Below, piece by piece: positions 1 to 64,000 of a DNA stretch of 64,000 nucleotides. The translations under genes were made by a program, and so were the position numbers. The notes below the pieces were generated by a model. It worked only from the letters and a program-made list of their open reading frames with translations, searched no databases and had not been told where the DNA came from. Position 1 is the stretch's first letter. Every line of letters begins with the position of its first letter. Origin of the DNA: Chamaelirium japonicum (taxonomy: Eukaryota > Streptophyta > Magnoliopsida > Liliales > Melanthiaceae); contig OX393550.1 of the NCBI GenBank assembly GCA_947650365.1, forward strand, positions 116,991,515-117,055,514, read 5' to 3'.

Positions 1-753
1 TACGCCTTACTTCCAATACCTCATCCATTTACTAGTTGGTTACTTGGTTAGCATAAGTTTTCAACCATGGAGGTAATCTAGTAGGTCAGTAGTTATGCAC
101 ACTTGGGAGCAAGAAGACAAGACAAGAAACAGCAAGATACCCAAGAATAAACTGAAAGAGCTTAAACAGGGATCATGTGGCAATTTTAGAGATAAATTAG
201 TGGAGGGGAATTGAATTTTATAACTGCACCAAATATGATGTGGGACCATAGTTGCTAGAGAAGTTCTAGGAGAATGTATAGGCATTAGGCACTATAGGGA
301 TGAAAAGAAGCTTGATAATTGGACAATGAGGTCCAAAATATGATTATTAAAAAAAAAAGAAAAGAAAACTTCCTTCAAGGAATGATAAAGAGTTAATACG
401 TTGAGCCCTAATTGATCCTTACTGTTATATTGACAAACGCAAACATCTTTTATTGATCAGATCCTTGTGGGCTTTTGGCAAGCGATATATCCCACGATCC
501 AGAAAACACTTCATTTTAGATGAATTTTTGAGCACATAGTACAGTTTCATAGTCAAATAAAATTTGAAATGGCAGCTTGTATGAAGGAAGCAGCTACTAA
601 TAGAAAATTGATTCTATACACATTTACTGCGACATAGAAAGAATAACAGTAGTACAGAATTTTTGACTACAAATTCAGTCCATAACACAATAGGTAACTC
701 ATAAGGATTAGCCTATAATTCCCGTAACATAGTAGTAGCAGCTTATCCATTAC
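1..753 (-). other. Formin intron 12 (partial)
   Basis: AT-rich sequence downstream of the donor at 753. I see no further FH2 exon and no clear repeat; a short open frame at 61-285 has no recognisable content. Confidence 0.6.
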
Positions 754-848
754 CTTGCACAAATAATGCATCAGCGTCATTTTATTATTAGTAGCACGAG
801 TATCAGTAAGTTTCAGGAGGCTATCCAGACGGAAACCAATTGCTGATC
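754..848 (-). CDS. Formin exon 12 (FH2), last exon visible
   Basis: 95 nt completing GG|A and encoding SAIGFRLDSLLKLTDTRA to MTLMHYLCK, ending AAG|GTAATG. The expected next segment (a VLA..LLDF-like stretch) was not found in 1-753, so the gene continues beyond the left edge. Confidence 0.93.
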
Positions 849-3800
849 CTGCACAAATTGAACCACAATCAGCAATATCTTAAAGAGAAAGGGGATCTAT
901 CTAACTTAGTGGGGACAAAAGAATAAATAAGAGTTGCATAGGAACAGAATTATTGTTTGGATATAATCTACAAAGTTAAACTTCTGTTCGCTGTTCGTGT
1001 GCCTAAAGGTAAGAATGCATGCTCAAAAACGAGAAGCCCAAGAGGTTTTCAATGGAAAGTAGTGGTAGTCTAAACAATGGCAAGAGTATGAGAAATTAGA
1101 GAATGTAGAAGGTAACTAAATCCACAAAAGGAGGCTAAGAAACTTGTGCAAGGTACAATAAGCAGGTTTTAGTTATCTCTTGCAGCAAGTTAAGCTTACA
1201 GAGGGTAAAAACAATATTTAGCGTAAATAAGAAAGAAGAAAGTGAGATTGAGAGGATAATAGGGATGAAATGGGAAGATGACATTATGTTAAATCACACT
1301 TTAAAAAACTAAATCTGAGTGTCTTAGGAATCAGAAATAGTGTCCATGCTCAAAAATATGCTTGGGAGTGGTGATGGCCTTGGCACTTTGACAATGCAAG
1401 GACAAGTTTAGTCAGACAAAGAACAGCAAGGGAATGATACAAGCAGAATAGAGCATTGGAGAAAGAGGGAGGTGGTGCTAACCATTTGGAATAAGCTTGG
1501 GACTATTTCACATGCAATAAGTTCTAATGTGTTGGTTGAATAGGAATATGAGGTTTTGGAGCGTCTGAGATTAACCTAGGATAAGCTTTTCTTATTACCA
1601 GTATTTCCATTTATCCTAAGACATTTTTTCATGTTTTTCAAAAAGTTAGTGATGATTAATCATTGAACCTCAACTTTGTTCATAGTCCAAGTAACAAGTG
1701 AAAGGCTATTCCAACGTGCTTATTCGATAAAATTAGAATATGGGGGGATGGGTTAAAGGTCATTTGACAATTACATTTTTTGCTTTCTCATTTAAAATTG
1801 AAGATTCAGGTGTGATATCTATTAGAAAGTGCACAAAACTTTAGTTCCTTAAAATAATTTGATGCAGGATGATATAAAGTTTGATCAATAATCATGTAGG
1901 AAATGAATAAGCCTGAGATTATCCTGCATTTTACTTTTCCAGTCAACTAACTCGAACTATGGAGTAACCAGTTCAAGCCCAAATTGAATTTTGAACAATT
2001 CTATCGGATAAAGGCTTGCAAAAATTCAAAAGACAACAGTAACTTCCTGATGCTCCCATCCAGATTTCTTTAAATAAGCGCAAGATTTTAAGCTCTAAAC
2101 TTGTGATACAGAAGTTTGACAAAAGAATAATAATCTATATGAGATGTCACCACGATTAAGCAAATACTTTGATGACGAAACTCCATTTGTAGTATGGAAT
2201 CACATCATAAAGAAATTGATGGGGCATCACAGCCAACCATCTTGAAGACAGAAGCCTAAATTTCATTAGACTTTTCAAAAGTTGAAAATCATACATCTGT
2301 CACCCCTCTTTTAGACTCAGGACCCTAATCCTAGACCACGCATGACAAGATCTAAAGCATAGAGCTAAATGACTCAATCCCAATACAAAAAATATAAGAA
2401 ACATGGACCAGATTACTGTTATATTTTGATGAAAAATAAGAAAAACAGTTGGGTCCCTCCAAGATGTTGATTTCATGAATTACGAGCATAGGAAGTCTCT
2501 TTTATGCATGCACTGTTTTTTTTTTCTTCCTCTTTATTTCCTTATCTAGGGGAGTCCCAAGTCAAGTGGGTCTCTTCAATGTTTGGGTAGTTGGATATCT
2601 TAAAATATATAAAAACCCACACATAGAAGGATGCTGGTGAAATATTGTATCTGTAATTTATGGTGTGATGGGACTATGGGAGGCAGCAATTTGAGCAGTA
2701 ATATCGCAGGTTTCTTCTATATTCCAGCCGCCAGTATAGCCTTCAAAACTTGCCTTTTGACTCAAAGTTGATATCGCTTTTATTATTTTCCATATTTTAT
2801 AATCCAAATAAAAATATAAGCCCTTAAGATAGAACTAGAGGGGAAACCCCTCCATAAGAAAGTAGACGCACATTGCGGTTCAAATGATTGTTGATGCCCT
2901 CATTTTTCCTCATGTTGCTTTCTTCTTGCAGATGAGATTTATTCGATGGATGCTGTTAATGTATAGAGATGGGTCGGGTTATATGTACAGTCGGGTCGGG
3001 TTGTGTGTGTATACATGTACATATATATTGGGCTTCAGTTACTCAATGAGATGCATTCCATTTTCTCCAAACCCTAACCGTCATCTCTTAACATGGTATC
3101 AGAGCTCTAGGGTTTCTCCGCGGTGAAGGCGACTCCTCTGGCATCTCCTCCTCCGGCACCGGCCTCCTCCTCCTCCGGCCTTCCCCTCCTGCACCCCACC
3201 CGGCTTACACCTCCTCCTCCTCCGGCCTTCCGGCAACTCCTCCCTCCCTGGCAGCCCCTCCAGCACGCCGGTAGCCCCTCCAGCCCCCTCCTGCACCCGA
3301 TTCCCCCCTCCGGCAGCCCCTCCAGCACCTGATTCTCCCCTCCGGCAGCCTCTCCAGCACTCCGGCAGCCCCTCCAGCCCCCTCATGCACCCTATTCCCT
3401 TCTCACCCGCACCGGCAGCCCCTCCAGCACTCCGACAGCCCCTCCAGTCCCCTCCTGCACCCGATTCCCCCCTTCGGCAGCCCCTTCAGCACCCTCCTGC
3501 ACTCGATTCCCCCCTTCGGCAGCCCCTCCAACACTCCGGCAGCCTCGCTGCCCTCTCCTGCACCTTCTGAAGCCCCCCTACACCTCCTGAAGCCCCCGCC
3601 GCCCCCCTCCTGCACCTCCTGCAACCTCCGCCGCCCCCTCCTGCACCCCCTGAAGCCCCCACCGCCCCTCCTGCACCTCTTGCAGCACCCACCGCCTCCT
3701 CCTGCACCTCCTGAAGCCCCACCGCCCCCTCCTGCCCCCCTGCAACCCACGCCGCCACCTCCTGCACCCCCCTGCCGCCCCCCATCGCCCCACCGCTCCT

Positions 3801-6800
3801 CCCCTGGCCCTCCTCCTCCGGCCCGTCTCCTCTGTACCGGACTGCCCGGGATCTCCCTTGTGCCGGCTCGCCCTCGTACTTCAGGGGTATGACTTCCTAC
3901 AGCATCTCTTGGCTCCCATACTGCCTGCACACAGTAGCTGATCATCGAGTCCCTCCGTCTCCTCGTTTTGATGGTATTATCGGGCCACGTCCCTCCACCA
4001 CGTCAGTCGACTATGGACGTCGTCAGGGTCCCCTCCGCCATGATGGCGGGACTGTTGCTGCCGCTGATCTCCCTACTCCAGCACCGCCTGCCACCACTCC
4101 TGCTCCGTCTCGGTCTTACTCCGACCGCCTCCAACGCTTTGAAGAGTTACTGTTTCGATACCTCGCCTCCACCAGCTTTTCGGCAGATCACAGTCTCTCT
4201 GCCACTCCGGGTACTTCTACTCAGTCTCGGTCTTCCTCCGACTGCCTTCAGCGCTTTGAGGAGTTACTGTTGCGATACCTCGCCTCCACCAGCTCTTCGA
4301 CAGATCACAGTCTCTCTACCACTCCAGGTACTACTGCTCCATGGATCTTCGACTCTGGTGCCTCCTGCCACCTTACCTCCGATCCTTCTGTACTCACGGA
4401 CTGTAGCCCTGCTCCCACCCACCTGGGGATCCACATTGCTGACGGGACTCGTGTACCCATTTCGCAGTGTGGATCCATCACCCCTGCCTCCGATCCCACT
4501 GGTCGCCTAACCTTACCTCGTGTTCACCTTGCTCCCCGCTTAAACATTAGCTTAATATCTGTTAGTTCTCTTTGTGACTCGGGCCTGATCGTTACATTTA
4601 CTTCTTCTTCTTGTTCTGTACAACAGGTTCCCACTTCCACTCCGTCAGCTCTGTCTGTTACCTCTGATGCCGATTTGTGGCACAGAAGGTTAGGTCACAT
4701 ATCCAGTGATCGACTCCAAAGCGTTTTTCGCTCTGGCGCTTTGGGTCAGGTGTCCTTCTCTCTCTTTGTCTGCACTGGGTGTCGATTAGCAAAGCATCTG
4801 GCTCTTCCTTTTTCTACTATGTTTCCCGTTCCAGTGCCCCTTTTGATCTCGTGCACTCTAACGTATGGGGTCTTGCTCCAGTTGCCTCTTTTACTGGTTT
4901 TTTGTATTATGTGAGCTTCATAGATGATTACTCCCACTGCACCTGGGTCTATCTCATGTGTCGCCACTCCGAGATTCCTCATATTTACAGGACCTTTACT
5001 ACTATGCTTCACACCTAGTTTGGTCGGCGCATTAAGACTTTTCGATCTGATTGTGCCCAGGAGTATCTATCCTCTGAGATGAGTGAGATCCTTCAGACTC
5101 ACGACACTCTTCACCAACAGTCGTGTCCCCACACCAATGAACAAAACGGAGTCGTCGAGCGCAAACATACCAAATCATGTTATTTTAATCTGATGTATAC
5201 ACCAGGTGTTCTATCCATATCAATAGCATCTATCCATCAGATGAATAGGTCTCAAGGCACAATTAACCAGGCATCAAAATCTCCATCACGCTTGAACTTG
5301 CCTCGAGGTCATAGTTAGATCCATTGGCTTTCATTCCTACCAATATTCATATTCTTACAAGATAGGAAAGTTTTTAAAAATTCCAATGTGGTTACAAATT
5401 CAATCTCTAACATACAGTAAATATAAGTGACATAACAAGGCCTATTGTCCCTTAATTAACTAAGAATTTTCTGAGTGGGTAAACAATTCAGTTACCTCTC
5501 GCAGTTCCCTGATTTAACGTATTCCCAAGATAAAGAATCTTCTTCATGATTTCCTTTAGTTTGTCAGAATTTCGAATCTGGGAAACCAAAATAGAAATGA
5601 TTGCTGTGATGAAATAAACCATATGCATAGACAAGAAGTTGTGGGAGCAATAGAGATTTACCTCATCACATGCAGCACCTACAGTATTCAAACACTTGTT
5701 GAAATCTGAAATCTGGAAAAATGATTGGCAAAGGAGTCATGAAACTTCATCATGGTTAGTTCCACAGATAACTAATAACAACACAGATACATTTACAACC
5801 TGTGAGCCAAACAGAATCTTGAAAGAAAATACTCTTAACTTGGATTCCACCCGTGGAACTTTCATCAATTCTAAAAAGAACTGCAGAACAAAAGATCAAC
5901 AAACATGTTCCAATAAATTTATATTTTCTACAATAGAAAAAGCCTACAACGGTTTCATAATGAAAAAAAAATTATATAGCACATAAGTTTATATTAAATG
6001 CGCATAAAAAACATGAGAGCACTACATGACTAATAGAACAAAAAGGAAAGAATTGAATGAAAATATTTCGTACGCATTTGCAGGATAGATGCTCATGGGA
6101 TGTAGTAATGATTACAAAATTCACTTTTAAATTTTAAATTCCATTACAAATGCCAAAGATGTGGAAGGATATAACTAGTTTAGGACGAGAAATGAAAAGA
6201 TATGGACAAATTCAAGATTTAAGGGAGAATATCATTAGAAAAAGCAGTCATAAGAATAATTTAATGTCCTCAAATATGGGTGTATTAAAGGTGAAGTAGT
6301 GTAACGAGATCATTTCTTATAGTTTTAGTATTATGACTCTATTATGTGTATGTATCAAATTCTTCCTAACTCCATTCTCCTTGTTGGAATCTCTTTTCTA
6401 TCCCTCTGCATTTATTTCGTATTCAATTTTGATTTCTGATCCCAATTAGAGAACTAACCCTATAGTTCCCTTAATCATATCAAATTATATCTGCAACCTT
6501 AAAAGCTACTAATTTTGAAGTTTACCTGCTCACATTTTCCAAGGTTTTCCCTGTTGCCTGTGTAACCCTAACAGTCAAATGGTGCAGAAAGTCAGAAGAA
6601 AAAAAAGAAGGTTTCAGACGAGAAATGAACAGACAAAACATGAGATGATAGTCGCACGACTATACGTCACCTTGAGAAGCTCCATCTCCTCTTTTGTTGG
6701 ACAAAACTTTATGAGATTTTCCACTTGATCAGCATCTAGAATGGAATCATCCAATGCTAGAGCAGCGTTCTGCAGTAATTAGTAAATTTAAGCTAAAAAC

Positions 6801-9800
6801 CAGAAGAAAAATATGTATTCGAAAAAGCTAAAAGCAAAAGCTCACTAAGAGTTTATATATAACCAGTTTCTACAAGCATCACCTATGTGTAAAAGACATA
6901 CTCCATTAAGTTTTTTTTTTGAGGAAATTCCTCTCCTAGGGAGAGAGGATGGGGTTAAGCCATACCCCAAGCTATTTATTAATAGAAATAAAGAAGTTTA
7001 GTACAAGGAGTCTATTACAAGTTTAATCATAGCGCTCAAGGTAGCCGAAAGTCCCCCAAACCAGAATTTAACCAGAGCCAATGAAGCGCACCAAGTGGTC
7101 TCCCAAGCCTTCTCCTTATTTCTAAAGATACGAGCATTTATTTCCTTCCAAATTCCCCAGCAAACCCCAATTACTAGCAAGTCCCATGCTGGCCGAAGAT
7201 CTCGGTGGAACATCACTACAATTAAGGAGTGCAAAAAAAAAAAATTTATGCTTTCAAGATTGAGAAGCTAGTTTTCTTTCTACAAACCTTTGAGTTGTCT
7301 CTTCCTCGGTCAAAAAAATCAAAGGGTATTTCGTTGGAAACAATCAAGGAAGGGACAAAGGACTTGGCTTTAGATGTAGGTGAACTTAGCTCTTATGAGT
7401 TTAGAAGCTTTATAATGCTTCAAAAGAACAATAAAAATTATAAACCTATAAGAAGAATAAGGGAAAGGCAAAGATACAATTCTAAATCTAAAGAAAATGG
7501 ACAAAAAGGCTGAAAAGATGAAAAGGAAAGAAAAGGCAAAAAGGCAAGACCCAAATCAGGTGTTATGAGTGCCATGGGTTTGGCATATTTCTTTGATCAT
7601 CCTTATAACAAGAAAGTTGAGGCTAAGGACATGAAAGTGGCTTCTAAGTCTACCTCCTACTTAGTGCTCATATGGACAATTAGCAGGCTGCTGATAGCTA
7701 GCCCAGTGATTCTGACTTGTCAGAGTGACTATGATGAGCACGATATTCAAGCAGCTTATGAGGATCTATTAACTGAGATGATTAAGGTTAAAAACAAAAA
7801 TAAAAGCCTAATGAAAAAGATGAAATACAAGGAATATGATGAAAACTGGAACTAGAGGTAAAAGAGTCTGCAACTCAAGTTATTCAACTGAAAATACTTC
7901 TCTTCTAGACAAAATTAAGTATGCGGATGAAGGTCACCTAGAAAAAAATTGAAAAACAAATCACTTGATAATAAAACTATTAAACTCGAAAACGAACTGA
8001 AAAAATCAAGTGAAAATATCAAATTTTAACTAATGGGCTAGGGTGAATAAGCATCTAACTATAGGAAAATCGGTAGATGATAGACATGTTCTAGGTTTTG
8101 TTATTGATAATATTACTACATTATCTTCTAGGACCATGTTTGTATTGCTAGATGTCCTCACATGTTGTTCCTTGTCCTAATCTATTGATGTGTGTTTTCA
8201 CTGTGGGGACACAAGCTATATCTAAGGGCCTGAAGCTAGGGAGAAAATTCTATAAGAATGATTTTCATAATATGCAAGGTCGTCTACTTAGCCAAATCAG
8301 TCACTTAGTAAAAAACTCTAACACGGATAGATGGACTAAAAAGTAAGAAGAAGTCTTATTCTGAGATTCCTCCCATTGGCTGTGCATGAAAATCATCTCT
8401 GAAGGTTAGAGCCATCTGGTTTATGAAGATGATTTGCATGTTTCCACATTCACTGAGCATACAAGCAACCTTAGGAATGTACTCATGTGCTATGTTGGAT
8501 GATTGATTACTTCATCATAGTCAAAGTCAATTTGATTGGCTGTATTCTTGCCTAATATTATGAGTTAGACAGGATTTCTTCTCAGGTTACCTTTTAAAGT
8601 GTTATCGTTGGACTACTGGAAACTGCCTTTTTTCTGCTTTACTAGAACCAAAATCAAAATTTCAAAATGTTTCTTTTTACGCATTGGGTTTGTTAGGAGA
8701 TGACGGCTAGGGTTTGGAGAGGAATAGAATGCATTCCATTGAGGGACTCAAGCCCAATATATGTACATGTATATCTATACAATCCGACCCGACTGTACAT
8801 TAAACCCGACCCGACTGTATGTACATTAACACTCCCCCTCAAACTCACGGTGGATCATGAACCGAGAGTTTGCCTAGAAAATGTCGGAAGCGAGCAATCG
8901 TCAGGGGCTTCGTCAGAAAATCAGCAGTCTGCTCCGATGAGGAAATGAAAGGCAGGGAGATGGTGTGGTCGATAAACGTCTGGCGAACATAATGACAATC
9001 AACTTCAATATGCTTTGTTCGCTCATGGAAGACCGGGTTGCTAGCAATCTGAATAGCACTCCGGTTGTCACAGAAGAGCGGGGTGGGCCCGGATATCACC
9101 ACTCCCAAGTCGAGCAGAAGACGGCGAAGCCAGACAATTTCGGCGGTGGTGGAAGCCATAGCCCTATATTCGGCTTCGGTGCTGGAGCGAGCAACAGACT
9201 CCTGCTTCTTGCTGCGCCACGAAATCAGTGAGTCACCCAGAAACACACAGTATCCTGTAGTCGATCGACGAGTGGCTGCATCTCCTGCCCAATCTGCATC
9301 GGAGTAGGCACGCAGCACCAACGGAGAGGTGGAGGGAAACAGTAGTGAACGGGTGATGGTGCCCCGGAGGTAGAGGATAATCCGAAGAACAGCTGCAGTG
9401 TACTGACCGTGGAGCCTGAACAAACTGACTGACAATGCCAACAGCATGGGCAATGTCTGGCCGGGTCATGGTGAGATAGACGAGCATCCCAACCAGCCTC
9501 TGGTAGCGGGAGACATCCTGGAGCGGCTCACCGTCAGTAGCGAGAAGCTTCAAATTGAGCTCCATGGGTGTATCTGCAGTGCGCGTGTCAGTAAGAGCAG
9601 CATCAGCAAGGATGTCGGAGATGTACTTCTGCTGGGAGACCAACAGACCACGAGCTGACCGGGCAATCTCAAGGCCCAAAAAGTAGCGAAGAGATCCCAG
9701 ATCTTTCATCTCAAACTAACTCTGGAGGTGCCGCTGGAGAGAGGCGATGGTGGCACTGTCATCCCCAGTGATGATCATATCATCCACATAGAGGAGAAGA

Positions 9801-12800
9801 ACTGCAATGCCCTGACTGGAGGAGCGAGTGAACAAGGCATAGTCAGAGTGACGCTCAACAAAACCGGCGGCCAGAACTGCACTGCGAAATCGCTCAAACC
9901 AAGCACGAGGGGCCTGCTTGAGCACATAGATGGCTCTGCGCAACCGACACACGTGCCCTGGAGGAACAGAAATGCCCGGAGGAGGAGCCATGTAGACTTC
10001 CTCGGAGAGATCACCGTGGAGAAACGCATTGGTGACATCCATCTGATGGAGAGGCCACCCTCGAGCAGCTGCCACAGCTAAGAGGGTGCGCACAGTAGTC
10101 ATCCGAGTAACTGGAGCAAACGTCTCATCGTAGTCAATCCCATACTCCTGGGAGAAGCCGCGAGCAACGAGGCGAGCCTTGTGCCGCTCAATGGATCCGT
10201 CAGGTCGAGTCTTGACCTTGAATATCCACTTGCAGCTAACAGGCACCACCCCGGAGGGACAAGGCACCAACTCCCAGGTCTGGGTCCGCTGAAAAGCCTC
10301 AAGCTCAACTGACATAGCCTGCCGCCACTCTGGATGTAACGCTGCTTCACGGTACGATTGGGGCTCCCGATGGGTGTGTATAGCAGTAAGGAAGGCCTGA
10401 AAGGATGGTGAATAGGAGACACTGGCAGAGTAGCCAGAAGAGTCAGGAGAGCCAGAAGGAAAAGCAGAGTAGCCAAACCTGTCAGGAGAGTAGTCATATC
10501 TGTCAGGAGGGTGATGTTCGCGCGCTGGGTAGCACCGAACAGGAGCAGGATCCACGACCGGGGAGGAGGGGGCAGCAGCATCAGGCGAGGGAGTACCAGT
10601 GTGAACCGACTCTGGAGGGGAAGCTGCAGACCGACGGACATAGACACGAGTAATGGGTGGTGGCGGAGGTGGCGAGGGAGACTGAGGAGGTGGTGGTGGT
10701 GGTGGAGGTGGCGGTGGAGACTGAGGAGGTGGTGGTGGAGTAGGTGTGGATGGGGCAACAGAAACCGGGGGTAGAACAGGGATGTGGAGATGTGAGGAGG
10801 GCGAGGAGGATGACGCAGGAGGCAAGGAAAGATCCCGAGACTCAGGTGCAAAATACGGGACATCCTCAACAAAGGAGACGTGACGGGAGACACGGATCCG
10901 ACGAGCTAAGGGATCATAGCAGCGATACCCCTTGTGCTCACGACTGAGCCCCAAGTGAACACACCTAACAGACCTCGCAGAAAGTTTGGTGCGCTCATGG
11001 GGAGGAAGAAGAACGAAGCACGTGCAGCCAAACGTGCAAAGAAGAGAGTAGTCAGGTGGGCTGGATTGAAGGCGCTCGTGAGGGGTGGCACCGGACAGAG
11101 CAGACGACGGAGTGATATTGATGAGGTGGACAGCCGTCATGACAGCTTCAGCCCAGTAGGAGTGAGGAACAGACGCAGAGAGAAGCAAGGCTCGTGCAGT
11201 CTCAAGGACATGACGATGCTTGCGTTCGGTAACGCCGTTCTGCTCATGGGTGTGGGGACATGACTGCTGGTGAAGAGTGCCGTGAGACTGAAGAATCTTA
11301 CGCATCTCAGAGGAGAGATACTCCTTGGCACAATCAGACCGAAAGGTCTTGATGCGCCGACCAAACTGGGTGTGTATCATAGTGGTGAATCTCCTATAGA
11401 TGTGAGGTACTTCAGATCGATGACGCATAAGATAAACCCAGGTGCACCTAGAATAGTCATCGATAAAGCACACATAATACATGTAACCCGATAGAGATGC
11501 AACAGGAGCAGGACCCCAAATGTCCGAATGGACTAAATCAAATAAAGCATCAGACTGGGAAGCACTAGCAGAAAAAGGAAGAGCTAGATGCTTTGCCAGT
11601 CTACAACCTGTACAAACAGAGAGGGGGGAGAAAGACGCTCGACCCAAAGCGCCCGAACGGAATACGCTTTTGAGTCGATCACTCGATATATGACCTAACT
11701 TTCTGTGCCACAGGTCGGCATCAGAGGTGACAGACATGACAGACGCAACTGAAGACACATGAAGATGATCCAACTGGTAGAGTCCTCCTGCCCTACCGCC
11801 CAGCCCAATCCTCTGACCCGTCCGCGAATCCTGCACAACACAAACAGAAGGGGTGAAGGTGACAGTCAGACCAGAGTCGCAAAGAGAACTGATAGATATC
11901 AGATTAATATTAAGACGGGGGGCATGATGGACATGGGGTAGGGTCAGGCGACCAGAAGGGTCAGAGGTGGTAGTGATGGAGCCACATTGCGGAATAGGGA
12001 CGAGAGTCCCATCCGCAGTGCGAACCTCCTGGTGGGTGGTAGTGGGAGAACAGTCCGTGAGGACAGTGGAGTCAAAGGTAAGGTGACAGGAGGCACCCGA
12101 ATCGAAGATCCATGGAGCAGTAGTACCAGAGGTGGCAGACAAGCCGTGCGCAGTCGCGGAGCCGGTGGAGGCTAGGTGGCGAAGAAGGAGCTCCTCGAGG
12201 CGCTGAAGACGGTCCGGCTCAGGCGGAGAAGGTGCTGTGGTAGCAGTGGGGAGCGTCGAGGTCTCTACAGTAGCCGCTGTACCACCAAAGTGGCGGAAGA
12301 AAGACGAACCACGTCCACGGCCCCGTCCACCTCGACCGCCGCGTCGATCGTCGCGAGAGGTCGAAGCCCAGCGGGGGGCTCTCTCATCCGGACCCCAGCG
12401 GGGGTTGCGTGGAGGACGTGTAGGGCAGTCGCGCTTCATGTGGCCGGGCTCCTTGCAATAGTGACAGAAGACAGCCTCATCGGAGAACCCGGCTACCAGG
12501 ACAGAGTCGGAGCTAGGAGCAAGTGGAGGAGGACGAGCGCCCTGAGTCTGAAGGCGGGTCTCCTCGTCGACCAAGGCGAGTAGAGCATCCTCGAGGCGAG
12601 GGAGCGGCTCACGGTGCAGGAGCTGGGCAGCTATGAGAGCAAAGTCCGGTCGAAGTACTGCCAGGAACTGATGCAGGTGGCCCTCGTCGAGGTAGCGCTG
12701 GAAATCCCGGGAGCGGGGGCAGGCACACCGCTCCGGGATCAGTGAGTCTAGCTCATGCCAGTAGGCACTCATCTGACTGAAGAAGTCCTGAATGGTGCGC

Positions 12801-15800
12801 TCCCCCTGACGGGCAGACTGCGAGTCACAGATGAGCTGATGCCGGCGTGCGCCTCCGCGCGGGAGAAAACGGTCCCGGAGATACTCCCACATCGCGCGCG
12901 CTGTCGGTAGGCGGCCGATTGGAGCAAGGAGCGGACGAGCAACCGAGTCCAGAAGGTACGCCCGGATGGCCTGATCATGGCGGCGCCACGTAAGAGCAGC
13001 AACGGTGAAGGCCGTGGTAGCAGTCGCTGCAGAAGACGCATCACTGCTGGTGACAGAGGAGGAGCCGGAGTAGTCAGTGGAAGGAGGATCCTCGCCGGTG
13101 ATGTGACCCCACCGATCACGACTGGAGAGGGCGGCCTCGACGGTGAGGGACCAGTCAGGCCAGTCGCTGGCCGAGGACAAGTGAAAGGCGACCGCCTTCA
13201 GCGGTGGAGAGATCGCAACGACGGACGGTACGGCTGGAGAAGCCATGGAGGAGGCTCAATAGATGGTGGGAATCGGGAAGGGGTGGGAGGGCCGGTCTGA
13301 TGAAAGAGGGAGGGTCGGGGTGGAGGAAGAGGGAGCGGGGGCTGTAGGTGGGCGGAGGAGGGGGGTCGGGGGTTGGCGGGGGCTGTAGGGGGGGTCGGGG
13401 GTGCTGTAGGTGGGCGGAGGAGGGGGGGCGGGGGGTGTAGGTGGGCGGAGGAGGGGGGGCAGGGGCTGTAGGGGGGGGGGTCGGGAGGGGGTCGGGGTTT
13501 GGCGGGGGTGCTGTAGGTGGGCGGGGGTTGGCAGGGGCTATAGGGGGGGTCGGGAGTGGGTCGGTGGTTGGCTGGGGCTGTAGGGAGGGTCGGGAGGTGG
13601 TCGGAGGAGGGGCCGGTGGAGGAGGGAGGCTGGTGGAGGGTGCAGCCGGCGGGAAGGAGGGACCGGTGGAGGGTGCAGCCGGAGGAGGTGCAGCCGGAGG
13701 AAGGGGGGGGTTTCGGGTGTCTGTCGGGCGGCGGAAGGTGCATCCGGAGGAGGTGCAGCCGGAGGAGGAGGGAGGCCGGAGGAGGTGCAGCCGGAGGACC
13801 GTCGTCGTCGGGAGAACCCTAGAGCTCTGATACCATGTTAGGAGATGACGGCTAGGGTTTGGAGAGGAATAGAATGCATTCCATTGAGGGACTCAAGCCC
13901 AATATATGTACATGTATATCTATACAATCCGACTCGACTGTACAGTAAACCCGACCCGACTGTATGTACATTAACAAGGTTGTTTGCACTTTGTTTTGAG
14001 AGGTACATATTGTTTAGGTTTCGATTAATTTTATTGGTTATAATTTGAAAAATCATAATCGAGGAGCTTAGTAATTTAGTAATGTGTCATTAGACTAAGT
14101 ATAGATTTTTTGGAAACATAGTTTCTTTTACTTGTATATAGTTAGTGAGTGTTCCGATTTGTTCCTACTTAAACTTGCACATGCACCACTGAATGATACG
14201 GAATACGTGTAAAATATCTAAGGTATTGACCAATACACTTGTATGATTATAGTCTAATAAGAGCTAGAAGGACTGGTGGTTAGTTATAGCATACGTGAAA
14301 AGTGGAGCTAACTTACCATCATATCAGATAGCGGCATCTTAATCTTTGTCAGCATGATTTCAGTGTTATTGGCCCGCCTTAGATCAATCTACAAATAAAC
14401 CAACATAAAAATCAACTAATGAGGAGTATAATTAAAATACTGAGATAGTGGATGGGCTTCTCTTTCAATTAAATGAGCTAATGTTTCTGAAGTTTGTGGT
14501 CATGATGTAAAATATAGAATATCAATCCAGTTGTGGTTGTGTGAGGTGTAGTGTAAAAAACCAAACATTTCATTAAATAGGGAAGTTGTTACCAAAGCTA
14601 TGGAAAAGCTTGCACTAACAATAGAGAGTCCTTTATATGAATGGCCAGCGATGAAGGATTCATAAAGCCGATACCAAATAGATGGGATAAGGCTAGATGA
14701 TTATGGCTATGGTTTAATTAAATAAGGAATAATCTGACATAGTAATATGTGAATCTAAATCATCAATTGTAGTGAGAAATCAATAGTTAAAATAAGCAAA
14801 AAAAGTTCACTTCCCATGCACTCTGAATTATAGACTGGCAACATAAGAAGCAGATGATACTATCTAGTATCTGCAGATAAATAATTCATGAGTATCTGCT
14901 AACAATCATTCAAGACTGGAGGCTCAAATGACAGCATATAAGTTAGGTAATGGAAAAAGGAAATCAAGAGGATTATGAAATTTCTTTTCCCCTTCTAACA
15001 AGGGATCTGATATAAGATCTCCATCGAGTGTCAGTATATATCCTGATCAAATCGTGTATACGTAAAGTAACATTTTAATATCAAATTCAACCAACTCAGA
15101 TAAGCTTGCCCTATTGGTCTTCTTTTTCATACTACCAGATGTGCATATTGTCTGTAGACATGCATTTTTCGTAACAATAGAAAAGCATATATGAATGCAT
15201 ATTACACAACATGTAGGGACCACCATTAAAATATGACTACCCATTTTAATAGTGGAACTCTTAGGAATTAAACTTTGATGAAGACCTGATCAGCACCTTC
15301 AGTTCGTATCCGTTTGGGACTTGTTAGACGTTATTTCAGTTTTTGGCCGTTTTTCCCTGTTTTTGGCCTTATTTCAGCATTTAGTTGTATGTCTGTTCTT
15401 GCCCAGTTCATGGGGGATGTCCATGATCTCATCCGAGGGCTTTTCGGATTGAATCCGGGTCTTCTCGGGTGAGTTTCAGCATTATATTAATAAAATTATG
15501 GGTGCGTGTGTTTGTGGGGTACCGACGGACGAGATTAGATCTCAAAACCGACGGTTAGATGGCGAAATAACATAATTTAGATGACGTGGCACTTATGGGC
15601 TTCAATTAGAATGTTATTGGGCTTATCTTAAGCCCAATAAGCCTTCCCATGCATTACCGCACCCCCTCCTCTTCCTTTCCCGTGAACCGAACGCCCCCCC
15701 CCCTCCTTGTCCGCGCGGAAGAAGCCCCGGCCCCACCGTCCGTCCTCTCTCTTCTCTCTCTTCTCTCCCTTGTTTTTCTCCCTTTTCATTGCCTTTTTTA

Positions 15801-18800
15801 ACCCTTTGAATCCCCACCATCAAACCCTAATTGGTCTTTAATCCTAGCCATCGAAACAAAACCCTAACTCTACAAGAAGATGAAGGAAGAAGAAAAAATC
15901 AGATTTTGATAGTTGCTGAAATTCGTGCCTCTTCGTGAGTGCTTCCGGGCGAGACTCGTGTCCCCGATCCTCGCCGATTCCACGACTTCGCCTCGTGAAG
16001 GCTTTGGGCTTCGTTTTCCGAAGGTTCCGGCTTCTCCCGACGTCCGGCCTTGCTCCGTGTGCAGGATCGTCGGCGCATCCTTGCAATCGACCCACGGCGG
16101 GAAACCCCAGGCAGTATCTATCCTTTTCCTTTATTCTCCCATCGCATCCGCTTAGTTTTCATTCGATTTCCATTGCCTCCGCTCCGCATCGCAGCCATAA
16201 CCGGTCTTTTCATTGATAGTTGAAGCCTAATCACGTGCCTAATCATCTGATTTGATATATTTAGTCTGTCGGTTACCTCTGCAAGCATCCATAGCCCTTT
16301 TCTTTTTATAAAATCTGATGCATACCTGCTTGCAATTTTAATATCTTCTGCTGTGATTGAATTTTATATATGCTGAAATCTGTTTTTGTGGTGATAGTGC
16401 ATCTTTATTGTTAAGTCTGAAACCCGTTTCATGTTGATTGCATAGACTTTCTATTACTACGTGAGATAACTGTGTTTGCTGTCCTTTTTAGGCTTATTGC
16501 ACTATAATGATAACTAAACCCTAGTCATTGACCAAAGAAAACACTAAAAGGGTTCAGGATTGTAGTGTGCCTTATTGGTGCCTGCATCAAGTTGGTATCA
16601 GAGCTCGAAAGAACCTGTTCGGGTTTCTTTTGAGTGCTGAATTTCAGCAAACCCTAATCTTTTCTTTGCTGATTTTGCATAGGTCATCGTCTTGCGTGCT
16701 TGATTTGCATTTAGTGTTAGGTTTACGTCTAGCGTTAGGATTGCATCGTGTATCTGACGCCATGTCCTATCGTCGCGTCCGATCCCATCCTTATTCGCTT
16801 GACCCACTAGATACCCACACCTATAAACAATTTGTCAGGCTATATAAATCTCTTGAGCCATGTCCTACCCTTTTCCCGAGATCTTCGATGGAACGTAGAT
16901 ACTCCTCTTCGATTCGAGATCAAGCCCATGACCTGGATCTATCTTCTAAACCTTTTGTTCAATGGGTTTTGCGGAGTCCTTCAGTGCCAACCTTGAAAAT
17001 CAGATATATCGAAACCCAGCTCTTACTTGATGATATTGAGGATGAGTTGGCATGAAGGGAGAAGCAGAACCAGAGGCTTGCCCGATACAGCAGGCCACCA
17101 CCTCCAGCAGAGCCTCCACCTCCTGTGGAGTACCCGGTTCCACCAGTGGCCCCACTTGAGAAGCATCCGCCTCCTGTGGAGCTTCCTCGGCCAATGCCTA
17201 CGGAGGAGCCACCTCTTCCGTCAGCGACTACAGAGGAGTTCCTTCCGCCTTCTCCAGTGCCTACAGCGGTGCCACCTCCTCCTTCAGTGGCTTCAGAGGA
17301 GCTCTTTCCACCTTCAGCAGTGCCTACAGAGGAGCCACTTCCTCCGGTAGTGACTACGGAGAGGCTTCTCCTACCTTTCACAGAGCTTACAGATGAGGCA
17401 CCTCCTTCGGCAGTTCTTCCTACAGCAGAGACACCCGTGGAGCCTCCGACTTCCGCGGAGCTTCCATCACAGCTACAGTCAGAGCCAGTTGGGGAGCTTC
17501 AGACAGCTAAGCCACTTGCGCGCTTTGACTTTGTTGGGACTGACCGACCACCTACAGCTCGTGCGCTTCTGTTTTTGTACTTCAGTACCTTCTGGCCCTC
17601 GCTCGACGCCAGCACTCCCTTCGCGAGAGGCCCAGAGGTTGTTGACTGCCCGAGACATCACTTGTTGGGAATTCATCATCAGATCCAGACACAGCGACGT
17701 TCCCACGGTGGTGGTCTCCCTCCTGCTACCGGCGATGTCTTCCGGCGTAAACTCGAGGACGAGTTTTTCGCAGCGGAAGCGATTGATGAAGACCTGATCA
17801 GCACCTTCAGTTCGTATCCGTTTGGGACTTGTTAGACGTTATTTCAGTTTTTGGCCGTTTTTCCCTGTTTTTGGCCTTATTTCAGCATTTAGTTGTATGT
17901 CTGTTCTTGCCCAGTTCATGGGGGATGTCCATGATCTCATCCGAGGGCTTTTCGGATTGAATCCGGGTCTTCTCGGGTGAGTTTCAGCATTATATTAATA
18001 AAATTATGGGTGCGTGTGTTTGCGGGGTACCGACGGACGAGATTAGATCTCGAAACCGACGGTTAGATGGCGAAATAACATAATTTAGATGACGTGGCAC
18101 TTATGGGCTTCAATTAGAATGTTATTGGGCTTATCTTAAGCCCAATAAGCCTTCCCATGCATTACCGCACCCCCTCCTCTTCCTTTCCCGTGAACCGAAC
18201 GCCCCCCCCCCCCCTCCTTGTCCGCGCGGAAGAAGCCCCGGCCCCACCGTCCGTCCTCTCTCTTCTCTCCCTTGTTTTTCTCCCTTTTCATTGCCTTTTT
18301 TAACCCTTTGAATCCCCACCATCAAACCCTAATTGGTCTTTAATCCTAGCCATCGAAACAAAACCCTAACTCTACAAGAAGATGAAGGAAGAAGAAAAAA
18401 TCAGATTTTGATAGTTGCTGAAATTCGTGCCTCTTCGTGAGTGCTTCCGGGCGAGACTCGTGTCCCCGATCCTCGCCGATTCCACGACTTCGCCTCGTGA
18501 AGGCTTTGGGCTTCGTTTTCCGAAGGTTCCGGCTTCTCCCGACGTCCGGCCTTGCTCCGTGTGCAGGATCGTCGGCGCATCCTTGCAATCGACCCACGGC
18601 GGGAAACCCCAGGCAGTATCTATCCTTTTCCTTTATTCTCCCATCGCATCCGCTTAGTTTTCATTCGATTTCCATTGCCTCCGCTCCGCATCGCAGCCAT
18701 AACCGGTCTTTTCATTGATAGTTGAAGCCTAATCACGTGCCTAATCATCTGATTTGATATATTTAGTCTGTCGGTTACCTCTGCAAGCATCCATAGCCCT

Positions 18801-21800
18801 TTTCTTTTTATAAAATCTGATGCATACCTGCTTGCAATTTTAATATCTTCTGCTGTGATTGAATTTTATATATGCTGATAGTGCATCTTTATTGTTAAGT
18901 CTGAAACCCGTTTCATGTTGATTGCATAGACTTTCTATTACTACGTGAGATAACTGTGTTTGCTGTCCTTTTTAGGCTTATTGCGCTATAATGATAACTA
19001 AACCCTAGTCATTGACCAAAGAAAACCCTAAAAGGGTTCAGGATTGTAGTGTGCCTTATTGGTGCCTGCATCAAACTTTCTATAATCTCTTAAACTAATT
19101 TAGACCTAAGAGCAATAAAAACACGGTGATTCTATGAATAAGGACTTGAATCGATCCATATTACTCTGGCACCAATCTCCCTCGGTTGCAAGATTTCTCG
19201 ATTCCATCCAGAAGATCAAGACAAAGATTTTGATTTTGTATCAATTGATGACGTAGGTCGTTATGAACTTTGGCTTGACAGCATATCGTGTTGATGTAGA
19301 ATATTGCTTTAGTAGCTCTGGATATCCGAACTTGTAGGAGCTGATCAATTATTATGAGATGGTGCTTTGTGGATTTTCAAATTTCAACAATATAGTAAAA
19401 AGGATTTAAGGATCCCAATGCCAATGTAGAATTATGAGTCTATGACTACGACTCATAATGGACTTAGTCACATGATTGTGGTCTTCAAGTTGCTCTTTTC
19501 CTCTGTATGTTCTTTTAAGGCTAATATATCAATGAGCAGCACTCATCCTCTAGTGACAAGTACACATCTGCAACTTTAGAACAAGCTCCTCCTCAGGCTT
19601 CCTCATGAACATCTCCTTAGGTTCACCTTCAACCTTTTCCTCAGGCACATGTACGGCTTCCTCTATGGGATTATCCTTTGGCACCTCCATCGCTTCCTAC
19701 TCTGACTCCGCCTTGGACTCATCTTTGATAATTTCTTAAGCTTCCTGCATAAGCTTTCTTATGAAGCCATCTCTTCGAGCGATTTGTTGAAGAGGGAAGG
19801 TAAACTCTAATCTACCACTGGAGATTCCTTCTAGGGATGATCTAGAAGAAGATTCCTCGTTACCACAAGAGGATTATATCTCTGACACCAAATGATGCAG
19901 AACTAGATTTTATTTGATATAAATATGATGCCAATTATTGAAGGGATTGGTATTTTGTGATACCAATTAATGCCCGAACAAGATTCCAAGGGGATACATC
20001 AACATAATTGTAAATCACAAAAGAGAGAGAGGGTAAAGTAAACAAAGTTAGTTTCAATAAGACTCCAGGAAAAATGAGAGGATGTCCTGGCTATGATACC
20101 AGATGAAGAAGACTAGATCCGATTGTTATAGCTCTTATGCCAATTGATGAAGGGAGTAGTATACTTTGATACCATTCATACCAAAACTAGATCCGAAGGG
20201 ATGAATCAGTATAATAGCAACTACGAAAGACAATAGAGGGAAAAGACTCCAAGAAACTGAGAGTAAAAAATAAATGCCAAAATGTGATGAAATTCAGTGC
20301 TTAATGATTGTTGGTAGTAAAAAAACAAATTCATAAAAACTGAGGTTATGATTGCAGCCCTCTTCTACTCATAGAAAGTTAGAAACTAACTAGGTCGTGA
20401 ACCAACTAGGAACCCGAAATTAAGTTCCGTTTTTGTAATTTCTATAGGTTTTTGTGAATTTCTAGGTCCATGTAAAATTCCAACACATGGAAAATAAATC
20501 AGCACCTTGGATTCTTTTAGGGTGGAGCTATATACAGCCAATGAAATACCAAAGGCAGCTCTAACTTAAACTTGGAAAAATACATAGCATGACCCCGTTT
20601 AAGCCCTGCTCTTGTGCTATGGGCAACCCTCGCCTGCTTTCTCCGTCGTTGGTGATGTGCAGGACGCCACCCGCCTCCTCCGCGATGCACCCACCATCAT
20701 TGGTGTGTCCACCTTCTTCCTCCTTTCTTCCTCTTCCACCTCCTCCTCCCTCCTCCTTTTTCCTCCCCTTCTTCCTCCTCCCCTTCTTCCTTCTTCTCTT
20801 TCCTTCCTCCTCCTGGAAAGCCTGAGACTCAGCCAGGTTGAATGCATCTTTTGTGCATTCGGTCACCCCGATAGAATGCACAAAAGGCACATTCGGCTAT
20901 AGAGGCCGAATGCATCTACAATACATTTGGCCATTGGAGGTCGAATGCATTCCAATGACCGAATGCTCTGTAGATGCATTCGGCCTCGATGGCCAAATGC
21001 ACAGAAGGTGCACTCAGACTGGAATGGTTGAGTGTTGTGATATCTAGGAGGAGGAGGGGAGGGAGGAGGATGAGGAAGAAGAGAAAGAGGAAGAGGAATG
21101 GGAGAAAGAGGCAACGACGGGTTGGATAGGTGGCACGGGCGACAGAGGTAAAAAGGGGGTGTTCAATAGACAGGGGCTGGCTATGAGAAAAAGACATGTT
21201 GCCTTTAGATAGGAGTTGCATTTGGTAATTCTTGGGTTGTATATAGTCTCACCCTTCTTTTATCTAGAAAAGCAAACACACTTCTTATTTTCATCTAAAA
21301 TCCAACCCCTTACTAGGATTTCAAACTGCGTGGTAGTGCAACTAGACTGAATCTAGTGAGGAGAGGAGTCATGTGACTCCTTTATCTACCCTAGAATGAA
21401 AGTATGGCTCAACCCCTTTATCCTAAAATAGAGCCTTACCTAGATTTAATTAATTGTTGGCCTTGTTTTTGTTAGGATTATGCCCTGAAAGCCAATCACC
21501 TTTTTGACATTTTGTAAGCTATAAATGGATTTATGAATAAACATTTGTTATGATGCATGCTATATATTAGTAAAATAGTGGCCATTCCTAGGACTAAAGG
21601 GATGAGTCATGGGTCCATAAGTTACATTGTAGGTGGCATAGTGCATTGAACGAGTCTATATTAGTGTTGTCCATGCACAGATTATCATGTCATTGATATC
21701 TTACAACTCGCATAAATGGTTCATAGGCAGTGATGAAGTAGGGCACTTCATTTGAAAGGTCAGAGAGTGCTCGATCTCTATTTTTCATAGGGTAGTTTGT

Positions 21801-24800
21801 CTCGGTCATCTAAGAAAAAACAAGACTTGTGTGTCAATGTTTCAAATACTTTGAATGGAATTGGAATGAGAATGTACCATCAAATATTATCACCTATGAT
21901 TAAATTCTCACCACCGCTAAAGGCAAAAAACTCTCAACTCTAAGTGAATAGTGAACTCAAGTATCTAGTGTACGATGTTTTGACTTACTAACCTGTGAGA
22001 CCTAACTGGATGATCAAAACCTTGGTATCTTGGGTAGTCGGTATCATGGTTTTAAGAACACGTATTTGCCAGGATGGAGTTCAATATTCTCTCATGAAGG
22101 GAGCATATATTCCCTTGAGTTGATTCAAAGGAATTGATCATTGAAATACGAACCAGGTACTTTTGGTAAAATGAATTATTGAAATGTTTTCTTGCAATCA
22201 TATCCTTTTTAGTAGAACATTGTTTCATTAAAAAAAAATTCTAGCACTCAAGTAAATTAGTTACTTAAGTAACACAAGTACTAAATAGGCATTTTGGTGG
22301 ACAGTGTGAGTCGGTGATTTATAGTGTCATTTACATAGTTCAGGTGGATAAGTTTGGTTGCAGTGATTAGTAGGAAAAGGGCTTGAACATAATATTCGAT
22401 CACTAGGAGTTAAATCACACTATTTAGTGTAGTTAGGTATGATTCGATTGGTATCCCTAATTGTATCATTATATGACCAGAATATTGGAAGCCAATAGTA
22501 GCCAAAATTCTCTCTCTCTCTCTCTCTCTCTCTTCGTGTGTGTGTGACTCGGTTCAGTCTATCCCATAGTCATCTCCATGTGGAGACCCTGTTGACTTCC
22601 GGAGGTAGCCCAAGGGAGGCAGTCACACTGTGTTTCCCACTAGATAACCAAGCGCCAACAATAGAACGTCATTTTGGTCCATTACCCATGGGAATTGATC
22701 TCTCTATTGAGGGTATGACCGGCCCTTGAGGAAACTATTAAGGATAGATATTGATAAGGGAGCAGGTATCATCGGTCTTTGTTGGAGCATATGGCAAGAA
22801 CGCAACATGAGAGTTTTCTCGGGCAAGGAACTCTCCATCGAGATTATCTGATCCAACTTTGTAGCGATGGTTAGCAGTTGGTCGTCAGGTTTCTCTGTTA
22901 AACTCTCAGGGTTGATTAGCCCTTTCCTCTATAGCTTGTAACTCGGTTTTTTATTAATAAATCTTGGGGTATGCTCAACCCCATCCTCTCCTTCTCGGAG
23001 AGGAATTGCTCAAAAAAAAAAAAAAGATAAGGGAGTAGGTATAAAAGGCATGTAGATCTTCATGGAATCAGGCCTATGATATCGGCTTGTTATCTTGAAG
23101 ATAATCAAACTGTTGGCACCGCTTCTCTATACAGAGAGAGCTCGAGCCATATGTTGATTATCTAGGTATGCATAGCTACATGCTCCATATGGAACAAAGA
23201 GAGAAAGGAAAGAGAGGAAGGAGGGTTCTGGTGGAAGGGATCCCACCATCATGCATCTGAAGTCACTCATTGGCCACTTTGGTGCAAGATCAATAGGTCA
23301 TCAAGCCACCATCTTCATCTTCTACTTCAGATTTGTGGAGGTTGTGAAAGCTGAAACGGGGAGGCTTCTTCATCTTCTTCCACATGCCAAGGTATGTTTT
23401 GGACTTCTTGTACATTTACAGTCTATATGCTACCTCTTTCATGGCATGGGAACAACATGGATGACAGTTTGGGGTTTGCATTTGTTAGATACCCTCACAC
23501 CTCAAAACTAATGGGATATGTATGCTTAAATAAACCCAAGTGCAGAATTTAAAGCATTAAAATCAGATTTCAGCATATTATAATCAAATTTCAGCAAAGC
23601 CTATAAACACGATTCATCATTCATTCAAGCCCAAGCATATTTAATTTGACAAAGTGATAAAACTGACATAATAAGATTTAATTTCAGATTCTAATAAACC
23701 AGTCCAGCAATACAGATGATCACAATCTCAAATAAATAAAGCCAATGTCTCAAGAACAAGCAAAGATCTAAGCGAATAAATCCTAATGGATGAGATTCTC
23801 AGAAACCAAGGATTTTGGAAACCCTAATGTAAATTCAGCAATAAGGCCGATTGGGGAAAAGAAAGATATCACATGAAAATTATCGAGGGATGATTTCAAA
23901 CCGTGCTTTGGTCAATGCCGGCTGCTAACAGGAACTCCGTTACTGCAGATGAAGGGGCGGAAGAGGGGGCGTGGTCCAGAAGAAAGGTTGAAGAAACCGA
24001 GACGATGGATCTTTGAAGATGAAGGAACTCCGCGTCGATCTTCCGCGAAGCCGTAGACGAATGCGTGGTGACGAGGTAGAAGCGTGCGGGAGGAAGAAGC
24101 AGACTAGAAGCAAGGAAGATTCTTCGGAAGGGATACACCGAACAAGCGAGCCGCTTCTCCGTTCTAGGGTTTCAATTTCATATCATCCTCCTTTCTCAAT
24201 TAGGGTTTTTAATATTTATAGCGGATGAAACAATCAAAGGAAACACAAAAAAAAAGGAAAGAAAGAGAGAGACGCGCGGGAGGAGAGAGAGAAGACCACG
24301 GAAGAGAGAGAGGGTCGGGTGTGTCCGCGGGAGAGAGAGAGAGGGCCGGTCGGGTAGGGGGTTCGGTTAGGGCTTTGGCTTCCTTCTGAATCTCATCCAT
24401 TGAGATTTAAGTTGATCTAAGATCCTACGGCTAAAAACCTAACACGGAAACGAGTCAGTTCGGCATCTGTGGCTCGAACCAGATGCAAACATGGCTCGCA
24501 CCTACCCAAACCAGAAAATAAAACAGAAATAACTAAAGATCCGTTGGTCGGATCGAAACAACATAAGAACCAAAGTTTTAGATCTTCGAATGATCTTTCC
24601 ACTGGTGCAGACGGATCGACGATCGGCTTCCTGGATCTCCGGAACGGATGAAAATACGCCATCAGCTGTAGCAAATCTGCACGTAGTAGGCTCGTCTGCA
24701 TCAAGTCCCCCAGACTCAAAAGAACTCGACTCCTGTCGAGCAAGGTCCTGGATTCGGTGGAGGCTCCCCTGGAAGTAACTGCAACCGCTGCATCTGCTCG

Positions 24801-27800
24801 AACTGCTCTCCCGGGTCCGGTGGCCAAGTAATCCGCCTCAAGTACGCAGCGACTCCATCGGGCATCCCCGGCCCCTCAACGCCAAGCGAAGACCTGAAAG
24901 CCAAAACCAACATCCTCCGCGGCACGATAAGATCGTCAATATACTCAGATAATTTCATGTGATAATAGGGAAATAGGTTGACATGAAATTCAAATGACGT
25001 ATGAAAAGAAAGGCCGCGGGAGCATAATGTGCGGCGGGTCATCGGCTTGCACAAGAAGCAATGGTTTATTTGAAAGGCCATGGGGTGCGGGTGCAATATG
25101 TGTTGCTCAAATTGGCCTGCGCACGGTGCAAAACAAGGGGATTCTAAACCAAGAAGATATGTCATGTCATCATTGTCTGGATGCAGTGAATCAAATAAGA
25201 AATTCAAGAACTCATCATGCCACTTGTTATGACTTCGAAAAATTAAAGATGATGGGTTGTCTGAAATCTGAAAGCATGAGTCATAAGTACCCTGCCTTGA
25301 AAAGTGATCAAACGTGCCAAAATCTTCTTTAATGTTAAACTCAACACTTGGATGATATGGATGCACATATGATTGGTCGATGAATGTATAGATGTCAGGC
25401 AAATGATGAATGCGAGTGTCATGGATGCCTACAGACTCTAAATGCGATGTGCATGCAATGGAATGCAGAATGTTATCTAATCCCTTCTCAATTGGTAGCG
25501 AATCAGATGAACACCCAACTAAATTATTTGCAAATGATGGTATGGGATGGCTCTGACTCAGAAGACTTTGAGGTGCGTGGGAAAGGTGTCTCCTAAAACA
25601 TGTGGGCCATAGGGTGACATTGATGCCGTCCTTAAGGAAGGTATAGGTGTTGGCCCTTCCGTGATGTTGTACATCTTGGTCGAACTGCCATGGACGCCCA
25701 AGGATAACATCAGCCACTTCTAAAGGAAGGACATCACATCAAATCTCGTCGTGATATTGCAGCCCAATTGATAACTTTGCCAAACAACAATGCGTCACCA
25801 ACTTGCTCGTGGTGTTATCCAGCCAAGATGTTTTGTATGGGTGAGCCAAAGGTTGGACTTTCCACTTCTTGCTCCTGACTATCGCTTCATTGATCAGATT
25901 GGTGGTGCAACCTCCATCGATCAAGACACAAAGGTCTATCCCGTTGACAGTGCAGACTGTTCGGAACAGTTCGAACCTCTGATTCTTGCAGTGTGGCTTT
26001 GGGGGTCCTCCACAGAGCTCGTGGGGAAGTAACGCTTTAGGTGCCTGGGGTGATGGCGACTGGTGAATAACCAATAGTGGCGCAGTCACATCATCTCCCT
26101 CCAAGACTAACTCATTGAAGTTTTCGCCTTCAGACTCATGACCATCCTCGTCATTATCCGCAAGATTTGTCTGTGGATGGAATTGACGTCGAGGACAATC
26201 GGCTGACTTGTGACCCGGCTGGTTGCATTTGAAGCACTTTATCTGGCTCGGGTTGGGTCCTAAAACTCCTTTACCCTTCTCAGTGGTTGCAGGAACCGTG
26301 CCAGCTACAGGTAAAGGTCCAGGGAGTGGTCTACTAACAGATCCGGATGGTGCCCTAGTGTTGTTATATCGCCGGGACGCAGATCGGGAGTGGTGAGACT
26401 CGACTTTCTTAGCCCGACGGTGTGCATCACTGACCTGATACAAGTCGTGAAGGGACACCACCTCTTGAATTGAAGGCTTAAGACCATTGACATACCTAGT
26501 GACGCTCTGCTCTTCGTCTTCATGCAGATCATTGCGAGCTTGGAGCTTGTAGAATTCATTGGTGTAATCATCTACCGATTTGTGCTCTTGTCGCAGGTTT
26601 TGAAATTTCTGGAACATACATTGCTTGAAATCAGAAGGGAGGAACTTCTGTTGCATCTGTCCTCTCATGTGTGTCCAAGTGGAAATTTTCTCTTTTCCTT
26701 TTCTACCCCTAGTGGTTTGCAACTGTTTCCACCAAATCAGTGCATGACCTTTCAATTTAAGACTAACAAACTTGACTTGTTTGTCACGGGGGATTTCTTT
26801 CCACTCAAAGTATTGGTCGATTCTCTCGGCCCATTCTAGGAATTCTTCGGGATCCATCCTACCCTCGAACTCAGGAATTTCTATTTTGATGCCCTGATCC
26901 CAGCCCCAATGGGATTTCGCTTTCCTATGACTTTGCCTACTTCGCCTCTCAGATCCATCAGAGGAACTGACGCTGTCACCTCCTGACTCTAGATCTAACT
27001 CACTACGCCCTGGTGACGCTCTAGTCCTGTGTTCTCGACGGGGTTGAGGTGGATTTTGGGAATTGGTGAAGGCCAAGGTCAAGGTTTCAATCTGGGTCTG
27101 GATCCTATCCATGTGCTCTTGTTGCCTCATGAAGGCATCTTGCCAAGTACGGGGTGGAGAAGATCCAACCATTTGAGAGTCTCTAGAAGATGCTATTGAT
27201 TCACTACAGAGAGAAAGGTGATCCTAAGATGGATGCGCTCACGCGATGCGTGTTTCCTAATTAATGCAAGATACAAGCTAAATGAAAGAAGGAAAAATAA
27301 AAAAAAATTTCAGCAAGCACGCGAGGATGCAAGACGTTGACGACTAGTGCGTAAGGACGCGACGACTAGTGCGCTCTGATACCAACTTGATGGGATACGT
27401 ATGCTTAAATAAACCCAAGTGCAGAATTTAAAGCATTAAAATCAGATTTCAGCATATTATAATCAAATTTCAGCAAAGCCTATAAACACGATTCATCATT
27501 CATTCAAGCCCAAGCATCTGTGGCTCAAACCAGATGCGAACATGGCTCGCACCTACCCAAACCAGAAAATAAAACAGAAATAACTAAAGATCCGTTGGTC
27601 GGATCGAAATAACATAAGAACCAAAGTTTTAGATTTTCGAATGATCTTTCCACTAGTGCAGACGGATCGACGATCGACTTCCTGGATCTCCGGAACGGAT
27701 GAAAATACGCCATCAGCTGTAGCAAATCTGCACGTAGTAGGCTCGTCTGCATCAAAAACCCTGGTTGTAAGAGAAGGTCCACAGCCACAGGGAGTATATT

Positions 27801-30800
27801 AAGCATGTGGTGCGTACCTCCCTCACTAATGTGGGACTATTTGTCAACACTTCCCCTTACGCGGAGCACGCGTGGCAAGGATCCTCCCACGCGGAGCACG
27901 TGTGGCAAGGCACGATCGGGGGGGAGCACCCGGAGCGGGAGCAGGAACAGGAAACGGGCCAGCTTTGATACCATGTTAGATACCCTCATGCTCCAAAACC
28001 CGGGTTTTGGGGCATGAGGGTATCTAGTCAACACTCCCCCTCACGTGAAGCATGCGTAGCAAGGATCCTCCCACGCGGAGCAGCGTGGCAAGGCACGATC
28101 GGTGGGGAGCACCCAGAGCGGGAGCAGGAGCAGGAGACGGGCCAGTCTGATACCATGTTAGATACCCTCACACCTCAAAACCCGGGTTGTAAGGGGAGGT
28201 CCACATGTGGGTATATTAAGCGGGTGATGGGTGCCTTCCTTACCGATGTGGGACTATCCGTTAACACTCCCCCTCACGCGGAGCACGCGTGGTAAGGTTC
28301 CTCCCACGTGGAGCACGCGTGGCAAGGCACGATCGGTGGGGAGCACCCGGAGCTGGAGCAGGAGCAGGAGACGGGCCAGCTTTGATACCATGTTAGATAC
28401 CCTCACACCTCAAAACCCGGGTTGTAAGGGGAGGTCCACAGCTGGTATATTAAGTGAGTGATGGGTGTCTCCCTCATCGATGTGGGACTATCCGTTAACA
28501 CTCCCCCTCATGCGAAGCACACATGGCAAGGCACGATTGGTGGGGAGCACCCGGAGCGGGAGCAGGAGTAGGAGACGGGCCAGCTCTGATACCATGTTAG
28601 ATACCCTCACACCTCAAAACCCGGGTTGTAAGAGGAGGTTCACAGGGAGTATATTAAGCAGGTGGTGGGTGCCTCCCTCACCGATGTGGGACTATTCGTA
28701 ACAACATTTTCTATTATCTACGTCCGCTGCGATCCAGTCTCAGATTGGCATCAGAAGAGGCTAGCATCTTCAGATTGATAGAAGATATGGGTTAGATCCA
28801 AAAAGATGGATCAGATCTATAGACTCAATCGATAGATGGTACCAGGCTAAATTGTGGTTCATGTGCCTAGTGTTGGATACGGATTAATCTTCAGTATAAG
28901 TTTTGTAACAAAAAGATCCTGGAAACTTTTGCAAAGTTTTCCCAAAATTTAAATAATGTTCCAACTAGCTTAAAAATCTAAAATAAAATTTAAAAATAAG
29001 TCAAAAGCCCAGAATATAAAAAATAAACAGTTTAAGACTAATGACTTAATCAACCTTTATTTGCTCATGCATCATACATCCTGTAATAAACTTGCGGTCT
29101 TTCTTCAACTTAGATTCTAGAAATTTGGGATAATAAACTTGATGAAAATAGAGGCATTCTTTATACATGCAGTAATCTACCTGATTTATCTTGGTGGCCT
29201 TACAATTCTTGATCTTGTATTTTGTGCTTGCCCTATGACAATATTTACCTAAGATATTTTTCACACCTAAAGAGAACTGTATAATTTCAGTAAATGATAA
29301 TCAGCAGTCATGATTAAATTTAACAAGCTTCTTTTGATCAAATCATCAAACAATGAAGAATGGAAGACACTCTCCCGATGCATTCTTATATCTCTTGTAA
29401 ATTCCCAAATAGTGATTCACAGTCGTAATTTTCCAATGTAGGGCCACTTTTATCTGCTTTATTTTGCTTATTCTGATTTGAAACTGGTAATCTAAGAGCA
29501 TAAACTGAAAAAACAATATAAAATTGCATAAAAGATATTTACACATAAATAATGAGCAAGTAGACAAGCAGCACCGAATTAGTTCACAAATATGAATTCA
29601 ACTACTGCTACTTGAGCACAGAAATAAGAGAAGTAAGTAAATAACAATGCAGCAACATGGAAATGGTACTTCCACAGTGAGGTCCTGTGGAATTGACAAG
29701 TTACCAAATGAACTTTATCTGATTTAGTGATAGATTTGTTGTGCCCATCAGCTTTAGATTTATTGTCCTTTTGAACCACTGCAGAGAAGAGACTCTCAAG
29801 TTCTGACACATCAAATTCTGAAGTGCTGCATTAAAAACCTTTACTCATTAAGAATGAAGACCGTACTGGAAACCAGAAATGCATCTCACAAGATATGAAA
29901 CATAATCAGCAACAAAGAAATCAGGAAGGTCAAGAAAAAGGTGACCATTTAAGAATTTAATTATCTGCTATAAAACAAACAAAATGAATTTACTATGTAA
30001 AGCAAAGTTTGAATACGATTAGTAAATACCAATGAGTATCAGCATATTTCTGTAAGTCTGCCCATAAGCTTCCTTGCACTGCTCTTGTTACTTTCACCCA
30101 ATGCAATGGTTTTAATGATGATTTTCGAGGAGCTGTAGGACGTGTAAGCCCATTCCCTCTACCCCCAAGTACGCAGTTAGCTAAGCCTCTAGTTCCAGCC
30201 TGAGAACTAGCTAAACCTGCTGGCGGAGGCGGAGGAGCACCTGGAGACCTAGAAAGTGCTGGAGGAACACACAATCCAGCAGGCGGTGGAGGAGGTGGAC
30301 CTCCTCGATTCCTTCCTGGGGGAGGTGGTGGAGGTGGAGTGCCTCTGCATGCTCCAGGAAGAGGAGGTGGAGGTGGGGCTCCTCCGCGTGCACTAGGAGA
30401 CGGTGGTGGAGGTGGAACTCCATGTACTCCAAGGGGAGGTGGTGGAGGTGGAGGTCCTCCATGCCCACCAGGAATGAGTGGTGGAGGTGGCAGTCCACCA
30501 TACCCGCTAGGGAGGTAGGGTGGGGGTGGCGGTGGTATTCCTCCATGCCCACTCCGTAGTAGTGGAATTCCTCCACTTGCTCTAGGGGGAGGTGATGGTG
30601 GTGGTGGAACTTCTCTACAAAATCCAGTGGAACGGGGTGAAAGCGGAGCTCCTCCATGCATATAAGGCAGGGGAAGAGGGGTTGGAGTAACAACCTCAGG
30701 AACCTTTAATGTATTTGATGATGGCAAGGGAGTTTGAAGGGCTAGGGGAGGTGTTGTCAAGGAGCCTGTAAAAGAGAATCTTGATGAAATCATTGGAGGT

Positions 30801-33800
30801 GGAGGGGGTGGAGGAGGTGGATTCAGAGGGCCATCAACAAAAGATCCAACCTTCAAAGGGGATGGGGGAGGCAGTGGTGGCAGTATTGATCCACCAATAT
30901 TTTTCCTATAAAGAGAGGGAGGGAGAGAAGGTGGGTCTCGAGGTTTTCCACCCTCATAGTGTAGTGGCGGAGGGGAGGGAGAGGGTCCTTGAGGCATTCC
31001 TCCTTGATGTGGTAATGGCGGAGGAGGAGGAGGAGGAGGAGGAGGGGGGGGAGGAAGGGAGTCACAATGTATCCCTCCTTGATGTGGTAAGGACGGAGGA
31101 GGATAAGGTGAAGAGATAGTTGATTTAACACCAATGAGAGGAGGAGGTGGGGGTGGGGGTGGAACTGTGGGGGGTTTAGGGGATGCTCCAAGGTTGATAG
31201 ATGGTTGGGTGAGGAGGCATGGATGAGGGGGAGGAAAGATTTTGGTCATTGATCCCGAGAGCATTGGGGGAGGGGGAGGGCATTTCGTGGATGCTCCATG
31301 GAATGGAGGTGCAAAGGGGGGAGGAGGGGGCCCTTTGGTGAAAGTTGTCGAATGCAAGGGCAGCGAAGATGGAGCGCATGAAACAACATGAAATGGTGGT
31401 GGGGAAGGTGGTGGCAACGGTAGTTGTGGAGGTGAAGAAACAAGTGAAGTAATAGGCACATCAGTAGATGAACAAAGAGAAGTAGGGGAGAGGAAAGAGG
31501 CCTTAGGTGTTTCTCCTATTTGTGGAGGTAAAGGTGAAGTACATGGATGTAAAAAATAATCATATAACGAGGTCCTAAAGGATGGTAGTGGTGGTGGTGG
31601 TGGAGGTGGCGGGGCCTGGGTTGTTGCTCTAATTTTTGAACTTGGAGGTGGAGGAGATGGAGTTGGATAAGGTAAAGGAAGAGGTGAGACAAGTGTAGAA
31701 AAAGCATTTAACGAAGTAGCAAAAGAAACGATTGGTGGTGAGGAACATAGACAAGGACCTTCGGGTGCTGAGAATTCTTGTTTGGTAGAAGATATTGAGG
31801 GTGGACACATTGTAAAGGTAGCTATGGAGACCATTGATGATAGCATAGGAGGAGGCGATGTCAGTATTGACTGTGATGTAGAAGTTATAGTTCTACCAGT
31901 AGGAGAAGAAATTGGTGAAGTATTTGCGGTTTCACATGGAACATCATCATGAGAAATTGCAGAAATGGCTAAAACCGATGGCGGACTATTATATTCTAAT
32001 GGAGAATGGGATGGCACATGCATAAAAGTAGCATCACAGCCTTTGCTTGTAGGTTTCCCGAAAGATATTGTTTCTGGAATTGTTAGTTTCGTATGATTTA
32101 TCAAAGCATCCTGATGTATCTTTGGGTCTGATAAAACTGAATCAAAAGTTGGTGTCATGATGCATGCAGGAAGTTTCTTCAGCGTTGAAGGCAGTAACTC
32201 CTCAGATTTCTTTGTCTGAATATCAACTTCTGACTTCTGAGAGAGAATCTTAGGCTCTAGCTTAATTTCAGTGACAACATTTTCTTTCTCTCGTTGGCAA
32301 TCATTGGTTTCAAGCTTACGCCTTATTTCATCTGCAATATTAGGGGTCTCAATATCAGAACTCCTGCCTTCCAGAACTGATTTCTTTTCAATCGAAACGG
32401 TCTGTATAACCTGCTTGGGAACATTCTCTTCTAATTTGTAGTTTGCTTCAGCTGACAGTATTTGGGTCTCTGACTTGTGACTTTTATTGTCTGAAGTGAT
32501 TGTCTCACCAATGCCCTTTGTATCCTGTTTGATATTGTTTGTTCCAGATGTAACCCTCTCTTCAACTTCATGATTAGCAATTTTTTGTGTATCTATTTCG
32601 AAATTACGGGTTTCTAATGTACCCTTCTCTTGATCTTCCAGAGACGAGCCCTCTGAGTTGACAAAAATGTTGTCCAATATAGCAATTCTTTTGGTAACAA
32701 ATATTTCATCATGTTTGACATCATTGGTAAGTAATACTTCTGCTTGGTTTCCTAACATAGCTACTGTTTCATCAATATAAGTTGCGTCATGCTTAACCTC
32801 TTCAGAATTCCAAAATTCAAAACTGCTCTTCGCTTCCGCATAAGGGCTTGAGATTTCTAATTTGGGGCTCCGTTCATGTAGAGTAGTAGCTGCTAGAACT
32901 GTGTGAAAATCAGGAGATCTCTGCCCATCATGCCATTCCGGATTGCTAAAGATCTCTTCTGCCTCAAAGAATTCCTCAGTCGAAGCAACTTCCATCTCGT
33001 CCTCGTCCACAGCTGCCACTTCTGTTGCGGCATCAGACTCAGCATCCAAGTCTGAAAAGAGTACCTGGTTGAGGCATGAGTACGCTTTCAATTCCCATTG
33101 ATATAGGTAGCAAACAACCCCACAGTGCAGGAAATTGGCACCTACCTCTGCCTTGAAGTCTTTCGAGAACTGGATCTTGGGCTTCCATACAACGTCGATG
33201 TCCTCATGGTTCAGCAGCAAAATATGAGAATTGATAAAAGCTGTATTGAACATAACCCTAAACATCATTTCCTCATGTTCCAGGTCCTTGTCCATATGGA
33301 TGCATTCAAGGACCACATCCCCTTGAACACAGCAATGCACATTTATTTTCATTGGTACACTATCTACCTGCAATTACAGTTAAAAATTGATAATCACAAA
33401 CTCAGAATAATACCATCCTGCAGGCATTAGGATTGAGAAATACCTGGCTGTAGTGCCGAACCTGTTTCTTGGTCTTTGAAATTGAGGAAAGAACCTTGGA
33501 ACTCTTATCGGATAGCATTGAAGGATCAAGACCATAGACACGAATGATTAGTCTGCAACCACCTTCTCCATCAAAGTTTGGAACATCTCTAAGTATCAGA
33601 CAATCCAAGGTGAAGGGTATATCTTGCGGAGGCCATTTTGACCCACTGCCTCGTTTGGATATGTATTGAAGATATCTCATATGAGAAGCTTGTGGGTTAA
33701 CGGGAGAGGAGAGATAGAGGAGCTCCATTGGGGCTTGCTTATACACCATTTCTAGAGTTCTTTGCTCCCCGGTGTACTGTTTCCTATAGAGCAGAAGACC

Positions 33801-34316
33801 TGCAAGGATAAAAGCAAGCACCGGCCATCCTCCTCTCTCACAATGCATTAGCAAGACGTTTTGTTTCCCTTCTACTGATAGCCAGCTTTCGTACGATTTC
33901 AAGAAATGGTGGAGCATCGCCAAAGGAAGTAATGGACAGCCTTCGTACTGCCGAGGGCAGTCCATGACCTTCATATGATGCTGAGATAAAATATCCGAAG
34001 TTTGGCTCTTTTCACCACCTCTGATGTTGAATACCAGGAATGAAGAATCAGGAAAATAATCCTCCAGCTGGGTCATAATACTGCCTATGTAGTCCCTGTA
34101 CTCATCTTCTTCCATAACTACTGAAGAAAAGCAACAGTCGAACACTGCAAGCACACCAATCAATTGGCAAAAATTTAAAAATAAAAAACGGTACAAAGGA
34201 CAGGATCCTGAAATAAGGTAGAACAGAACCATAGAAACATGTCTCTTAGCATATTAGTACGGATAATTTATTAGGAAAAGAACTCCAACCACTCTCAGAG
34301 CAGCCAAAGTAAAGAA

Positions 34317-34395
<79 letters not shown>

Positions 34396-34891
34396 AAATC
34401 ATGCAGAACCATCATTAAAGCGTTTAATACGCACAGGCAAGTTGGTAAAATTACAGCCAATTGTCTATTTTACTTGTTTCTTTATTTTTATGAAATCATG
34501 ATCATAGATGTCAGATCAATGGAGAACCTTGCAAACCCATTGACCAAGGGTCATTAAGAAGCAGCTAAAATGGCATGGGCAGGTGAAATGAAGATTAGGA
34601 GACCTTGTTATGTCCAATTAGTGCTAAATGAACACCCTAAATTGGAAAGAATGGAGGATTCATAAAGATGACCTCAAATTCCCAAAAAATTATATATTAA
34701 TTCGAATCATAGAAAGGTCCAACAGGTAGACTAAATACTATCATAACAGACAGGATCTCAGACTTCACCTGTTTCAACATCCAAACAGAGAAAGGCGGCG
34801 AAAGAATGAAAGCATTACCGTAGACCCTCTCCGAGATCTCAAGAAGCCGATCTGGAGGCTTCCGATAAAACAGCCTCCTGAAGAGCGCCAT
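754..34891 (-). CDS. Class II formin (PTEN-like/C2-FH1-FH2), 12 exons, 3' end off window
   Basis: Exons on the minus strand: 34891-34819, 34144-33444, 33367-33146, 33064-30030, 29825-29705, 14388-14317, 6769-6671, 6567-6526, 5880-5800, 5712-5662, 5577-5496 and 848-754. Each junction is GT-AG and the phases add up to 1,558 codons. The product starts MALFRRLFYRKPPDRLLEI, the usual class II formin start. A PTEN-like domain (about 10-190) carries HCERGG at 125-130: the P-loop Cys is present but the final Arg is replaced by Pro, so it is probably catalytically dead, as in other plant class II formins. A C2-like region reaches about 335, followed by an acidic linker, a proline-rich FH1 (about 730-1300) that should bind profilin-actin, and FH2 from PLHWVKV (about 1315), including GNTLNQGTARG. 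Formins nucleate and processively elongate actin; the class II N-terminal module targets membranes in known members. About 150-190 FH2 residues lie beyond the left edge. The family assignment is secure; the exact orthologue (rice FH5-like or another) is not. Confidence 0.95.
849..2953 (-). other. Formin intron 11, part without recognisable elements
   Basis: About 2.1 kb of AT-rich intron sequence next to a copia fragment. No coding signal or clear transposon ends were recognised. Confidence 0.5.
2954..3093 (+). repeat. 5' LTR of copia fragment
   Basis: TGTTA/TAACA termini, about 140 bp, alignable (diverged) with the 141-bp LTRs at 8,691 and 13,836. It is followed without a gap by the primer-binding site. 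Confidence 0.8.
3110..3885 (+). repeat. C-rich degenerate leader of copia fragment
   Basis: Dense imperfect repeats of CCTCC, CAGCCCCTC and CTGCACC units on the plus strand (G-rich on minus). Several frames stay open by composition only. Confidence 0.75.
5176..5495 (-). other. Formin intron 11, left flank of exon 11
   Basis: Unassigned sequence between the copia fragment and exon 11. The stretch to about 5,320 may still be transposon-derived; no domain was recognised. Confidence 0.4.
5496..5577 (-). CDS. Formin exon 11 (FH2 core, GNTLNQG)
   Basis: 82 nt: IRNSDKLKEIMKKILYLG followed by NTLNQGTAR plus one base. It holds the most conserved FH2 signature, between CCCAG and GTAACT. Confidence 0.95.
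5662..5712 (-). CDS. Formin exon 10 (FH2)
   Basis: 51 nt, 17 codons: ISDFNKCLNTVGAACDE, between CCAG and GTAAAT. Confidence 0.92.
5800..5880 (-). CDS. Formin exon 9 (FH2)
   Basis: 81 nt, 27 codons: FFLELMKVPRVESKLRVFSF then KILFGSQ, between CTGCAG and GTTGTA. Confidence 0.93.
5881..6525 (-). other. Formin intron 8
   Basis: 645-nt AT-rich intron; nothing else was seen in it. Confidence 0.8.
6526..6567 (-). CDS. Formin exon 8 (FH2 microexon)
   Basis: 42 nt, 14 codons: GYTGNRENLGKCEQ, between GTTAG and GTAAAC. Too short for simple ORF calling but in phase with both neighbours. Confidence 0.92.
6671..6769 (-). CDS. Formin exon 7 (FH2)
   Basis: 99 nt, 33 codons: NAALALDDSILDADQVENL to KEEMELLK, between CTGCAG and GTGACG. 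Confidence 0.94.
6911..7220 (-). mobile_element. 5'-truncated LINE (L1-type) tail in formin intron 6
   Basis: A poly-T run at 6911-6920 is the poly-A tail on the minus strand. The adjacent minus-strand frame (6998-7234) ends RDLRPAWDLLVIGVCWGIWK followed by EINARIF, typical of the C-terminal region of plant LINE reverse transcriptases. ATTAAG occurs on both sides (6905-6910 and 7221-7226) as a possible short target duplication. The 3' end is related to the LINE at 22,770, sharing the motif of an inverted CTCTCC/GGAGAG pair before the tail. Confidence 0.7.
7227..8350 (+). mobile_element. Degenerate SIRE/Maximus-like copia gag relic
   Basis: The plus strand shows a Lys-rich gag tail, a decayed zinc-knuckle region around 7,565-7,620 (...DHPYNKKVEAKDMK), the typical AYEDLLTEMIKVKNKNK stretch (about 7,757-7,807), and further right a second decayed knuckle and VKNSNTDRWTKK (8,308-8,343). 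There are no LTRs and no pol; an old, heavily broken fossil. Confidence 0.6.
8351..8690. other. Unassigned sequence between gag relic and copia element
   Basis: 340 bp in formin intron 6 with no recognised feature. Confidence 0.4.
8691..8831 (-). repeat. 3' LTR of copia element
   Basis: 141 bp, TGTTAGGAGATGACGG... to ...ACATTAACA on the plus strand. The adjacent CTCCCCCTCA (8832-8841) is the polypurine tract read on minus. Confidence 0.9.
8845..9709 (-). pseudogene. copia pol remainder (end of reverse transcriptase, RNase H)
   Basis: Holds the end of reverse transcriptase (LRYFLGLEIARS, PDIAHAVG) and RNase H (YSDADWAGD, SWRSKKQESVARSSTEAEYR, CDNRSAIQIASNPVFHERTK). Belongs to the same fossil. 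Confidence 0.9.
9716..13246 (-). pseudogene. copia gag-pol main frame
   Basis: 1,176-codon frame: gag (LTVEAALSSRDRWGH...), CCHC knuckle FCHYCKEPGHMKRDCP, aspartic protease, integrase with the HHCC and D-D-E regions, then reverse transcriptase to YVDDMIITGDD. The rest of pol lies to the left at 8,845-9,709. Part of a fossil element, not a host gene. Confidence 0.9.
13250..13820 (-). repeat. G-rich leader of copia element
   Basis: On the plus strand, repeated GGGGGTCGGGGG and GTGGGCGGAGGAGG units with many G-runs of five or more; C-rich on the element's sense strand. It is the counterpart of the C-rich leader at 3,110-3,885. Confidence 0.8.
13836..13976 (-). repeat. 5' LTR of copia element
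   Basis: 141 bp, about 98-99% identical to the partner LTR. AGAGCTCTGATACCA immediately left (13821-13835) is the reverse complement of the tRNA-iMet primer site. Confidence 0.9.
13977..14316 (-). other. Formin intron 6, start
   Basis: 340 bp between the copia 5' LTR and exon 6; plain AT-rich intron. Confidence 0.6.
14317..14388 (-). CDS. Formin exon 6 (FH2)
   Basis: 72 nt, 24 codons: IDLRRANNTEIMLTKIKM then PLSDMM, between TTGTAG and GTAAGT. It is stranded between two very long introns (15.3 and 7.5 kb). Confidence 0.94.
14389..15270 (-). other. Formin intron 5, 3' end
   Basis: About 880 bp of AT-rich intron; nothing recognised. Confidence 0.6.
15276..16589 (+). repeat. 5' LTR of LARD-like element
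   Basis: 1,314 bp with TGATG/CATCA ends; near-identical to 17784-19073. It contains a CT-rich tract and AAACCCTAA-like motifs; the length difference comes from short indels in low-complexity tracts. Confidence 0.93.
16740..17835 (+). other. Internal open frames of LARD-like element, unknown product
   Basis: One frame begins around MSYRRVRSHPYSLDPLDTHT (from 16,760); a second runs through about 110 residues of Pro/Glu-rich imperfect repeats (PPPSVASEELFPPSAVPTEE-type) and ends KLEDEFFAAEAIDEDL, reading into the 3' LTR. I recognise no domain; gag-like or filler. Not proposed as a host gene. Confidence 0.5.
17784..19073 (+). repeat. 3' LTR of LARD-like element
   Basis: 1,290 bp, about 99.7% identical to the 5' LTR outside indels; followed by target duplication copy AACTT. 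Confidence 0.93.
19079..19892. other. Unassigned intron 5 sequence, possibly old retroelement internal DNA
   Basis: The stretch 19,560-19,870 is rich in CCTCAGG/CTTCCTC codons resembling the Pro-rich internal region of the LARD-like element, but decayed; no domain was recognised. Confidence 0.35.
19893..20300. repeat. Diverged direct-repeat pair with primer-site-like borders
   Basis: Two related segments (about 19,893-20,090 and 20,105-20,300) share ACTAGATYY, ATGCCAATTRTTGAAGGGA, GATACCA and AAGGGGAT/AAGGGATG blocks in order. Each is preceded by CTCTGACACCA or GGCTATGATACCA, resembling reverse-complement tRNA-iMet primer sites. This suggests a decayed TRIM-like element in minus orientation. 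Confidence 0.4.
20301..20845. other. Unassigned intron 5 sequence with CT-rich tract
   Basis: A CTTCCTCC-rich tract at about 20,710-20,815 opens frames on both strands (Ser/Leu/Pro-rich on plus, Glu/Arg/Lys-rich on minus) by composition. No gene is supported. Confidence 0.4.
20848..21008. repeat. Cluster of GAATGCA hairpins (fold-back)
   Basis: CTTTTGTGCATTC (20848-20860) pairs perfectly with GAATGCACAAAAG (20874-20886). A 16-bp arm GGCCGAATGCATCTAC (20904-20919) pairs perfectly with its complement at 20970-20985. The core TGCATTCGG / CCGAATGCA recurs at least seven times in 160 bp. Confidence 0.8.
21009..21468. other. Unassigned intron 5 sequence
   Basis: GA-rich tract at 21,050-21,110, otherwise nothing recognised. 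Confidence 0.35.
22510..22548. repeat. (CT)n(GT)n microsatellite
   Basis: An uninterrupted CT run followed by TTCGTGTGTGTGTG. Confidence 0.9.
22770..23025 (+). mobile_element. 5'-truncated LINE with target duplication
   Basis: The 256-bp insert ends in an A13-14 tail. Perfect except for one base, GATAAGGGAGCAGGTAT (22753-22769) recurs as GATAAGGGAGTAGGTAT (23026-23042). The plus-strand translation GLCWSIWQERNMRVFSGKE is the terminal domain of plant L1-type reverse transcriptases. The tail region CCATCCTCTCC...GGAGAGG matches the LINE at 6,911. Confidence 0.88.
23509..24703 (-). repeat. 3' LTR of gypsy-type element
   Basis: 1,195 bp; its first three bases read TAA where the partner has TGA. 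Contains GA-rich repeats at 24,250-24,345. Confidence 0.85.
24716..25717 (-). pseudogene. Open frame replacing pol in the gypsy-type element
   Basis: About 333 codons. The start (DVILGRPWQFDQDVQHHGRA) is the C-terminal part of the gypsy protease; the remaining roughly 290 residues match no domain I know, contain many His, Ser and Cys, and end EPPPNPGPCSTGVEFF at the polypurine tract. Confidence 0.6.
25739..27172 (-). pseudogene. gypsy-type gag and protease frame
   Basis: 477 codons: retrotransposon gag core (WAERIDQYFEWKEIPRDKQV, LKLKGHALIWWKQLQ), an Arg/Ser-rich linker, CCHC knuckle and a protease region. Belongs to the nested fossil element. Confidence 0.9.
27388..27754 (-). repeat. 5' LTR of gypsy-type element
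   Basis: 367 bp; matches both ends of the 3' LTR. CTCTGATACCAACT directly left is the primer site on minus. Confidence 0.85.
27974..28033. repeat. Palindromic short LTR in the TRIM array
   Basis: Only 60 bp instead of about 110. Positions 27978-28025 form a 48-bp inverted repeat: 24-bp arms centred on CCC|GGG with one mismatch. The outer TGTTA and CAACA termini are kept. Confidence 0.9.
28709..29704 (-). other. Formin intron 5, 5' end
   Basis: About 1 kb of AT-rich intron; short open frames at 29,046-29,264 and 29,346-29,567 carry nothing recognisable. Confidence 0.6.
29705..29825 (-). CDS. Formin exon 5 (FH2)
   Basis: 121 nt after a TGCAG acceptor. With the two bases of exon 4 it encodes CTSEFDVSELESLFSAVV and ends SDKVHL at TTG|GTAACT. 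This is the FH2 lasso/linker region, conserved across plant formins. Confidence 0.93.
30030..33064 (-). CDS. Formin exon 4 (acidic linker, FH1, start of FH2)
   Basis: A single 3,035-nt exon, 1,011 codons plus two bases. It starts VLFSDLDAESDAATE, runs through a low-complexity Ser/Glu/Lys linker and then dense proline runs (PPPPPP blocks spaced by Gly-rich linkers such as GGHGGPP) forming an unusually long FH1. It ends with the FH2 start PLHWVKVTRA and SLWADLQKYADTH. The antisense and +1 frames here are also open because of the GGN/CCN repeats; they are shadows. Confidence 0.95.
33065..33145 (-). other. Formin intron 3: 81 nt, in frame, no stop
   Basis: Begins GTAGGTGCC and ends CAACCAG. Its length is a multiple of three and the frame through it is open, so retention would insert 27 residues (VGANFLHCGVVC...) between FKAE and VLFSDL. 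Splicing restores the conserved junction KAEVLFSD. Confidence 0.8.
33146..33367 (-). CDS. Formin exon 3 (C2-like domain)
   Basis: 222 nt, 74 codons in phase 0. It begins VDSVPMKINVHCC after a TTGCAG acceptor and ends QFSKDFKAE at CAGAG|GTAGG. It is the Ca-independent C2-like membrane module of class II formins. Confidence 0.92.
33444..34144 (-). CDS. Formin exon 2 (PTEN-like domain and start of C2-like domain)
   Basis: The acceptor TTGCAG|TGTTC and donor CAGCCAG|GTATTT give 701 nt. It encodes VFDCCFSS, then MEEDEYRDYI, the P-loop relic LLMHCERGGW and the C2-like start TLDCLILRDVPNF. With exon 1 it makes exactly 258 codons. Confidence 0.94.
34145..34818 (-). other. Formin intron 1 with (CT)n(CA)n microsatellite
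   Basis: 674 nt; a CT run followed by a CA run occupies 34,320-34,396. No other feature. Confidence 0.9.
34819..34891 (-). CDS. Formin exon 1 (start of PTEN-like domain)
   Basis: Encodes 24 residues from MALFRRLFY to SERVY plus one base, ending TACG|GTAATG. It is the first ATG in frame: the open frame reaches 34969 but only through a TTG, so 34891 is chosen, matching the conserved family start. Confidence 0.93.
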
Positions 34892-35754
34892 CCTAGGGCG
34901 GCGCCACCGGCGGCGGTTGCCCTCACGGCCTCGATCCCTCCCAGGAGCTAACGATCGAACGGATCCCAATGCCAGGAACAGGACATCGGGCCGGAATCGG
35001 CGGACGCGGTCGCGGGAAGAGAATCGAGAATTGCCGGGCGGTGGAGCTCGCTAGGGTTTTAGAATCGCATGGGGGGAGAAGAGGAGACGACGCAATGCAG
35101 CTTTTGCTCTCCTATTTTTTCCCCATTTTCCCTCCCGAGGGAAAGAAGAAGCGTGGGTCGGGGGGGGGGGCGGGGGCGGGGGCGGGGGAGCGGAACGGGG
35201 ATCGTCTGGAACAGCGATTTGTTTCATTTGATGATGTGTCACGTCTCTATTAGCTGAAAGGAAGGGTCCCGCGAGTAATCCAGTGATTCCAGAAAAAAGC
35301 CGTTAGAGCTTTGAGTTCAGCTCTTCTACAGTTGGTCGGCCCTGGTCGGTGGGCCAGTGCGCATCACAGCCACGTGCAGTCGGATCGGGTACGATTCAAT
35401 TTCGGGTCGCCTGACATCGTACGGCAGTAATACGCGCGGGGCCACAAACAAGGACCGACCGACTGGAGGAGATCCGAACACTAGAGCTTTTGGTTGGAGT
35501 TCGGATCTTCCCAGTCGGTCGCCCGAAGGAGATCCGAACTCTTTTGGTTGGGTGTGCTGTGGAAGTTGGTTGTGGGTCCCAAACCGGCACCTCATTAATG
35601 AGATGGGTTCGACTGCTCTCGATTAATGGGTTTGTCCAATAACACAGTAATGAACCAAATCCGACCGATGCAGACGAGATGGCAGAAGATGCATGAACGG
35701 CCACGATGGAAGGCAAGCGATGACACAATGGGTTTTTTTTTTTTTTGGAAGCCA
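34892..35754. other. Formin 5' flank
   Basis: Presumed promoter and 5' UTR of the formin on minus. GC-rich, with a G-run block GGGGGCGGGGGCGGGGG (about 35,160-35,190, C-rich on the gene's sense strand). I see no clear TATA box. Confidence 0.5.
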
Positions 35755-36062
35755 TCTTTACTATATACTAAAGCGGACGCCTCTCTCCCATGTTGTGACA
35801 CGTGGACGTTATTTAAAGAACCATAATCATTATTCTATGTGTGAACAGTTTTAAATCCTATTAAAAACCTACCATAAAGATAATAAAGCACTCATTCAAT
35901 AGCATTTAATTATCATTTGATGTTAATCTCTCTCCCCCTCTCTCTCTAACAAGTGAATCACACTCACTTTAGATTTCATACTTCTTCGAACAGTTGTGAT
36001 GTCATATGTGCCAAATGATTGTGCATCAAGCTCATCTGGGCATTGCCCGGGTTTCTTACTAG
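35755..36062 (+). mobile_element. Non-autonomous Helitron (308 bp)
   Basis: Starts TCTTTACTATATACTAAAGC after an A and ends CTAG before a T, the Helitron A/T insertion rule. A short hairpin CTGGGCA-TTGCCCGG lies about 11 nt before the terminal CTAG. No coding capacity. Confidence 0.72.
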
Positions 36063-36076
36063 TGCTCTACTAAGAT

Positions 36077-36688
36077 GGGATTTTTAATAAAATATTATTA
36101 CAAAAATATATTTTTAACTAAATAGCAGTTGACCAAAGCTATTTATCAGTCTAGCGCTCTAATTGCCACGTAGACTGACTCGTGGGAAAAAAACTCGTCT
36201 CGTCCGAAATCTTGCACATCACAAAGCCGGTATTCTGGATTCGGGTTTTAAAACTGACATTCAAGCTGCCGAGTTTACCCAACAGCGAGTGATGATATTA
36301 CTTTTATTGATAGGTTGGGAGTGGGGCCAACGACAGTGAAGAAGATTTTTATTCCAAAGTTGTTGGTAAATTTTTATTCTAAAATTGCCTCTATTGCAAC
36401 TGTTGGTACATAATTATATTGAGAGCCATGCCCAACTTACAAGGCTGTTGGTAAAAACTTTAATTCTAAAGTAGCCTCCGTTTTTGCTTTCCCTAGTAAA
36501 TCCGATATTGTGAATATCGGTTTTAAATTTGGCATCCAAATTGCCGGGTTTGTTGCTGTGCAAGATTTCAGAAGTGTGAGCTTTTTTTTCATGCGGCAGT
36601 CAGAGCGCTAGAACGATAAATAGGTTTGGTCAACCACTATTTAGTTAAATATTTTATTTTTTTAATAATATTTTGAAAAAAAAATCCC
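36077..36688. mobile_element. Mutator-type MITE with 9-bp target duplication
   Basis: TACTAAGAT at 36068-36076 and again at 36689-36697 flanks a 612-bp element with terminal inverted repeats GGGATTTTT...AAAAATCCC. The similarity of the two ends extends about 110 bp inward (e.g. AACTAAATAG, TTGACCAAA, CTATTTATC, CTAGCGCTCT). No transposase. Confidence 0.88.
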
Positions 36689-36802
36689 TACTAAGATTCT
36701 TTCAAAATCTTTTTAATTATGTCCGGTAATTGTGTTCACCAAATCCCATAATTAAATAGATGTTGGATGGAATCCTAGCAGCTGGATGAATTTCATTAAT
36801 AA

Positions 36803-36907
36803 TGTTGAGAATAGTCCCATATCGGTAAAGGGGTGGGACTTCCACATCTTCATATATCGTTGTCCTCTCCCTCTAAACCGGTTTTAAGGGGTATAAGAAT
36901 CATAACA
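36803..36907 (+). repeat. Short LTR followed by primer-binding site (copia or TRIM remnant)
   Basis: TGTTGAGAATAGTCCCATAT to ATAACA, about 105 bp, followed directly by TGGTATCAGAGTTAGG (from 36908). No partner LTR was seen to the right, so this is a 5' fragment of the same class as the TRIM array but a different family. Confidence 0.7.
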
Positions 36908-36924
36908 TGGTATCAGAGTTAGGC

Positions 36925-37540
36925 CCCACCTCGTCTCCCCTCGATGTGGTTCCGTCGCACCCTCTTTCTCCCTCTGATCGACAAGGCACAGGCGGGCCGA
37001 TAGAGCGTAGGGTTTTATAATCAATGGCCAAGGAGTGCGCAGATAGGAAGTGCACGGCACAGGCAGGTTAACAAAGTGCAGACAACCGGATCAGTAGAGT
37101 GCAAGGGGCACGTGAACCTACAAAGCGCAAGGGCGTGGGACGCAGGGCGCGAGTGCAGGATATGGGCTAACCGACAGAGTGCAAGGACACAATTCGCAAG
37201 CGCCGACAGAGTGCAGAGCATAGTCGGACCGACAGTGCGCAAGGTGCAGACAGACCAACGCGAGCAGGACGCAGGCCAAGTGTAAGGAGGGCCGACATGG
37301 CAATAACACATGGCATTACATAAATCAATCTCCCAAATCCACCACATAAAAAGCCACTACATATTTAGAGCCACCTTGATCCACCATCACAAGGTGTTGA
37401 AATTGCTATCATACGGTGGTGGCCACACCAGCACACAGTGGAAAGACCATCATACAACGCTGGAACACCATCACACGGTAGGAAAGGCACCACCACCACA
37501 ACTGCACAGAAGTCACAGCAAAAACCGCTACAACAAGCTG
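36925..37540. other. Unassigned, probably internal DNA of the preceding LTR element
   Basis: Degenerate GACAGAGTGCAAGG-like units (36,980-37,290) and ACCATCACA-like units (37,380-37,500). No domain recognised. Confidence 0.4.
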
Positions 37541-37544
37541 GTAC

Positions 37545-37622
37545 TCCGCGTATGGGGATCGAACCCCACGACAGCCTGCCACAGAAGGAAACGTCACGCC
37601 AACTGAACTCTCAGTTGGGGAA
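37545..37622 (-). repeat. tRNA-derived SINE-like remnant
   Basis: On minus, AGTTCAGTTGGCGTGACG (A-box-like) is followed about 35 nt later by GGGGTTCGATCCCC, matching the tRNA T-arm/B-box. No complete tRNA fold is apparent and no clear tail was found. Confidence 0.4.
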
Positions 37623-38086
37623 CCAATGCTCTTTCCATTACAGGGATTTTATGTTTGCATGTTCCCTTTCGTGGATTTTCATTTCTCAACCAAACACCTA
37701 AGATTTATAAATCCCCCTGTAACCCCACCCCATCCTCGAGGCGAAAGCAAATACCTATATACAGAAACAAATCAGGAAATATTTTAAAATCCCTGGGTTC
37801 ATGGACGGTGGTTTAATGGAAAGAATATGGGAATGGACCCAATTCCCTGGGAATTGAAAATAACAGCCTTACAAGAATTGAATGTTTTCAATTCCCAGGA
37901 ACAGAACTAGAAGATTGGTAATCGCCCCATGGTCGATGAAACAACAGAATCCAAAGTAAAACTGTGGTAAATAAAAATTTCAGCATCTTTAACTACAGAA
38001 TTGATAACAGTCTAATAGATCACATACATATGGCCTCTAAAACTGTGGCAAATAAATTGAAAAGGCGATTCCGACGTCGTCGCGCA
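37623..38086. other. NRPB4 3' flank
   Basis: Presumed 3' UTR and terminator region of NRPB4 on minus; AT-rich, no defined polyadenylation signal called. Confidence 0.4.
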
Positions 38087-38164
38087 TTATTCGAATTTCT
38101 TTATCAGAGAGAGGTCGGGCAGCATCTTCTTGATCGCATCATCTTCAAGGGTCCGTCCTTTGCT
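38087..38164 (-). CDS. NRPB4: NRPB4 exon 6 with stop
   Basis: 78 nt: SKGRTLEDDAIKKMLPDL then SLIKKFE and TAA (38089-38087). The acceptor CGGCAG at 38165-38167 gives the conserved length; an alternative TTTCAG at 38204-38206, with a stronger pyrimidine tract, would add 13 residues in frame. Confidence 0.9.
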   Translation of the reverse strand, partial: SKGRTLEDDAIKKMLPDLSLIKKFE

Positions 38165-41100
38165 CTGCCGGGGCATCAAAAGATCGGAGTCAATGCTCAG
38201 GAGCTGAAATAAAAATACCAGCAAGCTTATGTTTTAAAAGCTGAAAGCAGGAAAATTGGAGCGTGAAGAAGGGCTGAAACTCTGGCCCTAATGCCTGCTG
38301 TATAGAAATCATTAGATTTTACGATTTACATTTTAAGTGAAAAAAAAAGAGGTGTTAACATATGACAACATTATTGTTTCCTCATACGGAAGTACACGTA
38401 GGCAACTATGACATCATAAATAGTTGAGGGCTATAATTTCCAAGGAGAGGTTTTTACTGAGAATATAGGACATACATTATTCAGGTATCACAGTATAGAG
38501 ATGTTTTTTTCCGTACAGCTGCAAGAGAGATCCTTTATTTAATTTTTGCATAGTTTGATCCCTATATGGACTCAAAACATAAGGAATTATGAAATAAATG
38601 GCTATTGTTTCTCCTCTTGGATTATTCCTTAAATCTACATGATTTTTCCTTTTCAGGAGATCATTTATGCTTCAATTTCCTGCAATTAGAATCCTATGTG
38701 GAATTAAATCTACTAATAATACTAGCCAAGATGAGACAAAACACTCCAAATTTTAACAAATTGAGCTGCATGACCAAACTCCACTAGGAATGAACTGCAT
38801 GACCACCTCCACACAAATCCTAAAATTTCTGATAACTCAAATCAAAAATTGTAACATGGTTGCCAACATCTACTACGTATGAGAAACACCAACCCTCAAA
38901 GACCTCCGCCTTTGAGAAGCCGAAAACGGTCAATCAAAGATAAGAAAGGAGAAAAGTAGCAAAGCTATCTTACATATGAGCTGAAATATAAATTGATTAC
39001 CGGAAGCTTCACAAAATGGAAAAGCAAAGAATAGTTCATCTCTCTTAGAACCCACAAGAAACAGAAAGCCACTGAGTTACACAAGTCTTCGTTTTCCTCT
39101 AGTCCAACATTTTAAGGTTAAATATTTGCTATAATTGAGTGTCAACGAGTAGTGCTACTGTCCATAGTTAACTAGGGCTGCTTAATATAGAGTTCATTTG
39201 TTGTGAGGCTCGATAATTGCAGACTGTTAATTGTATTCCTTCCCTTTTACGATCTTGATCCTAATCATGTATCGTTGCTTTTTTTACCCAAAATTCGCAT
39301 TCATATATTACTTCTAGGAAAGATAAAGTGTGATAAATTAATTTTCACATGCAAGCACTTCATAAAATCTATATTTTATTTTGAAACAAAAGTATCAAAT
39401 AGCGAAAGTCATATATAGCTTGCAACATGAGAAAAATATATAATTTTTCTGAAAAAACTAAAGAGGACTACCCCAGGGATAGTAACTTTAAATATATACC
39501 TTAATAGATGGGACCATGGCAATTGCCTCCTCAACAGTTTCAGGGCATAGATTGCCAAGAACACAAAGCTGAAATTACCAAACAAACATTTATTGTCAGT
39601 AAGGTTTTACTTCAGACAATTTGATATCCATCATGATCAGTAAGAAATTCCATACCTCAAATTCAGCCAGTTGGTGCATGCTTAGTGTACTGATAAATGA
39701 ATTAAGGAACCACAACACCGATATTCAGAATAAGTAAAAAAGACAAATAAAGATAGAAGGCGTGTTAGAATTGCAGAGAACCAGAAAGCTTAGACTTCCC
39801 AATGTCTCATGTAGCTTGCAAATATGAAATTGGTTCCGAAAGAAAATATCAGGATCACTTCATTCCTTGACTTAAAATTATTTCTTAATTAAGGATACTC
39901 TCGAACTTGCCGTACGGTGCTAGCATTTTTGTAGCGGCTGAAGCGTTTCACATATTGCATTGACTTCTCAAACACCCTGTATGGCAAAGGAACACACGTA
40001 AGCCCTCTATTTTTGTGAATGGTGGCAATTAATGAGAGTGATAAAAAATATAATTAAAAAAAGAATTCCTCAAGACACCCACTGAGATATTTGGTTTGCA
40101 GGATCATCAGACATCTGCTGAAGCTGCTCATATTTACGATCTAGGATTAAAGCAACTTCGGCATTCATTAGACACTTGGCATTCAAAAATTCTGGAAAAA
40201 AAAATAAGAATGCCACTGTTAAAGGATATAACAAAAAGACAATGAGATTAGACAAATAAAATTACATGGATTGAAGTGTATAATGTTGGAGCAAAAAGTG
40301 AGTTGGCACATAACATCCATTGAGATCTATATTAAGAGAGTCATATTAGTCGGTTTAAGTGATGTCCTAATAACTAATTAATGTGCATTGTTAAAATAGT
40401 CCTAATCAAAATTAAGGTGACTACTATGAGGTCAAGGGTGGTGAGTACTGAGTAGTCTTTAATCTAGATCAAAGCAAGGTTGTATTCGAATACAAGACTC
40501 TACCACAATGTATACCCATGTGGCAAATCAGCGTAAAGCAACTGCTTTTTGCATGTAAAAGTAATCAAACCATCCAGACAAGCAACGACTGCATGTTGTT
40601 CTCGCTATATCAAGCAATATATAAGGTCTGCGCAAATATTCATAATCATCAAGCAATATACCAGCTATTTGGAGTGAACTTTATGAATTCTTTTGTGCAC
40701 ATTCCTATTATCCTCAGCTCTATATTTCATGTTCTCATACAATCTCAGTCATTTACATCGCTTTGTTCCAGATTGGTGCAAATCCTGCCTTCCTTTGATA
40801 TACTTATTTATCACCCTTTCTATCATGGCTTTAGCACACATTCACATCCACTGGCAGAGCCACCCCCATAATCCTGAAATTTTCACAACCCGGCCTTTGT
40901 ATGTTCTGAACCAAAAAGAAACCTCCACTAAGTTGCCCGCTTTGTACACCACATCGTAAAAAGTTCATGTACTGTGAGCCCATCTCTCTGTGTGTGAGTG
41001 AGTGTGTGTGTGTGTGTGTGTGTGTGTTTCTTCTAATTCATTAATTTCTAATACATTTTCTACACATAAATTGTTGTAATTTCGTGAATCCGTCATCCAA

Positions 41101-41817
41101 ATACATGCCTAAATACTGATATTGGTAGAACCAGTTAACAAAAGATATGCAATTAATGAACATAGTCTGCAGTTTCTCAGTATTTATCAAAACATACATT
41201 AGTCGAATTAAAACCGTTTCAATTGTTTTCTGTTTGCACACAGATCTAATATTCATCAATTATGTGAAAAGCGCATTCAAACTGCAAGTTGAAGCCTAAT
41301 TGTTTGAAACACCAACACAGTTTATTCTAACCTACGTTTTCTGTCATAATTGATCTAAATTAGGAATAATCTCTTAGAATATTGTCATGTTCATATTTCC
41401 TTAAATTTTGTGATGAAACTCCCTTATCTTGATGCTGATTATAACTTTCACTGCTATTAGGCTAATTAAAATTGAATTCACAAACGTTGATTTGAATCAT
41501 AAAATCGAATTTATTCAATAGCACTCTGTCCACTAAAATTCCTCGATTATAAACCAAATAGGGGTTTTGGAATCACTAAATTGTCTGGCCAAGTAACAAA
41601 AAATTTTATAGTACACCAAATCGAATTAAACTACACAGAATCCACAAAAACATAATCTTGATTGGCAAGATTTTATATCAATCTCACAAGCACGTATCAT
41701 ATCGTGTTGGTTGGCTGTATAAGGGAACCAATCACATGCATCAACGAAAGAGATTTGATGTTACTAACCTTCGCCGATCTTCAACTCGACGGCATTCTCT
41801 TCCTCCTCTCTAGGCAT
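38087..41817 (-). CDS. NRPB4: RNA polymerase II subunit RPB4 (NRPB4), six exons, complete
   Basis: Exons 41817-41769, 40191-40083, 39976-39899, 39689-39656, 39568-39500 and 38164-38087, all GT-AG and in phase, give 138 codons and a TAA. This equals the usual length of plant NRPB4. It starts MPREEEENAVELKIGEEFL, then has CLMNAEVALIL, QQMSDDPANQISQVFEKS, RFSRYKN, the HRDC-like C-terminal half LCVLGNLCPETVEEAIAM, and ends SLIKKFE. RPB4 pairs with RPB7 to form the stalk of Pol II, needed for initiation and for mRNA export and decay in yeast. The short length and the LCVLGNLCPETVEEA core fit NRPB4 rather than the longer NRPD4/NRPE4 subunit of Pol IV/V. It lies about 3.2 kb upstream of the formin on the same strand; no operon-like link is implied. 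Confidence 0.96.
38165..39499 (-). other. NRPB4 intron 5
   Basis: 1.3-kb AT-rich intron; nothing else recognised. Confidence 0.8.
39500..39568 (-). CDS. NRPB4: NRPB4 exon 5
   Basis: 69 nt: LCVLGNLCPETVEEAIAM then VPSIK, between TTTCAG and GTATAT. Confidence 0.95.
39656..39689 (-). CDS. NRPB4: NRPB4 exon 4 (34-nt microexon)
   Basis: Completes an Asp codon and encodes TLSMHQLAEFE, between TATCAG and GTATGG; matches the ILSRHQLTEFE stretch of other plants. Confidence 0.92.
39899..39976 (-). CDS. NRPB4: NRPB4 exon 3
   Basis: 78 nt: VFEKSMQYVKRFSRYKNAS then TVRQVR, ending GA|GTATCC. Confidence 0.93.
40083..40191 (-). CDS. NRPB4: NRPB4 exon 2
   Basis: 109 nt: EFLNAKCLMNAEVALILDR through DDPANQIS, ending CA|GTGGGT. 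Joining to exon 3 restores SQVFEKS. Confidence 0.94.
40192..41768 (-). other. NRPB4 intron 1, with (GT)n microsatellite
   Basis: 1.6-kb AT-rich intron; GTGTGTGAGTGAG then a GT run at about 40,990-41,028. Confidence 0.8.
41769..41817 (-). CDS. NRPB4: NRPB4 exon 1
   Basis: 49 nt: MPREEEENAVELKIGE plus one base, ending GAAG|GTTAGT. First ATG of the conserved frame. Confidence 0.93.
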
Positions 41818-41984
41818 CGTAGAGAGGCGGGCACAGGAATTTTCAGACAAGATAGTGTCAGGGAAGAGCAAATCTAGCCGGGTTGTGAACGCCCACACCG
41901 AATAACCTATATTCGTCAAACGCATACACAGAAGAGAAACATGAATCAATATTAGAGACCTGAAAGTAAAGTAAGAGAGAGAGA

Positions 41985-42046
41985 GTGAGAGAGTTTAGAG
42001 AGAGAGAGTTTGGAGAGAGAGAGAGAGGAAGAGGAAGGGATGGAGG

Positions 42047-42124
<78 letters not shown>
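41985..42124. repeat. (GA)n microsatellite in NRPB4 5' UTR/promoter
   Basis: GAGAGA-rich from 41,970, with an uninterrupted GA run at about 42,049-42,123 (CT-rich on the gene's sense strand). It lies between the putative TATA box and the start codon; CT/GA tracts are common near plant start sites. It opens spurious frames on both strands. Confidence 0.92.
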
Positions 42125-42129
<5 letters not shown>

Positions 42130-42330
42130 CCGCGCATGAAGGGGATCGAGAGAAAGGAGATCGCACGAAGGGGAGGCTCACCGTTCACAGAAGATCGCTG
42201 CGGGACTTGAAGGGCTTGGTCGCGCACGAAGGGGATGGAGGGAAAGGAGAGGGGACGATGAACAGAGAGAGAGAGAGTGTGCCGCCTTTAAAAAGAAAAG
42301 CAGACAGAGGGAGAGAGAACTGGTGATGGG

Positions 42331-42338
42331 TTTATATA
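42331..42338 (-). promoter_or_regulatory. Putative TATA box of NRPB4
   Basis: TATATAAA on minus, about 515 bp upstream of the start codon, implying a long CT-rich 5' leader or a leader intron. Confidence 0.5.
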
Positions 42339-42340
42339 GA

Positions 42341-42542
42341 GGAAGCACGTGATCAGTCCTACTTGAGATGGGATTCGTCTATCCATCCGATCATCATCGG
42401 ATGGTCGCTAGGTTATTTATTTATTTATATTAAAACGATCACCACCATTTGAAAATAAAAAGGAGGAAACACGTGATTAGGATTCGTCCTTTTTCATGGG
42501 ATTGGTCTCTATTCATCTGATTATCATCGGATGGTCGCTAGG
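42341..42542 (-). promoter_or_regulatory. Tandem duplication in NRPB4 promoter, each copy with a G-box
   Basis: Segments 42341-42413 and 42464-42541 share GGAARCACGTGAT, GATTCGTC, ATGGGATT and the 3' block ATCATCGGATGGTCGCTAGG. CACGTG occurs at 42346-42351, 8 bp upstream of the TATA box, and at 42470-42475. bZIP and bHLH factors bind this hexamer; which factors act here is unknown. Confidence 0.65.
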
Positions 42543-42610
42543 GTAGGATTCTTTTCAAATATTATTTTAAAATAATAAATTATTTAAATGGATGCAATCG
42601 TTCTTAAATC

Positions 42611-42857
42611 TTATTTTTAAGAAAAAATTACACTTTACCTCTCAAAAGTTTAGTCCAAAATTACTTAACCCCCTTCTGAAAAAAGTGTTGTTCGTCCTAT
42701 AGTTTTAATCGTTAGCATATACCCCCTTCTCTCAACTAATAAATTTCCTCTTTAGTTATTTTCATTTGGCGGGGGGGGGGGGGGGGAGATGTTTATTAAC
42801 TATTGGGAGCAAGTGATTTTGGGCTCAACTTTCTAGGAGGTAAAGTGTAAATTTAAC
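42611..42857. mobile_element. MITE with TTACACTTTACCTC terminal inverted repeats
   Basis: AAATTACACTTTACCTCTC at the left end and its complement GAGGTAAAGTGTAAATTT at 42,838-42,855; similarity continues about 30 bp inward. Contains a 17-18-base G run (about 42,770-42,787). About 247 bp; family not assigned. Confidence 0.6.
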
Positions 42858-42894
42858 CTAATTTTCAAAGTGTCATTATGATGCACGTACTTTT

Positions 42895-44106
42895 AATGTT
42901 TTTAGGACCCTCACCCGACAACCATATGTAAATTATATACAAATTGAGCACTTCTTCCAAAAATATCCTCTATGCGTTTCGCCATGTGGCTCCTTAATTT
43001 TAGGATCGTTACCAAACTCTCTATATTTGGGGAGCTAAAATCTCCCCCTATTATCTTAGGAGCCCCACCCAACAATAATAAGTAAAAAATATACAAATCG
43101 ATCACTCCTCCCCAAAATATCCTCCAAGAGCCTCGCCATATACCTACCTATTTATGGGCTCAATAACAGACTCTCTATATTTAGGGAGTTAATTTTATCC
43201 CTATTTTCTCTATACTCCCACCCGACAAACATAAGTAAATAATATACAAATTGAGCATTCCTCCCTAAAACACCTTTCAATAGCCACATTATGTGTCTCC
43301 ATAAGTAAATTATGTACAAATTAAGCACTCTTTCCCAAAACACCCCCCAAGAATCTCGCTATGTGCCTCTCTAGTTTTTGAATCGCTGCCATACTCCTTA
43401 TATTTGGGGATTCAAGATTGCTCCATATTTTCTCAGGATCCCTACCCGATAACCATAAGTAAATTATATACAAATCAAGTACTCATTCTGGAAACACATT
43501 CTAAGAGTCTCGCCATATGCCTCCCTACTTTTGGGATTGCTACCAGACTCCCTATATTTGAGGACCAAAAATCGATCCCTATTTTCTCAGGACTCTCACC
43601 CGACAATCATAAGTAAATTATATCAAAATCAAGATCTCCTCTCAAAAACACACTCTAAAAGGCTTGTCATGTACATCTCTATCTTTGGGATTGCTACCAG
43701 ACTCCTTATATTTGAGGTGCCAAATTTTCTCTCTATTTTTTTAAGACCCCCACCCGACAATAATAAGTAAATTATATACAAATCGAGTACTTCTTTTCAA
43801 AACATCCTCCAAGAGCCTCGCAATGTGCCTTCCTAAAATAGGGGTCACTACATGACTTTCATATTTGGAAAACCAAAATCGCTCCCTGTTTTCGGTGAAT
43901 CCTTAACCGACAACCATAAGTAAATTATATACAAATCAAGTACTCCTCCCTAAAATATCCACAAAGAGTGTTGCTATGTGTATCACAATTTTTTCAATAG
44001 CTACCACACACCCTACATTTGGTGAGCTAAAATTGTTAGCTATTTTCTCTGGACCCCCACCAATAAACTATAAGTAAATTATATACAAATCGAGCATTTC
44101 TCCAAA
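42895..44106. repeat. 154-bp satellite, block 1
   Basis: About eight monomers. Neighbouring CCATAAGTAAATTATATAC blocks start 153-154 bp apart (43,451, 43,605, 43,759, 43,912). Monomer order: CAAATCGAGCACTCCTCC, CAAAACACCCTCCAAGAGC, GCCATGTGCCTCCCTATTTT, TGGGATCGCTACCAGACTCC, CTATATTTGGGGAGCCAAAA, TCAGGACCCCCACCCGACAA. Confidence 0.95.
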
Positions 44107-45359
44107 AACATATATGGGGGAGGATTACAGCTATCGTATGGCCCCCCTCCACCAGTCGATAAAAGGTTTAACCCTTCGGGATGTGGCATGATAAGAAGCG
44201 CTGAACTATCACGTGCTGAGTTATTACACAGACACTATAGAATAGAGAAAGAGAGAATTGACACATGGTATGATGACGAAGTTCGACCGACGCTTACGTC
44301 TCCGTGTGGTAAGATGCAACCTTTGAATCTACTATCTCTGAAGATATTGAACCACCCTCGGCAGGCCGAGAAGTTCTTACGCAGTTGAACAAAGGGTAGA
44401 GAAGGAGTTTGAAAACTAGAAAGCTCAAGGAGCTCTGGAAAACATAAAGTGGGATTCTGGTATGGAATTTTGAATCTGGAATATTTGTAGGGTCTGCTAT
44501 ATATAGCAGTTTGGGAATATCAAGAGTTTGATCAATATCCAGGGGAATTTACCAGACCCCCAATAGTATTTATAGGCCTCAAGCAGGGCTACGGGTCTTA
44601 CCGTCGCCTCCGTAGGTCCCAAGCTGAGTTGCGGGTCCTATCGTCATACTCGTGGGCCCCAGGTAGGGCTATAGGTCCCACTGTCAGGCGCTTGCCAGAT
44701 TTTGCACCCACAGTTACCCCCTCCCAGCTAGGGAGGTGTTAACATAGTTGGCTGGGACTCCCTGGTGCAAACACCAGTCACTCGTCTGCTAACCCCCTGT
44801 CCGGGGCCGATCGTCGTGCGCATCTACCAACCTGTAATCCGGGGCCGACCGTCATGCTTGTCAACCCCCCTGACAGGGGCCAGTCGGGTGCTTGTTTGCC
44901 GACCCGTTGTCCGAGCCAACCCGCAGTGCGGGGCTGATTGTTGCACGTCTACCGACCCATTGTCCGGGCCGACCATTGTCTATCTGCCAACCCCCTGTCT
45001 AGGGCCGACCATTGTGCTAGCTGACCCCTGCCAAGGGTCGATCGGGTGCGTGTCTGTCGAGCCATTGTCGAGGTCCGACCATCGTGTCGCCGACCTCCTA
45101 CCGTAGTTTGACTATCACGCAGGCGGGCAGTCTGTGCCGGCGAGCGATTAGTTGCACAAGCCGCCCTACAGGTCCCACTTTCGGGCATTAACCGGATTCT
45201 GCACCCATACCCCTTCCCAATCATCCAGGTGCTAACCTAGCTGGTTGGGACACCGTCGTGCAAACGCCAGTGGGCAGAGGCACGAGCGGACAATCACGTA
45301 GGCTGGTAGAGGGGCGGGGGTTCGATGGCGACAGAGGGCATCGAGGGGTCGAGAAGGGT

Positions 45360-45555
45360 GGTAGTTGGTTGCAAATAAAGGGGAAGGGGGGATGCAAACA
45401 AAAGGGAAAGGGGGGTCAGTTGCAAACAAATGGGAAGGGGGGGTTGCAACAAAAGGGTAAAAGGGAGGGGGGTCGGTTGCAAACAAAGGGGATGGGGGTT
45501 GCAGCAAAAGGGCAAGGGGGAGTCGGTTCCAAATAAAGGGGAAGGAGGAGTTTGA
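45360..45555 (+). repeat. G-rich minisatellite
   Basis: Imperfect units of about 25-30 bp, GTTGCAAACAAAGGGGAAGG followed by further G runs. Confidence 0.8.
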
Positions 45556-45639
45556 AGCAAAAAGTGCAAAGGGTGCAAGAGGGGTGGGATCGGCAAGGTG
45601 CACCGCCCAAAAAAAAGGAGGGGGATCGTGAGCCGGAGC

Positions 45640-46020
45640 CATGTTCAACGAGACGTAGCGGCTGTGTCGCGGACCAAAATTTGTCGATTCGAGAGGCCTT
45701 GCATCCTCGCACGACCATCTATGAGGTCGTCCAGAGACGAAGGAAGAATAGAGTTAGGACGAGCACCGGATTTTGAAGGAAAATGGCAATAAAACCAATT
45801 CGAAAACTCGTGCAAGAGTTTAGGAGTAAGAAATGCGACCCGGAGCCGCATTCGACGAGAGGTAGTGCGTGCATCTTGGATCAAAATTTGTCGATTGCAG
45901 AAGCACTGCGATCCTCGCATGACCCTCTACAAGGTTGCCCAGAAATGAGGGAAGAAGGGAGCTAGGACTAGCATCAAAATTTGAGAAAAAAACGGGATAA
46001 AAATCGAGTCGAAAACTCAA
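45640..46020 (+). repeat. Diverged 190-bp tandem duplication
   Basis: Copies at about 45,640-45,805 and 45,835-46,010 share GAGCCRCATTCRACGAGA, GGWYCAAAATTTGTCGATT, GCATGACC/GCACGACC and AATTCGAAAACTC/GAGTCGAAAACTC. Confidence 0.75.
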
Positions 46021-46483
46021 AATTCAACTTTGGATGGGGCTCCCCTCACGTTGTTCGATGGAGGAGTGAAACAGAGGTGGGGTCGGTTAAAGGTGCACAT
46101 CCCCGTTGGGGTAGGGGAGTTGGTCAAGGTGTGCACCCCCCGAAAAAAAAGGGGTAGGTGGTCAGTTGCACAGGAGAGCAAAGGGGGGTGGGGTGCTTCG
46201 GTTTCAAAACCAACAGGGGGTCTCGGTTAAGGGGGTTGGTTTCTGGAAAACAGAAAGTGGGATTTTGATCTAGAATTATGGATCTGGAATATTTGTCGGG
46301 TCTGCTATATATAGTAGTTTGGGAATATCGGTGATTTGGTCAATATCCGGGGGGATTTACCATACCCGAATAGTGTATGTGGGCCCCAAGCAAGGCTGCG
46401 GGTCCCACCGTCGCCTCTGTGGGTCCCAAGCAGGGCTACATGTCCTATTGCTGGACGTTTGCTAGATTTTACACTCACAACAT

Positions 46484-49400
46484 CCTCCATGAGTCTTGCC
46501 TTGTGCCCCTATTTTTAGGATCACTACCATACTCCCTATATTTGAGGAGCCAAAATCACTCCTTATTTTCTCACGAGCCCCACACGATAACCAAAATTAA
46601 ATTATTTACAAATCAAGTATTCATTCCCAGAACACCCACCAAGAGACTCGCCATGTGCATCCCTATTTTTTTGATCGCTACCAAACTCCCGACATTTGAT
46701 GAGTCAAAATCGTTTCCTAGTTTCTGAAGACCTCTACCCGTAAACTATAAGTAAATTATATACATATCAAGAATTCCTCCAAAAACACTCTTCATGAGCC
46801 TTGCCATGTGCCCCCTATTTTTAGGATCGCTATCATACTCCCTACATTTGGAGAGCCAAAATTGCTCCCTATTTTCTTACGAGTCCCACACGACAACCAT
46901 AAATAAATTATATATAAATTGAGCACTCCTCTCCAAAACACCCTCCAAGAGACTTATCATGTGCCTCTCAATATTTGGAATCACTACCAGACTGCTAACA
47001 TATGGAGAGCCAAAATCGCTTCCTATTTTCTCACGACCCCAACTCAACAACCATAAGTAAAATATAAATAAATAAAACACTCCTTCTAGAAACACACACT
47101 ATGAGTCTTGCTATGTGCCTTTTTATTTTTAAGATCACTGTTAGACTCCCTTCGTCTGAGGAGATAAAATCGCTCCCTATTTTATCAAAACCACCAATTG
47201 ACAGCCATAAGTAAATTAAATACAAATCGAGCACTTCTCCCCAAAATAACCTCCAAAAGCCTCATCATGTTCCTTACTATTTTTATAATCACTACTAGAT
47301 TCCATATATTTGTAAAGCCAAAATCTTTCCCAATTTTCCCAGGACTACCACCCGATAATCGTAAGTAATTATATACAAATCAAATACTCCCCACCAAAAC
47401 ACCCCTTAAAGAGCCTCGGGATCCAAAATTGATTACTATTTTCCAAGGACCACCACCTGATAACCACAATTAATTATATACAAATCGAGTAGTTATCCTC
47501 AAAACGTCCTCCAAGAGCATTGCTGTGAGCCTTCCTATTTTTGGGTTTGCTACCATACTCTCGATATTTAGGGAGTAAAAATCACTTCCTATATTCTCAG
47601 GACCCCCACCCGACAACCATATATATATTATAAATAAATTGATCACTTCTTTCAAAAATACCCTCTATGAGCCTCACCATGTGGATCCCTAATTTTAGGA
47701 TCATTACTAGACTCCCTATATTTTGGGAGCTAAAATCTCGCCCTATTATCTTAGGAGCCCCACCCGACAATAATAAATAAAAAATTACAAATTGAGCACT
47801 TCTCCCCAAAATACCCTCCCAGAGCCTCGCCATGTGCCTAGCTATTTTTGGGCTCGATAACAGACTCTTTACATTTGAGGAGCTAAATTCACTTCTTATT
47901 ATTTTAAGACTCGCACATGACAAACATAAGTAAATTATATATAAATCGAGCATTCATTCTCAAAACATCCTTCAATAGCTATATCATATGCCTCCAAAAG
48001 TAAATTATGTACAAATTGAGTACTCCTCCCCAAAACACCCTCCGAGAGCCTCGCTAAGTGCCTCTTTATTTTTTGAATCGCTACCAGACTCTCAATATTT
48101 GGGGATCCAAAATTACTCCCTATTTTATCAGGACCCCCACTCGATAACCATAAGTAAATTTTATACAAATCAAGTACTCATTCCAAAAACACACTCTAAG
48201 AGTCTCGCCATATGCCTCCCTATTTTTGGGATAGCTACCAGACTCCCTATATTTGGGAGCCAAAATAGTTCCCTATTTTCTCAGGACCCCCATCTGACAA
48301 TTATATATAAATTATATACAAATCAAACTCTCCTCCCGAAACACTCTAAGAGTCTCACCATGTACCTCCGTATTATTGGGATCACTACTAGACTCCTTAT
48401 ATTTGGGGAGCAAAAATCGCTCCATATTTGTTTAGAACCCCCACCCGACAATAATAAGTAAATTAGATACAAATCGAGCACTCCTCTCCAAAACACGCTC
48501 CAACAGCTTCACAATGTGCCTTCCTAAAATTAGGATCGTTCCTAAACTTCCATTTTTGGAAAGCCAAAATCGCTTCTTATTTTTTTCAGAACCCTTAATA
48601 AACAACCATAAGTAAATTATATACAAATCGAGTACTCTTTCTTAAAATACTTACAAAGAACGTAGCTATGTGCATCCCAATTTTTTCGATCGCTACCAGA
48701 CTCCCTATATTTGGTGAACTAAAATTGTTCCCTATTTTCTCTGAATCCCCACCCGTAAACTATAAGTAAATTATATACAAATCGAGGATTTCTTCAAAAA
48801 CATCCTCTATAAGCCTTGTCTTGTGCCTCTTGCTACCATACTCCCTATATTTAGGGAGCCAAAATCACTCCTTATTTTCTCATAAGCCCCACACAATAAT
48901 CATAAGAAAATTATATACAAATCGAGCACCCTTTTCCAAAACTCCCTTCAAGAGACTCACTATTTGCCTCACTATTTTTGAGATCACTACCTAACTTTCT
49001 ATATTTGGGGACCCAAAATCGCTCCCTACTTCCTCAAGACCACCAGTAGATAACATAAGTAAGTAATATACAAATCAAGCACTCCTTCCATAAATAACCT
49101 CCAAGAGTCTCGCCATGTGCCTCCCTATTTATGGGATCCCTTCTAGACTCCCAATATTTATAGAGCTAAAATCGGTCCCTATTTTTTCAAAACCTTCATC
49201 CGAAAAACTTACGTAAATTATATACAAATCAAGCACTCTTCATCAAAACACATTCAAAGAGCCTCGCTATAAGCCTCCCTATTTTTGTAATCGATATCAG
49301 ACTCCCTATATTTAAGAAGCCAAAATTGTTTACTATTTTCTAAGGACCACCACCCATCAATCATTAGTAGATTATATACAAATCGAGCAGTCCTTCTCAA

Positions 49401-52400
49401 AACACACTACAAGAGCATTGCTATCAGCCTCCCAATTTTTGGGATAGCTACCTTACTCCCTATATTTGGAGAGCAAAAATCACTCCTTACTTTCTTAGCA
49501 CCCCCACCCGACAACTATGTATAAATTATAATCAAATCGAGTACACCTTTCCAAAATACCCTCCAAGTGCCTCGCCATGTGGCTCCTTAATTTTAGGATC
49601 GTTACCAGATTCCTTACATCTGGGGAGCTAAAATCGCTCCATATTATCTTAGGAGCCCCACCTGATAAAAATAAGTAAAAAATATCCAATTCGAATACTC
49701 CTACCCAAACATCCTCCAAGTGTCTCGCCATGTGCCTCCCGATTTTTGAGATCGATACTAGACTCCCTATATTCGGGAGCCAAAATTGCTCCCTATTTTC
49801 TCAGGACCCTCAACCTTTAACCATAAGTAAACCATATATAAATCGCTCACTTCTCCCTTAACCATCCGCAAAGTGCCTCGTCATGTGCCTCCCTATTTAT
49901 TGGATCACTACTAGACTTCTTATATTTAAAGAACCAAAATTGTTCCCTATTTTTTCAGGACCCCTACTCGTAAAACCTAAGTAAATTATATATAAATCGA
50001 GCACTCCTCCAAAAACACCCTCCAAGAGCCTCACCATATGTCTCTCTATTTTTAGGATCGCCACAAGACTCCCTATATTTGGGGATCCAAAATCGCTTCC
50101 TATTTTCTAACGAGCCCCACACGATAACCAAAAGTAAATTATATAAAAATCAAGAACTCCACTACAAAACACCTCCAAAAGGCTCGATATGTGCCTCTCT
50201 ATTTTTATGATCGCTATAAGACTCTCTAAATTTGGGGATCCAAAATTATTCTTTAGTTTCTAAGGAACCCTACCTGATAACCATATGTAAATTATATAAA
50301 AATCAAGTACTCCTTCCGAAAATATACCCTAAGACTAAGAGTCTCGCCATATGCCTCTTATATTTTGGGATTGCTACGAGAATCCTTATATTTTGGGAGG
50401 TAAAATCATTCCTTATTTTCTCAAGACCCATACTCGAAAATATACAAATCAAGTACTTCTCTCGAAAATATGCTTTAAGAGTCTCACTGTGTACCCCCTA
50501 TTTTTGGGATCGCTACTAGACTCCCTATATTTAGGAATCCAAAATCGCTCCCTATTTTCTCAAGACCCTTACCCGATAACAATAGGTAAATTACATACAG
50601 ATCGAGTACTCTTTTCCAAAATACCCTCCAAGAGCCTCATCATGTGCCTCCCTAAAGTTAGGATTGCTACTAGACTCCTTATTTTTAGGGAGCCAAAATC
50701 ATACTCTATTTTATCAGAACCCCCAATCGATATCACCAAATTATATAAAAATCGAGCCCTCCTCTCTAAAACTCCTGGAAAGAGCGTCGCCATGTGCATC
50801 TCTAATATTTTGATCGCTATCAAACTCCCTATATTTGGTGAACCAAAATCGTTCCCTATTTTCTAAGGAACCCCTCGTAAACTATAAGTAAATTATATAC
50901 AAATCCAACATTCCTTCAAAAACACCCTCTATGAACCCTACCATGTGCCCCATATTTTTAGGATCGCTACCATACTCCTCACATTTGGAGAACCAAAATT
51001 ACTCCCTATTTTCTCACGAGCCCCACACGACAACCACAAGCAAATTATATAAAATCAAGCATTCCTTTTCAAAACACCCTCTAAGAGACTAGACATGTAC
51101 CTCTCTATTTTTGGGATCACTACCAGACTCGCTACATTAGAGGAGCCAAAATCAGTAACTATTTTCTCACAATCCACACCCGACAACTATAAGTAAATTA
51201 TATATAAATCAAATACTCTTTTTTGAAAACATACTCTATGAGTCTTGCCATGTACCTTATTATTTTAGGGATCATTACCAGACTTTCTATATTTTTGAAG
51301 CCAAATCACTCTCTATTTTCTCAAGATCACTAACAAACAATAATAAGTAAATTATATACAAATCGAGCACTTCTTTCGAAAACAACCTCCCAGAAACTCA
51401 TTGTATGCCTTTCTATTTTAGGGATTACTACTAGACTCTAAATATTTATGGAGTCAAAATCGCTCCCTATTTTTTTTCTAGATCACTACCCGATAACCGT
51501 AAGTAAACTATATATAAATCAAGCATCTACTCAAAACACCCTCTAAGAGCTTTACTATGAGCCTCCCTATTTTTGAAATCGATACCAGACTCCCTATATT
51601 TAAGAAACAAAAATCGCTCATTATTTTTCCATGACCACCACCTAATGACCATAAGTAAATTATATACAAATAGAGTAGTCCTCCTCAAAACACCATCCAA
51701 GAGCATCGCCATGAGCCTCTTTATTTTTAAGATCACTACCATACTCCCTATATTTGGGAACAAAAACTACTCCCTATTTTCTTAAGACCTCTACCCGATA
51801 ACCATAAGTAAATTATATACAAATCAAGCACTCCTTCCGAAAACACACTCTATTAGTCTCACCATAAGCCTCTCTATTTTGGAGATCGCTATCAGAATCC
51901 TTATATTTGGGGATCTAAAATCGCTTTCTATTTTCTTAGGACCCCCACCCGACAGCCATAAGTAAATTATAAATAAATCAAACACTCCTCTCGAAAACAT
52001 ACTTTATGAGTCTCGGCATGGGCCTCCTTATTATTGGGATCGCTACCATATTCACTATATTTGGGGAGCCAAAATTGCTCTCTATTTTCTTAAGACCCTG
52101 GCCATAATATAATAAGTAAATAATATATAAATCGAATACTCCTCCCTAAAATACCCTCCATGAGCCTTTTCATATGCCTCCCTAAAATTGGGATCGCTAC
52201 TAGACTCCCTATAGTTGGGGAGCCAAAATCGCTTCCTGTTTTCTCAGGATCCCTAACCGACAACCATAGATAAATTATATATAAATAAAGCACTCCTCCC
52301 CAAAATAGCCCCAAAGAGTGTTGCCTTGTATATTCCTATTTTTTTATTTATACCAGACTCCCTACATTTGGTAAGCCAAAATCGTTTCCTATTTTCTCAG

Positions 52401-55230
52401 GACACTCACCGATAAACTATAAGTAAATTATATACAGATTGAGCATTCTTTCAAAACCATCTATCTCACCCTGTGCCCCCTATTTTTAGGATCGCTACCA
52501 TACTCTCTATATTTAAGAAGCTAAAATTGCTCCCTATTTTTTTACGAGGCTCACACGATAACCATAAGTCAATACAAATTGATTACTCCTCTCCAAAACA
52601 CCCTCCAAGATACTCGTCATGTGTTTATCTATTTTTGGGAACACTACCATATATCCTTTACTTAGAGAGCCAAAATCACTCTCTAATTTCTCACGACCGC
52701 CATTGGACAACCATAAGTAAGTTATATACAAATTAAGCACTCCTCTCGAAAACACACTCTATAAGTCTCGATATATGCCTCTTTATTTTTGGGATCACTA
52801 CCAGAGTCACCATTTGGAGAGCTAAAATCGCTCCATATTTTCTCAAGACCACAAACCAACAACTATAAGTAATTATATATAAATCAAGCACTCCTCCACA
52901 AAATAAACTCCAAGAGCTGTTAGGATGAGAGAGTGTGGGTATCTCTACCATGGTCATTACTAGGCATAGTGGTTGTGGCTGAACAAAAATAATACGATGC
53001 ATAGATCGATGATAAAATCGATAATAATAAGTAAATTATATTTTGGGAGCTAAAATAGCTCCCTATTTTCTCAAGACCACCAATCGATAATAATAAGTAA
53101 AATATATATAAATCGAGCACTTCTTCCGAAAACAACCTCCAAGAGTCTCGTTATATGCCTTCCTATTTTTGGAAACGCTACTAGACTCTAAATATTTATG
53201 GAACCAAAATCGCTTCTAATTTTTTCTGGACCACTACCTGATAACCATAAGTAAACTATATTTAAATCAAGCACACCTCCTCAAAAAACTATTTAAAAGC
53301 CTCACTAATTTTAAAATCGATACCAAACTCCCTACATTTGAGGAACCAAAATTGATTATTATTTTCTCCGGACTATCACTCGACAACCATAAGTAAATTA
53401 TATACAAATAGAGCAATCCTCCTCAAAACACCATCCAAGAGCATTGCCATGAACCTCCCTATTTTTGAGATCACTACCATACTCCCTATATTTGGGGAAC
53501 AAAAATCACTCCCTATTTTCACAAGACCTCCACTCGATAACCATAAGTAAATTATATACAAATAAAACACTCCTCCCGAAAATAGACTCTATAAGTCTCA
53601 CCATAAGCCTCTCTATTTTTGGGATCGCTACCAGACTTCCAATATTTAGAGAACTAAAATCATTCCCTATTTTCTCAGGATCCCCACCCGACAACCATAA
53701 GTAAATTATATACAAATCAAGCACTCCTCTCGAAAACACACTCTATGAGTCTCGCTATAGGCCTCCGATTCTTGGGATCGCTATCAGACACACTATATAT
53801 GGGGAGCCAAAATCACACCCTATTTTCTTAAGACTCTGACCATAATACAATAAGTAAATAATATATAAATCGAATACCCCTCCCCAAAATACCCTTCAAT
53901 AGCCTCGACATATGCCTACTTAAAATTGGGATCGCTACTAGACTTTCTATATTTGGAGAGCCAAAATTGCTCCATATTTTCTCAGGATCTCTAACCGACA
54001 ACCATAAGTAAATTATAAACAAATCGAGCACTCCCCCCTAAAACAACCGCCAAGAGCGTTGCCTGGTACATTCCTATTTTTTTGATTTGTACCAAACTCT
54101 CTATATTTGTTGAGCCAAAATTATTCCCTATTTTCTAAGGACTCCCACCTATAAAATATAAAAAAATTATATACAGATCGAGCATACTTTCAAAAACATA
54201 TGCCTCACCATATGCCCCCTATTTTTAGGACCTCTATCATACTTCCTATATTTGAGAAGCTAAAATCGCTTCCTATTTTTTTAAGAGGCTCACACGACAA
54301 CCATAAGTGAATTATATACAAATCGATTACTCCTTCCAAAATACCCTCCAAAACACTCGTTATGTGCCTATCTATTTTTGGGATCACTATAAGACTCTCT
54401 TCATTTAAAGAGCAAAGATCGCTTTCTAATTTCTCACGACCCCCACTAAACAACCATAAGTAAATTATATACAAATTAAGCACTCCTCTCGAAAACACAC
54501 TCTATGAGTCTCGATATGTGCCTTCTTATTTTTGGGATCGCTACCAGAGTCACCATTTGGGGAGCTAAAATCGCTTCCTATTTTCTCAAAACCATAAACC
54601 GACAACCATAAGTAAATTATATACAAATCAAGCACTCCTCCCCAAAACAACCTCCAAGAGCCTCACCATATGCCTTCCTATTTTTTTAATCGCTACTAGA
54701 CTCCTTATATTTGTGGAGCCAAAATTGCTCCCTATTTTTCAGGGCCATAACCAGACAACCATACATAAATTATAAACAAATCAAGTACTCCTCACCAAAA
54801 CAACCTCAAAGTGCCTTGCTATGAGCCTCCTTATTTTTGGGATTGATACCAGACTTCCTATATTTGATGTGGCAAAATCGCTCTCTATTTTCTTAGGACA
54901 TCTATCCTACAACTATAAGTAGATTTTATACAAATCGAGCACTCCTCCCAATACACCCGTAAAGTGACTCACCATGTGCCTCCCTATTTTTTGGAATGCT
55001 ACCAAACTTCTTATATTTGGGGAGCCAAAATTGCTTACTATTTTCTCAAGACCCCCACCGACAACCATAACTAAAGTATATACAAATCGAACACTCCTTC
55101 GAAAACACCCTCTAAGAACTTCATCATTTGACTCTTTATTTTTAGGATCACTACGAGCCTCTATATTTAGGGAGCTAAAATCGCTCTCTATTTTAACAAG
55201 ACTCCCAACAGACATCCATAATAAAATAAA
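46484..55230. repeat. 154-bp satellite, block 2 (main array)
   Basis: About 57 monomers, roughly 75-85% alike by eye. A variant monomer with CTCCCTAAAATTGGGATCGC recurs at 48,519, 50,647, 52,177 and 53,915, and is followed by a neighbour with TTTTTTTGATTTATACC, indicating a higher-order pattern. 153-154 is not a multiple of three and frames of 60-120 codons on both strands are by-products of low stop density. Confidence 0.94.
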
Positions 55231-55652
55231 TTTTTTTAAAAAATAGATTAAAAAATAATTTATTTGTAAAAACAGACCAAAAACATTTAATTTAGCAGCA
55301 ACGGACTTATACGACAGTTCAACTGTCATATAAGAAAAAAAAATAGTCGTTTACTTCTCGTGATACTACCTCTTAGCATTTATATAGCAATCTGACTGTC
55401 GTATAAAATCAGGACTAGTCGTTGGGGTCTTCATACGGCAATCAAATTGTCGTATAACTAGCGTTGGTCTTTATAAGGTAGTCAAACAGTTATATAAGAT
55501 TTTATGACAGTAAAACTGCCATATATCAGGGCACGCATCAGTTAAATTGCCAATACGATAGTTGAACTGCTGCACAAGTTTGTTGTTGCTAAATTAAAAG
55601 TTTTGGGTCTGTTCTTTCCAAATATATTAATTTTTAATCTATTTTAAAAAAA
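55231..55652. mobile_element. Palindrome-rich MITE, copy 1
   Basis: 422 bp with inverted ends of about 65 bp (AAATAGATTAAAAAATAATT... against ...ATTAATTTTTAATCTATTTT). Inside, five to six inverted motifs of the form GACAGTTCAACTGTC followed by RTATA. No open frame. Confidence 0.8.
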
Positions 55653-56165
55653 TACTGATAATTAAATTATATCCAAATCAGACACTCCTCTCTAAAACAT
55701 CCTCCAAGCACCTCGCTATGTGCCTCCTTATATTTGGGATCGCTAACAACTCTATATATTTGGGGAGCAAAAATCTCTCGCTATTTTCTCAGGATCCACA
55801 CCTGACAACTATAAGTAAGTCGCAAATCGAGCACTCCTTCCTAAAAGACTCTCCAAGAGTCTCACCATTTACCTCTTTATTTTTGGAATCGCTATCAGAC
55901 TTCCTATATTTGGTAAGCCTAAATCATTATAAATTTTGTCAGGACCCCCACCCGATAAACATAAGTAATTTATATACAAATTGAGCACTCCTCCAAAAAC
56001 ACCCACTAAGAGCTAGAATCGCTATGTTCTTCCCTATTATTGTGATGTAACCAGACTCCCAACATTTAGAGAGCCAAAGTAACTCCTTATTTTCTCAGAT
56101 TGCCCACTCGATAACTATAAGTAAATTCTATACATATCGAGCATTCATTCCTAAAATTACTCACT
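55653..56165. repeat. 154-bp satellite, block 3
   Basis: About three monomers between MITE copies; includes variants with CCTCCTTATATTTGGG and CTAGAATCGCTATGTTCTTC. Confidence 0.9.
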
Positions 56166-56296
56166 ATATCGGGGCACGCATCAGTCAAACTGCCAATACG
56201 ACAGTTGAACTGCTGCACAAGTTAGTTGTTGCTAAATTAAAAGTTTTTGATCCGTTCTTTCAAATAAATTAATTTTTAATCTATTTTTAAAAAATT
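56166..56296. mobile_element. Palindrome-rich MITE, partial copy
   Basis: Only the right 131 bp (TATATCGGGGCACGCATCAG to the right inverted end), about 93% identical to copy 1; no left end is present. Confidence 0.8.
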
Positions 56297-59200
56297 ACTG
56301 ATAATTAAATTATATCCAAATCAAACACTCCTCTCTAAAACACCCTCCAAGCGCCTCGCTATGTGCCTCCCTATATTTAGGATCACTAATAACTATATAT
56401 ATTTGGGGAGCAAAGATCGCTCGCTATTTTCTCAGGATCTACACCTGACAACCATAAGTAAGTTACAAATCGAGCATTCCTTCCTGGAAAACTCTCCAAG
56501 AGTCTCACCATTTGCCATTTTATTTTTGTGATCGCTGCCACACTTTCTGTATTTGAGAAGCCAAAATCGTTACCTATTTTATTAGGACCCCTACCTTACA
56601 AACATAAGTAAATTATATACAAATTGAGCACTCCTCCAGAAATACCCTCTAAGATCTAGCCTCGCCATGTTCTTCCCTATTATAGTGATGCGACCAAACT
56701 CCCTACATTTGGAGAGCCAAAATAACTCCTTATTTTCTCATAATGCCCACTCGATAATCATAAGTAAATTCTATACATATTGAGCACTTATTCCCAAAAC
56801 ACTCTCTATAAGTCTAGCAATATGTCTCTACATTTTTGGGATCGCTACCGGAGTCCCTATATTTTGGAAGCTAAAATCACTATCAATTTTCTTAGAACCC
56901 CCGCCCGAAAACTATAAGTAAATTATATATAAATCGAACACCCTTACTAAAGCATCCTCTAAGAGCCTCACCATGTGCCTCACTATTTTTGGGATTAATA
57001 CTAAACTCCCTATATTTGATAAGCCAAAATAGCTACCTATTTTTTTAGGACATCCACCTGATAATAATAAGTAAATTATATACAAATCAAGCACTCATAC
57101 CAAAAATACCATCTAAGAGAATCGTTATGTGCCTCTTTATTTGGGATCACTACTAGACTCACTATATTTGAATAGCCAAAATTACTCCCTATTTTCTTAG
57201 GACCCCCACTCGACAATCATAAGTAAATTATATATAAATCGAGCACTCCTTCCCAAAACACCCTCCAAGATTCTCGCCATATGCATCCTAATTTTTGGGA
57301 TCGTTACTGCACTACCTATACTTGGAGAGTCAAAATTGCTTCCTATTTTCTCAGGACAGCCACCTGACAAAAATAAGGAGATTATATACAAATTGAGCAA
57401 TCCTCCTAAAAAACACGCTCTAAATGTCTAGCAATATGCCTCCCTATTTTTGGGATTATTACAAGACTCCATATATTTTATGAGCCAAAATCACTCCGTA
57501 TTTTCTCAGGACCCCATCCGACAACTATAAGTAAATTATATATAAATCGAGCACCTTCAAAAAAATATCCTTTAAGGTCTCACCTTTTGTCTCCCTATTT
57601 TTTAGATTGCTACCAGACTATCCATATTTGAGGAGCCAAAATTACTCCCTATTTTCTCAGGACTCCCACCCTATAACGATAAGTAAATTATAAACAATCG
57701 AGCAGTCATCCGTATAACACACTCAAAGAGCCTCGTCATATGTCTCTATTTTTGGGATCACTACCAGACTCCCTATATTTGGGGAGTCAAAATCGTTCCT
57801 TATTTTTTCAGGATATTCATCAGATAACCATAAGTAAATTATATACAAATCGAGTACTCCTCCCAAAACATCCTCTATGAGCCTCACTATATGTCTTTCT
57901 ATTTTTGGGATCACTATTAGACTCCCTACATTTAGGGAGCCAAAATCGCTCTATATTTTTTCAAAACCCTACTAGATAACCATAATAAAATTATATCCAA
58001 ATCTAGCAATCCTCTCTAAAACACATTCCAAGAGCCTTAACAAGCGATTCCATATTTTAGGGATTGCTACCAGACTCTCTACATTTAGGGAGCCAAAATC
58101 GCTCGCTATTCTCTCAGAGCCCTTACCCGACAACCATAAGTAAATTATATACAAATCGAGCACTCCTCCCTTAAATACCCTCTAAGAGCCTTGCCATGTG
58201 CCTTCCTTTTTTTAGGATAACTACCAGACTACCTATATTTAGGGAGCCAAAATCATTCCATCTTTTATTAGAACCCCCACCAAACAAACAAAAGAAATTA
58301 TATATAAATTGAGCACTCCTTTCGAAACCCCCTCTTAGAGCCTTGTCATATGCCTCTTTTTTTTAGTATCACTACCAGACTCCCTATATTTAGTGAGCCA
58401 AAATCGCTACCATACTCCTCCCCAAAATACCCTCCAATAGCCTCGACATATGCCTCCATAAAATTGGGATCGCTACTAGACTCCCTATATTTGCGGAGCC
58501 AAAATTTCTCCATATTTTTTCTAGATCACTAACCGACAACCATAAGTAAATTATAAACAAATCGAGCACTCTTCTCCAAAACAGTCGCCAAGAGCATTGC
58601 CCTATACATTCCTATTTTTTTGATTTATACCAAACTTCCTATATTTGTTGAGCCAAAATTGTTCCCTATTTTCTTAGGACTCCCACCTATAAACTATAAA
58701 GAAATTATATACAGATCGAGCGTTCTTTCAATAACACTTGCCTCAATATATGCCCCTTATTTTTAGAATCTCTGCCATACTCCCTATATTTAAGAAGCTA
58801 AAATCGCTTCCTATTTTTTTACGAGGCTCACACGACAACCATAAGTAAATTATATTCAAATCGATTACTCCTCTCCAAAATATCCACCAAGACACTCGCC
58901 ATGTGCCTCTATATTTTTGGGATCACTATAAGACTCTCTTCATTTAAAAAGCAAAAATCGCTCTTTAATTTCTCACGACCCCACTGAACAACCATAAGTA
59001 AATTATATAAAAATTAAGTACTCCTCTCTAAAACACACTCTATGAGTCTCGATATGTGCTTTCTTATTTTTGGGATCGCTACTAGAGTCGCTATTTGGGG
59101 AGCTAAAATCGCTCCCTATTTTTTTAAGACCACAAGCCGATAACTATAAGTAAATTATATACAAATCGAGCACTCATCCCCAAAACAACCTCCAAGAGCC

Positions 59201-59917
59201 TCACCATATGTCTTCTTATTCCTTGTATCACTACTAGACTCCCTATATTTGTGGAGCCAAAATTGCTCCCTATTTTTCAAGGCCACCACCAGACAACCAT
59301 AAATAAATTATAAATAAATCAAGTACTCCTCACTAAAATACCCTCAAAGAGCCTTGCTATGAGCCTCCCTATTTTTGGGATTGATACCAGACTCCCTATA
59401 TTTGGGGTGGCAAAATCACTCTCTATTTTCTTAGGACCTCCATCCTACAATTATAAGTAAATTTTATACAAATCGAGCACTCCCCCCAAGACACCCGTAA
59501 AGTAACTCGCCATGTGCCTCCCTATTTTCATGATTGCTACCAAACTCCTTATATTTAGGGAGCCAAAATCGCTCATTATTTTCTCAAGACCCCCATCGAC
59601 AACCATAAGTAAATTATATACAAATCTAGCACTCCTTCCTAAATGACCCTCTAAGTACCTTGCCATATGCATCTTTATTTTTGGGATCACGATCACACTC
59701 CCTATATCTGCGGAGCCAAATCGTTCCTTATTTTCTCAAAATCTCACCCGACAACCATTAATAAATTATATACAAATCGAGCACTCCTTCTAAAACACCC
59801 TCTAAGAACCTCATCATTTGACTCTTTATTTTTAGGATCACTATGAGTCTCTATATTTAGGGAGCTAAAATCGCTCCCTATTTTAACAGGACTCCCAACA
59901 AACATCCATAATAAAAT
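56297..59917. repeat. 154-bp satellite, block 4
   Basis: About 23 monomers. From about 58,410 the order and variants repeat those from 53,878 (marker CTCGACATATGCCTMC at 53,905 and 58,442; TTTTTTGATTTRTACCAAAC in the next monomer of both), so part of this block is a duplicate of block 2. Confidence 0.92.
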
Positions 59918-60339
59918 ATTTTTTTTTAAAATAGATTAAAAAATAATTTATTTGGAAAAACGGATCCAAAACCTTTAATTTAACAGTAACGGACTTATAC
60001 ATCAATTCAATTACCGTATAAGAAAAAAATAGTTCTTTACTTCTCACGATACTACCTCTTAGCATTTATATGGCAGTTTGACTGTCGTATAAAATCAAGA
60101 CTAGTCGTTGGGGTATTCATATGGCAATCAGATTGCCATATAACTAGCGTTGGTCTTTATAAGGTAGTAAAACTGTCGTATAAGATTTTATGACAATCAA
60201 ACTGTCATATATCGGGCCACGCATTAGTTAACCTGCCAATACGGTAGTTGAACTGTTGCACAAGTTCGTTGTTGCTAAATTAAAAGTTTTGGGTCCATTC
60301 TTTCCAAATAAATTAATTTTTAATCTATTTTTAAAAAAT
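59918..60339. mobile_element. Palindrome-rich MITE, copy 2
   Basis: 422 bp, the same ends and internal motifs as copy 1, and the same satellite flank (CATTTGACTCTTTATTTTTA about 100 bp left of both), so it was copied with the satellite rather than inserted independently. Confidence 0.8.
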
Positions 60340-63300
60340 TACTAATAATTAAATTATATCTAAATCGAGCACTCCTCGTTAAAACACCCTCCAAGTGTCT
60401 CACTATGTGCCTCCCTATATTTGGGATCGCTAACAACTCTATATATTTGGAGAGCAAAAATCGCTCTATTTCCTCAGGACCCACACCTGACAACCATAAG
60501 TAAGTTACAAATCGAGCACTCCTTCCTGATTGACTCTCCAAGAGTCTCACCATTTGCCTCTTTATTTTTGAGATCGCTATCAGATTTTCTATATTTGAGA
60601 AGCCAAAATCGTTACCTATTTTATTAGGACCCCCACCTAACAAACATAAGTAAATTATATACAAATTGAGCACTCCTCCCAAAACACCCTCTAAGAGCTA
60701 GCCTCGCCATGTTCTTCCTTATTATAGTGATACAACTAGACTCCCTACATTTAGAGAGCCAAAATAACTCCTTATTTTCTCAGAATGCCCAATCGATAAC
60801 CAGAAGCAAATTCTATACATATCGAGCACTCATTCCCAAAACACCCTCTATAAGTCTAGCAATATGCCTCTATATTTTTGGGATCGCTATCAGATTCTCT
60901 ATATTTTGGAAGCTAAAATCATTCGCTATTTTCTCAGGACCCACACCTGACAACCATAAGCAAGTTACAAATCGAGCATTCCTTTCTGAAAGACTCTCCA
61001 AGAGTCTCACTATTTGCCTATTTATTTTTGAAATTACTACCATACTTCCTATATTTGAGAAGCCAAAATCGTTACCTATTTTATTGGGACACCCACCTAA
61101 CAAACATAAGTATATTATATACAAATTGAGCACTCCTCCCAAAACACCTTCTAAGTGCTAGCCTCTTTATTTTCTTCCCGATTATTGTGGTGCAACCAAA
61201 CTCCCTACATTTGGAGATCCAAAATAACTCCTTATTTTCTCAGAATGCCCACTTGATAGCCATAAGTAAGTTCTATACATATTGAGCACTCATTCCCAAA
61301 ACATCCTCTATAAGTCTAGCAATATGCCTCTATATTTTTGGGATCACTACCGGACTCTCTATATTTTGAAAGCTAAAGTCACTATCGATTTTCTTAGAAT
61401 CCCTACTCGAAAATCATAAGTAAATTATATATAAATCGAGCACCTTTACCAAAACACCCTCTAAGAGTCTCACCATGTACCTCACTATTTTTGGGGTTAA
61501 AATTAGACTCCCTATATTTGGAAAGCCAAAATAGCTGCATATTTTCTCAGGACCTCCACCCGATAATAATAAGTAAATTATATACAAATCAAGTACTCAT
61601 TTCAAAAACACCCTCTAAGAACATCGTTATGTGCCTCTTTATTTTGGAATCGCTACCAGACTCACTATATTTGGATAACCAAAATTACACTGTATTCTTA
61701 GAACCCCCACCTGACAACCCTATGTAAATTATATATTAATCGATCACTCATTTCCGAAATACCCTCCAAGATTCTTTCCATATGCATCCCTATTTTGATC
61801 GATACCACACTCCCTATATTTGGAGAGTCAAAATCACTTCCTATTTTCAAAGGACACCCACCCGACAAAAATAAGCAGATTATATACAAATTGAGCAATC
61901 CTCCTAAAAAAACACCATCGAAATGTCTAGCAATATGCCTTCCTATTTTTGGGATTGTTATCAGACTCTATACATTTTATGAGCCAAAATCACTCCGTAT
62001 TTTCTCAAGACCCCCACCCGATAACCATAAGTAAATTATATACAAATTGATCACCTTTACCAAAATATCCTTTAAGAGCCTCACCCTTTGTCTCCCTATT
62101 TTTGGGATTGCTACCAGACTATCTATATATGGGGAGCCAAAATCGCTCCCTATTTCTCAAGACCCCAACCCGATAACTATAAGTAAATTATGAACAATCG
62201 AGCAGTCATCCGTATGACATCCTCTAAAAGCCTCGTCTTATGTCTCTCTATTTTTTGGATCGCTCCCAGACTCCCTATATTCGAGGAGTCAAAATCGTTC
62301 CTTATTTTTTTAGGGCCTTCACCCAATAATCATATGTAAATTATATACAAATCGAGCACTCCTCCCAAAATACCCTCCATGAGTCTCACCATATGCCTTT
62401 CTATTTTTGGGATCACTATCAGACTCTATACATTTAGGGAGCCAAAATTGCTCTATATTTTCTTAGGATCCTACCAGACAACCATAATGAAATTATATCC
62501 AAATCCAGTACTCCTCTCTAAAACACCCTCTAAGAGCCTCACCATATGATTCCATATGTTAGGGATCGCTACCATACTCTATATTTAGGGAGCCAAAATC
62601 GCTCGCTATTTTCTCAAGACTACCTATATTTAGGGGGCCAAAATAGTTCTATTTTTTATTAGGACCCCCACCCGATAAACATAAGTAAATTATATACAAA
62701 TCGAGCACTCCTTTCGAAACCCCCTCTTAGAGCCTCGCAATATGTTTCTTTTTTTTTAGTATCACTATCAGACTCCCTATATTTAGTGAACCAAAATCGC
62801 TCCCTATTTTCTCAGAACCCCAACCTGACAATCATAAGTAAATTATATATAAATCAAGCACACTTTTCTAAAACACCCTCCAAGAGCCTCACCAAGCGAC
62901 TCCCTATTTTTGTGATCATGATTGGACTCCCTACATTTGGGGAGCAAAAATCGCCTCCTTTTCTCTCACGACCCTCACGTGACAACTATTAGTAAATTAT
63001 ATATATACAAACGAACACTACTCTCCAAAATACCCTCCAAAAACCTCAGTATGTAGCTCTTTATTTTCTTGATCACTACCAGACTCCATATATTTGGGGA
63101 GCCAAAACCGTTCCCTATTTTCTCAGAACCCCCCAATGACAACCATAAATGAATTATAAATGAATAGAGTACTCCTCCCCAAAATACCCTCCAAAAGCCT
63201 CGTCATGTGCCTCCCTATTTTTGAGATCTCTACAAAATAACCTATATTTAGGGAGCTATATACAAATCGAGTACTCCTCTTCAAAACATCCTCTTAGTGC

Positions 63301-63887
63301 CTCGCCCTATGTATTCCTATTTTTGGAATCGCTACTAGACTTCCTATATTTAGAGAGCCTAGTTCGCTCCTAATTTACCCGGGACTCTCACCTAACAACC
63401 ATAAATAAATTATATATAAATCGAGCACTCCTTTCCAAAATACCCTCCAAGAGCTAGCCATGTACCTTCCTATATTTGGGATCACTACCAGACTTAATAC
63501 ATTTGGGAAACTAACATTGCTCCCTATTTTTTCGGGACCCCCACCAGACAACCATAAGTAAATTATTAACAAATCGAGCACTCCTCCCCAAAACACCCTA
63601 AAAATGTATCATTATATGCATCCCTATTTTTGGAATCGCTTTCAGATTCATTATATTTGGGGAGCCCAAATCGCTTCCTGTTTTCTCAGGACCCGACAAC
63701 CATAAGTAAATTATATACAAATCAAGTACTCTCATCGTAAACACATTCTAAAAGTCTCGCTATGTGCCTCCATATTTTTGGGATCGCTACCAGACTCCCT
63801 ATATTTGGGGAGCTAAAATTACTCCCTATTTTCTCAGTAACCCCACTCGACAATAATAAGTAAATTATATACAAATCGAGTACTACC
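60340..63887. repeat. 154-bp satellite, block 5
   Basis: About 23 monomers; the first part parallels block 3/4 after copy 1 (CTAGCCTCGCCATGTTCTTC-type monomers at 56,655, 60,699 and a decayed one near 61,160). Ends abruptly in ...CAAATCGAGTAC. Confidence 0.92.
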
Positions 63888-64000
63888 CGGGGGGATTTAT
63901 CCGACCCTAGATAGTGCAAGTAGGCCCAGGTAGGGCTGCGGGTCCCACTGTCATACTCATGGGCCCCAGGTGGAGCTGTGGGTCCCACCATCGTGTTTGT
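63888..64000. mobile_element. Edge of a second composite element
   Basis: CCCGGGGGGATTTATCCGAC and repeated GGGCTGCGGGTCCCACTGTC / GGGCCCCAGGTGGAGCTGTG match 44,540-44,690 and 46,345-46,440. The satellite stops here; the rest is off the window. Confidence 0.75.

What the first reader, a model, noticed from the sequence alone, without database searches (positions are those of the whole stretch)
23483..28703. Head-to-tail TRIM array with five LTRs sharing four internal domains
Five LTR copies alternate with four 94-124-bp internal segments, each with primer site and polypurine tract at the expected edges, and a single target duplication (GCATT/ACATT) surrounds the whole. Single TRIMs have two LTRs; an array this long implies repeated unequal recombination between LTRs or concatemer formation before insertion. 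Units differ in internal repeat number, so it is not an assembly collapse.
Basis: partly seen in the sequence, partly recalled or inferred. Interest (0 to 1): 0.72.

Follow-up and report, generated by a model that had tools for sequence, protein, structure and literature searches.

The report
Five-LTR mini-retrotransposon array in intron
A tiny non-coding plant retrotransposon sits in a gene's intron as a chain of five end-repeats instead of two; such chains are already known, but this one carries marks suggesting it was put together while being copied, before it entered the chromosome.

Summary
The array is real: five LTRs and four internal domains (L5I4) on the minus strand of a 1.52-Gb genome, with one imperfect target duplication (GCATT/ACATT). 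Three corrections. The leftmost LTR is split by a 4.25-kb gag-bearing Ty3-type element with its own duplication (AAAAC), so the TRIM itself is about 970 bp. LTR4 is a 60-bp palindrome. The array lies in a 15.3-kb intron of a formin-like gene.

Tandemly arrayed TRIMs, including L5I4 with a single duplication, are published (PMC4717578), and arrays are common in this genome (18 of 74 sampled LTR groups have three or more LTR hits). The kind is known; the origin was open.

Here the outer LTR pair and the inner pair carry different haplotypes at 5 of 5 informative sites, and the inner one is the family's commonest. That contradicts simple unequal crossing-over between the two LTRs of one insertion. 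Sibling loci show abutting LTRs, inverted dimers inside one duplication, recurrent palindromic mini-LTRs, and exchanges with a copia family at the primer-binding site. Best explanation: assembly during reverse transcription by template switching and fold-back, then one integration. Ectopic recombination after insertion is not excluded.

The parts
28595..28703 (-). LTR1 (5' terminal LTR), 109 bp
28501..28594 (-). internal domain I1, 94 bp, PBS TGGTATCAGAGC, PPT GAGGGGGAG
28391..28500 (-). LTR2 (inner), common family haplotype GTCCC at the five diagnostic sites
28267..28390 (-). internal domain I2, 124 bp (30 bp longer than I1)
28156..28266 (-). LTR3 (inner), haplotype GTCCC, 0.9% from an LTR at locus L019
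28034..28155 (-). internal domain I3, 122 bp
27974..28033 (-). LTR4: 60-bp palindromic mini-LTR (inverted copy of the LTR 3' part centred on CCCGGG)
27850..27973 (-). internal domain I4, 124 bp
27755..27849 (-). LTR5 (3' terminal LTR), first piece
23483..23508 (-). LTR5, second piece beyond the nested insertion
23509..27754 (-). nested Ty3-type element (Retrotrans_gag, Ty3_capsid, zinc knuckle in ORF 25739-27172), LTRs about 23509-24703 and 27388-27754 (the latter lacking the middle of the former), duplication AAAAC
23478..23482 (.). target duplication, left copy GCATT
28704..28708 (.). target duplication, right copy ACATT
8691..13976 (-). copia element of the proposed helper family: LTRs 8691-8831 and 13836-13976, PBS 13824-13835, 1176-aa gag-IN-RT ORF 9716-13246
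14389..29704 (-). intron of a formin-like gene that contains the array (exon 29825-29705 above, exon 14388-14317 below)
   Evidence: exon borders read by eye

Best explanation
It is a tandemly arrayed TRIM, L5I4. The array was most likely assembled during reverse transcription, inside a particle supplied by a co-resident Ty1/copia family, and integrated once. The reverse transcriptase switched templates between co-packaged TRIM RNAs at the shared LTR and primer-site sequences. It also folded back at the self-complementary AACCCGGGTT inside the LTR, which made the palindromic LTR4. The two terminal LTRs were copied from common template parts, as in any LTR element, so they share a haplotype; the inner LTRs kept the haplotypes of their own templates. 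Integration made one 5-bp duplication. A Ty3-type element later inserted into LTR5. Shown: anatomy, haplotype split, sibling structures. Inferred: the helper, the template switching and fold-back, and their order.
For: Single flanking duplication. Four-LTR site test (LTR1, LTR2, LTR3 and the right-hand piece of LTR5): 5 of 5 two-two informative columns give outer|inner; outer haplotype ACTTT in 0 of 174 other sampled LTRs, inner haplotype GTCCC in 74 of 174. In 41 two-LTR elements with a duplication (at most 1 mismatch), the two LTRs differ at these five sites by 0 (26), 1 (13), 2 (1) or 4 (1). Across 15 arrays, states rare in 137 reference LTRs (at most 5%) and shared by some but not all LTRs of an array are confined to the outer pair in 6 of 9 cases (2 of the 6 in the window itself), one outer plus inner in 2, inner only in 1; at 10% 8 of 13, at 20% 10 of 17. 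LTR4 is palindromic (z -8.7); all 40 places scored (of 112 candidates, the window among them) match its palindrome on both strands (counted by hand). Palindromic LTRs form both ends of inverted dimers with perfect duplications at L092 (AACCA) and L099 (ATTAC). LTRs abut with no spacer at 6 places genome-wide (38-mer, up to 3 mismatches), with a perfect outer duplication at L016 and L047. TRIM and copia parts are joined exactly at the primer site in L053, L058, L075, L097, L106 and L079. Arrays are already common in the first sample, whose LTRs are mostly 95-100% identical to one young-looking LTR (6 of 25; identities), against 12 of 49 in the other two samples.
Against: An AU test on 110 columns does not reject one clade for the four window LTRs (p 0.41). 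The inner-excess pattern is not uniform: L080, L085 and L088 show no excess of inner-unique changes, L086 has 9 inner against 10 and 2, L016 and L030 show almost no variation, L017 and L047 none in their LTRs. Terminal LTR5 has 7 single changes against 1 (LTR1), 4 (LTR2) and 2 (LTR3), which could mean unequal ages, although equal rates are not rejected (chi-square about 6.0, 3 d.f., by hand). Whether differences between internal domains are standing or new is inconclusive. The target duplication has one mismatch. The 15 arrays were not a random sample.
Confidence: 0.62

Rival explanations
1. One ordinary two-LTR TRIM inserted, and repeated unequal crossing-over between its LTRs on sister or homologous chromatids built the array.
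For: One duplication surrounds the whole array. Recombination is proposed in the literature for Wukong and as one option for tandem LTR elements (PMC4528315; PMC11899658). A solo LTR with a duplication, the reciprocal product, exists (L063).
Against: Inner LTRs should then be mosaics of LTR1 and LTR5; instead LTR2 and LTR3 differ from both at five sites and carry the family's commonest haplotype. It cannot make LTR|LTR abutments, inverted dimers or copia joins. Single-LTR groups are few (8 of 74): L053, L059, L075 and L081 are copia chimeras, L079 is a TRIM LTR on a copia body and L082 is joined to another element, one is a fragment at L087, and only L063 is a solo LTR with a duplication.
Confidence: 0.1
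2. An older two-LTR TRIM was enlarged later by homologous recombination or gene conversion with a younger TRIM (cDNA or another locus), as is known for Ty1 cDNA in yeast (recalled).
For: The inner LTR3 is 0.9% from an LTR at L019, while LTR5 is 11.4% or more from every LTR compared over more than 80 columns.
Against: Outer LTR1 has the fewest single changes (1), fewer than LTR2 (4) or LTR3 (2), so an old shell around a young core is not clear. It does not by itself make the palindromic LTR4.
Confidence: 0.22
3. Several TRIMs inserted separately side by side.
For: This does happen: L036 looks like two TRIMs 97 bp apart, its middle spacer being unlike an internal domain.
Against: In the window LTRs are shared between units, with internal domains, not target duplications, between them.
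Confidence: 0.02
4. Assembly artefact.
For: Tandem repeats are hard to assemble.
Against: The full-length LTRs of the units differ by 7 to 22% and the internals in length; other arrays occur; PCR-checked ones exist in maize (PMC4717578).
Confidence: 0.02

Closest known systems
Tandemly arrayed TRIMs (TA-TRIM), maize Zma-SMART L5I4 (PMC4717578; passages seen)
   Same: Five LTRs, four internal domains, one target duplication; an inverted TA-TRIM is also figured there.
   Different: No palindromic mini-LTR and no primer-site chimera with a copia element is mentioned in the passages seen; here the outer and inner LTR haplotypes differ.
Wukong TRIM of maize (PMC4528315; abstract and two sections read)
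   Same: Multi-LTR elements with up to seven LTRs; nested insertions in some copies.
   Different: There recombination between elements is proposed; here the evidence points to assembly before integration.
Cassandra TRIM arrays (PMC7215508; abstract and discussion read)
   Same: Alternating LTRs and internal domains in long arrays; template switching is one of two mechanisms proposed.
   Different: Cassandra LTRs carry 5S RNA sequence; no Rfam family reached its gathering score in the window.
Tandem LTR retrotransposons of rice (PMC11899658; abstract and two sections read)
   Same: Tandem units share inner LTRs inside one duplication.
   Different: Not TRIMs; the origin was left open there.
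SMART/FRetro129 of grasses (PMC3281118; passages seen)
   Same: Miniature LTR element with a putative larger partner that shares PBS and PPT.
   Different: The partner there shares the internal region; here the shared parts seen are LTR ends, PBS and PPT, plus chimeric joins. Sequence homology was not tested.

Membership tests
TRIM | Short element without coding capacity, LTRs about 100-250 bp, internal domain about 100-300 bp | tested here: met
   LTRs 109-111 bp, internals 94-124 bp (one internal slightly under 100); two-LTR relatives of about 314 bp with perfect duplications, e.g. L002. Size range from PMC4528315. That the internals lack coding capacity follows from their length.
TRIM | PBS and PPT at the internal edges | tested here: met
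   that TGGTATCAGAGC pairs with initiator tRNA-Met is recalled
TRIM | Target duplication of 4-6 bp | tested here: met
   GCATT/ACATT, one mismatch, at this site; exact 5-bp duplications at many relatives
TA-TRIM | Three or more LTRs with two or more internal regions in one insertion | tested here: met
   L5I4 with one flanking duplication; description in PMC4717578
Cassandra | 5S RNA sequence in the LTR | tested here: not met
   no Rfam match at gathering score in the window
SMART, Wukong, Katydid | Sequence homology to the named family | not tested

The most novel reading that the evidence does not exclude
This TRIM family makes palindromic mini-LTRs by fold-back of strong-stop cDNA at AACCCGGGTT. 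These 56-bp hairpins can act as true integrating ends, and TRIM and copia genomes trade halves at the primer-binding site in the same particle. Direct, inverted and chimeric arrays would then all come from one error-prone reverse transcription, and copia elements can even take over a TRIM LTR as their 5' LTR (L079).
Probability: 0.35. Interest if true: 0.62.

Novelty: new member of a known kind. Interest (0 to 1): 0.42.

Why it matters
Published work leaves open whether LTR arrays form by recombination after insertion or by insertion of ready-made concatemers (PMC11899658; PMC7215508). This family offers a test. The outer and inner LTRs of one array can be compared site by site, and sibling copies carry joints (LTR|LTR, inverted palindromic, TRIM-copia at the primer site) that crossing-over between direct repeats cannot make. 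The joints also point to the copia family that probably mobilises the TRIM; PMC4717578 found related larger elements for only 11 of 289 TRIM subfamilies.

Tried and rejected
Tree of 174 LTRs (4 rows dropped for length; the palindromic LTR4 left out): too few columns, 94 of 130 inner branches open; the clade test was not decisive. Differences between internal domains as standing or private variants: mixed, inconclusive. L036 was first counted as a four-LTR group and then set aside, because its middle spacer is unlike an internal domain. L027, L037, L078, L087 and L090 were left out of the array tests (inverted, truncated or without a clear duplication); L094 and L098 went in with incomplete first LTRs (65 and 80 bp), the window with three full LTRs and the right-hand piece of LTR5. 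5S-type LTR (Cassandra): no Rfam match. Literature on palindromic LTRs or snap-back strong-stop in TRIMs: two searches listed no paper on it; only the listings were seen, and papers outside the library were not searched. One search for Ty1 cDNA recombination was seen as a listing only. A paper search for the LTR motif gave a list of unrelated papers. The host species was not identified; one search for palm TRIM papers was a guess and was dropped.
Full report
What is there. The window lies at G000:C2:116991515-117055514, in a genome of 1.52 Gb in 3253 contigs. On the minus strand, 28703 down to 23483, stand five LTRs and four internal domains. LTRs are 109, 110, 111, 60 and about 116 bp; internals are 94, 124, 122 and 124 bp. 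Each internal begins with a primer-site sequence (TGGTATCAGAGC or a near copy) and ends in a purine tract. The flanks read GCATT and ACATT. The 26-bp LTR end occurs four times in the window at up to 3 mismatches, and never in 100 shuffles.

Corrections to the finding. The long span comes from a nested element, 23509-27754, inside LTR5. It is flanked by AAAAC on both sides, its terminal repeats align at 97.5% (242 bp) and 99.2% (128 bp), and one of its two ORFs matches Ty3-type gag with a zinc knuckle; the other matched no family. LTR4 is a palindrome of 60 bp, z -8.7 against shuffles. The array lies in an intron: exons of a formin-like gene were read by eye on the minus strand at 29825-29705 and 14388-14317 (IDLRRANNTEIML), with PTEN_C2 matches further upstream. 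The name formin rests on recall of the FH2 sequence, not on a family match.

Family and frequency. A half-LTR 56-mer has 919 matches at up to 3 mismatches, and the LTR-primer-site 29-mer has 2454 at up to 2. Of 74 LTR groups at places found by three searches, duplicates removed by identical sequence, 8 had one LTR hit, 48 two, 11 three, 3 four and 4 five (groups are LTR hits on one strand no more than 170 bp apart, and the window's own array is one of the five-hit groups). These searches started from this array, so the sample is not random; among 100 exact primer-site places listed, five neighbouring pairs lie within 300 bp. Of the 18 groups with three or more, 11 besides the window have a flanking duplication with at most one mismatch. 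One, L036, looks like two separate TRIMs; the other five (L027, L037, L078, L087, L090) are inverted, truncated or unclear.

How the array arose. Under unequal crossing-over between the two LTRs of one insertion, inner LTRs must be mosaics of the outer ones. Over columns present in LTR1, LTR2, LTR3 and the right-hand piece of LTR5, five are informative for a two-two split; all five group LTR1 with LTR5 and LTR2 with LTR3 (chance 1 in 243 if the three splits were equally likely). The outer haplotype was not seen in the 174 other LTRs; the inner one was seen in 74. In 41 ordinary two-LTR elements the two LTRs differ at these sites by at most one in 39. LTR3 is 0.9% from an LTR at L019, and LTR2 4.5% from LTRs at L016. 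So the inner LTRs look like separate family members. Reverse transcription makes terminal LTRs alike whatever lies between them (established knowledge), which fits a ready-made mixed array. Across 15 arrays the same signature appears: rare states shared by the outer pair only in 6 of 9 cases, from five arrays, two of the six in the window itself; at looser cut-offs 8 of 13 and 10 of 17. It is not uniform (no inner excess in L080, L085, L088), and a clade test does not reject local origin (p 0.41).

Sibling structures that crossing-over cannot make. LTRs abut with no spacer at six places. Five were read: L005/L016, L044-L047, L097, L098, L106. L016 and L047 are flanked by perfect duplications, GTACA and TACAC. 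The palindrome of LTR4 recurs: all 40 scored places, of 112 candidates and with the window among them, match on both strands. At L092 and L099 palindromic mini-LTRs form both ends of an inverted dimer with perfect duplications AACCA and ATTAC; at L093, L100, L102, L103 and L104 a palindrome sits between divergent primer sites. L100 and L102 are nearly identical and share their left flank, so they may be one locus assembled twice or a duplicated segment. L003 is a long inverted array.

Helper. A copia family with 2002 LTR-primer-site junctions (46-mer, up to 3 mismatches) shares the LTR ends (TGTTAA...CTAACA) and the primer site with the TRIM, and the purine tract as read at L021. Copia LTR ends are joined to TRIM internals at the primer site in L025, L053, L058 (the same locus as L081), L059, L075, L097 and L106, and a TRIM LTR is joined to what looks like the copia internal region in L079. 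At L097 the copia piece matches reverse transcriptase (RVT_2, E 2.8e-8). L082 has another element's end joined to a TRIM internal. The window itself carries a copia element of this family at 8691-13976. None of the three chimeras with a copia LTR at one end and a TRIM LTR at the other that were checked has a clear duplication: L053 has none, L058/L081 lies in a TA repeat, and in L059 the TRIM LTR runs on into a primer site.

Judgement. The array is a tandemly arrayed TRIM as described in PMC4717578 (passages), so the kind is known. Its LTR haplotypes and its palindromic LTR4, together with the sibling structures, favour assembly during reverse transcription and one integration. The order of template switches, the fold-back and the role of the copia family are inferred. 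Later ectopic recombination with a younger TRIM is the main rival.

Noticed in passing
window 42902-63884: Blocks of satellite DNA with a period near 154 bp, in several arrays of up to about 32 copies; C-rich on the plus strand from about 46 kb.
   Followed up: no
window 2954-4914 and 8691-13976: Two copia copies of the proposed helper family (LTRs about 140 bp; proline-rich repeats follow the primer site in the first); the larger lies in the next intron of the formin-like gene.
   Followed up: partly
L079: A TRIM LTR joined at the primer site to what looks like the copia internal region.
   Followed up: partly
L099 111-732: Inverted TRIM dimer with 56-bp palindromic ends, duplication ATTAC, and an inverted piece of copia LTR end in the centre.
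   Followed up: partly
L003 1064-2407: Inverted multi-LTR array of nearly identical units; GATGT occurs at both edges.
   Followed up: partly
window 29993-34232: Formin-like gene on the minus strand with a PTEN-type C2 domain and a long proline-rich region; further FH2-like exons near 14.4, 6.7, 5.9 and 5.5 kb.
   Followed up: partly
window 16593-16604: A further TGGTATCAGAGC site that follows a different LTR-like end (CATCAAGT), so another element with the same primer site may lie there.
   Followed up: no
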